A stretch of DNA of 64,000 bases from Mesorhizobium sp. YC-39 (GTDB taxonomy: Bacteria > Pseudomonadota > Alphaproteobacteria > Rhizobiales > Rhizobiaceae): the NCBI RefSeq assembly GCF_025753795.1, contig NZ_JAOWPS010000001.1, positions 1,612,001 through 1,676,000 of the forward strand, in the 5' to 3' direction. The notes beneath the pieces are model-generated. The model had not been told where the DNA came from. It searched no databases and saw nothing but the letters and a program-made list of their open reading frames with translations. Every line of letters begins with the position of its first letter. Position 1 is the first letter of the stretch. Shown here piece after piece: positions 1 through 64,000 of the stretch. The position numbers and the translations under genes are program-made.

Positions 1-568
1 CGATTATATCCTCATTACCACCGGTGGCGGCGGTGACGGCGCCGACTTGATCCACGACGTCATCGATGCCTATCAGCAGGATCCGCAATTGCAGCATAGG
101 GCGCTGATCGTGCTTGGGCCTTACATGCCGGCGCGCCAGCGCAACAAGCTGCTCAAGAAGGGATCCAGGATCCCCTATATCAAGATCATCGAGTTCGACA
201 ACCGCATGGAAGATCTGATTGCCGGCGCCAAGGCGGTAGTGGCGATGGGCGGTTACAACACCTATTGCGAGATATTGTCTTTCGACAAGCCGGCGCTGAT
301 CGTGCCGCGCATCATGCCCCGCGAGGAACAACTGATCCGCGCACGGCGTGCAGCCGAACTCGGTCTCATCGAGATGCTTTTGCCGGAGGAAGCCAAGGAT
401 TCCCAGCGGTTTGCCGATGCACTGAAGGTGCTGCCGGACCGGCCCCGCCCATCGCAGAGCAACCCGCATCTGACGCTGGAAGGGCTGCCTCATATTTCCG
501 AAATCGTCGCGGAACTGCTCGACCGGCGGGCCGGCCATCACCTTTCGGTCATTGAAGGCATGAACTGA
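1..568 (+). CDS. Glycosyltransferase, C-terminal part (5' end outside window)
   Basis: The reading frame is open from the first bases, so the N-terminal half lies upstream of the window. The visible part starts with ILITTGGGGDGADL, a Rossmann strand and glycine-rich turn as in the C-terminal domain of MurG-like (GT28/COG4671) glycosyltransferases. MGGYNTYCEIL and the following PALIVPR strand resemble the sugar-nucleotide-binding segment of that fold. It ends 1 base before the TTG start of the next glycosyltransferase, so the two are almost certainly co-transcribed. It probably transfers a sugar to a surface polysaccharide or glycolipid. The acceptor and donor cannot be read from the sequence. 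Confidence 0.8.
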   Translation, partial: DYILITTGGGGDGADLIHDVIDAYQQDPQLQHRALIVLGPYMPARQRNKLLKKGSRIPYIKIIEFDNRMEDLIAGAKAVVAMGGYNTYCEILSFDKPALIVPRIMPREEQLIRARRAAELGLIEMLLPEEAKDSQRFADALKVLPDRPRPSQSNPHLTLEGLPHISEIVAELLDRRAGHHLSVIEGMN

Positions 569-569
569 G

Positions 570-1814
570 TTGCAACATCGCAAGATCGTCGTGGTTCTGA
601 AGGGCTATCCGCGGCTGTCGGAAACCTTCATCGCGCAGGAACTGCTCGGTCTGGAGCGTGCAGGGTTCGACCTGATACTCGTCGCGCTCAGGCGGCCGAC
701 CGACGCAAAACGCCACCCCGTGCATGACGAGATCAAAGCGCCCGTCCATTATCTGCCGGAATATCTGCATGAAGAGCCGCTGCGCGTGGTTCGCTCGCTG
801 TTTGCTTATCTGCTGCGGCCGGGCTTCTGGCGCGCTCTCGGATCGCTGGCGGCCGATATCCCCCGCGACTTTACGCGCAATCGCGCGCGCCGCTTCGGGC
901 AAGCGCTCGTGCTGGCGGCCGAATGGCCGGAAGACGCGGGCTGGCTGCATGCACATTTCGCGCACACGCCGGCGTCGGTGACGCGCTATGCCAGCCAGCT
1001 TCGTGGCCTGCCCTGGAGCTGCTCGGCCCATGCCAAGGACATCTGGACTTCGGCGGACTGGGATCTGGCTGGCAAGCTTGCCTCGGCGCGCTGGACGGTC
1101 ACTTGCACGCAAACCGGTTTCGACCGTCTGAAAAAACTCGCTAACGGCAACTCGTCTGTGCATCTGAGCTATCATGGGCTCGACCTTGATCGCTTCGGCA
1201 GTTTCGGCGAGGCGCGAAAACAGCATGACGGCTCGGCGCCGGACGAACCGGTTATCGTTCTGAGTGTCGGGCGCGCCGTTGAAAAGAAAGGTTACGATAC
1301 CTTGCTGGAGGCCCTTGCCCTCTTGCCCGGTGATTTGGCGTGGCGTTTCGAGCATATCGGCGGCGGCGAGGAACTGGAACGGCTCAAGGCGCTGGCGCAA
1401 AAGCTCGGACTGGATGGTCGCGTCTCTTGGAAAGGCGCGCTTGCCCAGGAGGAGGTGCTTGAGCACTACCGCTGCGCCGACATCTTCGCCCTGGCTTGCA
1501 GGATCACCGCAAATGGCGACCGGGACGGTCTGCCGAATGTTTTGGTGGAGGCGGCTAGCCAGCGGCTTGCCTGCGTGTCGACCGATATTTCCGGCGTGCC
1601 GGAGCTTTTATCGCCGGATGAAACCGGGCTCCTGGTTCCGACGGAAAACCCAATTGCCCTGGCACAGGCGCTGGAGCGCCTGATCCGTGATCCTGTGCTG
1701 CGTGCCCGCCTCGGCGACGCCGCAGAGCGGCGCGTGCGCGGCAATTTCGATCATATGGCAAGCATTGGACAGCTCAAGGAACTGTTCGAGCGGGAGTGGC
1801 GGGCCGCCGAATGA
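570..1814 (+). CDS. GT4-family glycosyltransferase
   Basis: A 414-residue protein with a GT-B organisation. The N-terminal half contains YPRLSETFIAQE, typical of family 4 enzymes that build exopolysaccharide or lipopolysaccharide. The C-terminal half has VLSVGRAVEKKGYDTLLEA and then a DGLPNVLVEA segment, the GT4 E-x7-E-like nucleotide-sugar site. The start is a TTG at 570, immediately after the upstream stop. The stop overlaps the next start by 4 bases (ATGA), so it is the middle gene of a three-gene glycosyltransferase operon. Donor and acceptor sugars are not predictable. Confidence 0.88.
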   Translation: MQHRKIVVVLKGYPRLSETFIAQELLGLERAGFDLILVALRRPTDAKRHPVHDEIKAPVHYLPEYLHEEPLRVVRSLFAYLLRPGFWRALGSLAADIPRDFTRNRARRFGQALVLAAEWPEDAGWLHAHFAHTPASVTRYASQLRGLPWSCSAHAKDIWTSADWDLAGKLASARWTVTCTQTGFDRLKKLANGNSSVHLSYHGLDLDRFGSFGEARKQHDGSAPDEPVIVLSVGRAVEKKGYDTLLEALALLPGDLAWRFEHIGGGEELERLKALAQKLGLDGRVSWKGALAQEEVLEHYRCADIFALACRITANGDRDGLPNVLVEAASQRLACVSTDISGVPELLSPDETGLLVPTENPIALAQALERLIRDPVLRARLGDAAERRVRGNFDHMASIGQLKELFEREWRAAE

Positions 1815-3007
1815 AGCGGCTGCGCGCTTTCTTCTATGTTCAGCACCTGCTCGGTATCGGCCATCTCGCGCGCGCCAGCCGCGTTGCGGCGGCTCTGGTC
1901 GATGACGGGTTTGACGTAACCGTCGTGACCGGCGGAGCGCCGATCGCGGGGTTTCCGGGACTGGGTGTAAAATCTGTAACCCTGCCACCTGTCACCTCCG
2001 GTGATGAAGGATTTTCCGGACTTGTCGACTTGCAGGGCAAACCCATCGACGATGATTTCAAGAAATGGCGTTCAGAGATGCTGCTGCAGGCATTCCGGGA
2101 TTGCAGGCCTGATATCGTCATTGTCGAGGCGTTTCCATTTGGACGCCGGCAGATGCGTTTCGAACTCTTGCCGCTGATCGAGGCCATCGACGCGACGTCG
2201 CCCAGACCGCTGCTGGCGACGTCGGTCCGTGATATCCTTCAGGAGCGAGTCAAGCCGGGCCGAAACAAGGAAACGGTCGATCTCATCAACAGGTATTTCG
2301 ACCTTGTTATGGTCCACGGCGATCCGGCTTTCGCAACCATCGACAAGACATTTCCACTGGCTGGGGCGATCAGGGCCGAGGTCACCTACACAGGGCTCGT
2401 TGCCGCGCCCCCATCGCCCGCGGCCTCCGAGCGCTTCGACGTTCTGGTGTCGGTTGGCGGCGGGGCTGCCGGAAAGAGCCTTGTCAGCTCCACCATCGCA
2501 GCGGTGCGGAATGCCAACAATGGTTGGAAATGGTGCTTGATCACCGGCCCAAACCTGCCGAAAGACGAGTTTGACGCGATCGCACGCGATGCCACGCCGG
2601 GCCTGTCCATCTTCCGGTTCCGCGAGGATTTCGCCAGCCTGCTGACCGGCGCCCGCCTGTCAGTCTCGCAGGCGGGTTACAACACGGTCTGCGATGTCCT
2701 GCGCGCGGGTTGTCGCTCCCTGCTCGTTCCATTTGCAGCCGGCGGGGAAACCGAACAGACGGTTCGCGCCCTGATGCTCGAAGAACTCGGTCTTGCAACG
2801 GTGCTGATGGAAAAGGACCTAACGCCTGAAGGTTTGGCGCAAGCGATCGAACAGGCGCTTGTGGGACCGACGCCATCCGCGCATCGCCTCGATCTGGAAG
2901 GCGCGCGTCGCTCCGCGCAAATCCTGCGCGAGCGGTATCGAACATGGTCCCTAAAAGTGAGGCCCGGTTTCGGAAAGTTTCATGATCAAATAGACGATAG
3001 ATCCTGA
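1811..3007 (+). CDS. MurG-like glycosyltransferase (COG4671 type)
   Basis: About 398 residues from the ATG at 1811. This start overlaps the previous stop by 4 bases and is preferred to an in-frame start 15 bases upstream. The N terminus YVQHLLGIGHLARASR resembles the GxGHxxR entry motif of MurG/GT28 enzymes that bind lipid-linked or membrane acceptors. The C-terminal half has VSVGGGAAGKSL and VSQAGYNTVCDVLRAG, the donor-binding G-loop and a helix also present in the partial gene at the window start. The two look like paralogues flanking a GT4 enzyme. A strong stem-loop followed by T-rich sequence lies just downstream and should end the operon. Confidence 0.86.
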   Translation: MKRLRAFFYVQHLLGIGHLARASRVAAALVDDGFDVTVVTGGAPIAGFPGLGVKSVTLPPVTSGDEGFSGLVDLQGKPIDDDFKKWRSEMLLQAFRDCRPDIVIVEAFPFGRRQMRFELLPLIEAIDATSPRPLLATSVRDILQERVKPGRNKETVDLINRYFDLVMVHGDPAFATIDKTFPLAGAIRAEVTYTGLVAAPPSPAASERFDVLVSVGGGAAGKSLVSSTIAAVRNANNGWKWCLITGPNLPKDEFDAIARDATPGLSIFRFREDFASLLTGARLSVSQAGYNTVCDVLRAGCRSLLVPFAAGGETEQTVRALMLEELGLATVLMEKDLTPEGLAQAIEQALVGPTPSAHRLDLEGARRSAQILRERYRTWSLKVRPGFGKFHDQIDDRS

Positions 3008-3060
3008 CGCGCGTCGCGTCTGGCGAGATTTGTGCGACGCGCATCAAGTCTTTGTTTTTG
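3005..3060 (+). terminator. Rho-independent terminator-like stem-loop
   Basis: GCGCGTCGC at 3009-3017 is exactly complementary to GCGACGCGC at 3034-3042. TGA/TCA pairs extend the stem outside a single mismatch. It is followed by TCTTTGTTTTTG. It sits just after the stop of the third glycosyltransferase and before the convergent methyltransferase gene. Confidence 0.6.
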
Positions 3061-3106
3061 TGCATGTCGTTGTCCCAAACCGCTACGCACTTTTGGGCGA
3101 AATGCG

Positions 3107-3814
3107 TTAAACAGTTCCAATCAGCATGAAGCGCGTATAATTTTTTGTCGGCAGTTCGCCGGAGAACCGCACCTCCCGTAGCGCCGCCATTGCTTCGAAG
3201 GCTGCAAGTGAAGCCACGCAGTTGATGTGCGTCGGCTCGCTGAAATAATCGTTCGATTGCAGCAGTACATTCGTGCCACGCGGAAGCAGAGCAAGCCAGG
3301 CGCGCAGATCGGCTATGTGTTCGCAGCTCGTATTGACCATCAGGTCGGGCCGCCCGGCCGCATAGTCGAGTGCGTACATATCTGCCGTCAGCGCCCGGAA
3401 CCGGTCGCCCGCTTCCCGGTTGAGGGTCCGGGCGACCGGCGCGACTTCGGGATCGATGTCGATGCTATCGATCGCCGCGATGTCGAAGCGGGCGTCGTTG
3501 AAAAGCATTGCCGGCAATACGCCGTACCATCCACCCAAAACCCATATGCGACGGAACCGGCCACCGCAGCTTTCGAACAGCCTGTCGAGCGCCCACATCT
3601 TGCAGGCGACCTGCTTGTGGTTGAAGGCGTTGGCGATATCGGCCTTCGGATGCTTGGTGACGACGCGCGCCAGCCCTGCCACGAGAGGGCAGTTGACATA
3701 GGCAGCAATCCCCCGCGTGAGGTCCAAGGCTTGCTCATGCCAGTCCATGCCGGCATTGCGTGGTCGCGTGACATCCATCATATTCGTCTTGTATGTTGGG
3801 ATTTCGGGCGACAC
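3107..3814 (-). CDS. Class I SAM-dependent methyltransferase-like protein
   Basis: A 235-residue protein read from a GTG at 3814, which is preceded by AGGAGG about 12 bases upstream. An in-frame ATG at 3781 is an alternative. IWVLGGWYGVLPAMLF is a variant of the SAM-binding glycine loop, and DSIDIDPEVAPVA supplies the acidic residue that would hold the ribose hydroxyls. VNTSCEHI resembles the post-I motif region. No known subfamily or substrate was recognised. It is convergent with the glycosyltransferase operon and divergent from the next transcription unit, so it is probably its own unit. A role in modifying surface sugars is only a guess from position. Confidence 0.6.
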   Translation of the reverse strand: MSPEIPTYKTNMMDVTRPRNAGMDWHEQALDLTRGIAAYVNCPLVAGLARVVTKHPKADIANAFNHKQVACKMWALDRLFESCGGRFRRIWVLGGWYGVLPAMLFNDARFDIAAIDSIDIDPEVAPVARTLNREAGDRFRALTADMYALDYAAGRPDLMVNTSCEHIADLRAWLALLPRGTNVLLQSNDYFSEPTHINCVASLAAFEAMAALREVRFSGELPTKNYTRFMLIGTV

Positions 3815-3855
3815 AACGCAATCTTGCCTCCTGCAAGGCTGTTTGATTCGCGGAC

Positions 3856-4227
3856 GTGATTATGCTGCAAGCCGCTTCGCCATTGGCCGGTGCCGGAGAG
3901 AGCCTGTTGCATCTGTCCGGACCATCGGCGTCCATCCGACAGCACCAGCCTCGCAGCTGCGGCCTCGTGCTGCTCGGCTATTCGCCAAAATCCTATGGAA
4001 GCCGCGAACCGTTTGGCCAGCCGCTTTCTTCGCTGACCAACAATGCCCATGTCGTTGTCATCGACCATGCGCCGGAACTGGATCGCGCCGCCTCGCAGGT
4101 TCCTTCCATCGTTGAGCGCAGGACAATTTCAGTGCACTGCGGCTTCGAGCTTGTCGTTGGCGACGAAGAAATTGCCGATACGCCATTCGCCAGCAGGTGC
4201 GTCTACATCCTGCATCCTTTCAACTGA
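3856..4227 (+). CDS. Hypothetical protein upstream of ABC gene
   Basis: A 123-residue frame (GTG at 3856, or ATG at 3862) with consistently G/C-ending codons, which supports coding. It ends 17 bases before the ABC gene and would be translationally linked to it. The N-terminal 30 residues are low-complexity. The rest has beta-like stretches (SCGLVLLGYSP, AHVVVIDHAPELD, CGFELVVGDEE). There is no signal peptide or clear membrane helix, and no family was recognised. The opposite strand is also open for short stretches but has poorer codon character. It may be an accessory subunit of the unusual transporter. Confidence 0.5.
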   Translation: MIMLQAASPLAGAGESLLHLSGPSASIRQHQPRSCGLVLLGYSPKSYGSREPFGQPLSSLTNNAHVVVIDHAPELDRAASQVPSIVERRTISVHCGFELVVGDEEIADTPFASRCVYILHPFN

Positions 4228-4244
4228 AGGGTCCGCAGTCGCAT

Positions 4245-6959
4245 ATGGAACCCAGCCTAGCCCGCTATATCTGGACGCACACCAAGAAGCAGCAGCTCTG
4301 GATATTGATGATCGTCGTGCTTTCGATGGTCCCGTATTTCATGTCCTTCGACCTGCCGAAGCTGATCGTCAACGGCCCGATCCAGGGTGGCGGCTTCGAG
4401 CAACCGGGCGCGACCCAGCCATTCATGAGGCTACACTATAACCTGCCGTTCATCGGAGAGGTTCAGTTCTTCTCCGGTTTTCAGCTCGACCGCAACGCGA
4501 CGCTGTTTGCCCTGAGCCTTGTGTTCCTCTTGCTAGTCATCATCAACGGGCTGTTCAAACTCTACATCAACACCTACAAGGGCCGCCTCGGCGAGCGCAT
4601 GCTGCGGCGTATCCGTTTCGATCTGGTCGACCGTGTGCTGCGTTTTCCGCCGGTTTACTTCAAGCGGGTGAAATCCGCCGAAGTGGCGACCATGGTAAAG
4701 GACGAGGTGGAGCCGCTGGGCGGCTTCATCGGCGATGCCTTCGTCCAGCCGGTACTACTCGGCGGCCAGGCGCTGACGGCCATGCTGTTCATCATGGTCC
4801 AGAATGTCTGGCTCGGAATGATCGCGGCCGTGATCGTGGGGATCCAGATCGTGCTCATCCCGCGAATGCGGCGGCGGCTGATCGTGCTCGGGCGCGAGCG
4901 GCAGTTGACGGCGCGCGCTCTTTCGGGCCGGGTTGGCGAAATCGTCGATGGCATCGGCGCGGTTCACGTCCACGATACATCAAACTACGAGCGCGCCGAC
5001 ATAGCTGCCCGGCTCGGGCTTATCTTTAAAATCCGCTTCGATCTTTACCAATGGAAATTCATGGTGAAGTTCCTCAACAATTTTCTCGCGCAGCTCACGC
5101 CCTTTCTGTTCTACATGATCGGCGGGTATCTGGTCATCCAGGGGCGGCTGGACGTCGGCCAGCTCGTGGCAGTGATCGGCGCTTACAAGGACCTGCCCGG
5201 ACCGATGAAGGAACTGATCGATTGGGATCAGGCGCGGCAGGATGTCCAGGTCAAATATCAGCAGGTCGTTGAACAGTTTACCGTTGAGGATCTCATTGCG
5301 CCGAGAATCGGGGCATTGACGATCGACGATCCCGCTCCGATGACCAACCCCCTGTCGGCCGTCAGTCTGTCCATGGTAGACGATGGCGGTGCAATGCTCC
5401 TCAACCGTATCTCCCTCCAGATCAAGCCGGGTGAGACGGTGGCGCTGGTCAGCACCACAACAGGTGGAGCGGAGGCGCTTGCAGAAGCCTTCGCGCGGCT
5501 GAACTGGCCGGACAGCGGAAGGGTCGCTTCGGGTGCCGATGACCTGCTTGAACTCCCCGAAGCAGTGACCGGCCGGCGCATGTCCTATGCCTCGTCGGAT
5601 GTTTTCCTGTTCCAGGCAAGCCTCCGCGATAACCTGCTCTACGGGTTGAAGCATGCGCCGCTGACATCGGTGCCTTATGACGGTGCTGCGGCAGACCAGC
5701 GCCGCTGGAACATCCAGGAGGCGCGCCGGTCGGGCAATCCGGAGCTTGATATCCACAGCGACTGGATCAACTATGCTTCCGCCGGCGCTACCGGCCCGCA
5801 CGACCTCTTTGAAGCCGTGCGCCGGGTGCTCGACGCGGTTGTTCTGTCGCGCGACATTCTGGATCTTGGCTTGCGCTCTTCGGCCGACCTCACGCGTCAC
5901 ACGGAGCTTGCCAGGCGGATCGTCGAACTGCGTGCGGCACTGCGAACCCGGCTGGAACACGAAGGGCTGAGCGGACTGGTGGCTCCTTTCGAACCGGGCG
6001 CTTACAACAAGGAAGCAACGATCGGCCAAAACCTGCTCTTCGGCGCTGCCGCCGGCCCCGAACTGGCCGACAGGGCTCTGGCGGCCAATCCCTATTTTGC
6101 TTCTGTGCTGAAGCAAGCCGGCCTCGATCGCACGTTCTACGAAATGGGCATGGAGATCGCCGAACAGGCGATCGAGCTGTTTGCCGACCTGCCGCCCGAT
6201 CACCAGTTCTTCCAGCAGCTCGCCTTCATGAGCGCCGAGGAGATACCCGCCTACGAAAGCCTGCTGCAACGGCTCAAGAACCGTCCCTACGAGGCGGTTT
6301 CGGAGAGCGACCGCGCCATGATCGTCACCTTGAGCTTTGCCTATATCGAGCCCCGGCACCGCTTCGGCCTGCTGAGCGACGAGCTCATGAGCAAGATCGT
6401 CGCTGCACGCAACCGGTTCTATGAAAACCTGCCGCCCGAGCTGCAAAATGCGGTCGAACGGTATGATCCTGCCAAATACATTGCCGCGGCCACCGTCATG
6501 GATAATGTCCTGTTCGGGCGTGTGGGCAACAACCATCCCGACGCGCCGGACCGCATACGCTCCATCGTCTATGACATTCTTGACGAACTGGGGCTTTATG
6601 CCGAACTTCTGGATGTCGGCCTGGACTTCAACGTTGGCTCAGGCGGCAGGCGGCTGACCGGCGGACAGCGACAGAAGCTCGATGTTGCCCGGGCCCTGCT
6701 CAAGCGTCCCGATTTTCTCATTCTCAACCGGCCGCTGTCGGCACTCGACCAGCGCATGCAGGATAAGGTGCTGCGAAACGTGCTCGAGGAAGCCAGACGC
6801 GACGGCCATTCACCAGCAATTGTGTGGGTCGTGACGAATCCGGCAATGGCGATGATGTTCGATCGCGTTATCGTCTTCGACTCGGGTCAATTGGTGGAAG
6901 ACGGAACACACGAGACACTTTTGGCAGGAAGCGGTATCTTTAAGGAACTGCTATCATAG
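4245..6959 (+). CDS. ABC exporter-like protein with degenerate, expanded nucleotide-binding domain
   Basis: About 904 residues from the ATG at 4245; a GTG 48 bases upstream lacks a ribosome site. Residues 1 to about 350 form an ABC type-1 transmembrane domain with roughly six helices, a large loop after helix 1, and the coupling region RLGERMLRRIRFDLVDR. The nucleotide-binding domain starts near residue 380. Its Walker A is GETVALVSTTTGGAEAL (residues 396 on) and lacks the GKS/T. The Walker B region reads DFLILNRPLSALD (823-835), with N-R in place of D-E. The LTGGQRQ signature (near 804) is intact. About 300 residues are inserted between the Q-loop (LFQ near 456) and the signature, containing two further copies of the post-Q-loop motif. 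It may be a catalytically inactive half-transporter or a regulatory protein. Confidence 0.85.
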   Translation: MEPSLARYIWTHTKKQQLWILMIVVLSMVPYFMSFDLPKLIVNGPIQGGGFEQPGATQPFMRLHYNLPFIGEVQFFSGFQLDRNATLFALSLVFLLLVIINGLFKLYINTYKGRLGERMLRRIRFDLVDRVLRFPPVYFKRVKSAEVATMVKDEVEPLGGFIGDAFVQPVLLGGQALTAMLFIMVQNVWLGMIAAVIVGIQIVLIPRMRRRLIVLGRERQLTARALSGRVGEIVDGIGAVHVHDTSNYERADIAARLGLIFKIRFDLYQWKFMVKFLNNFLAQLTPFLFYMIGGYLVIQGRLDVGQLVAVIGAYKDLPGPMKELIDWDQARQDVQVKYQQVVEQFTVEDLIAPRIGALTIDDPAPMTNPLSAVSLSMVDDGGAMLLNRISLQIKPGETVALVSTTTGGAEALAEAFARLNWPDSGRVASGADDLLELPEAVTGRRMSYASSDVFLFQASLRDNLLYGLKHAPLTSVPYDGAAADQRRWNIQEARRSGNPELDIHSDWINYASAGATGPHDLFEAVRRVLDAVVLSRDILDLGLRSSADLTRHTELARRIVELRAALRTRLEHEGLSGLVAPFEPGAYNKEATIGQNLLFGAAAGPELADRALAANPYFASVLKQAGLDRTFYEMGMEIAEQAIELFADLPPDHQFFQQLAFMSAEEIPAYESLLQRLKNRPYEAVSESDRAMIVTLSFAYIEPRHRFGLLSDELMSKIVAARNRFYENLPPELQNAVERYDPAKYIAAATVMDNVLFGRVGNNHPDAPDRIRSIVYDILDELGLYAELLDVGLDFNVGSGGRRLTGGQRQKLDVARALLKRPDFLILNRPLSALDQRMQDKVLRNVLEEARRDGHSPAIVWVVTNPAMAMMFDRVIVFDSGQLVEDGTHETLLAGSGIFKELLS

Positions 6960-7151
6960 AGCATTGGACATTCAGATGGGATCATCCTGCCGGTGGGAAC
7001 TTGTTGCAAGGTCAAGGGATTGAGGTTTCCGGCTGATCGGGCTCGCCACCTTTCGCGTGGTTCGTCTCGCCATCCGGAAACAGAATTGATTCCATCGGGG
7101 TGTCGGTTGTTCTAGTCTCGCAGACGTGAAATTTTGGGAAGGTTTGCGACA

Positions 7152-7601
7152 ATGCTGCTCAAGGATGAGGTTGGAATGCTGCAACGCGTTCCCTTGTTCT
7201 CTGGCATAGAGCCGACAAAGCTCAAGCTGCTTGCGTTCACATCCGATCGCGTGAGCTACGGCGCCGGCCAGATCCTTTTCCGGCAGGGCGACGAGGGAGA
7301 CGCCGCCTACGTCATCCTTTCAGGCAGGGCGGATATTCTGGTCGATTCCGACAGCGGACCGATAAAAGTTGCCGAACTGATGCCAAATTCGATTGTTGGC
7401 GAGATCGCCATATTGTGCAACAGCTCCCGCACGGCCACCGTCAGAGCCGCATCTCCGCTGGAAGCCTTGAGAATCCGCAAGGATCATTTCCTGAGGCTTA
7501 TGAAGGAGTTCCCTGAAATGACCATCGAGATATTGCGGGTTCTTGCCGATCGCCTAAACCATACGACCGCGGATCTGATCGACGCACGAAGCGCCAAATA
7601 A
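7152..7601 (+). CDS. Cyclic-nucleotide-binding domain protein
   Basis: A 149-residue stand-alone CNBD. GGAAGG at 7137-7142 places the start at the ATG 7152 rather than the upstream TTG 7134. FRQGDEGDAAYVILSGRADIL matches the beta-roll of the CRP/PKA regulatory fold. VGEIAILCNSSRTATVRA is the phosphate-binding cassette, with the conserved Glu and Arg that bind the cyclic phosphate and ribose. The C-terminal helices (LRIRKDHFLRLM, ILRVLADRL) are the usual hinge, but there is no DNA-binding domain, so it should act by protein contact. It lies 190 bases after the ABC gene and before the MBL hydrolase. Several cyclase-fold genes follow, which would supply a ligand. Confidence 0.88.
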   Translation: MLLKDEVGMLQRVPLFSGIEPTKLKLLAFTSDRVSYGAGQILFRQGDEGDAAYVILSGRADILVDSDSGPIKVAELMPNSIVGEIAILCNSSRTATVRAASPLEALRIRKDHFLRLMKEFPEMTIEILRVLADRLNHTTADLIDARSAK

Positions 7602-7736
7602 CGAATGACTTTCGCTCGATCCTCGCCGTCGTGATGGCACTGGCCTCTTACTGACAAGATCACCTGGAGAAAAACCTGTCTCGCCTAGCAGCGGTTGTTT
7701 GGCTACGATGGGCGACAGGGACTGCGAAGGGGTAGC

Positions 7737-8591
7737 ATGGACGACGACGTTTTCCTGGTCAGGTTTTGGGGCGTGCGCGGCAGCATTCCGGTATCGGGGC
7801 CAGAATTCTCTCGCTATGGCGGCAACACAATCTGCGTTGAGATGCGATGCGGCAAGCATACGCTTCTGTTCGACGCGGGCTCTGGCCTACGGTCCGCCGG
7901 CCGGGCGTTTCGGGCGTCGGGCGTGACCGATTTCGACCTGCTTTTCACCCATTGCCATTACGATCACATCATCGGGCTGCCGTTTTTTGTGCCGATCTAT
8001 GACCGGAGCGTCAAGGTTACGCTTTGGTCCGGGCATCTTGCAGGACGCATGACGACCCGGCAGATGGTCGACGAGTTCATGCGGCCGCCGTGGTTTCCGG
8101 TGAAACTGGATATCTGCAAGGCAAGCCTCGACTGCCGCGATTTCGTATCCGGAGACGTGCTTCGGCCGCGCGAAGGGGTGGTGGTCCGAACCGGCAGTCT
8201 TGTCCATCCGGGCGGCTGCATAGGCTACCGGGTGGAATGGGGCGGCCGTGTCGTGGCAATGATCACAGACACTGAGCACGAGTCGGACAAACTCGATCAG
8301 GCGGTGCTCGGCCTGATCGAAGATGCCGACCTCGTCATTTACGACTGCGCCTACACCGAGGAGGAAATGGAACGCCACCGCGGTGACGGGCACTCGACAT
8401 GGCAACAGGGCGTCAAGCTCTGTGAGGCGGCCGGTGCGCGGGGGCTTGCGGTGTTTCATCACACTCCGACACGCACCGACGAGGAACTGGACGAGATCGA
8501 GAAACTGGCCAAGGACAGGTTTGCCGGCGCATTTGTCGCGAGGGATGGCCAGACGCTTAAATTTCCAGTCTCATTGCACAAAGAGCACTGA
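7737..8591 (+). CDS. MBL-fold metallohydrolase
   Basis: 284 residues from the ATG at 7737 (GAAGGGG upstream). The N-terminal FWGVRGSIPVSGPEF followed by YGGNT is typical of an MBL subfamily related to PhnP and RNase Z-like phosphodiesterases. FTHCHYDHIIGLPFF around residues 70-82 gives the metal-binding HxHxDH. Further ligands are likely the Asp in ITDTEH and the His pair in AVFHHTP near the C terminus. The likely chemistry is hydrolysis of a phosphodiester or cyclic phosphate. Its location beside a CNBD protein and near cyclases makes a cyclic-nucleotide phosphodiesterase role plausible but unproven. Confidence 0.85.
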   Translation: MDDDVFLVRFWGVRGSIPVSGPEFSRYGGNTICVEMRCGKHTLLFDAGSGLRSAGRAFRASGVTDFDLLFTHCHYDHIIGLPFFVPIYDRSVKVTLWSGHLAGRMTTRQMVDEFMRPPWFPVKLDICKASLDCRDFVSGDVLRPREGVVVRTGSLVHPGGCIGYRVEWGGRVVAMITDTEHESDKLDQAVLGLIEDADLVIYDCAYTEEEMERHRGDGHSTWQQGVKLCEAAGARGLAVFHHTPTRTDEELDEIEKLAKDRFAGAFVARDGQTLKFPVSLHKEH

Positions 8592-8592
8592 G

Positions 8593-9357
8593 CTATTTTC
8601 CCCTACCGGCGTAGCGCCCGATCAATGTCCTGATCGGAAGCCATGCGCAGGCTTTGGTCTGTGCGGTGACTGTGAACAGCCGTTCGAGGAAAAGCCAGGC
8701 CGATTCATCATGTACGAGATGGTGGGTGAGCAGGCCGACCGGTTCGCCGCTGTCGACTGAATGCTGCAATTGCGCGATGATGGCCTGAACCAACAGGCCA
8801 TGATCGCGGCAGCCGCGCGTGCCATGCCAATCCATGATGTCGACATTGCTGTTGATGACCGCCAGTGAAGCCGGCTTCAGCGGCCCAAAGACCGACAATG
8901 CCGCAAATCCTATCGATCCAAGGTCGGATACCAAGCCGGCGTCGATCCTGTTCCAGGGTGGCACCAGCATCGGAACGGTACGTGCGCCGTGCAGGCCGGT
9001 TACGTGCGACAGTCCGCGAGCCAGATCATCGAGCACCGCCTCGCGTGGCCGATGCGCGCCGAGCTCCTGCTTTTTCTGGTCCTCGGGCGCATGATTTCGG
9101 TGCGCCCAGCCATGGATGGCGACCGTGGCATGCGGCGCCTCGTCAAGCCGGACGACAAGCTTCTCATCAGTCAGGGCCGGAATGACGGCCAGAGTGACCG
9201 GAACCGCGAACTCACCGGTGAGGTCGAGCAGCCGATCAAGCGCAGGCGTTGGATCCACGGCGTCATCGTCGCGCAGCCAGAACTCTGCCTTACGGTCCGC
9301 CCGTTGCCGGCACGCCAGTTCTTCCACCAAGGGCTGCCATATCTGATCGGATGTCAT
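8593..9357 (-). CDS. Polysaccharide deacetylase-like protein
   Basis: 254 residues. EFWLRDDDAVDPTPALDRLLDL near residues 26-46 supplies the Asp cluster of carbohydrate esterase family 4-like proteins. TVAIHGWAHRNHAPE gives the paired histidines for metal binding, and VPPWNRI is the usual downstream strand with the arginine. GLLTHHLVHDE fits the C-terminal catalytic His region. It would deacetylate N-acetylated sugars in a polysaccharide. No signal peptide is seen, so it may act in the cytoplasm. Its ATG overlaps the stop of the upstream glycosyltransferase by 4 bases, so the pair is translationally coupled. Confidence 0.8.
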   Translation of the reverse strand: MTSDQIWQPLVEELACRQRADRKAEFWLRDDDAVDPTPALDRLLDLTGEFAVPVTLAVIPALTDEKLVVRLDEAPHATVAIHGWAHRNHAPEDQKKQELGAHRPREAVLDDLARGLSHVTGLHGARTVPMLVPPWNRIDAGLVSDLGSIGFAALSVFGPLKPASLAVINSNVDIMDWHGTRGCRDHGLLVQAIIAQLQHSVDSGEPVGLLTHHLVHDESAWLFLERLFTVTAQTKACAWLPIRTLIGRYAGRGK

Positions 9358-10442
9358 GAAACCGCGATCTTCGCAAAAAGTTCGGTCAGACGCGCCGCTG
9401 CACCACCGAGGGAACGTTCTTCGAGGATGAAACGTCTGGCTTCTGCGGCCATGATGGTTCTTTCGTCGTTACGGGCCAGAAGCCTTTCAATGGCAGAAGC
9501 GAGCGCCGCCACATCGCCCGGCGGGGTGAGAAACCCGGTCTGGCCATCCCGCACGACCTCCGGCACGCCGGCGATGTCCTGAGCCACCACCGGAAGGCCG
9601 GCGGCCTGTGCTTCAAGATAGGCAACGCCATAGGCCTCGCCGTAACCCGGCCAGACGTAAATTCCCCCACTGTAGAGGACATCCGGCACGGCGGCCGGCT
9701 CAATCGCGCCAAGCCATTCGATACGGTCGGCGGGCAAGTCGGCGAATTGCGCTTTGACCTCGTCACGGGCAGGCCCGTCCCCGACGACCGACATGGTCCA
9801 GGGCAGGTGGTCGATCGAGCCGAGCGCTTGCGCCAGCATGCGATAGCTTTCGACTTTGTCGCCCGGGCGCATCATGGCGACTGTAACGAGGCGCGTCGGA
9901 CAACCCCGTGCCGGTGTTTCCCAGAATACCGATGTGTCGATGAAGGGCAAAAGCATAGCGAGAGCGGCGTCGGGAATCGCGTCTGTCAGTCCCTGACGAT
10001 CCCTTTGCGTGAAGCAGATGTTCAGCGCTGCCTGTTCGATGGCTCGCGCCACCAACGCTTGCGTATCGGCCCACAAGCCGGCGTTGCGCCGCCTCGAATA
10101 GGAGGCTTCCGCTGTCACATAGGGGACAGCAAAGGCCGACGCTAACTCGGGTCCGATCAGGTCTGGCGCCTTGTAATAGGGATGATAGGAGAACCAAAGA
10201 TCGGGCTTGCCGTCGCGATCCCAAAGCTTTTTCAGCCGCGCGGCTTCCTCTCGGGCCTCGATCTTGAGCGTATCGAAACTTTTCAACTCCGGTTGGCGTA
10301 GATAGAAGCGCAATTCGGATGCTAGTTCGATGCTATGCCCTCCATGCTCCAGCGCCTTGACCAGCATCCGTGCCATCTGACGGTCGCCGGAGACAACGGG
10401 ATGATTGGGCGACTTCAGCGGCGCGTAGAAGGCAATTCGCAT
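9354..10442 (-). CDS. GT4-family glycosyltransferase
   Basis: 362 residues starting MRIAFYAPLKSP, a GT4 N-terminal strand. The donor-domain strand LVTVAMMRPGDKVESYRML is followed by MSVVGDGPARDEV and a GYGEAYGVAYLEAQAAGLP segment, the E-x7-E nucleotide-sugar site. VVRDGQTGFL and the terminal helix are standard. It is first in a two-gene minus-strand operon with the deacetylase-like gene and divergent from the DUF3095 gene, with 74 bases between. The GT plus deacetylase pairing suggests assembly and partial deacetylation of a HexNAc-containing surface glycan. Confidence 0.87.
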   Translation of the reverse strand: MRIAFYAPLKSPNHPVVSGDRQMARMLVKALEHGGHSIELASELRFYLRQPELKSFDTLKIEAREEAARLKKLWDRDGKPDLWFSYHPYYKAPDLIGPELASAFAVPYVTAEASYSRRRNAGLWADTQALVARAIEQAALNICFTQRDRQGLTDAIPDAALAMLLPFIDTSVFWETPARGCPTRLVTVAMMRPGDKVESYRMLAQALGSIDHLPWTMSVVGDGPARDEVKAQFADLPADRIEWLGAIEPAAVPDVLYSGGIYVWPGYGEAYGVAYLEAQAAGLPVVAQDIAGVPEVVRDGQTGFLTPPGDVAALASAIERLLARNDERTIMAAEARRFILEERSLGGAAARLTELFAKIAVS

Positions 10443-10516
10443 CGCCGAACCCTATCATCGGAAAGCTTGCGCAAGTCAATTTCGAAGCATGATCGACTTC
10501 ACCTTCAAGCAGTGGA

Positions 10517-11695
10517 ATGTGCTATCTGATGCTCATGGAAACAGCTGCCGCGTCCGACCCGTTTGTCGCTTCCTTGCCGGTCTTCGCAAAGTTCGAAAGC
10601 GTTGCCGATATCGATAACTATCGGCCTCTCCCCGATGGCTGGGCGCTGGCCACCGCCGACATCGTCGGCTCGACCAAGGCGGTCGAGGCTGGGCGCTACA
10701 AAACCGTCAATATGGCCGGCGCCAGCGTCATTTCGGCGCTGCTCAATGCGCTGGGTCGGCAAGATCTTCCCTTTGTCTTCGGCGGCGACGGCGCGCTCGT
10801 GGCGTTTCCCGGCTCGGCGCTGGAGATCACCCGCAGCGCGCTGGCGGCTGTCCAGAGATGGGTGGCGGACGAACTGGACCTGACCTTGCGTGCCGCAATC
10901 GTGCCGATAAAGGATATAAGAGCGCAAGGCCTCGACGTTCGCGTGGCGAGGTTCCAGGCCTCCGAAGCGGTCTTCTATGCCATGTTCGCCGGCGGTGGCG
11001 GCAGTTGGGCGGAAGCCGAGATGAAAGCGGGGCGCTACCGCATCGATCCTGCGCCGGCCGGCACGCGGCCGGATCTGACCGGCCTCTCCTGCCGCTGGAA
11101 CCCGATCGAAGCCCGGCATGGCGAAATCGTCTCGATCATAGCCATACCGGGGGCGTCACGCGACTTGCGCGGTTTTCAGTTTCTGGCTTCCGACATCATC
11201 GCCCTTGCCGGCAGGCATGAACGCGATGGCCACCCGGTGCCGGTGAACGGGCCGGGCTACAGTTTTCTGCCCGCCGGCCTCGATATCGAGGCGCGGGCCA
11301 TGGCACCGGCAGGATGGCGATGGCTGTCGAAGCTGTGGATAGTGTTCCTGATGACGCTTACGGCTGTTACCGATAGATATGGCTGGACGATCGGCCGTTT
11401 CGATCCGAAGATCTACAAACGCGACGTGGCCAGCAATTCGGATTTCCGGAAGTTCGACGACGGCTTGAAGATGACCATCGACGTTGACACGGATGTGTTG
11501 CAACGGATCGAGAACCGGCTGAAACAGGCGGAAGAGGCGGGCATCTGCAACTATGGCCTGCACCGCCAGAAATCGGCCTTGATGACATGCCTCGTCGCCT
11601 CGCCGCTGCAGCGCGATCACGTTCATTTCATCGATGGCGCCGCCGGCGGCTATGCGATGGCTGCCGCAAGACTGAAGGCGAAGACCCCGGTCTGA
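10517..11695 (+). CDS. DUF3095 protein, class III cyclase-like
   Basis: 392 residues. In-frame ATGs at 10517, 10529 and 10535 are all possible starts. GWALATADIVGSTKAVEAG and FVFGGDGALVAFPG resemble the two metal-Asp motifs of class III nucleotidyl cyclases, and VNMAGASVISAL lies between them. This layout defines the DUF3095 family, whose activity is not established as far as I know. The C-terminal half (KRDVASNSDFRKFDD, then MTCLV and HVHFIDGAAGGYAMAA) is specific to the family. It is followed after a few bases by the nucleotide-sugar dehydrogenase, so the two may form an operon. Confidence 0.8.
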   Translation: MCYLMLMETAAASDPFVASLPVFAKFESVADIDNYRPLPDGWALATADIVGSTKAVEAGRYKTVNMAGASVISALLNALGRQDLPFVFGGDGALVAFPGSALEITRSALAAVQRWVADELDLTLRAAIVPIKDIRAQGLDVRVARFQASEAVFYAMFAGGGGSWAEAEMKAGRYRIDPAPAGTRPDLTGLSCRWNPIEARHGEIVSIIAIPGASRDLRGFQFLASDIIALAGRHERDGHPVPVNGPGYSFLPAGLDIEARAMAPAGWRWLSKLWIVFLMTLTAVTDRYGWTIGRFDPKIYKRDVASNSDFRKFDDGLKMTIDVDTDVLQRIENRLKQAEEAGICNYGLHRQKSALMTCLVASPLQRDHVHFIDGAAGGYAMAAARLKAKTPV

Positions 11696-11810
11696 GGACG
11701 GCTTGCGGAAATCCATCTTCCGCAATATGCCTCGGCCATGGTTCTTGGGACCAGGTGAGCCTCGCCATGGAAGCGAACAGCCTGTCCGAATTGACGGGAA
11801 AGCAGATTTT

Positions 11811-13154
11811 TTGGACGCCTCACGATCGACATATGACCGTCTTCTGAACCGAATTTCGACGCGTGTCGCACAAGTCGGCGTGATCGGACTGGGCTATGTC
11901 GGGTTGCCGCTGGCAGTTGCGATCGCTCGCGCCGGCTTCCCGGTTTTCGGCTTCGACATCGAAGCCCAGAAGGTCGAGAGCCTGAACAACGGCCAATCCT
12001 ACATCGAGGCGGTGACGTCGACAGCCCTTGCCGGCCAGGTGGCGAGCGGACGGTTCCGCGCCACTGCGGATTTTGCCGAACTGGCCGTCTGCGATGTCAT
12101 CATCATCTGCGTTCCGACACCGCTGACGAAACACCGTGAGCCGGACCTCTCCTTTGTCAGGAGCACGGCAGGCACGATCGCGAAGCATCTGCGTCTCGGC
12201 CATCTGATCGTGCTGGAATCGACCACCTATCCTGGCACCACCGACGACGTGATCAAGCCCATACTGGAAGAAACCGGCTTGCAGTCGAAGATAGACTTCT
12301 TCCTCGGCTTCTCGCCCGAACGTGAGGATCCCGGCAACCGCAACTTTGAAGTCGCGACGATCCCCAAGGTCGTGGCAGGCGACGGCGCTGAAGCGGCGAC
12401 GCTCGTGCAGGCTTTCTACCAGGGCGTGGTCAAGACCGTCGTTCCGGTTTCCAGCACGGCGACCGCCGAGGCGGTCAAGCTGACGGAAAACATCTTCCGC
12501 TCGGTCAACATAGCCCTCGTCAACGAGTTGAAGGTCGTGCTCGGTGCGATGGGCATCGACATCTGGGAGGTGATCGAGGCGGCAAAGAGCAAGCCCTTCG
12601 GCTACATGCCTTTCTATCCTGGCCCCGGACTTGGCGGGCATTGCGTTCCGATCGATCCCTTCTACCTGACGTGGAAGGCGCGCGAATACGAACTTCCGAC
12701 CCGCTTTATCGAGCTGGCAGCAGAGATCAACACGGCCATGCCGCGTCATGTGGTCGATGAACTGGCGAAGGCGCTGGACCGGCGCTGCGGCAAGGCGCTC
12801 AGCCGCTCGCGCATTCTCATCATCGGGCTCGCCTATAAAAAGAATGTGCCCGACATCCGCGAAAGCCCCTCATTGCGGCTCATTGAACTCATTGAGGAAT
12901 GGGGCGGCAAGGCGGAATTCCACGATCCGCATGTTTCCGAGATCCCCACCACACGGGAGCATATGGCGATCAAGGGGCGCCGCTCGGTCGAATTGACCGA
13001 GGCGGCCTTGAAGGATTTCGATGCTGTCGTCGTTGCAACCGACCACGACGCGATCGACTATCAGGCGATCGCTGATCACGCTCTTCTAATCGTCGACACA
13101 CGCAATGTTTTTGGCCGCCTCGGGCTAGCCCGAGAGACGGTGGTGAAGGCCTGA
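11811..13154 (+). CDS. UDP-N-acetylglucosamine 6-dehydrogenase-type nucleotide sugar dehydrogenase
   Basis: About 447 residues from the TTG at 11811. The frame is open to a TTG at 11703 with GAGGA upstream, but those extra 36 residues do not look like the family. The N terminus QVGVIGLGYVGLPLA is the Rossmann NAD loop. VLESTTYPGTTDDV, GFSPEREDPGN, KLTENIFRSVNIALVNE and GPGLGGHCVPIDPFY are hallmark UDP-sugar dehydrogenase segments. The last resembles the catalytic region, with the active Cys in GGHC. The C-terminal UDP-binding domain has GLAYKKNVPDIRESPS, as in WbpA/WecC. It oxidises C6 of a UDP-sugar to the uronic acid. The exact sugar is uncertain. Confidence 0.88.
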   Translation: MDASRSTYDRLLNRISTRVAQVGVIGLGYVGLPLAVAIARAGFPVFGFDIEAQKVESLNNGQSYIEAVTSTALAGQVASGRFRATADFAELAVCDVIIICVPTPLTKHREPDLSFVRSTAGTIAKHLRLGHLIVLESTTYPGTTDDVIKPILEETGLQSKIDFFLGFSPEREDPGNRNFEVATIPKVVAGDGAEAATLVQAFYQGVVKTVVPVSSTATAEAVKLTENIFRSVNIALVNELKVVLGAMGIDIWEVIEAAKSKPFGYMPFYPGPGLGGHCVPIDPFYLTWKAREYELPTRFIELAAEINTAMPRHVVDELAKALDRRCGKALSRSRILIIGLAYKKNVPDIRESPSLRLIELIEEWGGKAEFHDPHVSEIPTTREHMAIKGRRSVELTEAALKDFDAVVVATDHDAIDYQAIADHALLIVDTRNVFGRLGLARETVVKA

Positions 13155-13193
13155 CGGTGTCTGAGCCGGCGATTTTTTTTGCCCGATGTCAGG
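13150..13193 (+). terminator. Possible terminator hairpin with T-rich loop
   Basis: CCTGAC at 13150-13155 pairs with GTCAGG at 13188-13193, and a T8 run lies at 13173-13180 inside the loop rather than after the stem. It overlaps the stop of the dehydrogenase gene. The geometry is not classical, so the call is weak. Confidence 0.25.
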
Positions 13194-13420
13194 ATGGTGA
13201 TTGCACTCTGCCGGCTGTCTCGCCACATAACGCCCCAAGAGATCGATGCAGTTACACCTATTCCTCGCTGCAAGGACAGGCATTCGGGAAAGTCTTCGTC
13301 GCTTTTTGCCGCCGAAGCCGGCCTCGTTGACTTCGGGGCGCTTATCTTTGGGTCGTTGGTGGGCTGTGTTATGGCAGATCAAAGGATAATGGCTCCGTCT
13401 TCGACGGGTTTCGAGATAGC

Positions 13421-14761
13421 ATGAGCACAGCACAAGCAGAAATTTCCACCATTCTCATGGATAAGGTTGCCGATTGGCTGAACCAATCGGCGCTGGCGGG
13501 CAACGACCTGGAAACATTGGTAAAAGGCTTTTGTGAACGGCTGGCTGCCGCCGGCCTGCCGCTGAAGCGGGTGCATTTGAGCTTTTCGATGCTTCATCCG
13601 CTCTATGACGCGCTTGGCTTCACCTGGATTCGCGGCCAGGGCATAGAAGTGGAAGGCTTCCGCAAAAAGGACGGCGTGCATTCTGACAGATTCCTGACCA
13701 GCCCATACTACCATCTGCTCAGCAACAAGCTCGACCATCTGCGGCGCCGGTTCGACTCGTCGGTGCCGTCGGAATTTCCTATTTTCGATGAACTCAGGCT
13801 TATGGGCGTCACCGATTACATGGCTTTCGTCCATCCCTTCAGCGGCAACACCAGTCAGGGCATGATAGGGTCCTGGTCCACCGACAGTGCTTCAGGCTTC
13901 AGCGACAGCATGATTTCGGGGCTGCTGCGCATCCAGAACCATCTCGCTATCGCAACCAAGATGGCGGTGCTTACCAAGCTCGCCGACAACATGATGACCA
14001 CCTATCTCGGCGGCGACGCCGGCAGGCGCGTGCTGGACGGCCAGATCAAGCGCGGCGAGGGCGACACAATCCGGGCCGCACTGGTCATGGGCGATATGCG
14101 CGGGTCGACGAGGCTGGCCGAAACCTCCGGCCGCGAAATCTATATCGATACGCTGAACCAGTTTTTCGATGCCATTGCTGCACCTTTCAATCGCGGAGGC
14201 GGGCAGATCATGAGTTTCCTGGGGGATGGCTTCATTGCCGTCTACCCCTGCGAAAGGCACCGCGCGCAGTCCGAGATCGCCTGCCAGACTGCTCTTGCGG
14301 CAGCGCACAAGGCCAGCGCTCGCATGATGGAGCTCAATCTGCGCAGAAAGGAGCAGGGGTTGAGCGACATAAAATTCGGTATCGGCCTGCATGTCGGCAA
14401 TGTGATGTTCGGCAATGTCGGGCTTACCGACCGGCTCACATTCTCTGTCTTCGGCTCGGCTGTAAACGAGGTCCAGCGCCTCCAGACCCTGACCAAGAAA
14501 TATCCGCACAGCGTTCTCGCCAGCAAAGACTTCGCCGGCTATTGCGGCGCCAACAGCTGGCAGACGCTGGGCAATGAGGAACTGGCGGGCATCAAGCAGA
14601 AGCTGACGGTGCTTTCGCCCGATCTGTCGGGTGCTCTCGCACTCGATGACGACGGTGCGCTGGAGCCGATTCACGACCGAAGATCGGACGCCGAGCAGGT
14701 CATTCTGCTTCATCGCGATGCCGCGCGGGTGTCGGCGGGCGACCCGAGGAAGCTCCAGTAA
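13421..14761 (+). CDS. Adenylate/guanylate cyclase-domain protein
   Basis: 446 residues. Residues 1 to about 200 form an uncharacterised sensor-like region with no clear membrane helix (FTWIRGQGIEVEGF, MIGSWSTDSASGFS). The C-terminal half is a class III cyclase domain. VMGDMRGSTRLAE carries the first metal Asp and SFLGDGFIAVYP the second, GIGLHVGNVMFGNVG follows, and VFGSAVNEVQRLQ has the transition-state Asn and Arg. The Lys usually found before GD is Ser here, and the Asp before G-x-x-VN is also Ser, so base choice is uncertain. It has its own upstream region of about 260 bases and is followed by the peptide ABC operon. Confidence 0.87.
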   Translation: MSTAQAEISTILMDKVADWLNQSALAGNDLETLVKGFCERLAAAGLPLKRVHLSFSMLHPLYDALGFTWIRGQGIEVEGFRKKDGVHSDRFLTSPYYHLLSNKLDHLRRRFDSSVPSEFPIFDELRLMGVTDYMAFVHPFSGNTSQGMIGSWSTDSASGFSDSMISGLLRIQNHLAIATKMAVLTKLADNMMTTYLGGDAGRRVLDGQIKRGEGDTIRAALVMGDMRGSTRLAETSGREIYIDTLNQFFDAIAAPFNRGGGQIMSFLGDGFIAVYPCERHRAQSEIACQTALAAAHKASARMMELNLRRKEQGLSDIKFGIGLHVGNVMFGNVGLTDRLTFSVFGSAVNEVQRLQTLTKKYPHSVLASKDFAGYCGANSWQTLGNEELAGIKQKLTVLSPDLSGALALDDDGALEPIHDRRSDAEQVILLHRDAARVSAGDPRKLQ

Positions 14762-14899
14762 CCGCCGGGATCTGACCCGAACGCCTTTGGTAGGCAGTCC
14801 AGTCGCCGGTTCCGCCACTGGCGACCGTTTCGAATCCAAGTTGCTCTAAACTGGCAATGCGCTAGTCTCGTCTTCTGGACCTGCCAGAGTGGGGCTGGT

Positions 14900-16801
14900 A
14901 TGAGAATGAATTCGGGTGTTGATCTGCTGCGGATCGAAGATGTTGGCATCTCTTTTGCCATTATTGGGGGACCATTGCATGCCGTCAGGCGCGCAAATCT
15001 TCGCGTCCTGCCCGGCAAGGTTACCGCGCTTGTGGGCGAGTCAGGTTCCGGAAAATCGGTTCTCAGCCAGGCAGTGATGGGCATTTTGCCGAACACAGCC
15101 CATGCTCGCGGCCGCATCCTGTTTTCCGACCCTGAAAAGCCCGGCACGACGCAGGATATCCTGCAGATGCCGCGTGACGGACCCGAGATCCGGGCGTTGA
15201 GAGGCAGCCGTATCGGCAAGATCTTTCAGGAGCCGATGACATCGCTGTCGCCGCTGCACACGATCGGCAACCAGGTCAGCGAATCCCTGCAGATTCATAC
15301 GCCCATGGCTCGGGCGGAGCGCAAGGCGCGGACCGAGGAAATGCTCAGCCTTGTCGGCTTTCCCAATCCCAAGCGCGCCTATGACATGTATCCCTTTGAA
15401 CTTTCGGGAGGATTGCGTCAACGCGCCATGATCGCCATGGCGCTTATCTGCCGGCCCGCTTTGTTGATCGCCGATGAGCCGACGACGGCGTTGGACGTCA
15501 CCATCCAGGCGCAAATCCTGCAATTGCTGCGCGAGCTTCAGACCAAGCTGAACATGGCGATGCTGCTGATCACGCACGACCTCGGCGTGGTCGCCAATGT
15601 CGCCGACGAGGTGGTGGTCATGTACCATGGCGAGATCATGGAAGCGGGACCTGTGGAGGCGATATTCCGCCGGCCAGGCCACCCTTACCTGAAGGGCCTG
15701 ATGGCAGCAGTTCCGCATTTCGACCTGAAGCCTGGCGAAAGGCTAAAGGCGCTCCGCGAGGTGCCGGTGAATGTCGGGAACCTGCTCGGCAAGCAGACGG
15801 CGCCGGCATCGAAGGGGCCGGACGACATCCTGCTGTCGGTCAGGGATCTGACAAAGACCTTCACCATCCGCAAGTCCGGATGGTTCGGCGGAGATCATCA
15901 AACCTCTGTTCGCGCCGTGGACGGCGTGAGCTTCGATATCAGGCGGGGTGAGTGCCTGGGTCTTGTCGGCGAAAGCGGCTCCGGCAAGACCACCGTCAGC
16001 AAGATCCTCATGCGGGCTGTCACCCCTAGCGGCGGCTCTGTGATCTTCAACGGCCGCGATAGACCGATCGACGTCTTGGAGGCCGAGGGAGACGCCCTGC
16101 GCATGCTGCGCGCGAAAATCCAGATGGTCTTCCAGGATCCGGTTTCGTCGCTTTCACCTCGCATGACGGTGGAGAACATCTTGAGCGAACCGCTGGAAAT
16201 CCATCAACGTGGCAATACCGCGTCCCGACTCGCCACGGTCAAGAGCCTGATGCAGGCAATCGGGCTCGATCCGCGCTTCATCAAGCGTTATCCGCACAGT
16301 TTCTCCGGCGGGCAGCGTCAGCGTATCGGCATCGCGCGCGCGTTGGCGCTGGGGCCTGAACTCCTGATCTGCGACGAGCCGGTTTCGGCGCTCGATGTCT
16401 CTGTTCAGGCGCAGATCCTGAACCTTCTGAAGGACCTGCAGAAGGAACTGGGCCTGACCTACCTGTTCATATCCCACAACCTGGCGGTGGTGGACTATAT
16501 GGCAGACCGCATCGCTGTGATGTGCGGCGGGCGTATCGTCGAGCTTGCGCCGCGCGAAATTCTGCTGAGGAAACCGGTCCACCCCTACACACGCTCATTG
16601 GTCGCCGCAGTACCTTTCCCCGATCTCGACAGGCCGATGGATTTCAAAACGCTGAAGCTCAGCGGCGCTTCCGATACCAGCGCATGGGGACCGCAATTCC
16701 GTGACGAGGGCGAAGAGGATATGCTGTCGCCGCTCGATCTTGGCGGTGGCCACCTCGTGCTGGCCCGACGTTCGGCCGATGTCAGCGAGCTACGCCATTG
16801 A
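14900..16801 (+). CDS. Peptide ABC transporter, fused double ATPase (YejF-like)
   Basis: 633 residues with two complete ABC domains. Each has a Walker A (GESGSGKSV in the first, GESGSGKTT in the second), a signature (LSGGLRQRA, where the usual second-half Gln is replaced in position, and FSGGQRQRI) and a Walker B ([24 protein letters not shown]). HPYLKGL and HPYTRSL follow each domain, as in oligopeptide-type ATPases. It energises uptake through the two permeases encoded downstream. The ATG at 14900 follows GGGG. The stop overlaps the next start by 4 bases, so this is the first gene of a four-gene operon. Confidence 0.92.
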
Positions 16802-18696
16802 TCAGCCGGCGCACCATCCTTGGGCTCATGGCTTCGGCATTTCTGCCGAGCACGTTGCGCGCCGGCGATCTGGAGCCGGAATTTCTTCAGCCTCAGCTGA
16901 AGGCCAGGGCGCTGCCGGCACTCGCCGAACGCCTGCCCAAGAGCCCGCGCGCGTTGAACCTCGCTGCGATGGGCCGGCAGCCCGGCCAATATGGCGGCAC
17001 GCTGCGCACGATCATCGGCAGCCAGAAAGATATCCGGATGATGACGATCTACGGGTATGCTCGCCTGGTCGGCTATGATGAAAAGCTCAAATTGCAACCC
17101 GACATTCTCGAAAGTTTCGACGTAGCGGATGATCGCGTCTTCACTTTCAAGCTACGGGAAGGACATAAATGGTCTGACGGTAGCCCGCTGACGCCGGAGG
17201 ATTTTCGCTATTGCTGGGAAGATGTCTGGCTGAACGATGAGCTTTCGCAAGGCGGGCTCGCCCCGGCCCTGCTGGCGGACGGCAAGCCGCCACGCTTCGA
17301 GATCGTCGATCCGTTGACGGTGCGCTACAGTTGGGATGCGCCCAATCCCGACTTCCTGCCCAAGCTCGCTGCCGCTGCGCCGTTATCGCTTGTTCTGCCG
17401 GCCGCCTATCTCAAGCAGTTCCACAAGAAATACCAGGACCCATTCCGGCTCGCCGGCCTGATGAAGGAGAACCGGGCCAAGAAATGGACGCTCCTGCATA
17501 TCCGCATGTCGCGGCAGTATCGCCCGGAGAACCCGGATCTGCCGACGCTCGATCCCTGGCAGAACCGGACCAAGCCGCCGGCCGAGCAGTTCATCTTCGA
17601 ACGCAACCCGTTCTTTCATCGAACAGACGAGAATGGCCGGCAACTGCCCTATGTTGACCAGTTTGTCCTGAATGTCAGCTCGTCGGCGATCATTTCCGCC
17701 AAGACCGGTGCGGGCGAGAGCGACCTGCAAGGCATGGGAATTGATTTCAGCGACTACGCCTTCCTGAAAGACGCGGAGAAGCGCTACCCGGTGAAGATGC
17801 ATCTGTGGAAACGCACACAGGGTTCGCGGCTGGCGCTGCTGCCCAATCTGAATTGTGCCGACCAGGTGTGGCGTGGCCTTCTTCGTGACGTGCGCGTGCG
17901 CCGCGCACTTTCGCTCGCTGTGGACAGGCGCGAGATCAATATGGCCGTGTTCTACGGATTGGCGCAGGAAAGTGCCGATACGGTCCTGCCGGAGAGCCCG
18001 CTCTACCGGCCCGAATTCGCGAAAGCCTGGGTCGCCCATGATCCCAACCAGGCCAATGCCTTGCTCGATGAGGTCGGGCTTCAGACGCGTGACGATGACG
18101 GCCTGCGGATACTTCCCGATGGACGCCCGGCACAGATCATAGTGGAAACGGCCGGCGAAAGCACGCTGGAAACCGACGCGCTCGAACTCATCACCGATCA
18201 CTGGCGCAAGATCGGCATCGCCCTGTTCATCCGGACGTCGCAGCGCGACATCTTCCGCAGCCGCGCGCTTGGCGGCCAGATCATGATGTCGATGTGGTCG
18301 GGCATCGACAATGGCGTGCCGACCGCCGACATGAACCCGTACCAGCTGGCCCCCACCATCGACGACCAGCTGCAATGGCCGCTCTGGGGTGCTTACTACT
18401 TGTCTCATGGCAAGATGGGTGAGGCGCCCGATCTTCCTGAAGTGGTCGAGTTGATGGCTTTACTCAAGCGCTGGAACGCATCGACCGAAACCACGGAACG
18501 CGCCGAAATCTGGACCTCAATGCTGTCGATCTACACCGATCAGGTGTTCTCGATCGGCACCGTGAACGGAACGCATCAGCCGATTCTGACGTCCTCGCGG
18601 CTGCGCAATCTGCCTGACAAGGCCCTCTACGGCTACGACCCGACCGCTTATTTCGGCGTCTACATGCCGGATACATTCTGGCTTGGAGACACCTGA
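16798..18696 (+). CDS. Peptide ABC transporter, periplasmic binding protein (family 5)
   Basis: 632 residues starting at a TTG. The N terminus has SRRTILGLMASAFLPS, a twin-arginine-type signal, suggesting export of a folded protein. VFTFKLREGHKWSDGSPLTPEDF is a family 5 solute-binding core motif (DppA/OppA/YejA). VRRALSLAVDRREIN is the second characteristic helix. It binds an oligopeptide or similar ligand and presents it to the YejB/YejE-like permeases. The length is typical of the YejA-type branch. It overlaps the ATPase gene by 4 bases and precedes the first permease by 2 bases. Confidence 0.9.
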   Translation: MISRRTILGLMASAFLPSTLRAGDLEPEFLQPQLKARALPALAERLPKSPRALNLAAMGRQPGQYGGTLRTIIGSQKDIRMMTIYGYARLVGYDEKLKLQPDILESFDVADDRVFTFKLREGHKWSDGSPLTPEDFRYCWEDVWLNDELSQGGLAPALLADGKPPRFEIVDPLTVRYSWDAPNPDFLPKLAAAAPLSLVLPAAYLKQFHKKYQDPFRLAGLMKENRAKKWTLLHIRMSRQYRPENPDLPTLDPWQNRTKPPAEQFIFERNPFFHRTDENGRQLPYVDQFVLNVSSSAIISAKTGAGESDLQGMGIDFSDYAFLKDAEKRYPVKMHLWKRTQGSRLALLPNLNCADQVWRGLLRDVRVRRALSLAVDRREINMAVFYGLAQESADTVLPESPLYRPEFAKAWVAHDPNQANALLDEVGLQTRDDDGLRILPDGRPAQIIVETAGESTLETDALELITDHWRKIGIALFIRTSQRDIFRSRALGGQIMMSMWSGIDNGVPTADMNPYQLAPTIDDQLQWPLWGAYYLSHGKMGEAPDLPEVVELMALLKRWNASTETTERAEIWTSMLSIYTDQVFSIGTVNGTHQPILTSSRLRNLPDKALYGYDPTAYFGVYMPDTFWLGDT

Positions 18697-18698
18697 GC

Positions 18699-19697
18699 GT
18701 GCTTCGATATATTGTCTGGCGCATCGCCGTGATGGTTCCGACGCTGCTGATCATATCGGCGCTGGTGTTCACGATCATCGAACTTCCCCCAGGCGACTAT
18801 TTCGACAGCTATGTTGCCGAGCTTCGAGCCCAGGGCGAAGCGGTGGATTCCGATCGCATCGAGATGATGCGCAAGGAGTATGGTTTCGACAAGCCGCCGG
18901 TCATTCGCTACTTCTATTGGGTCGGCGGGATGCTGCACGGCGATTTCGGCTATTCCTTCGAATATGAGCTGCCGGTTCGCGACGTCGTCGGGGAGCGAAT
19001 GTGGCTAACCGTGCTGGTTTCCTTCGTCACGATCATCTTCACCTGGCTCATCGCCTTTCCGATCGGGATGTACTCCGCCACGCATCAATACAGCTGGGGC
19101 GACTACGGCCTGACTTTCTTAGGCCTTCTCGGCCTTGCCATTCCGAATTTCATGCTGGCGCTGATCCTGATGTATTTCGCCAACATCTGGTTCGGCACGT
19201 CCATAGGCCATCTCATGGACCAGCAATATCTCGGCGAGCCGATGAGCTGGGCCAAGGCGAAGTCGATCCTCGCCCATCTCTGGATCCCGGTCTTGATTAT
19301 CGGCACCGGGGGCACGGCAAGCATGATCCGGCGGCTGCGCGCCAATCTGCTCGATGAGCTCCACAAGCAATATGTCGTGACCGCGCGCGCCAAAGGCCTT
19401 CATCCCTTCAAGGCGCTGGTCAAATATCCGCTGCGCATGGCGCTCAATTTCTTCATTTCGGACATCGGCTCTATCCTGCCGGCCATCATCTCCGGCGCCG
19501 AAATCACAGCGATCGTGCTGTCTTTGGAAACGACCGGGCCGATGCTGATCAAGGCGTTGCAAAGCCAGGACATGTATCTGGCAGGATCGTTCCTGATGTT
19601 CCTCGCCTTCCTGACGGTCATTGGCGTCCTGATTTCCGACCTGGCGCTGGCGCTGCTTGATCCACGAATTCGTTTGCAGGGCGGCAGCACCAAATGA
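18699..19697 (+). CDS. Peptide ABC transporter permease (YejB-like)
   Basis: 332 residues from a GTG. The N-terminal helix VMVPTLLIISALVFTIIEL is followed by a periplasmic region containing YGFDKPPVIRYFYW, typical of DppB/YejB permeases. About six membrane segments follow. The cytoplasmic coupling loop (EAA motif) is around QYVVTARAKGLHPFKALVKYPLR. It pairs with the downstream permease to make the membrane channel. Its stop overlaps the next start by 4 bases. Confidence 0.9.
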   Translation: MLRYIVWRIAVMVPTLLIISALVFTIIELPPGDYFDSYVAELRAQGEAVDSDRIEMMRKEYGFDKPPVIRYFYWVGGMLHGDFGYSFEYELPVRDVVGERMWLTVLVSFVTIIFTWLIAFPIGMYSATHQYSWGDYGLTFLGLLGLAIPNFMLALILMYFANIWFGTSIGHLMDQQYLGEPMSWAKAKSILAHLWIPVLIIGTGGTASMIRRLRANLLDELHKQYVVTARAKGLHPFKALVKYPLRMALNFFISDIGSILPAIISGAEITAIVLSLETTGPMLIKALQSQDMYLAGSFLMFLAFLTVIGVLISDLALALLDPRIRLQGGSTK

Positions 19698-20875
19698 ACA
19701 CGCAATCGCCGCTGCCGGCTCCCGGCGCTCCACTGCAACACTATGTTTCCATCGCGCCCTTTGACCTGCAGTCGGTCGAAGCGATGACGCCCGAGCAGTC
19801 GAAGGTCTTTCAGGCGTCGCAGTTGCGGCTGATGTGGTGGAAATTCCGGAAGCACCGGCTTGCCCTTGTATCCGGCATATTCCTGGCGGTGCTTTATTTC
19901 GGAATACTGATCTGCGAGTTCCTGGCGCCCTACAATCTGCACACGCGCAACATGGACTACATTTATTCGCCGCCGCAGCGGGTGCGCTTGTTCCACGACG
20001 GCCAGTTCGTCGGGCCGTTCGTCTATGGCCGCCAGATGACGCTGGATATGGACACGCTCGAGCGGAAGTACATCGACAAACAGGATGATGTTCAGCGGAT
20101 CCGTTTCTTCTGCAGGGGCGACAGCTACCAGTTCTGGGGCCTGATCGAAGGTGACAGGCATTTTGTCTGCCCTGCCGAAAACGGCCAGCTCTTTCTGGCC
20201 GGCACTGACAGGCTGGGGCGCGATGTGCTCTCGCGCATCATCTATGGCGCACGCATTTCACTGACAATCGGTCTCGTCGGCATCGCTTTCAGCTTCCTGC
20301 TCGGCATCGTCATCGGCGGACTGGCCGGCTATCATGGCGGTATCTTCGACCTGATCGTTCAACGGATAATCGAAGTTCTGCAATCGATCCCCAGCATCCC
20401 GCTATGGCTGGCTCTGGCGGCGATCATGCCGATAACCTGGAGTCCGATCCTGATCTATTTCGGCATCACCGTCATCCTCGGGCTGCTCGACTGGACCGGA
20501 CTGGCGCGGGCGGTGCGTTCAAAGCTTCTGGCCTTGCGCGAGGAGGACTACGTTCTGGCCGCGCAATTGATGGGCGCCAACAGCAGTCGCATCATCCGGC
20601 GGCACCTCATTCCTGGCTTCATGTCGCATCTGATCGCGACGGCGACGCTCTCCATACCCGGCATGATCCTGGGCGAGACGGCGCTGAGCTTCCTCGGGCT
20701 CGGCCTGAGGGCGCCGATAACCAGCTGGGGCATCCTGCTCACCGAGGCGCGCAGCGTCAGCGTGATCGCGTTCTATCCATGGCTGCTTTTGCCGATGCTC
20801 CCCGTCATTCTCGTCATCATGGCGTTCAACTTCCTCGGCGACGGCTTGCGGGACGCCGCAGACCCCTACAAGTGA
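19694..20875 (+). CDS. Peptide ABC transporter permease (YejE-like)
   Basis: 393 residues. A cytoplasmic N terminus with WWKFRKHRLALVSGIFLAVLYF leads into helix 1. A long periplasmic insertion of about 120 residues follows (including FVYGRQMTLDMDTLERKY), ending in FLAGTDRLGRDVLSRIIYG, the canonical start of the permease core in DppC/YejE proteins. The EAA-like coupling loop is DYVLAAQLMGANSSRIIRRH. The long insertion is common in this YejE-type branch. It is the last gene of the operon, with no further gene for about 200 bases. Confidence 0.9.
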   Translation: MNTQSPLPAPGAPLQHYVSIAPFDLQSVEAMTPEQSKVFQASQLRLMWWKFRKHRLALVSGIFLAVLYFGILICEFLAPYNLHTRNMDYIYSPPQRVRLFHDGQFVGPFVYGRQMTLDMDTLERKYIDKQDDVQRIRFFCRGDSYQFWGLIEGDRHFVCPAENGQLFLAGTDRLGRDVLSRIIYGARISLTIGLVGIAFSFLLGIVIGGLAGYHGGIFDLIVQRIIEVLQSIPSIPLWLALAAIMPITWSPILIYFGITVILGLLDWTGLARAVRSKLLALREEDYVLAAQLMGANSSRIIRRHLIPGFMSHLIATATLSIPGMILGETALSFLGLGLRAPITSWGILLTEARSVSVIAFYPWLLLPMLPVILVIMAFNFLGDGLRDAADPYK

Positions 20876-21082
20876 GATTGCTATTCCGCCGCGCGCCGGG
20901 CCGCCGACGCCCCACGGTATGATCCTTGTTGGCAGCCTGTTCGGTAATTGCAGTGTTCATCGTTCGCCTCTATATGCGGCATCGGTCGGGGTTTAACACG
21001 CCGCCCCGGGTTTCAGCCGCGAAACGCTCTGGTCGGGGGCATCGCCGAGTGTCGTGGACTGGTTCAGGACATACAATCGCAT

Positions 21083-21562
21083 ATGAGTCGCCTCGACAGT
21101 TTCATCCGCAGAATGACCGCGCAGCGCGACATTCTCGATCTTGTCTGCGCGGAGGTGGCCAAGATTGAGGGTCCCGTGCTTGAGCTCGGCCTCGGCAATG
21201 GCCGGACGTTCCACCATCTGCGCGAGCGCCTGCCCGGACGCCGGATCGTGGCATTCGACCGCGCACTTGCCGCACACGCCAGTTCAATTCCCGAAGCTGA
21301 AAACCTCGTGCTCGGCGAAATACGCGAGACGGCGACCAGGTTCATTGGCATCGACGCCGCTCTTGTTCATGCCGATATCGGCACCGGTTATGAAGATCGC
21401 GATGCAGTGACCTCTACCTGGCTTCCCGATCTGATTGCGCGCCTGCTTCGCGTCGGCGGCATCGCGGTCAGCGGCACGCCGCTCGATCACCCGCTGCTGC
21501 AACGCCTCCCGCCACCGCCTTCGGTGCCCGCCGATCGTTATTTCATCTGTAGGCGCGTGTGA
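21083..21562 (+). CDS. Small class I SAM-dependent methyltransferase
   Basis: 159 residues from the ATG at 21083. The frame is open further upstream, but the first 45 residues are not protein-like. GPVLELGLGNGRTFHHLRERL is the SAM-binding motif I, IVAFDRALAAH is motif II with its acidic residue, and ALVHADIGTGYEDRD is probably the motif III region. The protein ends shortly after IARLLRVGGIAVS, so it is a minimal fold. The substrate is unknown. It stands alone between the peptide operon and a convergent cyclase gene. Confidence 0.72.
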   Translation: MSRLDSFIRRMTAQRDILDLVCAEVAKIEGPVLELGLGNGRTFHHLRERLPGRRIVAFDRALAAHASSIPEAENLVLGEIRETATRFIGIDAALVHADIGTGYEDRDAVTSTWLPDLIARLLRVGGIAVSGTPLDHPLLQRLPPPPSVPADRYFICRRV

Positions 21563-21599
21563 GGGGCCGAGACGACCCAAATCTTCAGGGGCCAAGTCT

Positions 21600-23015
21600 T
21601 CAGGGGATCGTATAGACTGCTATCTCCCGCTCAATGCCGCGCAGCGAGACCTCGTGAGGCACGGGCGTCAGCGCGTTCCTGTGCAACAGATCGGCGGTGA
21701 GATTGTCTTCGACCACCGCACGAGTGGCGAAGATCGCCTGTGCGTTGGCAAGGTTCTGGACTCGCGAAGCAATGTTGACCGTCTGGCCGAAATAGTCCTG
21801 TCGCTCGTTCATAGACACGGCGATGCAGGGGCCGGCATGGACTCCGATCTTGAGCAGCAGATCCTCACGCCCGCTCTTGTCGTTGAGCTCACGCATGGCA
21901 TCGCGCATCCTGAGGGCCGCAGCGATCGCACGATCAGGCGTCGCGAAGGTCGCCATCACCGCATCACCGATCGTCTTCACCACCGCGCCTGCCTCCGCCG
22001 CGACGATCTCGTGCAGAACCTGGAAATGGGCGCGCACGAGATCGAAGGCCGAAAGGTCGCCCACCCGCTCGTAAAGCGCGGTCGATCCACGCAGGTCGGT
22101 GAACAGGAAGGTCAGGCTGGTGATCTTCAGGCGCTGGTTGATGTCGAGCGTATCCGTGCGATAGAGATCACGGAACGTCTGGTTGGTGAGCAGGCGATTG
22201 GCGGTGAGGAAGGGCCGGCGTTTGCTCAGGAAATCATGCAATGCCTGGCCGGCGATGACGACCGTCGGCAGCACGCGGGTGTCGGTCCTGTTTTCCAGCG
22301 AAATGCGCAAGGGGCCGGGTTGCATCTCCAGTGTCTGGTTCTGGACATGGTCGCGATCGAAGACCAAAGAGAGGCTTCTGCGCTCCTTTGTTGGTTCGCC
22401 CTTCCCGTCGATGAACTGCGCTGAATGGGTGACCGGCTCGAAGACGATGATGAATTCGGATGGGAGCTGTATGGGCAGAACCGCCTTTTCACCGGGCGCA
22501 AGCTCGATATCCTCCAGCGAGAACGCTTCCATCTTTCTCGCGAAATCCTCATCCGGCAGATCGACGCCGGACGCCCAGTAGATCTGGCGGAAATATTCCA
22601 ACAACGGCAGTTCGTGTGGATTGTGGGCGGCAATCCTGCGCATGCGGGGACTGACGGTGAATGTCACCTCGACCATCTCGTCGAGGGTCGGCGAATAGCC
22701 CTCGGCGCACAGCGCGCAGGTGTATTCGTCTTTCTGCAGGGTTTTCAGCGTGGCGTTGGTGTCGAGCACGCCGCCACAGCCGGGGCACAGGACATTCCAG
22801 GAAATGTCGAAGATGCCGACCCGCGCCGCATGGAGAAAGGCACTTATGGTGCGCTCCTCGTCGAGGCCATGCTTGCTGGCGAAGGCTAGCGCATTGATGC
22901 GGCAAAGTTCGCGGTCCTTGCCCTCCGCGATGGTTCGCTTGATCGCGTCGATTGCCAGTGGATCGACATCGGTCGATTGCCGCAGAAGCGAGAACAGATC
23001 CTGAGCTTCGTTCAT
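21600..23015 (-). CDS. Adenylate cyclase with DUF5939-type sensor region
   Basis: 471 residues. The N-terminal 280 residues carry a zinc-ribbon-like pair (CPGCGG near residue 78 and CALCAEG about 20 residues later) and a beta-rich region, the organisation known as DUF5939. The C-terminal cyclase domain has FLFTDLRGSTALYE (first metal Asp), VVKTIGDAVMATF (base-specifying Lys and second metal Asp), and DYFGQTVNIASRVQ (base-specifying Asp plus the transition-state Asn and Arg). All canonical adenylate cyclase residues are present, so cAMP production is expected. It is convergent with the methyltransferase and divergent from the membrane-protein gene. Confidence 0.9.
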   Translation of the reverse strand: MNEAQDLFSLLRQSTDVDPLAIDAIKRTIAEGKDRELCRINALAFASKHGLDEERTISAFLHAARVGIFDISWNVLCPGCGGVLDTNATLKTLQKDEYTCALCAEGYSPTLDEMVEVTFTVSPRMRRIAAHNPHELPLLEYFRQIYWASGVDLPDEDFARKMEAFSLEDIELAPGEKAVLPIQLPSEFIIVFEPVTHSAQFIDGKGEPTKERRSLSLVFDRDHVQNQTLEMQPGPLRISLENRTDTRVLPTVVIAGQALHDFLSKRRPFLTANRLLTNQTFRDLYRTDTLDINQRLKITSLTFLFTDLRGSTALYERVGDLSAFDLVRAHFQVLHEIVAAEAGAVVKTIGDAVMATFATPDRAIAAALRMRDAMRELNDKSGREDLLLKIGVHAGPCIAVSMNERQDYFGQTVNIASRVQNLANAQAIFATRAVVEDNLTADLLHRNALTPVPHEVSLRGIEREIAVYTIP

Positions 23016-23219
23016 CGTGCAGGCTCCGGAAAATGCGCCCCGAGGCGTGTTGACCGGACCGCTCTCTGGTCCGACTGCTCTATTTTACTTCGAAACGGAC
23101 CGTACGGCCATTCGAATAGATAAGCCTGGTGACAGTTCAATTTCCATTCGGCCGATTTTCACCGGCCGTTAGCGGCACTATGATGGTCCATGGGGTATTC
23201 ATCTTTGGGACTCTCTCCC

Positions 23220-24044
23220 ATGCCGACATCCGACAACCTGCCATTTCCCGCGGCCCTGCGCCTTTTCTCTGTGGTGGTCATCATCGTCCTGATCGTAGGC
23301 GCCGGCCTGTTTTTCGCGCCTGCGCTGGTCAAACCGCGCTGGCCTTGGGCCGTCACGCCGTTCAATGCCCGCTTCCTCGGCGGCTTCTACACCGCCGAAA
23401 TGGTCGTGATGGCGGCGCTGCTGTTCTGGAACCGCTGGTCGCCCGGCAGGCTCGTGCTCGTCATGGCCTTCATCTTCACCGTCATCGTGTCGGTGGCTTC
23501 GTTCATCAATCTCGGCTATTTCAACTTTGAACGCAAAGCGCCCTGGCTCTGGTTTTTGGTCTATCTTGCCTCGGTCGCGGTATCCGGGCTGTTCCTGTGG
23601 CGCGCCAGGGCCCGTCCTTCTGCAAAAGGCGTGACCTTAAACCCCGCATGGCGCGGCTACATGCCGGTGGAATGGGCGATCCTTGGGCTCTATGGCGTCG
23701 GCCTGTTGCTGTTTCCCCTGACATTCAGCAGCATCTGGCCATGGCCGGTTGATGCCTTCCACGCTCAGGTCTACAGCGCCATCTTCCTCGCCGGTGCGGG
23801 CGGCGTATATCTCGTTTGGAGAAGCGCGCCGCGCGAGGAACTGCTGGTGCTCGGCTTGGCGCAGTTTCTGGTTGGCCTGCTTGCCATCCTTGGCCTCGTC
23901 ATCACCGATGCTGCGGTGCGCCGGATCGACTGGACGGCGACCGGGACATTGTGCTGGCTCGCCCTTTTCGGCTGGATCGGCATCAGCGGCGTCTTCAAAC
24001 TCTACGCCGCCTCCCGGTATTTTAGCTCGCAATCGGCATCATAG
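23220..24044 (+). CDS. Polytopic membrane protein of unknown function
   Basis: 274 residues from the ATG at 23220 (GGGA upstream); an in-frame ATG at 23190 has no ribosome site. Seven to eight hydrophobic segments are visible: LFSVVVIIVLIVGAGLFF, AEMVVMAALLFW, LVLVMAFIFTVIVSVASF, WLWFLVYLASVAVSGLFLW, WAILGLYGVGLLLFPL, a segment near YSAIFLAGAGGVYLVW, FLVGLLAILGLVI and LCWLALFGWIGISGVF. There is no signal peptide or recognised motif. It is divergent from the DUF5939 cyclase and 74 bases before the GNAT gene. No function can be assigned. Confidence 0.72.
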   Translation: MPTSDNLPFPAALRLFSVVVIIVLIVGAGLFFAPALVKPRWPWAVTPFNARFLGGFYTAEMVVMAALLFWNRWSPGRLVLVMAFIFTVIVSVASFINLGYFNFERKAPWLWFLVYLASVAVSGLFLWRARARPSAKGVTLNPAWRGYMPVEWAILGLYGVGLLLFPLTFSSIWPWPVDAFHAQVYSAIFLAGAGGVYLVWRSAPREELLVLGLAQFLVGLLAILGLVITDAAVRRIDWTATGTLCWLALFGWIGISGVFKLYAASRYFSSQSAS

Positions 24045-24118
24045 GTTGCAGAGACGGCTGGATTTTCAGGTGAGGTCCGGTGCATCGTACCGGGCCGATT
24101 GCCTTCGCCGGGAACGCC

Positions 24119-24643
24119 ATGACCAGCACGACCTCGCCATCCTCCGAGAAAATCCAGCCGCGGCTCCGATCCGTCCGGCCAAGCGATGCGGAGGCGCTTT
24201 GCGCTATCTTCAACATGCCGGGCTTCCGCTGGGGCACGTTGAGGATGCCCTTCGAGATGGTGGAGCAGGTGGAGCGGCGCATCGCCAAGTCCGGCCAGGA
24301 GACCACCTGGATCGTTGCGGAGTTGGACGGCAAGGTCGTCGGCCATGGCAGCCTGGTCGTGCAGGGTTCGCCGCGCCGTTCGCATATCGGCGAGATCAAT
24401 ATCGGCCTTGACGATGCCTTTGTTGGCAAGGGCATCGGCTCTGCCATACTTGGCGCGCTGCTTGACGTGGCCGACAACTGGCGGGCCCTGAAGCGGGTCG
24501 AATTGACCGTCTATGCCGACAACGAACCGGCCATCCGTCTCTACACAAGCCACGGCTTCGAGGTCGAAGGCCGGCATGTGAAGGCCGGTTTTACCGACGG
24601 GCAGTACCACGACCTCCTGAGCATGGCCCGGCTGCGGTTCTAA
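24119..24643 (+). CDS. GNAT-family N-acetyltransferase
   Basis: 174 residues from the ATG at 24119. IRPSDAEALCAIF-like entry helix (here VRPSDAEALCAIF), then VGHGSLVVQ (beta-4), INIGLDDAFVGKGIGSAIL (the acetyl-CoA pyrophosphate loop, GKGIGS) and ELTVYADNEPAIRLYTSHGF (the C-terminal GNAT motif). It transfers an acetyl group to an amine. The overall pattern resembles RimJ/PhnO-like small acetyltransferases, but the substrate is not determinable. Confidence 0.87.
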   Translation: MTSTTSPSSEKIQPRLRSVRPSDAEALCAIFNMPGFRWGTLRMPFEMVEQVERRIAKSGQETTWIVAELDGKVVGHGSLVVQGSPRRSHIGEINIGLDDAFVGKGIGSAILGALLDVADNWRALKRVELTVYADNEPAIRLYTSHGFEVEGRHVKAGFTDGQYHDLLSMARLRF

Positions 24644-24760
24644 GATCCGCTGTTTCTTTAGAGCAGTTTAGCGTTTGATCGATTTGACGATCTGGGCCGG
24701 CCGCACCCAGCAAGTCTGGTCTCCCTTGGCGTTTTCGCCACAAGCGGCTAGACGGGACCA

Positions 24761-26146
24761 ATGACCGCCGTCTTTGACCCAACCCCTACGCCTCCGGTGG
24801 AAATTCTGGCTGTGCTGTCGCTGCTCTGCCCGGAAGTCGTGCGTGATATCGAGCAGAACTGGAATGCATCGGTTTCCGATTACGCCCGCCATCTGTGGCG
24901 GCCGGTGGCAAGGCCTGCATCAGGCCCGTCGATCGCTGCCCGCTCGATTCTGCGCGAAGTCCTGCAGCAGCGCCTCGGTGTGATCATGCAGCCTGAGGAG
25001 ATCGGCAAGGCCCTCGAAGAGTTCGAGCACAGACCGGTGATTCAGTCCGGCCTGCACTGCCTGCTTCTGATGGACCGGATCACCTTCGATGCCCTCCTGC
25101 TTGCCTGGCTCGGCGCGGTCGAAAACGGGCTGTCGGCCTTCTTCAGCTTCATGGGAACGACGATGACCATGGAAACAATTGGCCGGGAGGGGCCGGGATG
25201 GCTCGATGTCGGTGACGACAAGGTCAACCTGTTTGGCATGGGGCGCCACAAACTGTGCCGCAAAAGCGCCTGCGTGGCCGGTCCCGTCTCCCTCAACAAG
25301 CGCGCGCTCGAAGCGGTGGGCGATGAAACGGATGCCAGCCGCTGGCTGGACACACTGCTTGCCAGTCAGGACAAGGTGTTTGGTACCGCCGCCGATGCGC
25401 TGACAGCCCTCAACGAGGATCTGGTCGCCAATTGGGATCGTTCCGGCATGGCCCTGCCGGTTTTCATCGATGATCGGCTCGCCGCGGCTGCCACGGCGCG
25501 GCATCTAGAATATGACGACAGCCTTCTTTCCAGGCTGCTCTTCGAGCCCACAAGACGCCAGCGTCTCGAACAAGCCTTGCAAGAGGCAGCATCGAGCCCA
25601 TTTGGCAGATTCCTGCCCAATGCCACGGACTATTTCTGGGGCATCCGCGAGGAGCGCGTGCGCAAGCTCGTCCTCGAGAACGGGCACCTGATCGAGCCTG
25701 ACAGGCCGCATGGTCTTTCCATCCCGTTCGAGCGGCAGCATCTCAGGCAGGCGCTGCTCGACGGCCTGCTGCTGCCGAACTTGTTCCTGATGTTCCTCGT
25801 CCTTGCCATATTGCCGCGCGTGCGGGTTGTGGGCGGCCTGAGACAGATTGGCTATGTAGCGCTTTTCCACTCGGTCCTGCTGGCAGTGCTGGACGAAAAC
25901 GCGCCGGAAGAGCGCGATCTGGCTGCGGAGCTGCAGGTTCGGGAAAATGCCTGGGGCATGCGGGTCATTGATGAAAAGATCTCGGTCCGCGAGCAGCTTG
26001 CCGGCCTGCCGGAAGGGGCGCTCTTCCCGGACCTGCTCCGACAATACCGTTTGCGGACACTTGCCGAGACGACCGACGACCTGAAACTGGTTCGCGAAAA
26101 CGCCCGATGGCGCAAGATCGGCCAGGCGGAGATCAAGGCGACCTGA
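24761..26146 (+). CDS. Conserved-looking hypothetical protein
   Basis: 461 residues from an ATG close behind GGGA. I do not recognise the family. It is rich in helices and has a hydrophobic central patch (NLFLMFLVLAILPRVRVVGG) that could be one membrane-associated helix. It also has a cluster reading FGMGRHKLCRKSACVAGP and an acidic/Trp-rich N-terminal region (NWNASVSDYARHLWRP). Codon use matches the neighbours. It is followed by a clear stem-loop at 26141, so it is likely a single-gene unit between the GNAT gene and the AAA-ATPase cyclase. Confidence 0.7.
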   Translation: MTAVFDPTPTPPVEILAVLSLLCPEVVRDIEQNWNASVSDYARHLWRPVARPASGPSIAARSILREVLQQRLGVIMQPEEIGKALEEFEHRPVIQSGLHCLLLMDRITFDALLLAWLGAVENGLSAFFSFMGTTMTMETIGREGPGWLDVGDDKVNLFGMGRHKLCRKSACVAGPVSLNKRALEAVGDETDASRWLDTLLASQDKVFGTAADALTALNEDLVANWDRSGMALPVFIDDRLAAAATARHLEYDDSLLSRLLFEPTRRQRLEQALQEAASSPFGRFLPNATDYFWGIREERVRKLVLENGHLIEPDRPHGLSIPFERQHLRQALLDGLLLPNLFLMFLVLAILPRVRVVGGLRQIGYVALFHSVLLAVLDENAPEERDLAAELQVRENAWGMRVIDEKISVREQLAGLPEGALFPDLLRQYRLRTLAETTDDLKLVRENARWRKIGQAEIKAT

Positions 26147-26164
26147 GCTTTACCTCAGGTTGAT
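26141..26164 (+). terminator. Terminator stem-loop after hypothetical gene
   Basis: ACCTGAG at 26141-26147 pairs perfectly with CTCAGGT at 26154-26160 around a 6-base loop, followed by TGATTTT. The stem overlaps the TGA stop of the 461-residue protein. Confidence 0.55.
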
Positions 26165-26341
26165 TTTCTGGTGCGCAACCGCAGGCGATCTATCGGTGAG
26201 CCTCTGCGTCTGATCCGGCCGCTTCCTTGCCCATTTGCGCTGCCGCTTGCCGGTTGACGGCTATCGGTTCATCCTTGTGCATGTCCTGGCCGTGACGAGC
26301 GTGGCGAGATCACGCCGTCACTGGCTCCAAGAGAGGTATCT

Positions 26342-29300
26342 ATGGACTGCTCGGGCTGCGGTTTCGAGATTGAGGGCGGTTACGCCTTCTGTCCGAAGTG
26401 TGGCCGGCGCCAGCCCGTGTCATGTGTCAGTTGCGGCTATCCCTGCGCACCTGATTTCGAGTTCTGTCCGAAATGTGGGGCAAGCGTCGGTGCGTCCGCA
26501 AAAGCCGCCGAACGGCCTGCTCCGACACCGAGCCGGACCATTGTGCCGCCTTCTCGAACTCCGTCGCTGGTTCAGAACATCGAAAGCGAAGATGGGCGGC
26601 ATCCCGTCTCAGACGCCGATCGCCGGACGGTAACGGTCCTGTTCGCCGACCTTTGCGGCTTCACGACACTCAGCGAGCAGCTCGACCCCGAGGTCATGCA
26701 AGCGCTGCAGAACGAACTGTTTAAGGAATTGACGGCGGCCGTGCGGAACTTTGGTGGTTTCGTCGACAAATTCATCGGCGATGCACTACTCGCTTTGTTC
26801 GGTGCGCCGGTCGCGCATGAGGACGATCCGGAACGTGCGCTTCGCGCCGCCCTCGACATGATCGCCCGGACTGCGCGGCTCGGCGAAAGCGCCCCCCACT
26901 CCGGCTCGCCTCTGCTGCTCCACATCGGCATAAACACTGGTCCGGTCGTCACTGGCGGATTGGGCATCGGCACCGCCAAATCCTATTCGGTGACCGGCGA
27001 CACAGTGAATACGGCGCAACGCCTGCAATCGCTGGCCGCACCGGGTGAGGTGCTGGTCGGCGAGCTCACTCACAGGCTGACCCGGCATGCCTTCTCTTAC
27101 GAGTCGCTGGGTGATGTCGTGCTTCGCGGCAAGGCTGGCAGTGTGCTCGTCCATCGACTGGATGCACCGCTTGCGATGCCACGTGCAGCGCGTGGGCTCG
27201 AAGCGCTTGGCCTCAGTGCGCCGATGGTAGGTCGTGGTGCGGAGCTCAATAGAATGCTGGCGAGCCTTGACCTGGCGTGCGGCGGCTCGGCCCAACTTGT
27301 CCGCCTCGTCGGAGAAGCCGGTATCGGGAAATCGCGGCTGGTGAAGGAGTTCGTCGCCCGTGTCGGCGACGAGGATCGTTTTCGCAACGTCGCCGTACGA
27401 CAAGCCACGTGCTCACCGCTGGGCGAACAATCATTTGGCGCCTTGGGCGCAGTCGTGCGCAGCGCTGCCGGGATGATGCAAAACGACAATGGGGACGAAA
27501 TGCGGGGGAAGCTCGCAGGCTTGCTTACGGATCTCGGCCTGCTGGGCGAGGAGGCGAAGCGGCTGATGCCTTTGCTCTACCATGTGCTTGGCCTTGGCGA
27601 CCCCGATGCCACCTTGCAGCATGTCGAGCCCGAGCAACTGCGGCGGCAAATTTTCTACGCAGTCCGCACAATCATCGAACGGCGGCTTGCGTTGTCGCCG
27701 CTGTTGATTGTCGTCGAAGACCTGCACTGGGCCGACGCCGTGTCGCTCGAGGCACTACGTTTCGTGATGGACAGGTTGGAGCGCACGCGGTTGATGTTGC
27801 TGGTCACGCATCGTCCGGCGCCGGACAACGACCAGCTCGACTCAAGTCGGGTCAGTCACACAGCGCTCAGGCTTTCGCCGCTCAACAGTGACGACGGATG
27901 CAGCCTGCTGGCGGCGCTTTTCGGCGAGAGCTGGGTAAACTCCGCAGGAAGGCTTCTCGACCAGATCCTCGAGCGCGCGGGCGGCAACCCCCTTTTTGTA
28001 GAGGAGATCGTTCGCGGCCTTATCGATCGCGGTGTACTGGTGCGCGAGGGCCAGCGATGGCGGACTGTGGCAGGCGAAGTCGCAACCGGCATTCCCGCCA
28101 CTATCCAGGCAATGTTGCTTGCTCGCGTCGACCGGCTGCCCCAAGAGGTGCGCCGGTTGGCCCAGGAAGCCGCGGTAATCGGTCCGCGCTTCGATGCCAC
28201 ACTTTTGAAAGCCGTGACAGCCGACCCCGGCCGGCTAGAAGCCGGCTGCGAACTGCTTTGCGATGCGGAAATCGTCGAGGAAGTTGCCGGATCAGGCTCG
28301 GTCTCGTCGCAAAGCTACCGCTTTACGCAAACATTGCTGCAGGACGTGATCTACCAGAATCTGCTCCTGCAACGCCGGACCGACATCCACGGGCGGGTCG
28401 GTGCTGCCTTGGAGCAACTGTGCGGCGACAAGCCGGAACGGCTCGAGGATTTGACCGTGCTCGGTCATCATTTCGCACAGAGCGCCGAGCGGGAGAGGGG
28501 CGCGCATTACCTGCAGGCGGCGGGCGATCGCGCTCGCATGATATACGCCAACGACGACGCCCTACGTTTCTACGAGCGAGCACTGACTGCGTTGGACGCG
28601 ATCGGGCAAACACCGCTCAAACTGGCAATTGCAGAACGCATTGCCGATTTGAGCGGGCCGGTAGGCCGCCGCGAGATCGCGCATCACCACTACGAGACGG
28701 TGTTGCAGGCATACCGCGAGTCAGCCGATCGTGTCGCTTCGGCGCGAGTTCTGCGTAAGATCGGTCGGCTGCTCTGGGACGTCGGCAAGCGGGACAACGC
28801 AGAATCCCGCTATGCTGAAGCGGCAGCGCTCCTCGATGGAGCGGATGCCCCGATCGAGCAGGCGCATCTGTGGCAAGAACGTGGCCGACAGGCGTTCCGT
28901 AGCGGAGATCACGCTCTCGCGGCAAAATGGGCAGACGCGGCGCTCGATTGCGTACGCACTCTGACAACGGAGCATGCCTCCGAGGAAGGGTGTGATGCCA
29001 CTCTTGTGACCGCCGAGGCACTTAATACCAAGGCTGTTGCGCTGGCTCGCCTTGGGCGAAACCATGAAGCCGTGCGTCAGGTTGAGCGTAGTATTGAATT
29101 GGCCGAAGCCGCCGGTCTACTGGGCGCGGCCTGTCGCGGCTACACCAATCTCGGCGTGCTTTACACGACCATCGATCCGGCAAAGGCGATGGAGGTCTGT
29201 CGGCGCGGTCTTGAAGTGGCGCGCCATATTGGCGATTTGGGTTTCCAGGCGCGCCTCCTCGCCAATCTGGCGGTCGCTTGCTGTACTTTCACGGATCGCT

Positions 29301-29641
29301 GTCCAACGGAGGGCGTGCCTGCTGCCGAGAAGGCCATCGAGATCGACCGGGCGCTCGACCAGCGCGAGCACCTGCCGGTGCCGTTGATCGTGCTTGGGCA
29401 GATCCACCAGTGCAACGGCCGTCCGGAATTGGCGGTTGGCTTGTTCCACGAAGCACTGGACGTAGCCCGCGAAACGGGCGAACCCCAACTGCTGTTTCCG
29501 TGCTATGATGGTCTCGCAACGCTTAATCTCGACCTCGACAATCTGGCCGAGGCCGAACGCTACTTTTCCCTGGCGCAGGGTATATGCGCCCGGCACGGGC
29601 TCGACCCGGAAGCGCTTGTGGTGCTGCCTTTTCTCGACTAG
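26342..29641 (+). CDS. Adenylate cyclase / AAA ATPase / TPR signalling protein
   Basis: 1099 residues. Residues 2-52 hold a double zinc ribbon (CSGCGFEIEGGYAFCPKCG, then CVSCG...FCPKCG). Residues 95-270 are a class III cyclase domain: VTVLFADLCGFTTL with the first Asp, FVDKFIGDALLALFG with the Lys and second Asp, and YSVTGDTVNTAQRLQ with Asn and Arg. A STAND-like ATPase follows, with Walker A VGEAGIGKSRLVKEF near 320 and Walker B-like LLIVVEDLHWAD near 457. The C-terminal 400 residues are TPR-like helical repeats. This architecture is known in many alphaproteobacteria as a cytosolic sensor cyclase. It is probably monocistronic, with the peroxiredoxin-like gene 18 bases downstream possibly co-expressed. 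Confidence 0.9.
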   Translation: MDCSGCGFEIEGGYAFCPKCGRRQPVSCVSCGYPCAPDFEFCPKCGASVGASAKAAERPAPTPSRTIVPPSRTPSLVQNIESEDGRHPVSDADRRTVTVLFADLCGFTTLSEQLDPEVMQALQNELFKELTAAVRNFGGFVDKFIGDALLALFGAPVAHEDDPERALRAALDMIARTARLGESAPHSGSPLLLHIGINTGPVVTGGLGIGTAKSYSVTGDTVNTAQRLQSLAAPGEVLVGELTHRLTRHAFSYESLGDVVLRGKAGSVLVHRLDAPLAMPRAARGLEALGLSAPMVGRGAELNRMLASLDLACGGSAQLVRLVGEAGIGKSRLVKEFVARVGDEDRFRNVAVRQATCSPLGEQSFGALGAVVRSAAGMMQNDNGDEMRGKLAGLLTDLGLLGEEAKRLMPLLYHVLGLGDPDATLQHVEPEQLRRQIFYAVRTIIERRLALSPLLIVVEDLHWADAVSLEALRFVMDRLERTRLMLLVTHRPAPDNDQLDSSRVSHTALRLSPLNSDDGCSLLAALFGESWVNSAGRLLDQILERAGGNPLFVEEIVRGLIDRGVLVREGQRWRTVAGEVATGIPATIQAMLLARVDRLPQEVRRLAQEAAVIGPRFDATLLKAVTADPGRLEAGCELLCDAEIVEEVAGSGSVSSQSYRFTQTLLQDVIYQNLLLQRRTDIHGRVGAALEQLCGDKPERLEDLTVLGHHFAQSAERERGAHYLQAAGDRARMIYANDDALRFYERALTALDAIGQTPLKLAIAERIADLSGPVGRREIAHHHYETVLQAYRESADRVASARVLRKIGRLLWDVGKRDNAESRYAEAAALLDGADAPIEQAHLWQERGRQAFRSGDHALAAKWADAALDCVRTLTTEHASEEGCDATLVTAEALNTKAVALARLGRNHEAVRQVERSIELAEAAGLLGAACRGYTNLGVLYTTIDPAKAMEVCRRGLEVARHIGDLGFQARLLANLAVACCTFTDRCPTEGVPAAEKAIEIDRALDQREHLPVPLIVLGQIHQCNGRPELAVGLFHEALDVARETGEPQLLFPCYDGLATLNLDLDNLAEAERYFSLAQGICARHGLDPEALVVLPFLD

Positions 29642-29659
29642 CCGGGTTGGAGGTTGGAA

Positions 29660-30340
29660 ATGTCCGCGCGTAGTGACTTGGTACCGCTTCAACCGGGCGA
29701 CCGTGCGCCAAACCTGGTACTCGACGCCATTACCCAGGAAGGCAAGATCGCACTTGATGACTTTCGCGGACAAAAACCGGTGCTTGTCGGCCTGTTTCGA
29801 GGTCTGCATTGTGCGTTTTGCCGGCGTCATATCGCCGCCCAGGCGCGGCTTGATCCGGAGCTGCGCGAAAAGGGCGTGGAGAGCTTGACGGTAGTCAACA
29901 CGCCGATCGAACGGGCGCGTCTCTATTTCCGCTACCACCCAATGCCGAATCTGCTTGCGGCCTCCGACCCTGAACGCGCTTCACATCGTGCTTTTGGACT
30001 GCCCAATCTCGAATTCACCGAAAACGAGACGAACTGGCCGTACAAGGTCTCGATGGCAGTGGTAAAGGATATGCGGGTCGACATACCAGGCGAGTTGCCC
30101 GGTCCTATGGATCCTCTTGCGGCGGGCGAAATCCTCGACAAGAGGGACCATTACGAACTGACCGAAGCCGACGAGCAGATGATGGCAACGGGACACGGAC
30201 AACTGGTCGGTCAGTTCCTACTGGACCGGCAGGGGATCGTCCGCTGGAGCTTCACGGAGGTTCCAGAGGGTGGGCGATACATGTTTGGGGCGCCAAGCCC
30301 GCAGGAGCTGATGTCAGCCGTGTCCCAAGTCGCCCAATAG
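29660..30340 (+). CDS. Peroxiredoxin-like (AhpC/TSA-type) protein
   Basis: 226 residues from the ATG at 29660, with GGAGG at 29649-29653. PGDRAPNLVLDAI and DDFRGQKPVLVGLFRGLHCAFCRRHIA follow the thioredoxin-fold peroxiredoxin pattern. A CAFC pair replaces the usual PxxxTxxC arrangement. The C-terminal half (LLDRQGIVRWSF, FGAPSPQELM) is standard. It is likely a thiol-disulfide or peroxide-reducing enzyme of the redoxin family. The CxxC indicates thioredoxin-like rather than classical peroxidase chemistry. It starts 18 bases after the large cyclase gene. Confidence 0.78.
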   Translation: MSARSDLVPLQPGDRAPNLVLDAITQEGKIALDDFRGQKPVLVGLFRGLHCAFCRRHIAAQARLDPELREKGVESLTVVNTPIERARLYFRYHPMPNLLAASDPERASHRAFGLPNLEFTENETNWPYKVSMAVVKDMRVDIPGELPGPMDPLAAGEILDKRDHYELTEADEQMMATGHGQLVGQFLLDRQGIVRWSFTEVPEGGRYMFGAPSPQELMSAVSQVAQ

Positions 30341-30359
30341 ACTTGCGAACGAGGTAAAC

Positions 30360-30432
30360 ATGACACTGAACAAAAAGCGGCAATACTTTCTGTCGCCTTT
30401 GGACTAGCGATGTCCTCTGTGGATGGCTCTTG
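30360..30432 (+). pseudogene. Frameshifted remnant of a secreted-protein N terminus
   Basis: GAGGTAAAC precedes an ATG at 30360 that reads MTLNKK and then runs into a stop after 15 codons. Shifting frame at the AAAAAG run gives AAILSVAFGLAMSSV, a textbook signal-peptide hydrophobic core. No plausible mature protein follows in that frame. The best reading is a decayed or truncated exported-protein gene just downstream of the peroxiredoxin gene. Confidence 0.35.
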
Positions 30433-30543
30433 TATCGTGGGGTCGCTGCGACATCACCCCTTGCGGCCCTGCCGTTGCCGACGAAATTACTGTGGAAGGG
30501 GCGTACAAGCACATCGCCCCGCCAGTTTGGCCAAGTTTACCGT

Positions 30544-33513
30544 TCATTCGAGCACGGCCTCGACGATGGCAACAAAGTCATCGAGCGAGCGATCCCCGCG
30601 AATCTCGATGCGCGGAAGGTCGATGGGATCGCAATCGAGGTTCGCCGGCCCGTGTCTGCCGCCGAAGCCGATGCGATAGCCGCATTCCTTGGCCAGCCGG
30701 CCAAGCCGTCGGTCGGTGACAGAAAAGGGTGCCGCGAACGCCGTGGTTGGCCGACCGGTCCACCGTTCGATGAACATACGAGAGCGCAGGAGCTCGGCGG
30801 CCAACTCAGAGCTCGACAGACCATCGATCGCGCGATGCGTCGCCATATGGCTTCCGAAGAACGCACCTTCACCGGCGAGGCGTCGCACCGTCCCGGCGTC
30901 CATAAGCTGCGTCGGCGGACCGCTGTCGGCGTCCCACTGTGCACTTTTACCCACCAGGTCCGTCACCAGGAACACTTCCGCGGTCAGGTCGTTCGCGCGC
31001 AAGGTCGGCCAGGCATGGTCGGCAAAGTTCTGGAAGCCGTCATCGAAGGTGATGAGCACTGGGCGGCCAACGAAGGGCTGACGGTTGGCGATGAACCCTT
31101 CCAGCTGATCGGACCTAATCGCGTGAAAGCCATTGGCGCGCAGCCATGCCATCTGGCTGGCGAATGCGGCGGGCGTGAGCCGAAAACGGGCGAGCGCGGC
31201 CGGACCATCATCGGCGACGCTGTGATACATGAGGACAGGGATACGCTGCCGCCGCTCGTTACGTGCGACGTCGCGGCGCAAGGCCCGCGCCCCGCCCCAG
31301 ACGATATTTCGCGCGACCCCGATTTCGATAGGCGCACGGATTGGCACATGATCGATCACCGGTTCCGTCGCCACATCGTCCGGCGACAGGCGGCGGAAGC
31401 GGTCTATGCGGTAGAGCTCGGTCTGGATCGATTGCTCAAGCACGAGGCCTTCGGTTGCTGCCAGCGTCTCCGAGATCGCTTGTGCACCGAATGTGTTCCA
31501 GTCGAAGCCCGTTCTTTCGACATTGTCACGCAGCACAAATGCGTGTGCGCTGATGAAACTGCCGCCAGGCGCCAACGCCTCAGCGAATTTTTTGGCGATG
31601 CGCCGCAACTCGGCGAGATCATCCAGATAATAGAGCACTTCCGAACAGAAGATCAGATCCATCTCACCCGGCAGCGTGTCCGCAGCGAAATCCAGTACGC
31701 CGAACTCAACGTTCGGCCGATCGCTGCATCGCGCGCCTGCTCGCTCGATGGCTATGGCGGAGATGTCAGTTGCGGTCAAATGGCCCACACGCGGCGCCAG
31801 CTGCCGCGTGAAGTGGCCCTCCGCGCAGGCCAGCTCAAGCGCCCGTCCGATGGGACCGGCAGGCAGGATTTCGAGCTGCCGCTCATATTTTTCCTGCTCA
31901 TAGCGCGAACCGTAGTTCCAGGGATCCTCGGTCGCGAAATAGCTATTCCAGAACGCCGTGCGATCATTCCTATCCGCGGTCCGTGCTCGGCGCGGCGCTG
32001 CAGGAGGCTGTGCAGGTTCGGCGCTCGACCGAACCAGCTCCAGCGCTTCCGCGGCCAATTGGGCGAGTTTGCCGAAGTGGCTGTCGCGATCAGACCGGAG
32101 TCCCGCCATGGTCAATGCCTCGGCCGCAACCATGTTTGACGTGTCGGCACCGGCGCCCTTTTGCTGTGCATGTACAGGCGATCGCCCCACGTGCTCATAG
32201 GGGGAGAGGCTGTCTGAAAGCCGCTCAGGGGCCACGACATCCAGGATCAATTGAACCCAATGATCCCTTGTCACTGTCCCGAGTACGCCCAACTGCACGC
32301 GCGCCTCGATCTGGCCGTCCATCATCAGATAGGCGTAGATTTGATCGATTCCTTCCGGAAGTTCGATCGAGGCCGGATTTTGAGCGTCGACGCGAATTCC
32401 GAGTGTCCGCGCCAGCCTGCGCGGCGCGGCAAGGTCGTCGACGTCGAGAAGCATTTGCTCAAGGTAATACTGGACGCGGCGGCCCGCGACCGGATTGTCC
32501 CACACCTTGCCGAGTTCGATGATCAACTCGGTGAGGGAGCCGCCGAACCTGTCCCACCTCGCAGCCAATTGCGCTGGCACCGATAGGCTTCCTGCCATAA
32601 GGCCATCGATGGCCACCTTGGCGATCTCACCCGCCCACTTACGTCCTGTCGGGAGCGCGCGCAGGGACTGCGGGTTGATCGAGCGCAAGCCGCGGCCACA
32701 ATCCGTCGCGGCGTTCCACAACGCGAACCACGCGAGTGCTTCGGAAGCAGTGCCGCCGTTCGCCTCGATCGCTCCATTGGCGTGAGCCGATGCTGGGTGT
32801 TTGACCCTGGGATCAGAAGAAAAGCCGCGGGCGATCACGATTTCCGCATCTACCAGCATCTGCGTCGAATTGCGGGAGAGTGAGTTGGGGCTGATCCGAT
32901 AGAAAGCGAGCGGCTCGTCGACCATCGCCCAATTTTTGCCTAGACGTGCGAGGCGCTGCCACAGATCCCAGTCCTCGCAGGTGCGCAGCGACACATCGAA
33001 ACCGCCCAACTCGACAATTGTCTCCCGGTCGACCAGCAGCGCGTGAGTGCGAATGGCACACTGGCGGGCGAATGTTTCGAAGGGCTGGATCGCAACCTGC
33101 GTTGAAATGCTCGACGGGGTGAGTTCGCCATCGCGCATCACGCGCCGAGAACCGCAATAGGCGGCCACTGCATCGGGAGCGGTTTTCAGTGCGGCCAGCA
33201 TTTTCGCAAGGAAGCTGGCATCCACCCAACCGTCCGCATCCAGAAACATGAGCCAGTGGCCGCGCGCTGTCGAAATCCCGCTATTGCGCGCGCCGGCGGC
33301 GCTATACGCGCAAGAGCTCAACGTTCGAAATCGGGCATCTTGCTCCACATAACCGGCGATGATCGCGGGGGTGCGATCCGTGGAGGCGTCGTCGACGATG
33401 ATCGCCTCCCAATCCACTATTTCCTGATCGAGAAGGCAATCGAGTGCGCGCGCCAGCGTTACCTCCGCGTTGTGCGCAGGAACCACGATTGAAACCAAGG
33501 GATTATGCGCCAC
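30544..33513 (-). CDS. Trifunctional GT2 glycosyltransferase / NodS-like methyltransferase / NodB-like deacetylase
   Basis: 989 residues. Residues 1 to about 240 are a GT2 domain: SIVVPAHNAEVTLARAL, IIVDDASTD, then WLMFLDADG and RTCEDWDLWQRLA. About 240-510 is a linker of unknown function. Residues 515 to about 710 form a SAM methyltransferase of the NodS/SAM-MT type (FWNSYFATEDPWNYGSRYE, ALELACAEGHFTRQLA, LTATDISAIAIERA). Residues 755-985 are a carbohydrate esterase 4 domain (VLMYHSVADDG, LITFDDGFQNF near 819, GSHMATHRAI, AAPFSVTDRR). All three catalytic cores look intact. The protein could extend, methylate and deacetylate a glycan. It is minus strand, beside a truncated GT2 gene. Confidence 0.88.
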   Translation of the reverse strand: MAHNPLVSIVVPAHNAEVTLARALDCLLDQEIVDWEAIIVDDASTDRTPAIIAGYVEQDARFRTLSSCAYSAAGARNSGISTARGHWLMFLDADGWVDASFLAKMLAALKTAPDAVAAYCGSRRVMRDGELTPSSISTQVAIQPFETFARQCAIRTHALLVDRETIVELGGFDVSLRTCEDWDLWQRLARLGKNWAMVDEPLAFYRISPNSLSRNSTQMLVDAEIVIARGFSSDPRVKHPASAHANGAIEANGGTASEALAWFALWNAATDCGRGLRSINPQSLRALPTGRKWAGEIAKVAIDGLMAGSLSVPAQLAARWDRFGGSLTELIIELGKVWDNPVAGRRVQYYLEQMLLDVDDLAAPRRLARTLGIRVDAQNPASIELPEGIDQIYAYLMMDGQIEARVQLGVLGTVTRDHWVQLILDVVAPERLSDSLSPYEHVGRSPVHAQQKGAGADTSNMVAAEALTMAGLRSDRDSHFGKLAQLAAEALELVRSSAEPAQPPAAPRRARTADRNDRTAFWNSYFATEDPWNYGSRYEQEKYERQLEILPAGPIGRALELACAEGHFTRQLAPRVGHLTATDISAIAIERAGARCSDRPNVEFGVLDFAADTLPGEMDLIFCSEVLYYLDDLAELRRIAKKFAEALAPGGSFISAHAFVLRDNVERTGFDWNTFGAQAISETLAATEGLVLEQSIQTELYRIDRFRRLSPDDVATEPVIDHVPIRAPIEIGVARNIVWGGARALRRDVARNERRQRIPVLMYHSVADDGPAALARFRLTPAAFASQMAWLRANGFHAIRSDQLEGFIANRQPFVGRPVLITFDDGFQNFADHAWPTLRANDLTAEVFLVTDLVGKSAQWDADSGPPTQLMDAGTVRRLAGEGAFFGSHMATHRAIDGLSSSELAAELLRSRMFIERWTGRPTTAFAAPFSVTDRRLGRLAKECGYRIGFGGRHGPANLDCDPIDLPRIEIRGDRSLDDFVAIVEAVLE

Positions 33514-33796
33514 GCCGCCTTACCCGCGCCTGGTTCGAAGGTGGAACAAGAGTCCCGAAACATAGCCGGGCCGCCGCGACGCCGCCATTTTGCTGCCGTA
33601 GAAGTCGGATGCGTTGATCTTTCTTGGCGTAGGCCGTCACAATCGACTCCGATCCGTCCGTCGACCCGTCGTCCACCACGACTGTATCCAGTAGCTGGTA
33701 GATCTGCCGGTGAATACTGGCAAGCGTTGTGCCGATGGCTTGCTCGGCATTGAACATCGGTACCACACAGCCTGCGGTAGCATTGTCCTTGATCAT
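33503..33796 (-). pseudogene. Truncated GT2 glycosyltransferase N-terminal fragment
   Basis: The 97-residue frame begins with CVVPMFNAEQAIGTTLASI and TVVVDDGSTDGSESIV, the first two GT2 motifs, and continues to LLRQQNGGVAAAR. It then leaves the family before the DxD strand and ends in CFGTLVPPSNQ-type non-homologous sequence. The last 11 bases overlap the start of the trifunctional gene. It lacks the catalytic DxD and acceptor regions and cannot be an active transferase, so it is most likely a deletion remnant. Confidence 0.7.
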
Positions 33797-34182
33797 CTAG
33801 CCTTCGTTTTCTTCGGCAAGAGTTTGCGAATGTCAAAAACAGATGACGGCATCGGATGGCAGCACTGCTCTGTCAAGATCGGGGCGAGTTAGAGGCAGGC
33901 AAAAAGACTTGAAGACAGGCTGAATGGCAAGCGCTCATGCCCGACGGCTTAGAGCTGAGGTCGATGCGCAGGGGCATTTCCGCTCGCGCATTCCTTCACT
34001 GCTCGGGTGAGGATCATCTGGTCCCCGCCATTCCGCTTTACAAACAAGCCTGACCTGGCTTGCAGAAGGGTTGTACTGAGGCGGGCGTTGACGGTGACGC
34101 CGCATGACCGCCGCGCTCGACAAGATCGCGAAAGCTTTCCAACCAGATCAGAGGGATCATGACTGGTGCGATAGTCATGACT
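33797..34182. other. Gene-poor stretch between two broken genes
   Basis: About 390 bases between the GT2 fragment and the integrase fragment. Short open frames on both strands have no recognisable motif or ribosome site. No tRNA, attachment-site repeat or inverted repeat stood out by eye. It is consistent with decayed mobile-element DNA. Confidence 0.5.
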
Positions 34183-34734
34183 TCATGCCCAACTGTAAGC
34201 CGATCGGATATAGCTGCGGACATGACCTGCCATGGAGCGTCTGCCGCGTTCATAGATCGGGCGGATGACGTCTCTGATTTCGTCGGGTTCGATGTCGCGG
34301 GCAGGGCGGTTGCGCCCGAGAATATCGGCGATTGTGTTTAGCCCTTTTTCGATCTCCTTCCAGGATGGCCTTCCGTCCGCTTTGAGCAACGTGACATAGG
34401 CTTCGAACAAGTCGGCGACGGTTCCCGGACGTGTGTTTCCTGCGATCTTGATGCTCCGACCCCTCTGGATCATATTTGCGTAGTCGCGCTGGAATAGGTC
34501 ACGCGCCTGGCTGATGCTCATCGAAGGATATGAGCCGAGCTTCTTCTTGAGGCGCTTCTTGTCTCGTCACTGCTGGGCCATCCAATCCGCAGTGACGCGA
34601 GTTGGCATCGGCTTCATCACAAGAACGAGGCGACCCGTTCCGTGACCCTCGCCGTCGACAAGGCTTAGCTGCCTTCGGGTCTCATCAACCTGTCTCAGAG
34701 TGCAGCGTATTTCTCCATCGGTAAGGCTCGGCAC
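34183..34734 (-). pseudogene. Tyrosine recombinase (phage-type integrase) remnant
   Basis: Reading the minus strand from a GTG at 34734 gives LTDGEIRCTLRQVDETRRQL, then GTGRLVLVMKPMPTRVTADW, with an in-frame TGA at 34567-34569 directly after WMAQQ. The frame resumes as KKRLKKKLGSYPSMSISQ, and RSIKIAGNTRPGTVADLFEAY and SWKEIEKGLNTIAD follow. These are the N-terminal and core-binding parts of a P4/phage-type integrase. The sequence stops after YIRSAYSW, so the whole catalytic R-H-R-Y domain is missing. Nonsense mutation plus truncation makes it inactive. Confidence 0.72.
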
Positions 34735-34784
34735 TAGCGTCTTTCATGTTTTGACGGAAGCGTATCCGGCGTTGCGAGCGGCCA

Positions 34785-35318
34785 CTACCGAGCCGGCTTC
34801 CAGAGCAGCTTTGGCGCATCCGTCTCGTAGGCTTTGCCGTCGGGATAGCTGATCAGCTCCATCTGCAACCCCCACGGTGCCTCGAAATAAACCCAGGATT
34901 CGCCGGCTCCCGGTCCTTGCTTTTCGAGTTCGGGCCGGTCGAAGACCCTGACGCCTTTGCCTATCAGATAGTCGGCGGCGGCCTCGATATTCTCGACATA
35001 GAAGCAAAGGTGGTAGCCGCCGATGTCGCTGTTCCTCGGATAGACCCGCTTCTGGTCGGGCGCCTCGAAGTCGAACAGTTCGATGTTGCTGCCGTTGCCG
35101 CAACGCATGAAGACGACTTCCTTCATGTTGGCACGCGGATGGATGTTCATCTTGTCCTGCATGAAGGTGCCATTGTCGTCCTTCATCGAGCCGCCGGAAT
35201 AGATGAAGTCGCAGCCGATGACATCTCCGAAGAAGGCGATCGCCTCGTTCATGTCAGGCACCACAAGGCCGATATGGTCCATGGCGGCCAAGCCCGGCAT
35301 TCCTTTTCTGTCGCTCAT
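34785..35318 (-). CDS. VOC-family (glyoxalase/bleomycin-resistance fold) protein
   Basis: 177 residues with AGGAGG five bases before the ATG. MDHIGLVVPDMNEAIAFF opens the first beta-alpha-beta-beta-beta module, and a metal-ligand His is in MDHIGL. SNIELFDFEAP gives the Glu of module one, and GGYHLCFYVENIEAAADYL opens module two with a second His. VYFEAPWGLQMELISYP carries the last Glu. It is likely a metal-dependent isomerase, lyase or dioxygenase acting on a small metabolite. It is 27 bases downstream of the GMC oxidoreductase gene and belongs to the same minus-strand catabolic operon. Confidence 0.85.
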   Translation of the reverse strand: MSDRKGMPGLAAMDHIGLVVPDMNEAIAFFGDVIGCDFIYSGGSMKDDNGTFMQDKMNIHPRANMKEVVFMRCGNGSNIELFDFEAPDQKRVYPRNSDIGGYHLCFYVENIEAAADYLIGKGVRVFDRPELEKQGPGAGESWVYFEAPWGLQMELISYPDGKAYETDAPKLLWKPAR

Positions 35319-35345
35319 TTATGCCTCCTGTATGATGGTCGCGGT

Positions 35346-36941
35346 TCAATGCGCGTTGCGGCGGCGACGGATGAAGTCGGCGACACGTTCGCCGACCATG
35401 ATCGATGGCGCGTTGGTATTGCCTGAAGGCACACTCGGCATGACCGAGGCGTCCGCGACGCGCAGGCCATCGATGCCGTGCAGTCGCAACTCGCTGTCGA
35501 CCACCGCCATACGATCCCTGCCGATCCGGCAGGTGCCGGTCGGATGCAGCGCGCCCTGCGCCATCTCCTTGACGTAATCGCGATAGTCATCCTTGGAGCG
35601 CATCAATCGTCCAGGGTACTGCTCGCGCTTGATGATCGGCTTCAGCGCCGGCTGTCCCATGATCTCCTGGCCGAGCCGCACCCCCTCGGCCATCGTGTCG
35701 AGATCGTACGGGTCAGACAGGTAGTTCGGCACGATTCGCGGGAGTGCGAACGGATCGGGCGAACGCAACTCGACGAAGCCCCGCGACCGCGGCCGTGTCT
35801 GGCACACATTGAGCGTGCAGCCATGGCCGCTTTCGACCTTTGCCACGCCTTCCTCTACGCCCGAACCAGCAAGGAAGGCATATTGCAGGTCGGGGTGGGG
35901 ATCGTCCGTATTGCCCCACCAGAAGGCGCCGCCCTCGATGATGTTGGAGCAGACGGGTCCCTGCCGAAACAGCGCGTATTGCAGACCAGCCCACGCCTTC
36001 CAACGCAGCTTCTTGTATTTGTCGTAGCCGTGCGGACCGTTCAGCTCATAGATCAGGTAGCAGTCCACATGGTCCTGAAGACCGCGTCCGACCCCAGGAA
36101 GATCATGCACGACGAGGACGCCGATCGTCTTCAGATGCTCGGCCGGGCCGATGCCGGAAAGCAGCAGCAGGCGGGGCGAGTTGATCGCGCCTGCAGACAA
36201 TATCACTTCACGCTCGGCACGTGCGACGAGCGTGCGCCCGCCCTGGACGTACTCAACCCCGACGGCACGATTGTTCTCGACAAGGATGCGCGTAGCCCGG
36301 GCGCCAGTCTGCACCTTGAGGTTCGGCCGATCGCGCGCCGGCTGCAGATAGCAGACTGCGGCGCTGGCGCGGCGGCCGTGGCGCGCCGTGATTTGGTACA
36401 GACCCGAACCGGCCTGCTCGCCGCCATTGAAGTCCGCCACATAGGGGATGCCTGCCTGCTGGCAGGCCTTGAGCCAGGTCCTCGTCAGCGGGCTGACATA
36501 TTGCGGATTGGAAACCTTCAGCGGCCCGTCCGATGCATGCGTTTCGCCCGCCAGCGTGTCGTTGTCCTCGGCGCGCAGGAAAAAGGGCAGCACATCCTTG
36601 TAGGACCAGCCCTCGGCGCCCTGTTCGGCCCAGCCATCATAGTCCGACGGAATGCCGCGGATATAGAGCATGGCATTGACGGAACTGCCGCCGCCCAGCA
36701 CGCGCGCCTGCACCATGGTCGGCGGCGTGGCCTTTGGGTTCTCGGCGGTCGGCTCCTGTTCAAACCGCTGCAACAGGTTGCCGGTCGCGGTCTTGTAAAC
36801 CATCACCGGCAGATGGATTTCGATGGCCCTATCTTCAGGCCCTTCCTCCAGCAGGAGCACTGAACTGCCAGCGTCCTCCGACAGCCGCGAAGCGGCGACG
36901 CAACCGGCGGAGCCGCCGCCAATGACGATGTAGTCTGGCAT
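35346..36941 (-). CDS. GMC-family FAD-dependent oxidoreductase (choline dehydrogenase-like)
   Basis: 531 residues from the ATG at 36941 (GAGG upstream); the longer frame to 36995 is not family-like. DYIVIGGGSAGCVAASRLSE is the FAD dinucleotide fold. VLGGGSSVNAMLYIRG and ILSAGAINSPRLLLLSGIGP are the two GMC signatures. The C-terminal HPTGTCRIG contains the catalytic His, and NTNAPSIMVGERVADFI the second His/Asn region. It oxidises an alcohol or polyol, passing electrons to a quinone or oxygen. The neighbours (polyamine-type importer, VOC protein, isomerase) suggest the first oxidative step on an imported substrate. Confidence 0.9.
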   Translation of the reverse strand: MPDYIVIGGGSAGCVAASRLSEDAGSSVLLLEEGPEDRAIEIHLPVMVYKTATGNLLQRFEQEPTAENPKATPPTMVQARVLGGGSSVNAMLYIRGIPSDYDGWAEQGAEGWSYKDVLPFFLRAEDNDTLAGETHASDGPLKVSNPQYVSPLTRTWLKACQQAGIPYVADFNGGEQAGSGLYQITARHGRRASAAVCYLQPARDRPNLKVQTGARATRILVENNRAVGVEYVQGGRTLVARAEREVILSAGAINSPRLLLLSGIGPAEHLKTIGVLVVHDLPGVGRGLQDHVDCYLIYELNGPHGYDKYKKLRWKAWAGLQYALFRQGPVCSNIIEGGAFWWGNTDDPHPDLQYAFLAGSGVEEGVAKVESGHGCTLNVCQTRPRSRGFVELRSPDPFALPRIVPNYLSDPYDLDTMAEGVRLGQEIMGQPALKPIIKREQYPGRLMRSKDDYRDYVKEMAQGALHPTGTCRIGRDRMAVVDSELRLHGIDGLRVADASVMPSVPSGNTNAPSIMVGERVADFIRRRRNAH

Positions 36942-37054
36942 AAGTGCTGCCTCAGTTGCACAAGTCGTACGGCAGGGCGGCAGCCGTATGTGCACGGCTG
37001 CCGCCTCGCGGAGAAGCGCTGGGAGGATGCGCCTCGGTCTGGTGTCGGAGAGGG

Positions 37055-38194
37055 TCAGCCCGCCTTGAATTCGTTCCAGGCGGCGACCCAGTCGGCGTAT
37101 GTCGCATACTGGTCCGACTTGAGCGGTGGAATGCCGAGAAGCGGCGCGGCCTTGAAGATGCCTTCGACGTCGGAATAGTCGAACAGCGCCTTGGTCTCGG
37201 GCGGCAGCAGGGCAACCGCCTTCGACGAGACGACACCGGCAGCATTGCGGGTGACGACCTTGGCCTGCACCTCCGGCGAGATCGCCTGGTTGAAGAACTC
37301 GTAGGCGGCTTCCTCATTGTCGGCGCCGGGCGGCATGAACCAGGCGTCGCACCAGGTCGCCGCACCTTCCTTGGGGATGGTGTAGATCGTCTCGACATTC
37401 TGCTTGGCGGTCTCGGTCGGGATGCCAGTCCAGCCGGCGAAGCAGGCAGCGACCTCGCCCGAAACCATCAGCGAAACCACATCGCCGTAGGTCAGGCTGA
37501 TGGTACGGGCCTGATCGCGATAGAGCTTCAGATGCTCGAAGGTCTTGGCCATCTCGTCCTTGGTGAGGTTCGGAAAGGTGGTAAAGCCCGCCAACGTCGC
37601 CGCGACCGGCCAGGTGACCAGCGTGTCGTCGACCAGCACGATCTTGCCTTTCAGCTCCGGCTTCAGGAGATCGGTGTAGGAGGTCGGCTTTTCCATCATC
37701 TTGGGATTGTAGACGATGGTGTTGAGGCCCCATGCATAGGGCACGCCATGCAGCTCGCCGTTCCGGAACCAGGTCGGCTTGTCGTAGAAGACGTCGAAAA
37801 GGTTGTCGGCGCTGTAGTTCGGCAGCCTGGACTTGTCGAGCGGCTTGGTGATCTTCAGCACGTCGAGATAAAGGTCGGCATAGCCCTGGTTGTATTCGGC
37901 AGCGTCGAAAGGCGGCGGGTTCGGCACGCTGAACTTCGTGGTGACATCGTCCTGGTTGCCCATGGCCGAGACCTCGACGTTGAGGCCGTTCTTGGAAATC
38001 CAGTCGGCAAGCTCGTCAGTCAGCTCCCAGCCTTCCCAGGCCATGATCTGGAGATCGCCTGAGGCGGCATGCGCCAGATTGGGAATGAAGGGCGCGAGCA
38101 TCGCGCCGCCGGCAAGCGCCGTTGCGCCGCCAAGGAATGACCGGCGGCTCGTTGCGAATTGCATGACTTCGTCGGTGGACCAGATTTGTCTCAT
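37055..38194 (-). CDS. ABC transporter substrate-binding protein (PotD-like)
   Basis: 379 residues. SRRSFLGGATALAGGAMLAP near residues 16-35 is a twin-arginine signal, with cleavage likely after AHA. The mature part follows the PotD/spermidine-putrescine layout: QIMAWEGWELTDELADWI, GVPYAWGLNTIVYNP (a signature loop) and AYEFFNQAISPEVQA. It binds an unidentified small cation or polyol ligand. It is transcribed after the permease/ATPase genes with about 160 bases between. That gap carries a copy of the proposed operator, so it may have its own promoter. Confidence 0.9.
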   Translation of the reverse strand: MRQIWSTDEVMQFATSRRSFLGGATALAGGAMLAPFIPNLAHAASGDLQIMAWEGWELTDELADWISKNGLNVEVSAMGNQDDVTTKFSVPNPPPFDAAEYNQGYADLYLDVLKITKPLDKSRLPNYSADNLFDVFYDKPTWFRNGELHGVPYAWGLNTIVYNPKMMEKPTSYTDLLKPELKGKIVLVDDTLVTWPVAATLAGFTTFPNLTKDEMAKTFEHLKLYRDQARTISLTYGDVVSLMVSGEVAACFAGWTGIPTETAKQNVETIYTIPKEGAATWCDAWFMPPGADNEEAAYEFFNQAISPEVQAKVVTRNAAGVVSSKAVALLPPETKALFDYSDVEGIFKAAPLLGIPPLKSDQYATYADWVAAWNEFKAG

Positions 38195-38256
38195 TGTCGA
38201 ATTCCCCTTTTGAGATCCGTTAAGAGCTTGATTGTGTTGGCTGGGTCAGCGAGAAA

Positions 38257-38286
38257 CAATTTCGCATGGTGCCGAATGCCGGCGCT
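38257..38286 (-). promoter_or_regulatory. Candidate operator (GCGAAATTG element)
   Basis: On the minus strand GCGAAATTG ends at 38257. The upstream half-site is a weak match (AGCGCCG against CGCGTCA) at the same spacing as in the other copies. It lies 60 to 95 bases upstream of the binding-protein start. Confidence 0.4.
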
Positions 38287-38354
38287 TCATGGCGCGTTGT
38301 GTGCGTCAGTGTGCGAATGCCCCTCGTCGGAGATGCACAAGTTTTGGCGCCGCA

Positions 38355-39440
38355 TCAGCTATGCGGGAGCATGACGACGTTGGCCGAGTCCCAGTAGACG
38401 CGGGTGCGGTCGCCAATCGACGGCAGGGCCAGCCGACCATTGCGCTGCACCTGGATGCGGACCGGAGACTGGTCGTCGAGACGCACGGTGTAGAACGAGC
38501 GGCTGCCGATGAAGACGACATCCTCGACGGTGCCTTCGGCCGACTGCGTCGCCGCCTCGCCGTCCTGGAAACTCAAGGATTCCGGGCGGATGGAGACTGT
38601 TATGCGTTCCGACGGCTGGCGATCGGCCGTCTCGGCGCCGATGAAGCGGATGCCCGCCGGCGTGACCGCGGTGGTGCCAATGCCGTTGACGGCGCTGACC
38701 GTCGCATCGAACAGGTTGGTCTCACCGAGGAATTTCGCGGCAAACAGCGATTTCGGCCTGGCATACATGTCTTCGGGCCGGTCGATCTGCACGATGCGGC
38801 CCTTTTCCATCAGTACGACGCGATCCGACAGGATCATCGCCTCGTCCTGGTCATGGGTGACATAGACGAAGGTGGCTCCTGTCTCGGTATGGATGCGCTT
38901 CATCTCGGCCAGCATGTGCTGGCGGATCTTAAGGTCGAGCGCGGCCAGTGGTTCGTCCAACAGGAGCACCTTGGGGCCGTTGACCAGGGCGCGCGCCAGC
39001 GCCACGCGCTGGCTCTGGCCGCCGCTGATCTCATCGATGTAGCGGTTGGCGAAATTGTCCAGTTGCACGATCTGCAGCATGCGGCTCACCCGCTCCTTGA
39101 CCTCGGCCTTGGGCATGCCCTTGACCTTCAGGCCGAAGGCGACGTTTTCGAAGACGTCGAGATGCGGAAAGAGCGCATAGCGCTGGAAAACCATGTTCAC
39201 GGGGCGACGCTCCGGCGGCGTACCGGCGCAGTCGCTTCCGTCGATGCTGATGGCGCCCGAGGTCAGCGTCTCGAAGCCGGCGATCAAGCGCATCAGCGTG
39301 GTCTTGCCGCAGCCGGAAGGTCCGAGCAGCGTCAGGATCTCGCCCTGGCGGATCGAGAGATTGATGTCGGTCAACGCAGTAAAACTGCCGAAGACTTTCT
39401 TGCCATCGCGGATTTCGATGATCGTCCTGGGATTGGTCAT
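38355..39440 (-). CDS. ABC transporter ATP-binding protein (PotA-like)
   Basis: 361 residues. LLGPSGCGKTTLMRLIAG is Walker A, ISGGQSQRVALARAL the signature and LLLDEPLAALD Walker B, followed by VTHDQDEAMILSDRV with the switch His. The C-terminal third is a TOBE-like regulatory domain (FIGAETADRQP, ITVSIRPESLSFQ). It drives the PotB/PotC-type permeases encoded just upstream. Its ATG overlaps the previous permease stop by 4 bases. Confidence 0.92.
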   Translation of the reverse strand: MTNPRTIIEIRDGKKVFGSFTALTDINLSIRQGEILTLLGPSGCGKTTLMRLIAGFETLTSGAISIDGSDCAGTPPERRPVNMVFQRYALFPHLDVFENVAFGLKVKGMPKAEVKERVSRMLQIVQLDNFANRYIDEISGGQSQRVALARALVNGPKVLLLDEPLAALDLKIRQHMLAEMKRIHTETGATFVYVTHDQDEAMILSDRVVLMEKGRIVQIDRPEDMYARPKSLFAAKFLGETNLFDATVSAVNGIGTTAVTPAGIRFIGAETADRQPSERITVSIRPESLSFQDGEAATQSAEGTVEDVVFIGSRSFYTVRLDDQSPVRIQVQRNGRLALPSIGDRTRVYWDSANVVMLPHS

Positions 39441-40240
39441 GGCAAGGGTTCCAACTGTTCGAGGCGGCCGGCAATCGCAGAGCGCCGACGGGCCTGACCG
39501 ATCAGCCAGGACGCAACCAGGATTGCGATCGAGAAGAAGAGGGCGAGCGTCGAGATTGCGTTGACGAGCGGGGTCACGGTGCGGCGCATCATCGACCAGA
39601 TGTACATGGGCAGGGTCGTTTCCGTGCCGGCGACGAAGGAGGTGACCACGAACTCATCGAAAGACACGGCAAAAGCCAGGATCGCGGATGCGATCAGGGT
39701 CGGCGCGATCAGCGGCAGGGTGACGCGGGCAAAGGTCTGCATCTGAGAGGCGCCGAGGTCACGCGCGGCCTCCTCCAGCGAGGGGTCGAACAGCGCCAGC
39801 CGCGCCTTCATCGCCACGATCAGGATCGGGATCGCGATGACGACATGGGCGATTACGATCGTGGCAGTCGAGAGCTGGGTGCCCGACTGCGCGAAGAGGA
39901 CGAGCAGTGAGACGCCGACGAACAGGCCCGGCAGCGCGATCGGCGTCACGGTCAGCGCCTCGATCATGCCGCGGCCGGCGCGGCCGAAGCGCAGCCAGGC
40001 CAGCGACGCCGTGGCGCCAAGCAGCAGCGTCACCAGCGCTGTGAGCAGAGCGATCGTCAGGCTCTTGATGACCGCAGAGGCCAGTTGCGCATTGCCAAAC
40101 AGCTCCTCGTACCAGCGCAGCGAAAATCCCGCGAAGGGGAAGGACAGGGCAGGCGAGGCGTGGAACGAGAACAATATGATGATCAGGAGGGGGACGAGCA
40201 GGAAGGCCAGGATGGCCCAGACGATGATCCGCAACAGCAC
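39437..40240 (-). CDS. ABC transporter permease (PotC-like)
   Basis: 267 residues from a GTG. About six membrane helices, the first being IIVWAILAFLLVPLLIIILFSF. The EAA coupling loop is SLEEAARDLGASQMQTFARV, as in PotC. FDEFVVTSFVAG is a typical late segment. It forms the second half of the membrane channel with the upstream permease. It starts 2 bases after the previous gene's stop and overlaps the ATPase gene. Confidence 0.9.
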   Translation of the reverse strand: MLLRIIVWAILAFLLVPLLIIILFSFHASPALSFPFAGFSLRWYEELFGNAQLASAVIKSLTIALLTALVTLLLGATASLAWLRFGRAGRGMIEALTVTPIALPGLFVGVSLLVLFAQSGTQLSTATIVIAHVVIAIPILIVAMKARLALFDPSLEEAARDLGASQMQTFARVTLPLIAPTLIASAILAFAVSFDEFVVTSFVAGTETTLPMYIWSMMRRTVTPLVNAISTLALFFSIAILVASWLIGQARRRSAIAGRLEQLEPLP

Positions 40241-40242
40241 AG

Positions 40243-41121
40243 TCAGATCTCCCGCTCGGTTTTCGCCCGCCGCTTGACGATCAGGCCGGTGGCGCGGCCA
40301 AGCGCCGTGATGACGACGTAGAGGATGATCGAGACCCCGAACATTAGGAAAGCCTGCGCCGCGCCGAGCGGCCAGTTGCCGGTCTTGCGGAATTGATCAG
40401 CGATCAGGAGGCCGGTGGTTTGTCCCGACGAGCCGCCCAGCATCTGCGGCGTCACGTAGTCGCCCGCAACAAGGATGAAGGTCAGCATGAAGGCGCCGAC
40501 CAGGCCATTGGCCGCGTTGGGCGCTATGACCTTGAAGAAAGCTCCGATCGACGACGTACCCAGGTCACGCGCCGCATCGACCAGGTCGCGCTTGATCTCG
40601 CTCAGCGAGGACACGACCAGCAGGATGCAGAACGGCAGGTAGATATGGACCAGCGTGATCGTCACCGCGAAGGGGCTGAACAGGAAAGCCGAGACCGGGT
40701 GATCGATGACGCCGAGTTGCAGGAGCAAAGTATTGAGCACGCCATTGGTACCGAGCAGCGTGCGCCAGGCGTAGATGCGCACCAGATAGCTCGAGAACCA
40801 GGTGATGAGGATGAGATAGAGCATGGTCTGCGAACGGCTGACATAAACCAGATAGTAGCCGACCGGGATCGACAGGATCAGCGTCATCGCGGCGGTGAAG
40901 AGGCCGATGCGGATAGCGTTGAAGGTGACCTTCCAGAAGACCGGCGAGGCCAGCGAGCCGAGATAGTTCTCGAACTGGAAGTCCGGCACGATCCGATAGG
41001 ACGCAGACGACCAGAAACTATAGGCGAACAGGATCAGGCTTGGCACGACGAAGAAGACAAGCATGTAGAGTATCGTCGGCGTGGCCAGCAATGCTCCCGT
41101 CCTCGTGCGTGAAAGGCTCAT
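40243..41121 (-). CDS. ABC transporter permease (PotB-like)
   Basis: 292 residues from the ATG at 41121, with GGGAG eight bases upstream. An ATG at 41208 is an alternative but adds a non-membrane, non-family N terminus. The first helix is LYMLVFFVVPSLILFAYSFW. The EAA loop is LVDAARDLGTSSIGAFFKV, as in PotB. It is the first gene of the importer operon (permease, permease, ATPase, binding protein). A candidate operator lies about 170 bases upstream. Confidence 0.88.
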   Translation of the reverse strand: MSLSRTRTGALLATPTILYMLVFFVVPSLILFAYSFWSSASYRIVPDFQFENYLGSLASPVFWKVTFNAIRIGLFTAAMTLILSIPVGYYLVYVSRSQTMLYLILITWFSSYLVRIYAWRTLLGTNGVLNTLLLQLGVIDHPVSAFLFSPFAVTITLVHIYLPFCILLVVSSLSEIKRDLVDAARDLGTSSIGAFFKVIAPNAANGLVGAFMLTFILVAGDYVTPQMLGGSSGQTTGLLIADQFRKTGNWPLGAAQAFLMFGVSIILYVVITALGRATGLIVKRRAKTEREI

Positions 41122-41290
41122 TCGCAGCACTCCCAAAGCTTCGCCATCGCCCGCCCATTCGAGCCGGCTCCGTCCGACACTGTCCGCGCCGATCAATAGC
41201 GCCTTCATGGTTCCCGTCGGCAGGTCGTCGGATCGATCGATCCGTCGCCCGCTCTTGCCTGCTGATAGTCCGCAGTTTCGCGCCGGTTAA

Positions 41291-41320
41291 CAATTTCGCA
41301 CGACAGGGTTTCATGACGCG
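41291..41320 (-). promoter_or_regulatory. Candidate operator (CGCGTCA ... GCGAAATTG)
   Basis: On the minus strand CGCGTCA (41320-41314) is followed, with 14 bases between, by GCGAAATTG (41299-41291). The total length of 30 bases equals that of the copies at 43255 and 51727. It precedes the importer operon. Confidence 0.5.
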
Positions 41321-41386
41321 ATGTTGCGCACGATGCGCGAAGTATCGCTTCCAAATCGAGGCATCAGCGCTGGGACAGAGAAGCCA

Positions 41387-42247
41387 TCAGGCGTGCACGC
41401 CGGCCACATCGAAAACGGCAGCGATCGAGGTCGAGGATTTCGCCGCGACCTCTTCGGTCGACATGGCCGCCAGCACCGGGGAAAAAACCTCCGGCCCGAC
41501 TTGGTTCAGGCCGCCGCGCTGGGCCAGGATGCGGATGATCTCCACGTTGGGAAAGTCGCCGTCCCCGGGAAAGAGCCTGTTGTAGCAGTCGTCCTTGATC
41601 GAAACGCCGGCCGGGAGGTCGAGCGGGCCGTCATTCAACTGCAGGCAGTGGATCATGTGGCCGGGAAGCTGGCGAAGCGTGTCGAGCCTCGAGCGACTCC
41701 GGACGAAATGCCAGACATCGAAAACCAGACCGGAATTCGGCTGGTCCGCGGCGCTGACGATTTGCCAGGCCATGTCCAGCGTCGGCACGCCCCACAGCGG
41801 GATGAATTCGAGGTCGCAGGTGACACCGTGCGCCGCGGCGCGACGGCAGATGGCGGCGTAGTGCTGGGTGATCTCGTCGATCGACATGGCATTCAACGGG
41901 AAAGTGGCATTCAGGCTCATATGCGTGCAACCCAGCCCATCGGTCAGCCGAAAGAAGGCGTCCGGCGTCGTGTCGACGGTGCGGATATAGGCCTCGTCCA
42001 TATTGTCGGGACGCCAGATGCGCGGCCAAGTGTTGAGCGGATCGAGCCGGGTGATCGAGACGCCGTGGTCAGCCGCGCGGGACTTCATCTCGGCAAAACT
42101 CATGCCGCTTTCCAGCAGGCGCTCGACCTGCAGGGGCATCAGCGACAGTTCGCCGAATCCGGCCAACCGCGTCGCGCGCAGCTTTTCCTCGAAGGGCAGG
42201 TGCGCCACGTTGGAAAACGGCATCATGGTCGAATTGACGGTGGCCAC
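41387..42247 (-). CDS. Sugar phosphate isomerase/epimerase (TIM-barrel)
   Basis: About 287 residues from a GTG at 42247, with AGAAGGAG roughly 10 bases upstream. The frame extends to 42307 but without a ribosome site. MPFSNVAHLPFEEKLRAT begins the barrel. DLEFIPLWGVPTLDMAWQI and LVFDVWHFVRS hold metal-binding Glu and Asp/His candidates, and HMIHCLQLNDGP is a typical AP-endonuclease-2-like strand with His. Such proteins isomerise or epimerise sugars, ketoses or inositol derivatives. The position between the importer and the regulator supports a catabolic role. Confidence 0.85.
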   Translation of the reverse strand: MATVNSTMMPFSNVAHLPFEEKLRATRLAGFGELSLMPLQVERLLESGMSFAEMKSRAADHGVSITRLDPLNTWPRIWRPDNMDEAYIRTVDTTPDAFFRLTDGLGCTHMSLNATFPLNAMSIDEITQHYAAICRRAAAHGVTCDLEFIPLWGVPTLDMAWQIVSAADQPNSGLVFDVWHFVRSRSRLDTLRQLPGHMIHCLQLNDGPLDLPAGVSIKDDCYNRLFPGDGDFPNVEIIRILAQRGGLNQVGPEVFSPVLAAMSTEEVAAKSSTSIAAVFDVAGVHA

Positions 42248-42324
42248 CAAAATCGCGCTCCTTCTGACCGGGCGTTCGGCGCTCTGCCGGACCGCGCCAA
42301 TTGACACGGCTGCGCACGCTCCCG

Positions 42325-42333
42325 CAATTTCGT
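42325..42333 (-). promoter_or_regulatory. Weak candidate operator upstream of isomerase
   Basis: The minus strand reads ACGAAATTG, one base off the element found at the other sites, about 78 bases upstream of the isomerase start. No good GCGTCA half-site lies at the standard spacing. Confidence 0.25.
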
Positions 42334-42383
42334 GGCGAAGACATTGGCGAGCGTGTTTGACGCTTTGGCCGCGTCGGATTGCG

Positions 42384-43208
42384 TCAGCCGAGTTGGATCA
42401 TTTCGGAGCCGTCGCCGAGGAATTGCAAGGCCTCGCGCGGGATTGAGGGGTCGCCGCGGTCGAGCACGGTCAGTGCGTCGAGGTGCTCGCGCTTGAGCAA
42501 TCCGGGTCCCCGGTAGTGCAGCGCCACCTTGGTCGAATAAGGCTGGCGGAACATGGTGGCCGCGATGCCTGTGGCGATGCCGAACATGAATTTCGATGAG
42601 CTGCGCTTGACTGGCGCATAGACGCCGAAGGTCAGCTCATTGCGCTGAATGCCTTCGAAATCGGCGGTGAAAAGTCGGCCGGCGACCGGAAAGACGAAGC
42701 CGTAATATTTGAAAACATATTCCGTCTTCGTCGGATCGTCGTAGCTCGGAAACCGTTCGATGTAATAGTGCTGCAGGAACTGGTTGTTCTTGTAGATGCA
42801 GAACGCCGAGCGCAGGACGAAGCCCTTGTAGATCGACGAGTATTGGTAGCGGTCCCAGACGCCAAGCACCTCTTTCTGGTCGCCGCTCGATTCGACGATC
42901 ATCGCTTCGACGAACTTGTTGAGCTCGGGTGAACGGCGCACATTTTCCATCGCATGGAAAAAATTTCCCTCGACGAGGGTGCGGAACTCGTCCGGCTGCG
43001 AAAACAGGATCGGCACGCTCAAGCCGAAGTAATTGGCGATCAGCCGCAGGTTCTGCGGCGAGGGCATGTGCAGCCCGGAAAGATATTTGTTGAATTGCTG
43101 ACGATTCAGATTGATCTTCCGGCAGACGGCGGAGATCGAGCCGTGACGCTCGCAGAGCAGGCGCAGGTTGGCCGAGAAGTGGGCCACCTGGTTTTCGTCG
43201 TGTTCCAT
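42384..43208 (-). CDS. XRE-family transcriptional regulator with C-terminal effector region
   Basis: 274 residues from the ATG at 43208. Residues 10-70 form a helix-turn-helix: LRLLCERHGSISAVCRKINL with RQQFNKYLSGLHMPSPQNLR as the recognition region. The remaining 200 residues (YSSIYKGFVLRSAFCIYKNN, VALHYRGPGL) are beta-rich and not recognised. They probably bind a ligand. It is divergent from the ThDP operon. Three tandem decamers lie 24-52 bases upstream of its start, pointing to autoregulation and control of the adjacent catabolic genes. Confidence 0.85.
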   Translation of the reverse strand: MEHDENQVAHFSANLRLLCERHGSISAVCRKINLNRQQFNKYLSGLHMPSPQNLRLIANYFGLSVPILFSQPDEFRTLVEGNFFHAMENVRRSPELNKFVEAMIVESSGDQKEVLGVWDRYQYSSIYKGFVLRSAFCIYKNNQFLQHYYIERFPSYDDPTKTEYVFKYYGFVFPVAGRLFTADFEGIQRNELTFGVYAPVKRSSSKFMFGIATGIAATMFRQPYSTKVALHYRGPGLLKREHLDALTVLDRGDPSIPREALQFLGDGSEMIQLG

Positions 43209-43378
43209 CGACCTCGCCCACTTTAAGTTACATGTCGCATATGTTGCGTCATGTCGCGTCAATATTCAAGTGTCTGCGAAATTGTGCGTCAATGACTATT
43301 TCCTGAAACTCTGCCTCGATCCTGCTGCCGGCGCCGAGCCTTCGACCCGCCGGCAACGCGAAAAACGAGGTGGAACCG
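43209..43378. promoter_or_regulatory. Divergent regulatory region of the catabolic island
   Basis: Between the divergent regulator and ThDP genes. It has three near-identical decamers in tandem (ATGTCGCAT at 43232, ATGTTGCGTC at 43241, ATGTCGCGTC at 43251), one helical turn apart. The last one opens the 30-base element, and GTGCGTCAATG follows at 43284. The layout suggests cooperative binding of a dimeric regulator. Confidence 0.5.
43255..43284 (+). promoter_or_regulatory. Candidate operator (CGCGTCA ... GCGAAATTG)
   Basis: CGCGTCA at 43255-43261 and GCGAAATTG at 43276-43284 are separated by 14 bases. The same order and spacing occur at 41291-41320 (minus) and 51727-51756. It lies about 95 bases upstream of the ThDP enzyme start. 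Confidence 0.5.
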
Positions 43379-45181
43379 ATGAATTTGACGGGCGGACAAA
43401 TCGTAGCACGAGCGCTGAAGGAGTACGGCGTCGAATATGTCGCCGGCGTTCCCGGCCACGGCATCTGGTCGTTGTTCGACGCATTTCTCGAGTCCGGCTC
43501 GCAGATCCCGTTCATCCAGGTCATGCACGAGCAGAGCGCCGTGCATATGGCCGACGGCTATTTCCGCGCTTCGGGCAAGCCGATGGCGTGCTCGACCTCG
43601 ATCGGCCCGGGCGCGACCAACACCATCATCGGCCTGGCGACCTGCTACACCGACTCCATTCCGGCCTTCTACGTTTCCGGCGGTCCGGCGACGCACATGA
43701 AGGGCCATGGCGTCATGCAGGAGTTGGAGCGCCAGCAGGAGAATGCGTTCCCGCGCATCACCGAGCAGGTGACAAAGCGCGTGTACAAGGCGGGCCGTGT
43801 GGATGAACTGCCCTTCATCATGCACCGCGCCTTCAACACGATGCTGTCGGGCCGCCCCGGGCCGGTGCATGTGGAAGTGCCGATGGACCTTCAGACCGAA
43901 GCGGCCGACGTCACCATCCATCCGCTCGCTTCGCGCATGGCGATCGGCGTCACCTATCCCGATCCCGTTGCGGTCGAGAAGGCGGCGGCGTTGCTGCTGT
44001 CGGCCGAACGGCCGGTCATTATCGCGGGCGGTGGCGCAATCAGCGCCAATGCCTCGGAGGCGCTGCTTGCGCTGGCCGAGAAGGTCGGGGCGGCCGTTTC
44101 TTCGACCTGGAATGGCAAGGGCGCCTTCCCCGAGGATCATCCGCTGTCGATCGGCGCCGTCGGTCAGACCGGCACAGCCTGCGGCAATCAGATCACTGCC
44201 AGCGCCGATGTCGTCATGTCGGTCGGCTGCCGCTTCACCGACTGGTCGGCGTCGAGCTATCGCAAGGGTGCGTCCTTCTCCATCCCGCCCGGCAAGCTCA
44301 TCCATGTCGATCTCGATCATCATGAGATCGGCAAGAATTATCCGACCGAAGTCGGCATCGTCGCCGATGCTCGCGCCACGCTCGAGGCGATGCTGGCGCT
44401 GATCTCGGACCAGCAGTCGAGCCGCGCGCTCGGCCGGCGTGACCGCTTCCACGCCGATATCCGTAAGGCCAAGGCCGAATGGGAAGAGATGTTGGCGCCG
44501 CGCCGCGACTCGAGTGAAAGCCCGTTCACGTCGCAGCGGCCGCTCGGCGCGCTGCGCAAGGTGATGGACCGCTCGGGCATCATCCTGGCCGGGTCGGGTA
44601 ACACCCAGGGCGCGGTCAAGCAGACGTTCCCGGTCTATGAACCGCGAACGCATCTCACTTCGGGTTCATTCTCGCCGATGGGATGGGCGGTGCCGGCGGC
44701 ACTCGGCGCAAAGCTCGCGCAGCCTGACCGCCAGGTGGTTGCAGTGGTCGGGGACGGCGATTTCATGATGTCTCTGCCGGAGATGGGCACAGCCGTCATG
44801 AACAACATCCCGGCCGTGTTCCTGGTCCAGAACAACCGTGGCTACATGTCGATCCGTGGCGGCCAGCGCAAGTTCATGGGGCGCCATGTCGGCAGCGAGT
44901 TCAACCACCACAAGGGCAATGGCGAACCCTACACCGCCAACATTGCCGAAGTGGCCAAAAACTTTGGCATGGAGGCCTGGAAGGTCGAGGACTCGGCCGA
45001 TCTGGAAAAGACGCTGAAGGCGGCGCTCGATTGCGGCACACCCGCACTGGTCGAGGTGACCACCTCACGCGATGCGGCCGGGCCGTTCGTCACCGGCTGG
45101 TGGGATTTCCCGTCGCCTGCCTATTACGAGAAGGAGCAGGCCGAATACGCCGCCGGCCGCGAACTCGAACAGCATATGTGA
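43379..45181 (+). CDS. Thiamine-diphosphate-dependent enzyme (acetolactate synthase-like)
   Basis: 600 residues from the ATG at 43379, with CGAGG eight bases upstream (a GTG at 43370 is also in frame). The N-terminal GVEYVAGVPGHGIWSLFDAF and VMHEQSAVHMADGY contain the ThDP-activating Glu. The C-terminal GDGDFMMSLPEMGTAVMNN is the ThDP/Mg motif (GDG to NN). A central FAD/ADP-binding-like domain has PVIIAGGGAIS. The overall form resembles the acetolactate synthase/benzoylformate decarboxylase group, but the substrate is not implied. It leads the plus-strand operon next to an HpsN-like dehydrogenase. Confidence 0.9.
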   Translation: MNLTGGQIVARALKEYGVEYVAGVPGHGIWSLFDAFLESGSQIPFIQVMHEQSAVHMADGYFRASGKPMACSTSIGPGATNTIIGLATCYTDSIPAFYVSGGPATHMKGHGVMQELERQQENAFPRITEQVTKRVYKAGRVDELPFIMHRAFNTMLSGRPGPVHVEVPMDLQTEAADVTIHPLASRMAIGVTYPDPVAVEKAAALLLSAERPVIIAGGGAISANASEALLALAEKVGAAVSSTWNGKGAFPEDHPLSIGAVGQTGTACGNQITASADVVMSVGCRFTDWSASSYRKGASFSIPPGKLIHVDLDHHEIGKNYPTEVGIVADARATLEAMLALISDQQSSRALGRRDRFHADIRKAKAEWEEMLAPRRDSSESPFTSQRPLGALRKVMDRSGIILAGSGNTQGAVKQTFPVYEPRTHLTSGSFSPMGWAVPAALGAKLAQPDRQVVAVVGDGDFMMSLPEMGTAVMNNIPAVFLVQNNRGYMSIRGGQRKFMGRHVGSEFNHHKGNGEPYTANIAEVAKNFGMEAWKVEDSADLEKTLKAALDCGTPALVEVTTSRDAAGPFVTGWWDFPSPAYYEKEQAEYAAGRELEQHM

Positions 45182-45188
45182 GTTCGAA

Positions 45189-45218
45189 GAGCGGCTGCCT
45201 TCCCAAAAGGCGCCGCTC
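45189..45218 (+). other. Intercistronic stem-loop
   Basis: GAGCGGC at 45189-45195 pairs with GCCGCTC at 45212-45218, with an inner GCCTT/AAGGC pairing, giving an almost perfect 12-base-pair hairpin. No T-run follows, so it looks like an mRNA-processing or stability element between the ThDP and dehydrogenase genes rather than a terminator. Confidence 0.45.
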
Positions 45219-45272
45219 CGGCTTCGCCCTTGAATGAAGGGGCAACGAAACGCCTCGGCAAAAGGTCCAGAC

Positions 45273-46583
45273 ATGATCAGACGACTGAAATCGTCGAAGG
45301 CTGCCACCGGATTTGCGCAGGACGCCCCGTTGACGGCGACTGTGGAAGCGCTGCTGGCCGATGTCGCAGCGCGCGGCGACGCGGCGGTACGCGAACTGTC
45401 GACCAAGTTCGACGGGCTTGACCGGTCGTCCTACAGGCTGACCGACGCCGAAATCCAGGCCTGCGTCGACAGCCTTACGGTTCAGGAGCGCGACGACATC
45501 GGCTTTGCCCAGGACCAGGTGCGAAACTTTGCACAGGCGCAGCGCGATTCCTTGCTCGACATCGAAGTCGAGACGCTGCCCGGCGTGATCCTTGGCCATC
45601 GGCACATCCCGGTCGAGAATGTCGGCTGCTACGTGCCTGGTGGACAGTATCCGCTGCTGGCCTCCGCGCACATGTCGGTTCTAACGGCGAAAGTCGCCGG
45701 CTGCGACCGCGTCATCACCTGTGCGCCGCCGTTCAAGGGCCGCCCGGCACCGCTGATCGTTGCCGCGCAGCATCTTGCCGGCGCCGACGAGATCTATTGC
45801 ATGGGTGGTGTCCAGGCGATCGGCGCAATGGCCTACGGCACCCAGACCATCAGGCCGGTCGACATGCTGGCCGGACCGGGCAACGCCTATGTCGCGGAGG
45901 CCAAGCGCCTCCTGTTCGGTCAGGTGGGCATCGACCTTTTCGCCGGGCCGACTGAAACACTGGTCATCGCCGACGATACGGCCGACGGTGAACTGTGCGC
46001 CACAGATTTGCTCGGCCAGGCCGAGCATGGCGTGAATTCGCCGGCGGTGCTCTTGACCAATTCCGAAAAGCTCGCCCGTGACACGATGCGCGAGATCGAG
46101 CGGCTGCTGAAGATCCTGCCGACCGCGGCCATTGCCGGCAAGGCCTGGGAAGACTGCGGCGAGGTGATCGTCTGCGACACGCTGGAAGAGATGGTGCAAG
46201 AGGCCGACCGCATGGCTTCCGAGCATGTCCAGGTGATGACGGCCGATCCTGACTACTTCCTCGCCAACATGACCAATTACGGCGCGTTGTTCCTCGGTCA
46301 TCGCACGACCGTGGCTTATGGCGACAAGGTGATTGGCACCAATCACACGCTGCCGACCAAGACTGCGGCGCGCTACACGGGCGGCCTCTGGGTCGGCAAG
46401 TTCCTGAAGACCTGCACCTACCAGAGAATCATGACCGACGAGGCTTCGGCGATGATTGGCGAGCGCTGCTCGCGGCTTTGCATCATGGAAGGCTTCGCCG
46501 GCCATGCCGAGCAGGCGAATGTCCGGGTACGCCGCTTCGCGCGCAAGAATGTCGGCTACGGGCAGGCGGTCGAGGCGGCGTGA
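45273..46583 (+). CDS. Histidinol-dehydrogenase-family enzyme, HpsN (sulfopropanediol dehydrogenase)-like
   Basis: 436 residues from the ATG at 45273, preceded by [26 protein letters not shown] and [19 protein letters not shown] are characteristic of the HisD family. DLLGQAEHG carries the zinc ligands Gln and His, and [13 protein letters not shown] the last His. [20 protein letters not shown] resembles the HpsN branch that oxidises 2,3-dihydroxypropane-1-sulfonate more than true HisD. It performs an NAD-dependent two-step oxidation of a hydroxy-alkyl substrate to a carboxylate. Whether the substrate is sulfonated here is unknown. Confidence 0.85.
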
Positions 46584-46617
46584 CCAGCATGCGGCGAGCA
46601 CCCACGAGGCATACGCA

Positions 46618-48126
46618 GTGACGGAACTTTCCGCCGACATCGTCATCATCGGATCGGGCATCGGCGGCGCGACGGCTGCTTCCGTGCTTGCCGACACGGG
46701 GGCGCGAATCCTTATCCTTGAACGCGGCGAGCGGCTTAAGGATACGCCCGAGACGCGCGACGAGCGCGCAATCTTCCAGCGGCAGCATTTCCGCACCAAG
46801 GAATCCTGGCTCGACGGCACGCGGACGCCGTTCAGCCCCGGCAATTTCTACAATGTCGGCGGCAATTCAAAATTCTATGGCGCGATCATGTACCGCAACC
46901 GCGCGCAGGATTTCGCCCCGCAGCAGCATATGGAGGGCTCGACGCCGGGCTGGCCGTTTTCCTATGAAGAGATCGAGCCGTGGTATGGTCAGGCCGAGCG
47001 GTTGTTTTGCGTCCGCGGCGAACTGGGCGACGATCCGACGGAACCGCCGCATTCGACCCGCTACGATTTTCCGGCCGTTCCGGACGAGCCCTCGATCGGC
47101 AAGGCCCGCCAGCGGCTGAAGAAGATCGGCATCCATACGAGTTCGCTACCGATCGCGATCGATCATGTCGCATGGCTGAAGCGCGCACAGACACCATGGG
47201 ATGCCTTTCCCGACACCTTTACCGGGAAGATTGACGCGGAGACCGGTCCGCTCGCAGCAGCACTCGCGCACGACAATGTCGAGCTCCTGACCGGCGCGGA
47301 CGTGCTGCACCTCGACACCGACGCTTCGGGCAAGACGATCAAGCAAGCAATGATCCGCCACCAGGGGCAGGAGGTGACGGTGCGCGCCAATCGCTTCATC
47401 CTGGCGGCAGGTGCGGTCAATTCCGCGGCACTCCTGCTGCGCTCGGCGAACGGGCAGCATCCGAACGGTCTCGCCAACGGCTCCGACCAGGTCGGTCGCA
47501 ACTTCATGAACCACAATTGCTCGGCGATGATCACGCTCGATCCACGCTTGCGCAACACCGCGGTCCATTCCAAGACCTTCGGCTTCAACGACTTCTATCT
47601 GCACGATTCCAAGACGGGTTTTCCACTCGGCAACGTGCAACTGCTCGGCAAGATATCGGGACCGATTTTCAAGGCCAACATGCCCAGCGTGCCGGAGTTC
47701 GTTACGGGGCTGATCGCCCGCTATTCCTTCGACTGGTACGTCATGAGCGAGGATCTGCCCAATCCGGAAAGCCGGGTCATGGTTGACGGGTCGGCGATCG
47801 TGCTCGACTGGCAGCGCTCCAACATGCTCGGTCACAGGACGCTGGTCGAGCGGGTGCGTGGCGTGTTCAAGGCGGCCGGCTTTCCGATCGTGCTGTCGCG
47901 CGCTTTCGATCGTCGCACGCCATCACATCAGTGCGGCACAGCCAAGATGGGCACTGATGGCGCGACCTCGGTCGTCGATACGCATTGCCGATCGCATGAC
48001 GTCGAGAACCTTTACATCATGGACGCAAGCGTGCTGCCGACCTCGGCCGCGGTGAATCCGGCGCTGACTATCGTCGCCGTGACACTGCGCGCTGCGTCAA
48101 AGCTGCGCGCCGAGCTGGTCCGGTAA
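46618..48126 (+). CDS. GMC-family oxidoreductase
   Basis: 502 residues from a GTG at 46618, with GAGG nine bases upstream. DIVIIGSGIGGATAASVLAD is the FAD fold. FYNVGGNSKFYGAIMYRNR replaces the usual GGSS region, and RFILAAGAVNSAALLLRSA and FDRRTPSHQCGTAKMG follow, with the catalytic His. LPTSAAVNPALTIVAVTLRA holds the second active-site Asn. It resembles the gluconate/glucose dehydrogenase-like GMC branch. It starts 34 bases after the HpsN-like gene and likely supplies an alcohol-oxidation step in the pathway. Confidence 0.88.
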   Translation: MTELSADIVIIGSGIGGATAASVLADTGARILILERGERLKDTPETRDERAIFQRQHFRTKESWLDGTRTPFSPGNFYNVGGNSKFYGAIMYRNRAQDFAPQQHMEGSTPGWPFSYEEIEPWYGQAERLFCVRGELGDDPTEPPHSTRYDFPAVPDEPSIGKARQRLKKIGIHTSSLPIAIDHVAWLKRAQTPWDAFPDTFTGKIDAETGPLAAALAHDNVELLTGADVLHLDTDASGKTIKQAMIRHQGQEVTVRANRFILAAGAVNSAALLLRSANGQHPNGLANGSDQVGRNFMNHNCSAMITLDPRLRNTAVHSKTFGFNDFYLHDSKTGFPLGNVQLLGKISGPIFKANMPSVPEFVTGLIARYSFDWYVMSEDLPNPESRVMVDGSAIVLDWQRSNMLGHRTLVERVRGVFKAAGFPIVLSRAFDRRTPSHQCGTAKMGTDGATSVVDTHCRSHDVENLYIMDASVLPTSAAVNPALTIVAVTLRAASKLRAELVR

Positions 48127-48149
48127 TTCGAGTGGACAGGAGAGGACCA

Positions 48150-49316
48150 ATGAGCAGATCCGTGAAAGTGGCCATTCTGGGCGCCTGCGGCTGGATGGGC
48201 AAGGTCCACACAATGTCCTACCAGAACATCCCGTTCATCTTTGGCTCGGACAAAGGCACGGCCGAAATTGCCTGGCTGGTCGACGGAAGCGGGCAGGCAC
48301 TGGAGAAGGCCGGCAAGCTGGTCCCGAATGCGAAACTGTCGACCGACTGGCGCGCAGCGGTGGCCGATCCGTCAGTGGAGCTGGTCGATATCTGCCTTCC
48401 TGACAGTCTGCATCACGAGGTCGCCAAGGCGGCGCTTCTCCAGGGAAAGCATGTCTATTGCGAGAAGCCGCTTGCCAACACGGCGACCGAGGCGCGCGAG
48501 CTCGCCGACATCGCGGCCGAGAAGGGCGTCATCACACGCGTCGGCCACGCGTTCCCGCGCAATCCGATCCACGACGTTGCCAAGGACATCATCGATTCCG
48601 GCGAGATCGGTGACGTCAAGCTGTTCAGGGCGTGCCAGCATGTCGATGTGCTGGGCGATCCGAACGCACCCTTCATGTGGCGCGCGGACGGCAAGCTCGC
48701 GCCGACGGGCATCGTCGGCGATACCGGGAGCCACGTCTTTTCCTTCATGGAGCGGCTGGTCGGGCGGGTGTCCGAACTGATCGCCGATTGCGCGATCGTC
48801 ACACACAAGCGCCCCATCGTCGCCGGGTTCAACTATGGCAGCGGCGCCGCGCTTACCGGCAAAGAGGACATGGCCGAAGTGACCAACACCGACGCCACGA
48901 ACCTGCTCTGCCGTTTTAAGAACGGCGCAATGGGCATCGTCGATTTCAGCCGCGTCGCGACCGGCCGCAAGTTCAAGCAGACTTATGAGATCTACGGCAC
49001 GAGGGGCAGCATCGCCTATGACTATGACGAGGTGAACCGCCTGCGCTTCTACACCAACGACGACCGCGTCGGCCGACGGGGTTTTCGCGAGATCGACGTC
49101 GGGCCGGAGAACGCTACCTATGCCGCGTTCCTGCCGATCGCGAACTTCGCGCTCGGCTACAATGAATCCAAGCAGATCGAGATCGCCGAGGTGGTGCGCT
49201 CCATCATCACCGGCGAGCAAATGTGGCCGACCTTCGAGAGCGGCCACCACATCACCCAGATCGTCGACGCCTGTCTCGATTCCTCGCGGCTTCGCCAATG
49301 GGTCTCGATCCCCTGA
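48150..49316 (+). CDS. Gfo/Idh/MocA-family oxidoreductase
   Basis: 388 residues from the ATG at 48150, with GGAGAGG upstream. KVAILGACGWMGKVHTMSY is the NAD(P) loop. VYCEKPLANTATEARELAD carries the EKP motif with the catalytic Lys. GDTGSHVFSFMERLVG holds the second catalytic region (D-x-x-x-H). It oxidises or reduces a sugar or inositol carbonyl/alcohol using NAD(P). It is followed by a second, distantly related Gfo/Idh gene, a typical arrangement in inositol or sugar catabolism. Confidence 0.9.
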   Translation: MSRSVKVAILGACGWMGKVHTMSYQNIPFIFGSDKGTAEIAWLVDGSGQALEKAGKLVPNAKLSTDWRAAVADPSVELVDICLPDSLHHEVAKAALLQGKHVYCEKPLANTATEARELADIAAEKGVITRVGHAFPRNPIHDVAKDIIDSGEIGDVKLFRACQHVDVLGDPNAPFMWRADGKLAPTGIVGDTGSHVFSFMERLVGRVSELIADCAIVTHKRPIVAGFNYGSGAALTGKEDMAEVTNTDATNLLCRFKNGAMGIVDFSRVATGRKFKQTYEIYGTRGSIAYDYDEVNRLRFYTNDDRVGRRGFREIDVGPENATYAAFLPIANFALGYNESKQIEIAEVVRSIITGEQMWPTFESGHHITQIVDACLDSSRLRQWVSIP

Positions 49317-49330
49317 CTGGAAGTGTTTCG

Positions 49331-50419
49331 ATGGCCCTGCGCAGAGCGAAGAACTCCATCCATGCCGGTTTGGCCCCGGCCATGCCGCGCGCCCCGACGA
49401 TCGCCATCGAGGCCCTCGATGGGTTCGGCTGGGGTCTCATCGGCGCCAGCACCATCGCGCGCGAATACATGGTCGACGCGATCCGCCGCAGCGGCGGCCG
49501 GCCGCTTAGCGTGATGAGCCATGACGGCGCGCACGCCGCCGGCTTCGCGCGCGACCTCGACATTCCCGACTCCTGCTCCGATCTCGACGTGCTGCTCGCC
49601 GACCGGCGGATCGGCGCGGTCTACATCAGCTCAACCAACACGCAGCACCGGCATCAGGTGCTGGCCGCGGCGGCGGCCGGCAAACATGTGCTGTGCGACA
49701 AACCGCTGGCCACACGCTCTGCAGATGCGCTGAAGATGGTGCGTGCCTGCGAGAAGGCCGGCGTGGTGCTTGCCGTCAACCACCATCTGCGATCGTCACC
49801 GGTGCACCAGACGATGCAGCGGATGATCGCGGCCGGCGAGATAGGTGCCGTCCGTTCGCTGATGATCGTCCATGCCGGCTATCTCAGGCCCGTTCTGCAA
49901 TCGTGGCGGATCAAGGACGCGGCCGAGGGCGGCATCTACCTTGATCTTAGTGTCCACGACATTGACCTGGCTTCGTTCCTGCTGGAGCAGACGCCGGTGA
50001 CAGCGGTCGCGTTGGGTGCAGGCGTGGCGCTCGGTTCCAAAGCCGTCCACGATCATGCGATGTACGTCCTGAAGATGAGCGGTGGCACCTTCGTTCAGGT
50101 GCATGAGAGCTTCGTCACGCCCGACGTGGAAAGCCAGGTCGTGGCGCTCGGCTCGGATGGGGCGCTGATCGCGGCCGGCACACTGGCGCAGCGTTCCACG
50201 GGAACGCTGACGCGGCGGGTGAATGGGCGCAACGAATCGATCCCGCTGCGGGCCAACGATCTCTACGCGGATACGATCGAGCAATTCCTGAATGCCATCG
50301 CCGGGACTGGCAGCCCTCGTGCCACCGGACGCGACGGGCTGGCGGCGCTCGCCGGCGCTGAAGCCGTGGGAAAGGCTGCCGCGAACGGCAGGGCGGCTGC
50401 CGTCAAACGTCACGAGTAG
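49331..50419 (+). CDS. Gfo/Idh/MocA-family oxidoreductase (second copy)
   Basis: 362 residues from the ATG at 49331 (GGAAGTG upstream). An ATG at 49382 is also possible. GWGLIGASTIAREYMVDAI is the NAD loop. VLCDKPLATRSADALKMVRA shows DKP instead of EKP but keeps the Lys. YLDLSVHDIDLASFLL supplies the Asp/His catalytic pair. It probably works with the preceding dehydrogenase on related intermediates. It lies 14 bases after the previous gene. Confidence 0.88.
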   Translation: MALRRAKNSIHAGLAPAMPRAPTIAIEALDGFGWGLIGASTIAREYMVDAIRRSGGRPLSVMSHDGAHAAGFARDLDIPDSCSDLDVLLADRRIGAVYISSTNTQHRHQVLAAAAAGKHVLCDKPLATRSADALKMVRACEKAGVVLAVNHHLRSSPVHQTMQRMIAAGEIGAVRSLMIVHAGYLRPVLQSWRIKDAAEGGIYLDLSVHDIDLASFLLEQTPVTAVALGAGVALGSKAVHDHAMYVLKMSGGTFVQVHESFVTPDVESQVVALGSDGALIAAGTLAQRSTGTLTRRVNGRNESIPLRANDLYADTIEQFLNAIAGTGSPRATGRDGLAALAGAEAVGKAAANGRAAAVKRHE

Positions 50420-50536
50420 GCTTCGATCCCGGCGAGGATCGATGCCCATCGCAGGTGCATCTGTCGACCGGCCAGCCTCTCATCCGCAGACCATGCCGCC
50501 AACAACCGGCCGGCCCGCCGGCAAGCAGGATTCAAA

Positions 50537-51697
50537 ATGATTGCCGCCGAGAAAAAGCCGTCACGCCTGGCCTCCTTCATGGTTTTTCTTGCGGGCGGCA
50601 TTGGTATCGGCGCATGGGCCGCCAGCCTGCCGTCCATCAGTGCGGGACTGCAGATCGACAAGGGCACGCTGGGCTTCGTGCTGCTCTGCTTCGCAGCCGG
50701 CGCCATCCTGACCATGACCAATGTCGGCCGGCTGGTGCCGCGGTTCGGCACGCGCATCCTATGCCTTATCGCCTGTACCGGCTTCGGGTTGGCGTTGATC
50801 GTTGCACCGCATGCGCCAAGCGTGACGTCGTTGGGGCTCGTCGTCGCCTTCGCGGGTGCTGCGTTCGGAGCGCTCGACGTGTTGATGAATACGGACGCGG
50901 CCTTCCTGGAGCGACGTGTCGGCCGCCATATCATGTCGTCCTTCCACGCATTGTTCAGCGTCGGCAATCTGGGTGGCGCGGGCGTCTGTGGGTTGATTCT
51001 ATCTGCTGGCGGCAATGTGCAGGCGTGCCTCGGCGTCACTGGGATGGGAGTGATCCTGTTCGGCGCGGCCGGTTGTTGGCTGAGCGAACCGCACATATCA
51101 GTCCGCAAGAGTTCGAACCAAGGCTTGGCGCCGCTTGACCCCGTCCAGCGGCGACGGCTGTTGCTCGTCGGTGTGATTGCGTTCCTGGCACTGTTTTCGG
51201 AAGGGGCGCTGATGGACTGGACGGCCGTCTATCTGGTCGGCAATGCCGGTGCGTTGGAGAGCACGGGCGCCTTCGGCTTTGCGGTTTTTGCCGGCATGAT
51301 GGCGGTCGGTCGCCTGGTCGGCGACGCGATGGCCAATGCGTTCGGGCCGGTACGGCTGTTGCGGCTCGGCGCCGCCGCAAGCGCTCTTGCGCTGACGATG
51401 ATCCTTGGCATCTCGACGGTGCCGGTCATCTTCCTGGCGCTCATCCTGTGCGGCTTCGGCATCGCCAATGTGGTGCCGTTATTGTTTGCCGCAGCCGGCC
51501 GGATCGGCGGCCACGCGGCGGGCTCTGCGATGTCGCTGGTCGCCACGCTCGGCTATGCCGGCCTGCTCGTCGGCCCGGCCTTCATCGGTATGCTGGCCCA
51601 GGCCACCTCGCTGCGCGCCAGTCTGTGGGTGGTGGTCGTTGCCCTTGTCGTCATCACACTGGGTGCCGGCGCGACCCGTCCACATAGGTGGACTTGA
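50537..51697 (+). CDS. MFS transporter
   Basis: 386 residues with 10-12 hydrophobic helices, starting SFMVFLAGGIGIGAWAASLP and continuing through LGFVLLCFAAGAILTM. VPRFGTRILCLIA is the loop 2-3 signature region. The end has two long helices near GYAGLLVGPAFIGML. It resembles small YbjJ-like or fosmidomycin-type MFS permeases. The ATG follows AGGATTC. It could export or import a pathway intermediate, but the substrate is not inferable. Confidence 0.87.
   Translation: MIAAEKKPSRLASFMVFLAGGIGIGAWAASLPSISAGLQIDKGTLGFVLLCFAAGAILTMTNVGRLVPRFGTRILCLIACTGFGLALIVAPHAPSVTSLGLVVAFAGAAFGALDVLMNTDAAFLERRVGRHIMSSFHALFSVGNLGGAGVCGLILSAGGNVQACLGVTGMGVILFGAAGCWLSEPHISVRKSSNQGLAPLDPVQRRRLLLVGVIAFLALFSEGALMDWTAVYLVGNAGALESTGAFGFAVFAGMMAVGRLVGDAMANAFGPVRLLRLGAAASALALTMILGISTVPVIFLALILCGFGIANVVPLLFAAAGRIGGHAAGSAMSLVATLGYAGLLVGPAFIGMLAQATSLRASLWVVVVALVVITLGAGATRPHRWT
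51678..51693 (+). other. Inverted repeat at the end of the MFS gene
   Basis: GTCCAC-ATAG-GTGGAC is a perfect 6-base stem with a 4-base loop, lying within the last codons of the MFS gene. No T-run follows. It may be incidental or weakly terminating. Confidence 0.25.
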
Positions 51698-51726
51698 CGC
51701 AAACTGGCGCATAATTTGCTTACTGA

Positions 51727-51756
51727 TGCGTCAGTAATACGCTCTCCGCGAAATTG
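51727..51756 (+). promoter_or_regulatory. Candidate operator (TGCGTCA ... GCGAAATTG)
   Basis: TGCGTCA (51727-51733) and GCGAAATTG (51748-51756) have the same 14-base spacing as at 43255 and 41291. A perfect dyad TTACTGA-TGCG-TCAGTAA at 51720-51737 overlaps the first half-site. The site is about 60 bases upstream of the cupin-like gene. Confidence 0.5.
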
Positions 51757-51816
51757 AACGGTGATCTGGAGCGTGGTTCCATCCGCCAGAGTTGGACGAA
51801 TGGAATTAGGACACCG

Positions 51817-52524
51817 ATGGCCCATCAAGAAAACGCGCGTCGCAATCTGGCTTTTGCCGACGATTTCATCTCGGCGGCATTGGTCGACAATGTGCGCGAC
51901 TTCGCCGTCGAGGACGGTGTCGTCGTCAACCTTTCGCCAAAGCCGATGGTGACGTCGGGATCGGCCGTCCCCGGCATAGTGCCAGCCTGGAAGTCGACCG
52001 CGCTGAAGGGGGCGAAGATCGTCAGCGCAGAGCGTGCGGCAGTGCTGAAGATGAACAAGACCACCAACCTCGGCGGCGTCGCCCTGCGCGGCTGGGACTG
52101 GCTCGGCAACCGGATCAAGAGCTTTCCGCGCGACACGCCCCTCTACATCTCGGCGCAGGACACGATCGGCACCGTGACAACCAATCCTCTCGCCTTCACC
52201 AACGAGAACCCGGCCGTCGCGGCAAATCAGGAGTTCGAGTTGAAGCTGAACCTGTGGTGGTCGCCGGGAGAGACCGACTGCTTCATCCACAATGAGCACC
52301 CGTTCCTCGAAGTGCATACCCAGATCCATGGCCTCGGCCGCATGCAGAAATTCCATGAGCGGGAGCAGTCCGCGCTCTATGAGGATATTATGATGCCGGT
52401 TGGCTACACGCATGACCCATTCTGCCGCGTCGCCGGCAAGAACCGGTGGGAGTATCCGTGGCATCGCTATTATGCGGACACGGACTCGATCTGGTTGGCT
52501 ATCGAGTTGCACCCGATTTCCTAA
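51817..52524 (+). CDS. Cupin-like hypothetical protein of the catabolic island
   Basis: 235 residues from the ATG at 51817, with AGGA six bases upstream. The family was not recognised. CFIHNEHPFLEVHTQIHG in the second half carries an H-x-E and later His arrangement like a cupin metal site, and VGYTHDPFCR and YPWHRYYADTDSIWLA are the last strands. It could be a metal-dependent isomerase, lyase or ligand-binding protein. Its own candidate operator links it to the adjacent catabolic genes. Confidence 0.7.
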   Translation: MAHQENARRNLAFADDFISAALVDNVRDFAVEDGVVVNLSPKPMVTSGSAVPGIVPAWKSTALKGAKIVSAERAAVLKMNKTTNLGGVALRGWDWLGNRIKSFPRDTPLYISAQDTIGTVTTNPLAFTNENPAVAANQEFELKLNLWWSPGETDCFIHNEHPFLEVHTQIHGLGRMQKFHEREQSALYEDIMMPVGYTHDPFCRVAGKNRWEYPWHRYYADTDSIWLAIELHPIS

Positions 52525-52578
52525 GTGGCTGTCCCGGCGCCGGTAAGGGCCGTGTTCTGCCAATTGCATGGAAAGCCA

Positions 52579-52806
52579 ATGTTGAATCGAACCCGAAAAA
52601 GGCCCTCAATTCCAATCACAGCTCTGGCGGGCCTGATATTATTGTCGTTGATGGGGTCATATTTTTTCGGGGGAAACATCGTGGCTTTCATAAACCGCAC
52701 AAATCAGGAGAACGTCGAGTTATCCAGGATCAAGTGCGTGGCGTATTCCGAAGTATCCCATGCGTATAGCGAGCAACTTTGCCAAGCGCCCGTCGACGCG
52801 GAGTAA
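52579..52806 (+). CDS. Possible small membrane protein
   Basis: A 75-residue frame from an ATG at 52579 with one membrane segment (ITALAGLILLSLMGSYFFGG). The codons end in A/T much more often than those of the neighbours, so it is either recently acquired or not a gene. A weak GGAAAG precedes the ATG closely. There is no homologue I recognise. Confidence 0.35.
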   Translation: MLNRTRKRPSIPITALAGLILLSLMGSYFFGGNIVAFINRTNQENVELSRIKCVAYSEVSHAYSEQLCQAPVDAE

Positions 52807-52885
52807 GCGCGAGAAGCGGCTGCCGCAGAACATCAGAAGATCGTGATCCAAGCTCCAGGCCGAAGCACTTTCCTCCGCATCGGCC

Positions 52886-53923
52886 GTGGTCTTGTTTGAA
52901 CACATCGCAAAGGACAAGACCGTGGACAGCATCGAACGCAACGCGCGCGCGGTCCTCCTTCCGGCTATCGACGGTCTGGAATTGACCGATGATCTGAAAC
53001 GCTACTTCGACGAAGGTGGACGATGCCTGCTGCTCGGCGAGACACGGGCCGAATATGTTTCGCGTCGAATGAGCGATGCCAGACGCGCCTCTGAAAGAGC
53101 GCAGGATTTCCGCCGTCTGGCTGACGAAGTCGCCAGCCGCGCCGACAGGGTAATGATCGCGCTCGACCAGGAACCAACCGGAATCGAGCGTCTACATGGA
53201 CTCGTGCCAAGCTTTGGCGATCGGGCGGAACTGCTCTCGATGCAGGATGAGGCCATTCGCCAACGGGCGCACGACATCGGCCGGAAGGCCAAGGAACTAG
53301 GGGTCGGAATGTTCCTCGGTCCCGTGGTCGATGTCCTCACCGGTCGCAATTCCTGGCTGCAGGGACGAACCCTTGACACGGATGCGCGTCAAGTCGCTCG
53401 CATCGCGAAGGCGTTCATCGGCGGCGTCCAGAGTGCCGGCATTGTGGCGACGGCCAAACACTTTCCCGGCCATCATGACATCACGGGTGACCCGGCAGTC
53501 GAACTCGCGGATGTTCGAGGGACAGCAGAAGATCTTCTCCCCGGATTTGGCGTGTTCCGCTCGGCGATCGAGGCCGGCATACGCGCGATCATGACAGGCC
53601 CGGCGCTGGTGCCCGCCGTCGATCCACAATACCCGTCCTCACGCTCGGAGAAGACCATAAACATGTTACGTCACGATTTTGGCTTTGCTGGCATCATCGT
53701 CAGTGACGACATCGATGCCGTTGCGACGCTGCGTGGCCTCTCCGACGGTGAAACCGCGGTCGCCGCTGTCAAAGCGGGTGCCGATCTCATCCTTCTTCCG
53801 GCAGGCAGGGCAGACGAGGTTGCCATGCACATCGTTACGGCGGTCCGATCGGGAGATTTGCCTGAACACCGGCTGGCCGACGCGGTACGAAATGTGGAAA
53901 CCAACAGTGATGCCCTCCAATAA
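52886..53923 (+). CDS. Glycoside hydrolase family 3 protein (NagZ-like)
   Basis: 345 residues from a GTG. IALDQEPTGIERL is the first GH3 substrate-binding strand. GVGMFLGPVVDVL and GIVATAKHFPGHHDITGDP hold the KHFPGH core with the substrate-binding Lys/His. FAGIIVSDDIDAVATL contains the nucleophile Asp. It is close to beta-N-acetylhexosaminidase NagZ. The usual catalytic D-x-H loop after KHFPGH is partly altered (HHDITGD). There is no signal peptide. It may recycle peptidoglycan or cleave a glycoside entering the pathway. Confidence 0.82.
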   Translation: MVLFEHIAKDKTVDSIERNARAVLLPAIDGLELTDDLKRYFDEGGRCLLLGETRAEYVSRRMSDARRASERAQDFRRLADEVASRADRVMIALDQEPTGIERLHGLVPSFGDRAELLSMQDEAIRQRAHDIGRKAKELGVGMFLGPVVDVLTGRNSWLQGRTLDTDARQVARIAKAFIGGVQSAGIVATAKHFPGHHDITGDPAVELADVRGTAEDLLPGFGVFRSAIEAGIRAIMTGPALVPAVDPQYPSSRSEKTINMLRHDFGFAGIIVSDDIDAVATLRGLSDGETAVAAVKAGADLILLPAGRADEVAMHIVTAVRSGDLPEHRLADAVRNVETNSDALQ

Positions 53924-54013
53924 ACCGTGCTCGATCGTCGTGACGATCGGGCGCGACAGGTCAGATGTGGTCAAAATGTCCCGGTCCGGATCGTCGGCGT
54001 GGTTGGCAATCGC

Positions 54014-54409
54014 ATGAGTGCGAAGGTTGCGCATGCGGCACTTTGGACCGCCGACCTGGAAACATCCGCCGCTTTCTGGTCACGCTATTTCGATGCCACG
54101 ATCGGCGAGCGCTATGAAAGTCGGCGGCGCCAAGGCTTCGCATCTCGCTTCGTGGAATTGGACGGTGGACCATCCATCGAATTGATGACCGGCCCGTGGG
54201 TTGCCGATGGCATGGCGCGCGCCAGGGCGGAAGTCCCAGGCTGGGCGCATATCGCCGTCTCCGTCGGTTCAAATGAAGCCGTAGATGCCCTCGCCAGTCG
54301 ACTTGATGAAGACGGCCTGCTGGTCTCGCAGCCGCGCATGACCGGAGATGGCTTCTATGAAGCGGTCGCGCGAACACCGGACGGCTCACTGGTGGAGATC
54401 ACGCCCTGA
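54014..54409 (+). CDS. VOC-family protein
   Basis: 131 residues from the ATG at 54014; the frame upstream is not protein-like. KVAHAALWTADLETSAAFW opens the fold with a His. RQGFASRFVELDGGPSIELM carries the first Glu, and WAHIAVSVGSNEAVDALASR and RTPDGSLVEITP the second His and Glu. It is a single-domain glyoxalase-like protein, likely dimeric. It starts shortly after the GH3 gene. Confidence 0.78.
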   Translation: MSAKVAHAALWTADLETSAAFWSRYFDATIGERYESRRRQGFASRFVELDGGPSIELMTGPWVADGMARARAEVPGWAHIAVSVGSNEAVDALASRLDEDGLLVSQPRMTGDGFYEAVARTPDGSLVEITP

Positions 54410-54972
54410 CCGCTGTAATGCGGTGCAGATTTGGCTCTGACGCAATCTGGACGGAGGCTCGCGATGATGCGAGCAGTCAGGTGCATCGGGTAGATGCGCC
54501 TGTCGGCTCCACTTCGAATTGCCAGTGTTTCTTGCAGGAAACGATGAAGCGATTGTCGAGACCGCCTTGGCGCTGGTCTCCAAAGCCGGGTGGGAGTAAG
54601 GGGCAAACTGCGGCAATGGCGTATGTCCGGAGGCAATTTTCGCCATGCCGCAATTGTCGTTCTAGTTCGCATCTCACTCGCGCTTAGCTGGCGTTCTCTA
54701 TCTCTGCGTTGCAAGCCGATCTGCGCCCACTTTCAGGACGACGTAAAGTCGGTTCCGAAGGCGTAGTGCTCCAGCGTAGAATAGCGCGCAAAAAGGTGGG
54801 TCGAGTCGGACGCGCACAACGAGACCACCTCCGTTGGTCGTGTTGCCAATGAGGTTGATCATAGTCTCGTAGGTCCGCAGAGGGCGAACGGGCGAACGAG
54901 CGACACGCGGAAACACCGACACCGAAGGAATGACCAGCGCCATCGTCGCTGCCATCGAGAAGGAAGCCGAAA
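54410..54972. other. Gene-poor stretch with transposase debris
   Basis: About 560 bases without a supported gene. Short frames on both strands lack motifs. On the minus strand, roughly 54800-54885 encodes a fragment like the end of an ISAzo13-type transposase (listed separately). Nothing else recognisable was seen. Confidence 0.5.
54800..54885 (-). mobile_element. Transposase C-terminal remnant (ISAzo13-like)
   Basis: The minus-strand translation PLRTYETMINLIGNTTNGGG followed by LVVRVRLD aligns by eye with the conserved PLxSYxxIVxLIxxTTxxxGL-x-V-x-x-x-LD end of ISAzo13-family transposases. The catalytic domain is not nearby and the usual FHGEWNY tail is missing. It is a decayed fragment. Confidence 0.45.
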
Positions 54973-56073
54973 ATGTCCTCGCATAGGATCGCTGTCATCG
55001 GCGGTGACGGTATTGGCCCGGAGGTCGTCGATGCCGGCGTGAAAGTGCTGGAAGCCTTGGCTGCCGTCGAGCCGGGTCTTGCCTTCGAGTTCAAGCGCTT
55101 CGACTGGGGCTCCGACTATTATCGCCGCAACGGCCGCATGATGCCGCAGGATGGCCTGGCGCAGATCGAGGGTTTCGATGCCATCTATTTCGGCTCGGTC
55201 GGCGACCCGAACCTTCCCGACGATATCACGTTGTGGGGTCTGCGCCTGGCCATCTGCCAGGGGTTTGACCAGTACGCCAATGTGCGGCCGACGCGCCTCC
55301 TGCCTGGACTGACCGGCCCGCTGCGGCCCGAGCTCGGCAAGCAGATAGACTGGGTGATTGTGCGCGAAAACAGCGAAGGCGAATATGCCGGCGTCGGCGG
55401 GCGCGCTCATCGCGGCCTGCCGATCGAGGTCGGCATGGATGTCGCCGTCTTTACCCGCGCTGGCATTGAACGGATCGCCCGTTTTGCCAGCGATCTTGCC
55501 CTGTCGCGTCCCCGCAAGTTGTTGACGGTCGTTACGAAGTCGAACGCACAGCGCCACGGCATGGTGCTCTGGGACGAAGTCGTGCGCGAAGTGGTTCATG
55601 ACTACCCGGATCTAACCGTCGACTGGATGCTGGTCGACGCCATGACTCAGCGCATGGTCAACAAGCCAGGCAGCATCGACACGGTTTTGGCGACCAACCT
55701 CCATGCCGACATCCTGTCCGATCTGGCCGCCGCGCTTGGCGGTTCGCTCGGCATCGGCTCGACAGCGAACATCGATCCATCGCGCAGCCGTCCATCCATG
55801 TTCGAACCCATCCACGGCTCGGCCTTCGACATCACCGGCAAAGGCGTGGCCAATCCACTAGGCGCGTTCTGGACGGCAAGCCTGATGCTTGATCATCTGG
55901 GCGAGCCGGCTGCGTCGCGACGTCTCATCGTTGCAATTGAAACCGTTACCGATCGAGGAGAATATCTCAGTCCGGACCTGGGTGGAGCGGCGAGCACTGC
56001 CGAAGTGACCGCTGCGGTCATCGCTGCGCTTTCTGGTGCAAACAGCATCAGGTCCTCCGGACTGCCCGGATAG
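54973..56073 (+). CDS. ttuC: Tartrate / D-malate / isopropylmalate-type dehydrogenase
   Basis: 366 residues, ATG after AGGAAG. IAVIGGDGIGPEVVDAG and YANVRPTRLLPGL are hallmarks of the isocitrate/isopropylmalate dehydrogenase family. VIVRENSEGEYAGVGG is characteristic of TtuC/DmlA rather than LeuB. VTKSNAQRHGMVLWDEV holds the catalytic Lys region, and ATNLHADILSDLAAALGG the metal-binding Asp pair. FEPIHGSAFDITGKGVANP closes the NAD site. It oxidatively decarboxylates a 2-hydroxy dicarboxylate (tartrate, D-malate or similar) in an NAD- and Mn-dependent way. The gene symbol is by resemblance only. Confidence 0.88.
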   Translation: MSSHRIAVIGGDGIGPEVVDAGVKVLEALAAVEPGLAFEFKRFDWGSDYYRRNGRMMPQDGLAQIEGFDAIYFGSVGDPNLPDDITLWGLRLAICQGFDQYANVRPTRLLPGLTGPLRPELGKQIDWVIVRENSEGEYAGVGGRAHRGLPIEVGMDVAVFTRAGIERIARFASDLALSRPRKLLTVVTKSNAQRHGMVLWDEVVREVVHDYPDLTVDWMLVDAMTQRMVNKPGSIDTVLATNLHADILSDLAAALGGSLGIGSTANIDPSRSRPSMFEPIHGSAFDITGKGVANPLGAFWTASLMLDHLGEPAASRRLIVAIETVTDRGEYLSPDLGGAASTAEVTAAVIAALSGANSIRSSGLPG

Positions 56074-56100
56074 AAGCCGCATGTCGAGAGAAGTTCGCAT

Positions 56101-56559
56101 TCAAGCCTGCTTCGGCCTGTCGCGGCGTTCGACGATGTAGATATGGTCGGCCGCCAGGACGACATTGCCATGCTGGTTGATCACCTCGCAGCGCTCGATC
56201 ACCCGTCCTGAACCTGGCCGCTTGGGATCGTCTTCCTTGGCGGCAATGGTGGTGCGCGTGCGGATCGTGTCGCCGATGAACACCGGCTTGATGAAACGCA
56301 GTCGGTCGTAGCCATAGGAAAAGGCGACCGGGTTGACGACGCTTGCCGTCAGCCCGACGCCGACCGAGAACACCAGCGTACCATGAGCGATGCGCTGGCC
56401 GAATGGCGTCGTCTTCATGAACTCGGCGTCCATGTGGTGCGGGAAGAAATCACCGGTGTGGCCGGCATGGACGACGAAGTCCGTCTCGGTGATGGTACGG
56501 CCGCTGGTCAGGCGCGACGAACCGATCTCATAGTCTTCGAAATACTGGATCTGTTCCAT
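56101..56559 (-). CDS. MaoC-type hydratase/dehydratase
   Basis: 152 residues from an ATG at 56559 that overlaps the upstream stop (TGATG). The longer open frame to 57168 is shadow. [18 protein letters not shown] opens the hotdog fold. [20 protein letters not shown] and [13 protein letters not shown] hold the (D/H-x-x-x-H) hydratase motif region. It is likely a hydratase acting on an enoyl- or hydroxyacyl-CoA-like or sugar-acid intermediate, the last step of the sugar module. Confidence 0.85.
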
Positions 56560-57635
56560 CAGGGTCTTTCCGCGATCGGCGTCGCCGGCGCCGCGCTCGA
56601 CTGATAGGCAGCCTCGACCAGCGCCATTGTGCTCCAGGCATCCTCGACCGGGCTGATCAGCGTCGCGTCCTCGCCGGCCGCAAACCGCTGGACATTGGCC
56701 ATGCGGCCGACGAAGGCATCGGGAAACCACTCGCCGGCCAATGGCACGGCGACCCAGTCCGTCCCGCCTTTCGGATAGATCTCCAGCACATCCGGCTCGC
56801 CGCGCGGATAGTCGAGATTGAGGCCGAGCTTGAGATAGGCAGCACCCTCGGTGCCGCAGATGCGGAACTCGCAGGCCTGGTGCCGGCGGCCGAACTTGTG
56901 GTCGTGATTGATCGAGAGCGCGCAACGCACGCTGTCGCCATAGTCGAGAATGGCGCTGGTGCGCGTCTGCGCCACCGCATGGTTGGGATGGCCAAGCGTC
57001 TTGGCGTGGACGCCTCTGGGGTCGCCGAGCAATTGCCGGATCAGGTCGAGATAGTGGATCGAATGCATGGCGATCTCGACACGCGGCGCCTTGAGCAGGA
57101 ACTCCCAGAGCTCCCACGGCGTCGCCAGCGCCAGCCAGGCGTCGAAGTCGACGATCTCGCCGAGCCAACCTTTGGCGATCGCGTCCTTCAGTGCCAGCAT
57201 CATCGGCGCGAAGCGGAGCTGGAAGTTCACGGCTGCGCGGAGCTTTTTGGCGTGGCAGATCTCGAGGATCGCAGTCGCTTCGGCGAGATTGCTGCCCATC
57301 GGCTTCTGGATCAACACCACGGCGCCATCAGGTAATGCCTTCAGCACACCGGCATGGCGGGATGGCGGCGTGGCGAGATCGAAGATCGCGCCGTCGACAG
57401 CGGCGGCTTCGTCCAACGAGCGAAAGGCTGTCACGCCCCATTGCTCCGCCAGCCGCGTCGCCCTGGCATGATCAGGATCGTAGAGTCCGGCGACCGGAAA
57501 GCCGGCCTTCCGGTAGGCCGGGAAATGCGCGTCGCCGACGATCGACCCGGCGCCGAAGGTGACGATCGGACGGGGCACTGAGGGTCTGGGCCAGGCCTGG
57601 ACGAGTGAGGCAGGGTCGAAACCGCCGTCAATCAT
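56559..57635 (-). CDS. Gfo/Idh/MocA-family oxidoreductase
   Basis: 358 residues from an ATG at 57635, which overlaps the mutarotase gene by 8 bases. [20 protein letters not shown] is the NAD loop. [20 protein letters not shown] has QKP where EKP is usual, with the Lys kept. [18 protein letters not shown] supplies the catalytic Asp/His area. It probably oxidises the C1 or another hydroxyl of the imported sugar. It is translationally coupled to both neighbours in the minus-strand operon. Confidence 0.87.
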
Positions 57636-57957
57636 GATGGAAGACCTCGTCCATGTCAGCCCACCATTCGCCTTCCTTGCGCGTCGCCAAGGGCTCCTGG
57701 CAAGGCATGCAGACGGCCCACCATTCCTGGGTTTTCGGGTCGGCCGCCATTTTGGCCATGTCGGCCGCATAGTCGGTGCCATGGTATTCGAAATAGGAAA
57801 ACAGCAGGTTCTCCGGCCGCTTCAGGTAGATCGAGTAGTTCTTGATGTTGCAGGCCGAAATCATGGTCAGCACATCCGGCCAGACGGCGGCGTGAAGGCG
57901 GACATACTCCTCGACCTTTTCCGGCTTCAGCCCCAGCACCATCCCCATCCGCTGCAT
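57628..57957 (-). CDS. rhaM: L-rhamnose mutarotase-like protein
   Basis: 109 residues from the ATG at 57957. RMGMVLGLKPEKVEEYVRLH, then VWPDVLTMISACNIKNYSIY and ENLLFSYFEYHG are the RhaM pattern, with the two conserved His candidates (RLHAAVWP and EYHG). The end EWWADMDEVFH is the usual tail. It interconverts anomers of L-rhamnose or a related 6-deoxysugar. The symbol is by resemblance. Its presence suggests the transporter brings in rhamnose, fucose or a similar sugar. Confidence 0.85.
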   Translation of the reverse strand: MQRMGMVLGLKPEKVEEYVRLHAAVWPDVLTMISACNIKNYSIYLKRPENLLFSYFEYHGTDYAADMAKMAADPKTQEWWAVCMPCQEPLATRKEGEWWADMDEVFHHD

Positions 57958-57968
57958 GCCCCGTCTCC

Positions 57969-59081
57969 CTATCTGGTAATCGCCGTGGTGAATTCGGCGA
58001 CGCTCATGGCCTTCACCGCGTCCCAGTCCCAGTCGATGCCGATGCCTGGCTCGTCGGGCGCCAGCGCCTGGCCATCCTCGATGCGCATATGCTTTCCGGT
58101 CAACTGGTCGAGTTGCGGAATGTACTCGACATATCTGCCGTTCTGAACAGCGCAGGTCAGGCTGACATGCAGTTCCATCAGAAAATGCGGGCAGATCGGG
58201 ATGTCGAAGGCCTCCGCCGCATGGGCGATCTTGAGCCACGGCGTGATGCCACCGATGCGACCGACATCGACCTGCACGATCGAGCAGGCGCCTTTCTGCA
58301 TATATTCGCGGAAATGACGGATGGAGTAGAGCGACTCACCGATGGCAATCGGCGTCGGCGTCGAGTTCGACAACCGCACATGCCCGTCAATGTCGTCGGC
58401 CGGCAGCGGCTCCTCGATCCAGGCGAGGTCGAGTTCGCGCAGCCTGGCCGCGCGCCGGATCGCCTCGTCGACCGAAAAGCCTTGATTGGCGTCGGTCATG
58501 ATCTCGTAGCCGTCGCCAACCGCCTTGCGCACGGCCGACAGCCGCGCCAGATCCTCGGCGCCATGCGGCTTGCCGATCTTGACCTTCGAGCCACGAAACC
58601 CCTTGGCCTTGGCTGCCAGCGCATCGTCGACCAGCGCTTGCGTCTCGATGTGCAGCCAGCCGCCTTCGGTGGTGTAGAGCGGGCAGCGATCCTTGGCGCC
58701 GCCGGCCAGTTTCCACAGCGGCAGGCCCTGTTTCTTCGCCCGCAGATCCCAAAGTGCGGTATCGATTGCCGCGATCGCTATGGCCGTGATTGCACCGATC
58801 GTGGTGGCATGCGTGGCAAATTCGAGATCGTGCCAGATCGCCTCGATCATGTCGGCATCGCGGTCGATCAGGCGCGGCACCAGATGGTCCGAGAGCAGCC
58901 GCATCACCGAGGAGCCGCCGGTGCCGATCGTGTAGCTGTAGCCGGTGCCGACCGCGCCATCGCTATCGGTGATTGTCACGATTGGCGTTTCCTGGCTGAC
59001 GAAACTCTGGATCGCGTCGGTGCGCTTGACCTTGGGCACAAGGTCCACCATCCGCAGTTCGACTTTCTCGATCCTGGCCAT
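57969..59081 (-). CDS. Mandelate racemase/muconate-lactonizing enolase-superfamily protein (sugar acid dehydratase type)
   Basis: 370 residues from the ATG at 59081; the frame extends 39 bases upstream without support. The capping domain has GYSYTIGTGGSSVMRLL. The barrel has GSKVKIGKPHGAEDL (catalytic K-x-K), YEIMTDANQGFSVDEAI, AWIEEPLPADD, and AIGESLYSIRHF for the three metal-binding acidic residues. FDIPICPHFLMELHVSL gives the C-terminal His. It resembles the galactarate/talarate-like dehydratases. It is likely to dehydrate an aldonic or aldaric acid made by the neighbouring dehydrogenase. Confidence 0.87.
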   Translation of the reverse strand: MARIEKVELRMVDLVPKVKRTDAIQSFVSQETPIVTITDSDGAVGTGYSYTIGTGGSSVMRLLSDHLVPRLIDRDADMIEAIWHDLEFATHATTIGAITAIAIAAIDTALWDLRAKKQGLPLWKLAGGAKDRCPLYTTEGGWLHIETQALVDDALAAKAKGFRGSKVKIGKPHGAEDLARLSAVRKAVGDGYEIMTDANQGFSVDEAIRRAARLRELDLAWIEEPLPADDIDGHVRLSNSTPTPIAIGESLYSIRHFREYMQKGACSIVQVDVGRIGGITPWLKIAHAAEAFDIPICPHFLMELHVSLTCAVQNGRYVEYIPQLDQLTGKHMRIEDGQALAPDEPGIGIDWDWDAVKAMSVAEFTTAITR

Positions 59082-59085
59082 GCCT

Positions 59086-60183
59086 TCAGCTCCGCAACGT
59101 CTTTCCAGTGTCGGCGGCAAACAGATGCGCCTGCGACATGTCGAGACTCATGGCGACCCGCTCGCCCGACCTCAGCGGTCTGGGGTTCAGCATGCGCGAA
59201 ACCCAGTCTGTGCCGTTGAATTCGACGAACACCAGTGTCTCGTTGCCGAGCGGTTCGGTGACCGTGATCGGCAGTTCGATCTGGTGGACGTCCGCCGCAC
59301 CGCCGGAACTGATGCCATGCCCGGTCGGATAGATGTCGTCCGGCCGCAGCCCGAACACAACCTTGTCGCCGGTAGCGACATTGGCCTTGAACTGGCCGGG
59401 CAGCGGCAGTTTTTCGCCGGTGGCAAAAACCATCTTGCCATCATCTATGGTGGCCTCGTGCAGGTTCATCGGCGGTGAGCCGATGAAGCCGGCGACGAAG
59501 CGCGTCGCCGGCCGCCGGAACACCTCGTCGGGCGTGCCGACCTGCTCGATATAGCCGTCGCGCATGATGACGATGCGGTCGGCCAGCGTCATTGCCTCGA
59601 CCTGGTCATGGGTGACGTAGATCACCGTCGACTGCACCTTGGCATGCAGTTTCTTGATCTCGGTGCGCATCTGCGTGCGCAGCTTGGCGTCAAGATTGGA
59701 AAGCGGCTCGTCGAACAGGAACACATCTGGATCGCGCACGATGGCGCGGCCCATGGCGACGCGTTGGCGCTGGCCGCCGGACAATTGCGAGGGCCGGCGC
59801 TCCAGCAGCGTGTCGAGACCGAGGATGGCCGAGGCCTCGGCGACGCGGCGATCCATGTCTTCCCTGGCGGCGCCGGCGATTTTCAGGGAGAAGCCGAGAT
59901 TCTCGCGCACCGTCATATGCGGATAGAGCGCATAGGACTGGAACACCATCGAGATGTTGCGCGAGCGCGGCGGCAGGTCGTTGACGATGCGTCCGCCGAT
60001 CTCGATCGAGCCATAGCTGATCTCCTCGAGCCCGGCGATCATGCGCAGCGTCGTCGACTTGCCGCAGCCGGAGGGACCGACCAGCGCGATGAATTCGCGA
60101 TCAGTGATATCGAGATCGATGCCATGCACGATCTCGATATTGCCGTAGCGCTTGGTCAGCTTGGTGAGGGAAACGGTTGCCAT
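59086..60183 (-). CDS. Sugar ABC transporter ATP-binding protein (CUT1, UgpC/MsmK type)
   Basis: 365 residues. LVGPSGCGKSTTLRMIAGLE is Walker A, LSGGQRQRVAMGRAIV the signature and FLFDEPLSNLDAKLR Walker B, followed by VTHDQVEAMTLADRIVIM. The C-terminal TOBE-like domain (VVFGLRPDDIYP, VTEPLGNETLVFVEF) is the regulatory part typical of UgpC/MalK relatives. It powers the two permeases just upstream. It is 4 bases from both the enolase and permease genes. Confidence 0.93.
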   Translation of the reverse strand: MATVSLTKLTKRYGNIEIVHGIDLDITDREFIALVGPSGCGKSTTLRMIAGLEEISYGSIEIGGRIVNDLPPRSRNISMVFQSYALYPHMTVRENLGFSLKIAGAAREDMDRRVAEASAILGLDTLLERRPSQLSGGQRQRVAMGRAIVRDPDVFLFDEPLSNLDAKLRTQMRTEIKKLHAKVQSTVIYVTHDQVEAMTLADRIVIMRDGYIEQVGTPDEVFRRPATRFVAGFIGSPPMNLHEATIDDGKMVFATGEKLPLPGQFKANVATGDKVVFGLRPDDIYPTGHGISSGGAADVHQIELPITVTEPLGNETLVFVEFNGTDWVSRMLNPRPLRSGERVAMSLDMSQAHLFAADTGKTLRS

Positions 60184-60187
60184 TGGA

Positions 60188-61054
60188 TCAGCCTTTCACC
60201 GCGCCGGAGGTCAGGCCGCCGACAAGGTGCTTCTGGACGATATAGGTGAGGGTCAGCGCCGGGATGATCATCACCACGGCGAGCGCGCACATGCCGCGCC
60301 AGTCGATGGTGAATTCGGCGGTGTAGTCGAGAAGGCCGACCGGCAGCGTCTTGGCGCTGACGGAGCGGGTCAGTTGCGAGGCAAGCGCGAACTCGTTCCA
60401 GCAGGTCAGGAAGGCGAAGATCGCCGCCGAAGCGATGCCCGGCCCCGCAAGCGGAAACTCGACCTGCCAGAAGGCCTGCCAGCGCGTGCAGCCGTCGATC
60501 TGCGCGGCCTCCGCGAGATCTTTTGGCACCTGACGGAAGAAGCCGTCGATCAGCCAGATCGTGAACGGCACATTGAGCGCGACATAGGCAAGGATCAGCC
60601 CGAAATGCGTGTCGATGATGCCAAGCCGCACATAGAGGAAGAACAGCGGCAGCGACAATGCGATGCCAGGCACCGTGCGCGTTAGCATCAGGCCCAGGAA
60701 GACGCTCGATTTGCCGCGGAAGCGGTAGCGCGCGAAGGCGTAGCCGCCAGCCATGCCGATGGCCACCGCAATGACGGTCGAGGTTACCGAGATGATCAGC
60801 GAGTTGCGGAAATACTCGATCACCGGGATGCCGCCCTTGCCGATGCCGCTGAACATGGCGACATAGGCGTCGAACGAAATCTCCTGCGGAATCCACACCG
60901 GCGGCTTGGCCATGATCTCGACGGTTGGCCGCAAGGACGAGATGACGATCCACAGACCAGGCAGGCAGATCGTCAGCATCGCCAGGAACAGGCCGATGCG
61001 ATAGACGATCCCAAGCAGCCGGCGCTTCAGGCGGGCGGAAGAATTCTCGTCCAT
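60188..61054 (-). CDS. Sugar ABC transporter permease (UgpE/MalG type)
   Basis: 288 residues from the ATG at 61054 (GGTGAG upstream). The longer frame to 61255 is not family-like. The first helix is LFLAMLTICLPGLWIVISSL. The EAA coupling loop is PKDLAEAAQIDGCTRWQAF, the CUT1 hallmark, and FAFLTCWNEFALASQL follows. It makes the channel with the upstream UgpA-type permease. Confidence 0.9.
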   Translation of the reverse strand: MDENSSARLKRRLLGIVYRIGLFLAMLTICLPGLWIVISSLRPTVEIMAKPPVWIPQEISFDAYVAMFSGIGKGGIPVIEYFRNSLIISVTSTVIAVAIGMAGGYAFARYRFRGKSSVFLGLMLTRTVPGIALSLPLFFLYVRLGIIDTHFGLILAYVALNVPFTIWLIDGFFRQVPKDLAEAAQIDGCTRWQAFWQVEFPLAGPGIASAAIFAFLTCWNEFALASQLTRSVSAKTLPVGLLDYTAEFTIDWRGMCALAVVMIIPALTLTYIVQKHLVGGLTSGAVKG

Positions 61055-61070
61055 TCTCACCACCCAGGCC

Positions 61071-61967
61071 TCACCACTCAGCACCGATCTGCGTGCGCGC
61101 CGCGGCGAGCTTGTTGAAGAAATAGACGGTGAAGGCGATCGACAGCAGGATCGAGAAATAGGCCATGGCGTTGGCCATTCCCATGCGCCCGTCGCTATAG
61201 GCGGTGCGCGCCACCAGCGTCCACAGGAGCTCGGTGCGGCCCGCAGGTCCGCCATCGGTCATGATCTTCACGATGTCATAGGCGCGCGCGACGTCGAGCG
61301 AGCGGATGGTCATGGCGATGTAGGCGAAAGGCATCACGAACGGCCACGTCACATAGCGGAATGTCTGCCACGGCGTGCAGCCGTCGACCCGCGCCGCCTC
61401 GATCGGTTCCTTGGGCATGGCCAGCAGACCGGCGAGGATCAGGATCGCGAAGATCGCTGTCGACGACCAGATCTCGGCAATCGAAATGGCGATGAAGGCG
61501 AGATGGCCTTCGATCAGCCAAGGTATGGCGTCCTGGGTGATGCCGAGCGACTGCAAGGCATTGTTCACCAGGCCGATATTGTCGTTGAACATGAATTTGA
61601 ACTGGAAGCCGACGAGGATCGGCGAGAACATCATCGGAAACATCATAAGCGTGCGCAGGATGCGCTGGCCGCGCGTCGCCTTCTCGACTAGCATCGCCAG
61701 GCCAAGGCCAAGCAGCATCTCGAGATTGAGCGCGATGGTCAGCAAGAGAACGGTGCGGCCGAAGGCCCACCAGAAATCGGCGTTGGACAGGATCGAGAGA
61801 TAGTTCCGAAAGCCGACAAAGACGAAGAAGGTCTCAGGCCGCGTCAGGCGGAACGGGGTGAAGCTGGAATAGAGCGACAAAAGCAATGGCACCACGACCA
61901 CCGCCGCCAGCACGATCATGGCTGGAAGCAGCAGCAGGAACGGTGCAGATGGCTTGAAGCCCTTCAT
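61071..61967 (-). CDS. Sugar ABC transporter permease (UgpA/MalF type)
   Basis: 298 residues from the ATG at 61967 (AGGGATCCTG upstream); the frame extends to 62270 through shadow sequence. The first helix is LLLLPAMIVLAAVVVVPLLL. The EAA loop is PKEPIEAARVDGCTPWQTFR, as in MalF/UgpA. IAISIAEIWSSTAIFAIL is a typical central helix. It starts about 115 bases after the binding-protein gene. Confidence 0.9.
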   Translation of the reverse strand: MKGFKPSAPFLLLLPAMIVLAAVVVVPLLLSLYSSFTPFRLTRPETFFVFVGFRNYLSILSNADFWWAFGRTVLLLTIALNLEMLLGLGLAMLVEKATRGQRILRTLMMFPMMFSPILVGFQFKFMFNDNIGLVNNALQSLGITQDAIPWLIEGHLAFIAISIAEIWSSTAIFAILILAGLLAMPKEPIEAARVDGCTPWQTFRYVTWPFVMPFAYIAMTIRSLDVARAYDIVKIMTDGGPAGRTELLWTLVARTAYSDGRMGMANAMAYFSILLSIAFTVYFFNKLAAARTQIGAEW

Positions 61968-62082
61968 CAGGATCCCTGGGGTTTTGTATTCAACTATGGG
62001 CGCGCCGCTGATCGCCCAGCGCCGACCAGGCGCGATCGCCTCCCCCAATTGTCGTGGGGGGAGGCGGCCTTGGTAGCAGTTT

Positions 62083-63402
62083 CTAGAGCTTGCCGGCGTC
62101 TTCGAGGATCTGCGTCGCCTTGGCGGCGGCTTCATCCAGTGCCTGCTTGGACGTCTTGTCGCCGAGGATCGCCGCCTGCAGCTCGGGATAGACGGCATTC
62201 GAGATCTCGATCCACTCGGGCGTCTGCGGCACGGCAAAGGCGTGCTTGGCTTCTTCCTGGAAGGCGGCAAGGACTTCCTTCTTGTAGGGATCGTTCTCGG
62301 CCTGCTTCAGGTCCCAGTCCCAGACCGCGGTGCGGGTCGGCAACGGGCCTGCGGCGGCTTCGAGCTTCTGGCTGTCCTCGTTGGTCAGCCACCACACCAG
62401 AGAGGCCGCGGCCTCCTTGTTCGGGCAATTCTCGGTCACCGAGAAACCGTGGAAACCGGACCAGCCGGTGCGCTTGCCCGAGGATCCCTTCGGCGCAACC
62501 TTGACGCCGACATTGCCGGCGACCTTCGACGACTTCGGATCGTTGAAGAAGCCTGCCCAGCCCGGCCAGTCGAGATTGATGGCGACTGTGCCGGAGGCAA
62601 AGCCCTGGCCGAGATCGTCCCACAGATAGTTGGTGGTTCCCGCCGGCACGGCCTTTGCCTTGTAAAGATTGACGAACCAGTCGAGCGCTCGGATGCCGGC
62701 TTCGGAGTTGAAGACGGGCTTGCCGTCCTTGTCGAGATACTCGCCGCCTTCGGCGACGACCATCTCGTAGAAGCGGCCGTTGATGGCCTCTTCCTTGCCG
62801 GCGAACTGCGTGCCGTAGAAATTAGGCGGGTTGGCGAAGAACTCGGCCTGGTCGGTGACTTCCTTCCAGGTGTCTGGCGGCACCAGGTCATAACCGTATT
62901 TCGCCTTGAACTTGGTCTTGTTGTCGGCGTTCTCGTACAGGCTCTTCTGGTAGTACAGCGCCGAAACGTCGAACTGCGCGCGCGGCAGCATCATCAGCTT
63001 GCCGTCGATGGTTGCCGCCTGGATCGTCGAAGGCACGAAGGCGTCGATTTCTTCCTTGGGCAGCAGTTTGCCGAGGTCGGTGTAGAGGCTCGTATACTGC
63101 GGCGCGAACGACGAATGGTTCCAGCCGACGCACCAGTTGGTGCTGCCCGAGGCGATGTCGGACTTGAGCTCCTTGTCGATGTCGAAGCCGTTCTTCTTGG
63201 TCAGGATGTTGACCTTGGCGCCGGTGGCCTTCTCCCATTCGGGTATCCGCTCGTAGAGCTTTTCATATTGCTGGCCGCCGATCAGCTTCACGTCGACGGT
63301 CACGCCTTCGAATTTGCCGGGCAGGTCGCCGGCAATGGCAGTGCCTGCGCCGAATGCAAGCACCAATGCGCCGGCGGAAACGCCGGAAAGCAGTCTGTTC
63401 AT
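62083..63402 (-). CDS. Sugar ABC transporter substrate-binding protein (family 1)
   Basis: 439 residues from the ATG at 63402, with a perfect GGAGGAAACC upstream. A Sec signal (LLSGVSAGALVLAFGAGTAIAG) opens the protein. GVTVDVKLIGGQQYEKLYE and AAGPLPTRTAVWDWD are family 1 features. FHGFSVTENCPNKEAAASLV is the C-terminal ligand-lobe helix region. It delivers a sugar or sugar acid to the CUT1 importer. It is the first gene of the minus-strand operon and is divergent from the IclR gene. Confidence 0.92.
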   Translation of the reverse strand: MNRLLSGVSAGALVLAFGAGTAIAGDLPGKFEGVTVDVKLIGGQQYEKLYERIPEWEKATGAKVNILTKKNGFDIDKELKSDIASGSTNWCVGWNHSSFAPQYTSLYTDLGKLLPKEEIDAFVPSTIQAATIDGKLMMLPRAQFDVSALYYQKSLYENADNKTKFKAKYGYDLVPPDTWKEVTDQAEFFANPPNFYGTQFAGKEEAINGRFYEMVVAEGGEYLDKDGKPVFNSEAGIRALDWFVNLYKAKAVPAGTTNYLWDDLGQGFASGTVAINLDWPGWAGFFNDPKSSKVAGNVGVKVAPKGSSGKRTGWSGFHGFSVTENCPNKEAAASLVWWLTNEDSQKLEAAAGPLPTRTAVWDWDLKQAENDPYKKEVLAAFQEEAKHAFAVPQTPEWIEISNAVYPELQAAILGDKTSKQALDEAAAKATQILEDAGKL

Positions 63403-63571
63403 TGGTTTCCTCCCTGGGTGCGCCTCAGTGGCGACCGCAACTTGTCCGCGTGACAAGAAGTGCTACATTCATATACAAACAAAACATTCATACATACGTC
63501 AAGGCGAAATTTGTTTCCGATGTCCGCGTTCCTGCGTATATGAAGAATCAAATTCACTGGAGGGATGGGCT
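63403..63571. promoter_or_regulatory. Divergent promoter region with repeated TTCATA elements
   Basis: ACATTCATA occurs at 63465-63473 and again at 63484-63492 (19 bases apart), and the inverse GTATATGAA appears near 63535. These AT-rich repeats between the binding-protein and IclR genes are candidate IclR-type operator half-sites. Confidence 0.4.
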
Positions 63572-64000
63572 ATGGATGACAGCGAAGACGAGCGCTATCG
63601 CGCCCCGGCACTCGACAAGGGGCTCGACATCCTGGAGCTGCTGGCCGGGGTGGACGGTGGTCTCACCCAGGCCGAAATCGCCAAGAAGCTCGATCGCAGC
63701 CCCAACGAATTCTACCGCATGCTCGACCGGCTGGTGCGCCGCGGCTACGTCACCAGGCTGGACGGAGACCGTTATTCGCTGACGCTGAAGCTGTTCGGCC
63801 TGGCGCAATTGCACGCCCCGGTGCGGCGGCTGGTTTCCTACGCGACGCCGGTGATGCGCGAACTTGCCGAAACCTCGCAGCAGGCCAACCAACTTGTTGT
63901 TTTTGATCGCGGTTCCGCCGTCGTCATCGCCCAGCAGGAGGCTCCGAACTATTGGGGCATCTCGATCCGGGTCGGCTCCCACATCAGCCTGTTCGACACG
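63572..64000 (+). CDS. IclR-family transcriptional regulator, N-terminal part (3' end outside window)
   Basis: 143 residues are visible, from an ATG at 63572 with GGAGG eight bases upstream, and the frame runs off the window. ALDKGLDILELLAGVDGGLT, then QAEIAKKLDRSPNEFYRML, is the winged helix-turn-helix. RRGYVTRLDGDRYSLTLKLF is the wing. The effector domain begins at LVSYATPVMRELAETSQQ. It is divergent from the sugar importer operon and most likely represses or activates it in response to the sugar. Confidence 0.9.
   Translation, partial: MDDSEDERYRAPALDKGLDILELLAGVDGGLTQAEIAKKLDRSPNEFYRMLDRLVRRGYVTRLDGDRYSLTLKLFGLAQLHAPVRRLVSYATPVMRELAETSQQANQLVVFDRGSAVVIAQQEAPNYWGISIRVGSHISLFDT

Follow-up and report, generated by a model that had tools for sequence, protein, structure and literature searches.

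A pseudo-ABC half-transporter with repeats of the Q-loop/helical-subdomain segment and a cyclic-nucleotide-binding partner in Alphaproteobacteria

In ABC proteins, it is normally through the Q-loop/helical-subdomain segment that ATP binding acts on the membrane domain; one ABC protein, SUR, acts as a regulator. In cyclic-nucleotide-gated channels, it is a C-terminal cyclic-nucleotide-binding domain (CNBD) that is coupled to the membrane domain. Catalytic motifs have drifted in the degenerate-site exporters and in CFTR, an ABC protein turned channel whose output is channel gating; according to the accessible part of a review (PMC7756269), these proteins keep one consensus site and, there, control by ATP.

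The protein described here, which we call pseudo-ABC, is encoded in a window of 64,000 nucleotides from Mesorhizobium sp. YC-39 (NZ_JAOWPS010000001.1, positions 1,612,001 to 1,676,000). It shares with MsbA and the type IV ABC exporters the family of the transmembrane domain (TMD), the fold of the nucleotide-binding domain (NBD) and the half-transporter order; unlike them, it lacks the Walker A Lys/Ser, the Walker B DE, the Q-loop Gln and the H-loop His, and has an insert of about 275 residues with helical-subdomain repeats as well as a CNBD partner. It resembles the degenerate-site exporters and CFTR in its drifted motifs but differs from them in having no evident Walker A function and an attached cyclic-nucleotide domain. 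Family members in which both proteins are fused combine a C-terminal CNBD with a membrane domain, as cyclic-nucleotide-gated channels do, although theirs is the TMD of an ABC exporter, with at most a putative channel activity. We recognised no description of the family in the searched open-licence literature.

Loss of catalytic residues and selection

A frame of 904 aa starting from the ATG at 4245 was confirmed. Its main features are:

4245..6959, + strand, pseudo-ABC half-transporter, 904 aa; orthologue of S. meliloti SMb21267 (putative tag, from gene order)
4482..5279, + strand, transmembrane domain, residues 80-345; Pfam ABC_membrane, 63.6 bits, cut-off 28; the most conserved part of the family
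5442..5492, + strand, degenerate Walker A ALVSTTTGGAEALAEAF, residues 400-416
6654..6668, + strand, signature LTGGQ, residues 804-808, T replacing the S of LSGGQ
6717..6734, + strand, degenerate Walker B LILNRP, residues 825-830, NR where DE is expected

A preliminary description of the window had proposed a half-transporter with a dead-looking ATPase domain, and the motifs support both the architecture and the apparent loss of activity. GK[ST] is absent from the entire protein, so that neither the expected Walker A (GxxGxGK[ST]) nor a second one elsewhere is present; the Walker B site has NR for the catalytic DE, as had been reported, and to these losses we add those of the Q-loop Gln and the H-loop His. 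The NBD fold is retained in the AF2 model, in which residues 363-904 align with the ComA NBD (3vx4) over 240 residues (rmsd 2.1, Z 27.7); confidence is low in the TMD. The best-scoring family is NCBIfam TIGR02203, at 178 bits against a cut-off of 602 bits. Plasmid records, where annotated, name the gene 'ABC transporter ATP-binding protein', which is probably misleading.

Of 24 further genomes of the genus that were searched, 14 have a full-length uninterrupted copy, 92-97% identical, and 10 show none; no frameshift is therefore needed. A sequencing error or frameshift behind the altered motifs, a concern raised in the preliminary description, is ruled out by this conservation together with purifying selection: in 46 close comparisons, which used 46 of the 48 loci L057-L104, dN/dS had a median of 0.174.

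Family matches occur in 129 of 385 alphaproteobacterial genomes sampled, the hosts being soil and symbiotic bacteria, and open full-length frames are found throughout the class. Of 398 genomes of the phylum, 31 gave a match to a profile of residues 466-802, all of these labelled genus, family, order or class, in a sample whose outside-class share is not given. The family forms a single clade apart from canonical exporters (FastTree support 100). After collapsing ORFs with identical last 800 residues (272 to 249) and cutting at 80% identity, 150 representatives were compared. A full Walker A (K plus S/T) is present in five and the Walker B DE in five, the Q-loop Gln in 18, the H-loop His in 23 and the signature S and G in 13, each of these residues being present in 10/10 canonical exporters. 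Homologues with all five motifs restored are absent from the 150, and the intact LTGGQ pointed out earlier holds for the window protein and not as a general feature. Arg stands at the Walker A Lys position in 54/150. Because the Walker A Lys is kept in 47/150, the Walker B Glu in 43/150 and the full Walker A in 5/150, some members may still bind ATP.

Conservation is inverted in this family, with the TMD more conserved than the ATPase domain, the opposite of canonical exporters. Mean pairwise identity is 0.51 in the TMD against 0.35-0.37 in the NBD parts, and the NBD is the more identical of the two domains in 5% of 11,026 family pairs versus 65% of 37 canonical pairs (pairs with TMD identity >0.15 and enough filled columns only). 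TMD-only relatives also exist, adjoining multicopper-oxidase and CopB genes; their best matches to family TMDs reach 43-47%, and against the canonical exporter set they gave no match at E 1e-3. The 'sensor or scaffold' proposed earlier fits, but we think it more likely that the membrane domain does the work, since it is the most conserved region and TMD-only relatives exist.

Repeats of the Q-loop/helical-subdomain segment

Three copies of the segment were delimited:

5580..5969, + strand, repeat copy 1, residues 446-575 (DNLLYG 462-467); profile-profile comparison
5970..6449, + strand, repeat copy 2, residues 576-735 (QNLLFG 595-600); profile-profile comparison and AF2 model alignment
6450..6644, + strand, repeat copy 3, at the canonical position, residues 736-800 (DNVLFG 753-758); profile-profile comparison

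The extra residues between Q-loop and signature, previously put at about 300, number about 275 in the window protein, and insert length is near-uniform in the family. The three motif recurrences at 462, 595 and 753 had been taken as a sign of internal duplication, and profile-profile comparison agrees: P is 98.3% (E 1.2e-14) for copy 2 against copy 3, 96.1% (E 3.7e-9) for copy 1 against copy 3 and 93.1% (E 3.2e-7) for copy 1 against copy 2, whereas 30 column shuffles for each of four comparisons gave at most 8.9%. When copy 3 was compared with 27 stretches of the same family profile, ten scored at least 64.8%, all overlapping the copy 1/2 region, and the other 17 no more than 1.9%. In a separate AF2 model, of residues 466-802, the copy-2 part aligns with the Q-loop-to-signature stretch of ABC exporters (VIA-align); the top eight rows cover 71-75 residues with rmsd 2.6-3.1 and Z 5.0-5.4. 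The tool itself rates such Z values as weak, but all except one of the first 35 rows are titled as ABC proteins. A Foldseek search of the insert fold against the PDB returned nothing at E <=0.001. Judged by the profile comparisons, the repeats of the Q-loop/helical subdomain are real and conserved.

The tail of copy 1 matches that of copy 2 (P 96.7%). Signature-helix equivalents in these copies were considered and rejected, the tails matching the true signature region with P of only 0.5% and 2.0%.

Cyclic-nucleotide-binding partner and polysaccharide cluster

Downstream of pseudo-ABC lie candidates for nucleotide signalling:

7134..7601, + strand, CNBD-only protein, 155 aa, phosphate-binding cassette GEIAILCNSSRTATV; Pfam cNMP_binding, 80.6 bits; SMb21268 orthologue (putative tag)
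7695..8591, + strand, MBL-fold hydrolase; Pfam Lactamase_B_2, 65.4 bits; SMb21254 orthologue (putative tag)
10517..11695, + strand, DUF3095 protein, its likeness to class III cyclases only suggestive
13421..14761, + strand, class III nucleotidyl cyclase; Pfam Guanylate_cyc, 33.2 bits; SMb21257 orthologue (putative tag)

Pfam identifies both neighbours named in the preliminary description, the CNBD and MBL proteins. Neighbours were counted at 97 of the 100 divergent loci L185-L284 (out: L282 and L283, which are TMD-only, and L222, whose protein appears to repeat that of L184) and at 79 of 80 named loci. Co-occurrence with the CNBD was found: its gene adjoins pseudo-ABC downstream in 64/97 divergent loci and is C-terminally fused to it in 22/97, together at least 86/97. 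In most lineages the CNBD thus has a gene of its own, and in others it forms the C-terminus of pseudo-ABC. Fusion was confirmed by Pfam in all four cases tested. Five 'far' CNBDs were assigned to neither class; for three of these the start falls 124-198 bases within the neighbouring ORF, probably an ORF-start artefact. No CNBD homologue was found in the fetched flank of 6/97 loci, including the early-branching group L220, L221, L223 and L224. Proximity is by itself no demonstration of contact.

The Glu and Arg of the phosphate-binding cassette are both present in the window protein and in 129 of 141 non-redundant CNBDs; cAMP or cGMP would be the likely ligand. In the window protein, cNMP_binding was found alone, with no HTH (Pfam, maximum E 10), and the annotation 'Crp/Fnr family transcriptional regulator' given in plasmid records, including that of S. 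meliloti, is probably misleading.

The MBL tie noted earlier holds at the window locus and is not general, with homologues in 19/97 divergent loci; MBL genes, like those for DUF3095 and the cyclases, are missing at some pseudo-ABC loci. Cyclases were surveyed at 87 loci of 80 genomes, those of 87 first listed for which Pfam counts were obtained, with detection by two cyclases from these loci and the expectation taken from the Pfam counts: a homologue occurs in the flank of 26/87 loci against 2.93 expected, about ninefold, the loci being treated as independent though the genomes are related. None was found in the flank of the other 61. These cyclases are Fer2-, CHASE2- or zinc-ribbon/AAA/TPR-linked, or plain, and the window's genome has 19 class III cyclase domains. 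DUF3095 was rejected as a cyclase; against two cyclase profiles hhalign gave P of 12.8% and 0.5%, and the likeness is therefore kept as suggestive.

The class III cyclases of the cluster and its synteny with an S. meliloti surface-polysaccharide region had both escaped the earlier reading. The flanking genes are:

47..568, + strand, glycosyltransferase-like, 3' part of ORF; SMb21263 orthologue (putative tag), 72% identity over 188 residues
570..1814, + strand, glycosyltransferase; SMb21264 orthologue (putative tag)
1796..3007, + strand, GT28-like glycosyltransferase; SMb21265 orthologue by gene order
3107..3814, - strand, methyltransferase-like protein; Pfam Methyltransf_25 below cut-off; SMb21266 orthologue (putative tag)
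8593..9357, - strand, polysaccharide-deacetylase-like protein, below Pfam cut-off; SMb21253 orthologue (putative tag)
9354..10442, - strand, GT4 glycosyltransferase; SMb21252 orthologue by gene order
11703..13154, + strand, nucleotide-sugar dehydrogenase, 74% identity to the annotated S. meliloti gene; SMb21256 orthologue (putative tag)

Synteny extends over S. meliloti SMb21252-SMb21268, where SMb21267 would be the orthologue of pseudo-ABC. The orthologous SMb21252-SMb21271 region has been tied to the phazolicin-protecting surface polysaccharide (PPP) by Travin et al. 2023 (PMC10128002). As far as the accessible text of that paper goes, SMb21252 and SMb21265 mutants are phazolicin-sensitive and nine genes within the region came up as hits in Tn-seq; SMb21267 and SMb21268 may lie outside these nine, and that text makes no mention of the pseudo-ABC/CNBD pair. 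Glycosyltransferase or deacetylase homologues flank 73/79 named loci and 56/97 divergent loci, and were not found in the fetched flank of the other 41; because only 56/97 carry them, the polysaccharide link may not extend to every family member.

S. meliloti has another MsbA-like ABC protein encoded in a surface-polysaccharide operon of pSymB, MsbA2 (SMb21191, locus SMb21188-21191). Its identity with pseudo-ABC was rejected by locus: the ChvI-bound fragment of the MsbA2 operon lies at 938 kb, whereas the region orthologous to ours lies at 838-845 kb, and the neighbours differ.

Proposed mechanism and alternatives

The reading that we prefer, and in which we place about half of our confidence, is that pseudo-ABC works without ATP and responds to a cyclic nucleotide, as a membrane regulator or gate for this surface polysaccharide. 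A type IV (MsbA-like) exporter homologue would no longer use ATP as its input. Its membrane domain is retained under strong constraint, and its ATPase domain is a pseudo-NBD enlarged by repeats, in which the Q-loop/helical-subdomain segment is present three times. The input would most likely be a cyclic nucleotide, supplied by the cyclases of the cluster, bound by the partner CNBD protein and perhaps degraded by the MBL hydrolase to end the signal. Through a putative contact between the two proteins, binding would change the pseudo-NBD and then the membrane domain, whose output may be a gate, a lipid-linked sugar path or a docking surface, and would thereby control the polysaccharide made by the surrounding glycosyltransferases. 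More doubtfully, we may have here a cNMP-gated membrane protein derived from ABC proteins, a bacterial exporter fold in which a cyclic nucleotide has replaced ATP as the control input. Its pseudo-NBD would have been rebuilt by triplication of the Q-loop/helical-subdomain segment, and its TMD would be able to stand alone, as in the TMD-only relatives of copper clusters.

A static scaffold, with pseudo-ABC tethering both the CNBD protein and the glycosyltransferases to the membrane without gating or transport, seems unlikely to us. The repeats enlarging the pseudo-NBD could be docking surfaces, and glycosyltransferase or deacetylase homologues are frequent neighbours (56/97 divergent and 73/79 named loci); but the most conserved part is the membrane domain rather than the enlarged NBD, and 41/97 divergent loci show no such homologue in the fetched flank. 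We find it quite improbable that pseudo-ABC is still a transporter, paired as in degenerate-site exporters with a distant canonical ABC half supplying ATP hydrolysis. These genomes do encode many other exporter halves. Heterodimeric exporters in which one site is degenerate are well known, and that site in ABCG5/G8 has Arg for the Walker A Lys, as do 54/150 members of our family; yet the losses seen here exceed the Lys, extending to Ser/Thr, Walker B and the Q- and H-loops, whereas the degenerate sites covered by the accessible part of the review are described as still holding ATP (PMC7756269). Furthermore, recurrent neighbour clusters (at least 8 of 129 loci) hold only peptide-importer ABC genes, and the S. 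meliloti cluster has no annotated exporter half besides pseudo-ABC.

The Pfam-confirmed fusions (22/97 loci; 4/4 tested) make it very unlikely that CNBD, cyclases and pseudo-ABC are merely co-regulated neighbours and that the CNBD regulates something else, although the genes are separate in most lineages and those for MBL, DUF3095 and cyclase are not universal. Catalytic residues have been lost and 10/25 same-genus genomes are without a full-length copy, as might be expected of a decaying pseudogene, but full-length open frames class-wide, a dN/dS of 0.174 and a near-uniform insert length lead us to dismiss this idea almost completely.

If the preferred reading of a cyclic-nucleotide-responsive membrane regulator is true, a widespread alphaproteobacterial family would use cyclic-nucleotide signalling, directly and without transcription, to control a protective surface polysaccharide. 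This would offer a possible role for some of the many class III cyclases in these bacteria, and would show that an ABC protein can function although its ATPase domain is dead.

Catalytic motifs and extent of the family

The pseudo-ABC, an exporter-like half-transporter of 904 amino acids with degenerate ATPase motifs, is encoded by an intact open reading frame, and the motifs quoted in the preliminary description were found at the residues assigned to them:

4245-6959, forward strand: pseudo-ABC

Pfam matched its exporter membrane region and, in two stretches, ABC_tran; the top NCBIfam score, to MsbA, was far under cut-off. Among named hits, the highest identities were to Mesorhizobium, the probable genus of the source genome. 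Full-length orthologues were found in 15 of 25 same-genus genomes (source genome counted in). Matches extended to 92 of 297 genomes at order level (E 1e-100 or better) and 129 of 385 at class level (E 1e-60 or better), a few of the latter being partial at contig ends. In a 398-genome phylum sample, none of the 31 matching genomes was labelled beyond class level. The 284 loci collected yielded 272 reading frames of more than 800 amino acids, 249 of them unique.

We read motif states from alignment columns of 150 family members and ten canonical exporters of the same genus or order. Every canonical residue scored was present in all ten canonical exporters. Among the 150 family members, a full Walker A was retained in 5 (Lys occupying the Walker A position in 47 and Arg in 54), the Q-loop Gln in 18, the signature S and G in 13, the Walker B DE in 5 (Glu in 43) and the H-loop His in 23. 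On these column states, no member of the 150 had all five catalytic motifs together, and 100 had none. Fragments persist in some members: L258, a divergent homologue, keeps Walker A, DE and His, and such proteins may, to judge from their motifs, still bind ATP. The 150 representatives form a single clade separate from the canonical exporters (FastTree support 100), over which single catalytic residues switch state 14-20 times; catalytic loss thus looks old, ragged and repeated.

Membrane domain and insert

Median dN/dS of the pseudo-ABC is 0.174 over 46 comparisons. By part, the values are 0.128 for the transmembrane domain (TMD), 0.298 for the N-terminal part of the ATPase domain (NBD), 0.222 for the insert between Q-loop and signature, and 0.108 for the C-terminal part of the NBD, which is thus well kept within Mesorhizobium. 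Mean identity across the family is higher in the TMD (0.51) than in the NBD (0.36), whereas canonical exporters show the reverse (0.55 and 0.70, from only 37 pairs). Two relatives consist of a TMD with no NBD:

L282:6540-7781, reverse strand: 413 amino acids, best match to family TMDs 47%
L283:5531-6730, forward strand: 399 amino acids, best match to family TMDs 43%

Neither matched the canonical exporter set at E 1e-3; multicopper-oxidase and CopB genes adjoin both. Since such proteins exist, the membrane domain seems able to function without any NBD. With one of them as query, 120 of 367 class genomes were matched, mostly via full-length family members. A few other short frames also appeared (for example, G638:C44, 360 amino acids, and G398:C9, 361). 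Separately, the same-genus search gave open frames of 368 and 372 amino acids that match the TMD alone, at 23-24% (G002:C222:76721-77476 and G011:C1:937328-938083), about 17-25 kb from the pseudo-ABC of the same genome.

The insert spans 235-347 amino acids among the family members listed. Profile-profile comparison relates copies 1 (446-575), 2 (576-735) and 3 (736-800, the canonical position) of the Q-loop/helical-subdomain repeat. In a 27-window scan, 10 windows scored at least P 64.8%, and each of these overlapped the copy 1/copy 2 region; the remaining 17 gave 1.9% or below, and column-shuffle controls 8.9% at most. Copies 1 and 2 also resemble each other in their tails (P 96.7%), which show no profile-profile match to the signature region. 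The structure prediction called for in the preliminary description (AF2, mean pLDDT 71.7) gave good confidence for the NBD over most of its length and poor confidence for some stretches of the TMD; its NBD, from which the insert loops out, superposes on that of ComA over 240 residues (rmsd 2.1). In a separate model of residues 466-802 (pLDDT 76.7), residues ~583-728 align weakly (Z ~5) with the segment of ABC exporters that runs from Q-loop to signature, its position in P-glycoprotein being assigned by judgement. ABC-protein titles fill 34 of the first 35 structural-alignment rows, and Foldseek returned no match for this model at E 0.001.

Conserved and variable neighbours

7134-7601, forward strand: cyclic-nucleotide-binding-domain (CNBD) protein
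7695-8591, forward strand: MBL hydrolase
10517-11695, forward strand: DUF3095 protein
13421-14761: class III cyclase
21600-23015, reverse strand: second class III cyclase, carrying DUF5939 at its N-terminus

The co-occurrence analysis suggested for the CNBD gene showed a homologue in the flank of all 79 named loci; of the 97 divergent loci, 91 have one either in the flank or as a fusion. Strict placement puts a same-strand CNBD gene directly beside the pseudo-ABC in 64 of these 97 and a fused CNBD in 22; Pfam verified the fused domain in all four proteins tested. In unbiased neighbour clustering of 129 loci, the CNBD was the top cluster (96 loci, all same-strand, median 32 bases downstream). 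Phosphate-binding cassette residues are kept (Gly 237/237, Glu 224/237, Arg 233/237), with Glu and Arg both present in 129 of 141 non-redundant CNBDs. The flank search was negative in six divergent loci (L220, L221, L223, L224, L259 and L265), the first four forming an early-branching group on the tree. In the same analysis, an MBL homologue occurs in 71/79 named loci, which are mostly Mesorhizobium and Rhizobium, and in 19 of 97 divergent loci; DUF3095 occurs in 61/79 versus 0/97. The DUF3095 protein carries DIVGST and GGDG stretches resembling class III cyclases, with weak profile support, and its counterpart in S. meliloti RCAM1750 appears split across two frames.

Of the 19 cyclase domains in the genome, three fall no more than ~23 kb from where the pseudo-ABC gene starts. 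A cyclase homologue, variable in architecture and placement, flanks 27 of 97 divergent loci; in the 87 loci whose genomes had their cyclases counted, 26 were observed against 2.93 expected from cyclase density, an excess whose Poisson figure is no more than indicative, since the loci are not independent.

Synteny with a proposed surface polysaccharide region

The window shares synteny with an annotated stretch of pSymB type in RCAM1750 (identity: pseudo-ABC 65%, CNBD 69%, cyclase 63%, MBL 59%, nucleotide-sugar dehydrogenase 74%). A peptide-importer-type ABC operon (14900-20875) keeps its syntenic place beside the cyclase and shares 69-84% identity with the corresponding S. meliloti operon. SMb tags were assigned by counting genes between anchors in excerpts of PMC5498481 (SMb21247-21249), PMC10128002 (SMb21252 and SMb21265) and PMC12542648 (SMb21257, 'hypothetical adenylate cyclase, truncated protein'). 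As the anchors are mutually consistent, we infer that the pseudo-ABC is SMb21267 and the CNBD SMb21268. In the excerpts of Travin et al. (PMC10128002), disrupting any of nine genes between smb21252 and smb21271 sensitises to phazolicin, the adenylate cyclase gene cyaA is likewise depleted, and an unknown surface polysaccharide is proposed for the smb21252-smb21271 genes; an excerpt of PMC10315480 describes seven of the same nine as induced under predation.

That the pseudo-ABC is a static scaffold appears doubtful, and that it forms part of an ATP-using heterodimer we regard as quite improbable. The simplest reading, to which we give about an even chance, is that the pseudo-ABC acts on this surface polysaccharide as a membrane regulator or gate that responds to cyclic nucleotides; this would cover the dead ATPase, the preserved membrane domain, the intact CNBD and the nearby cyclases alike.
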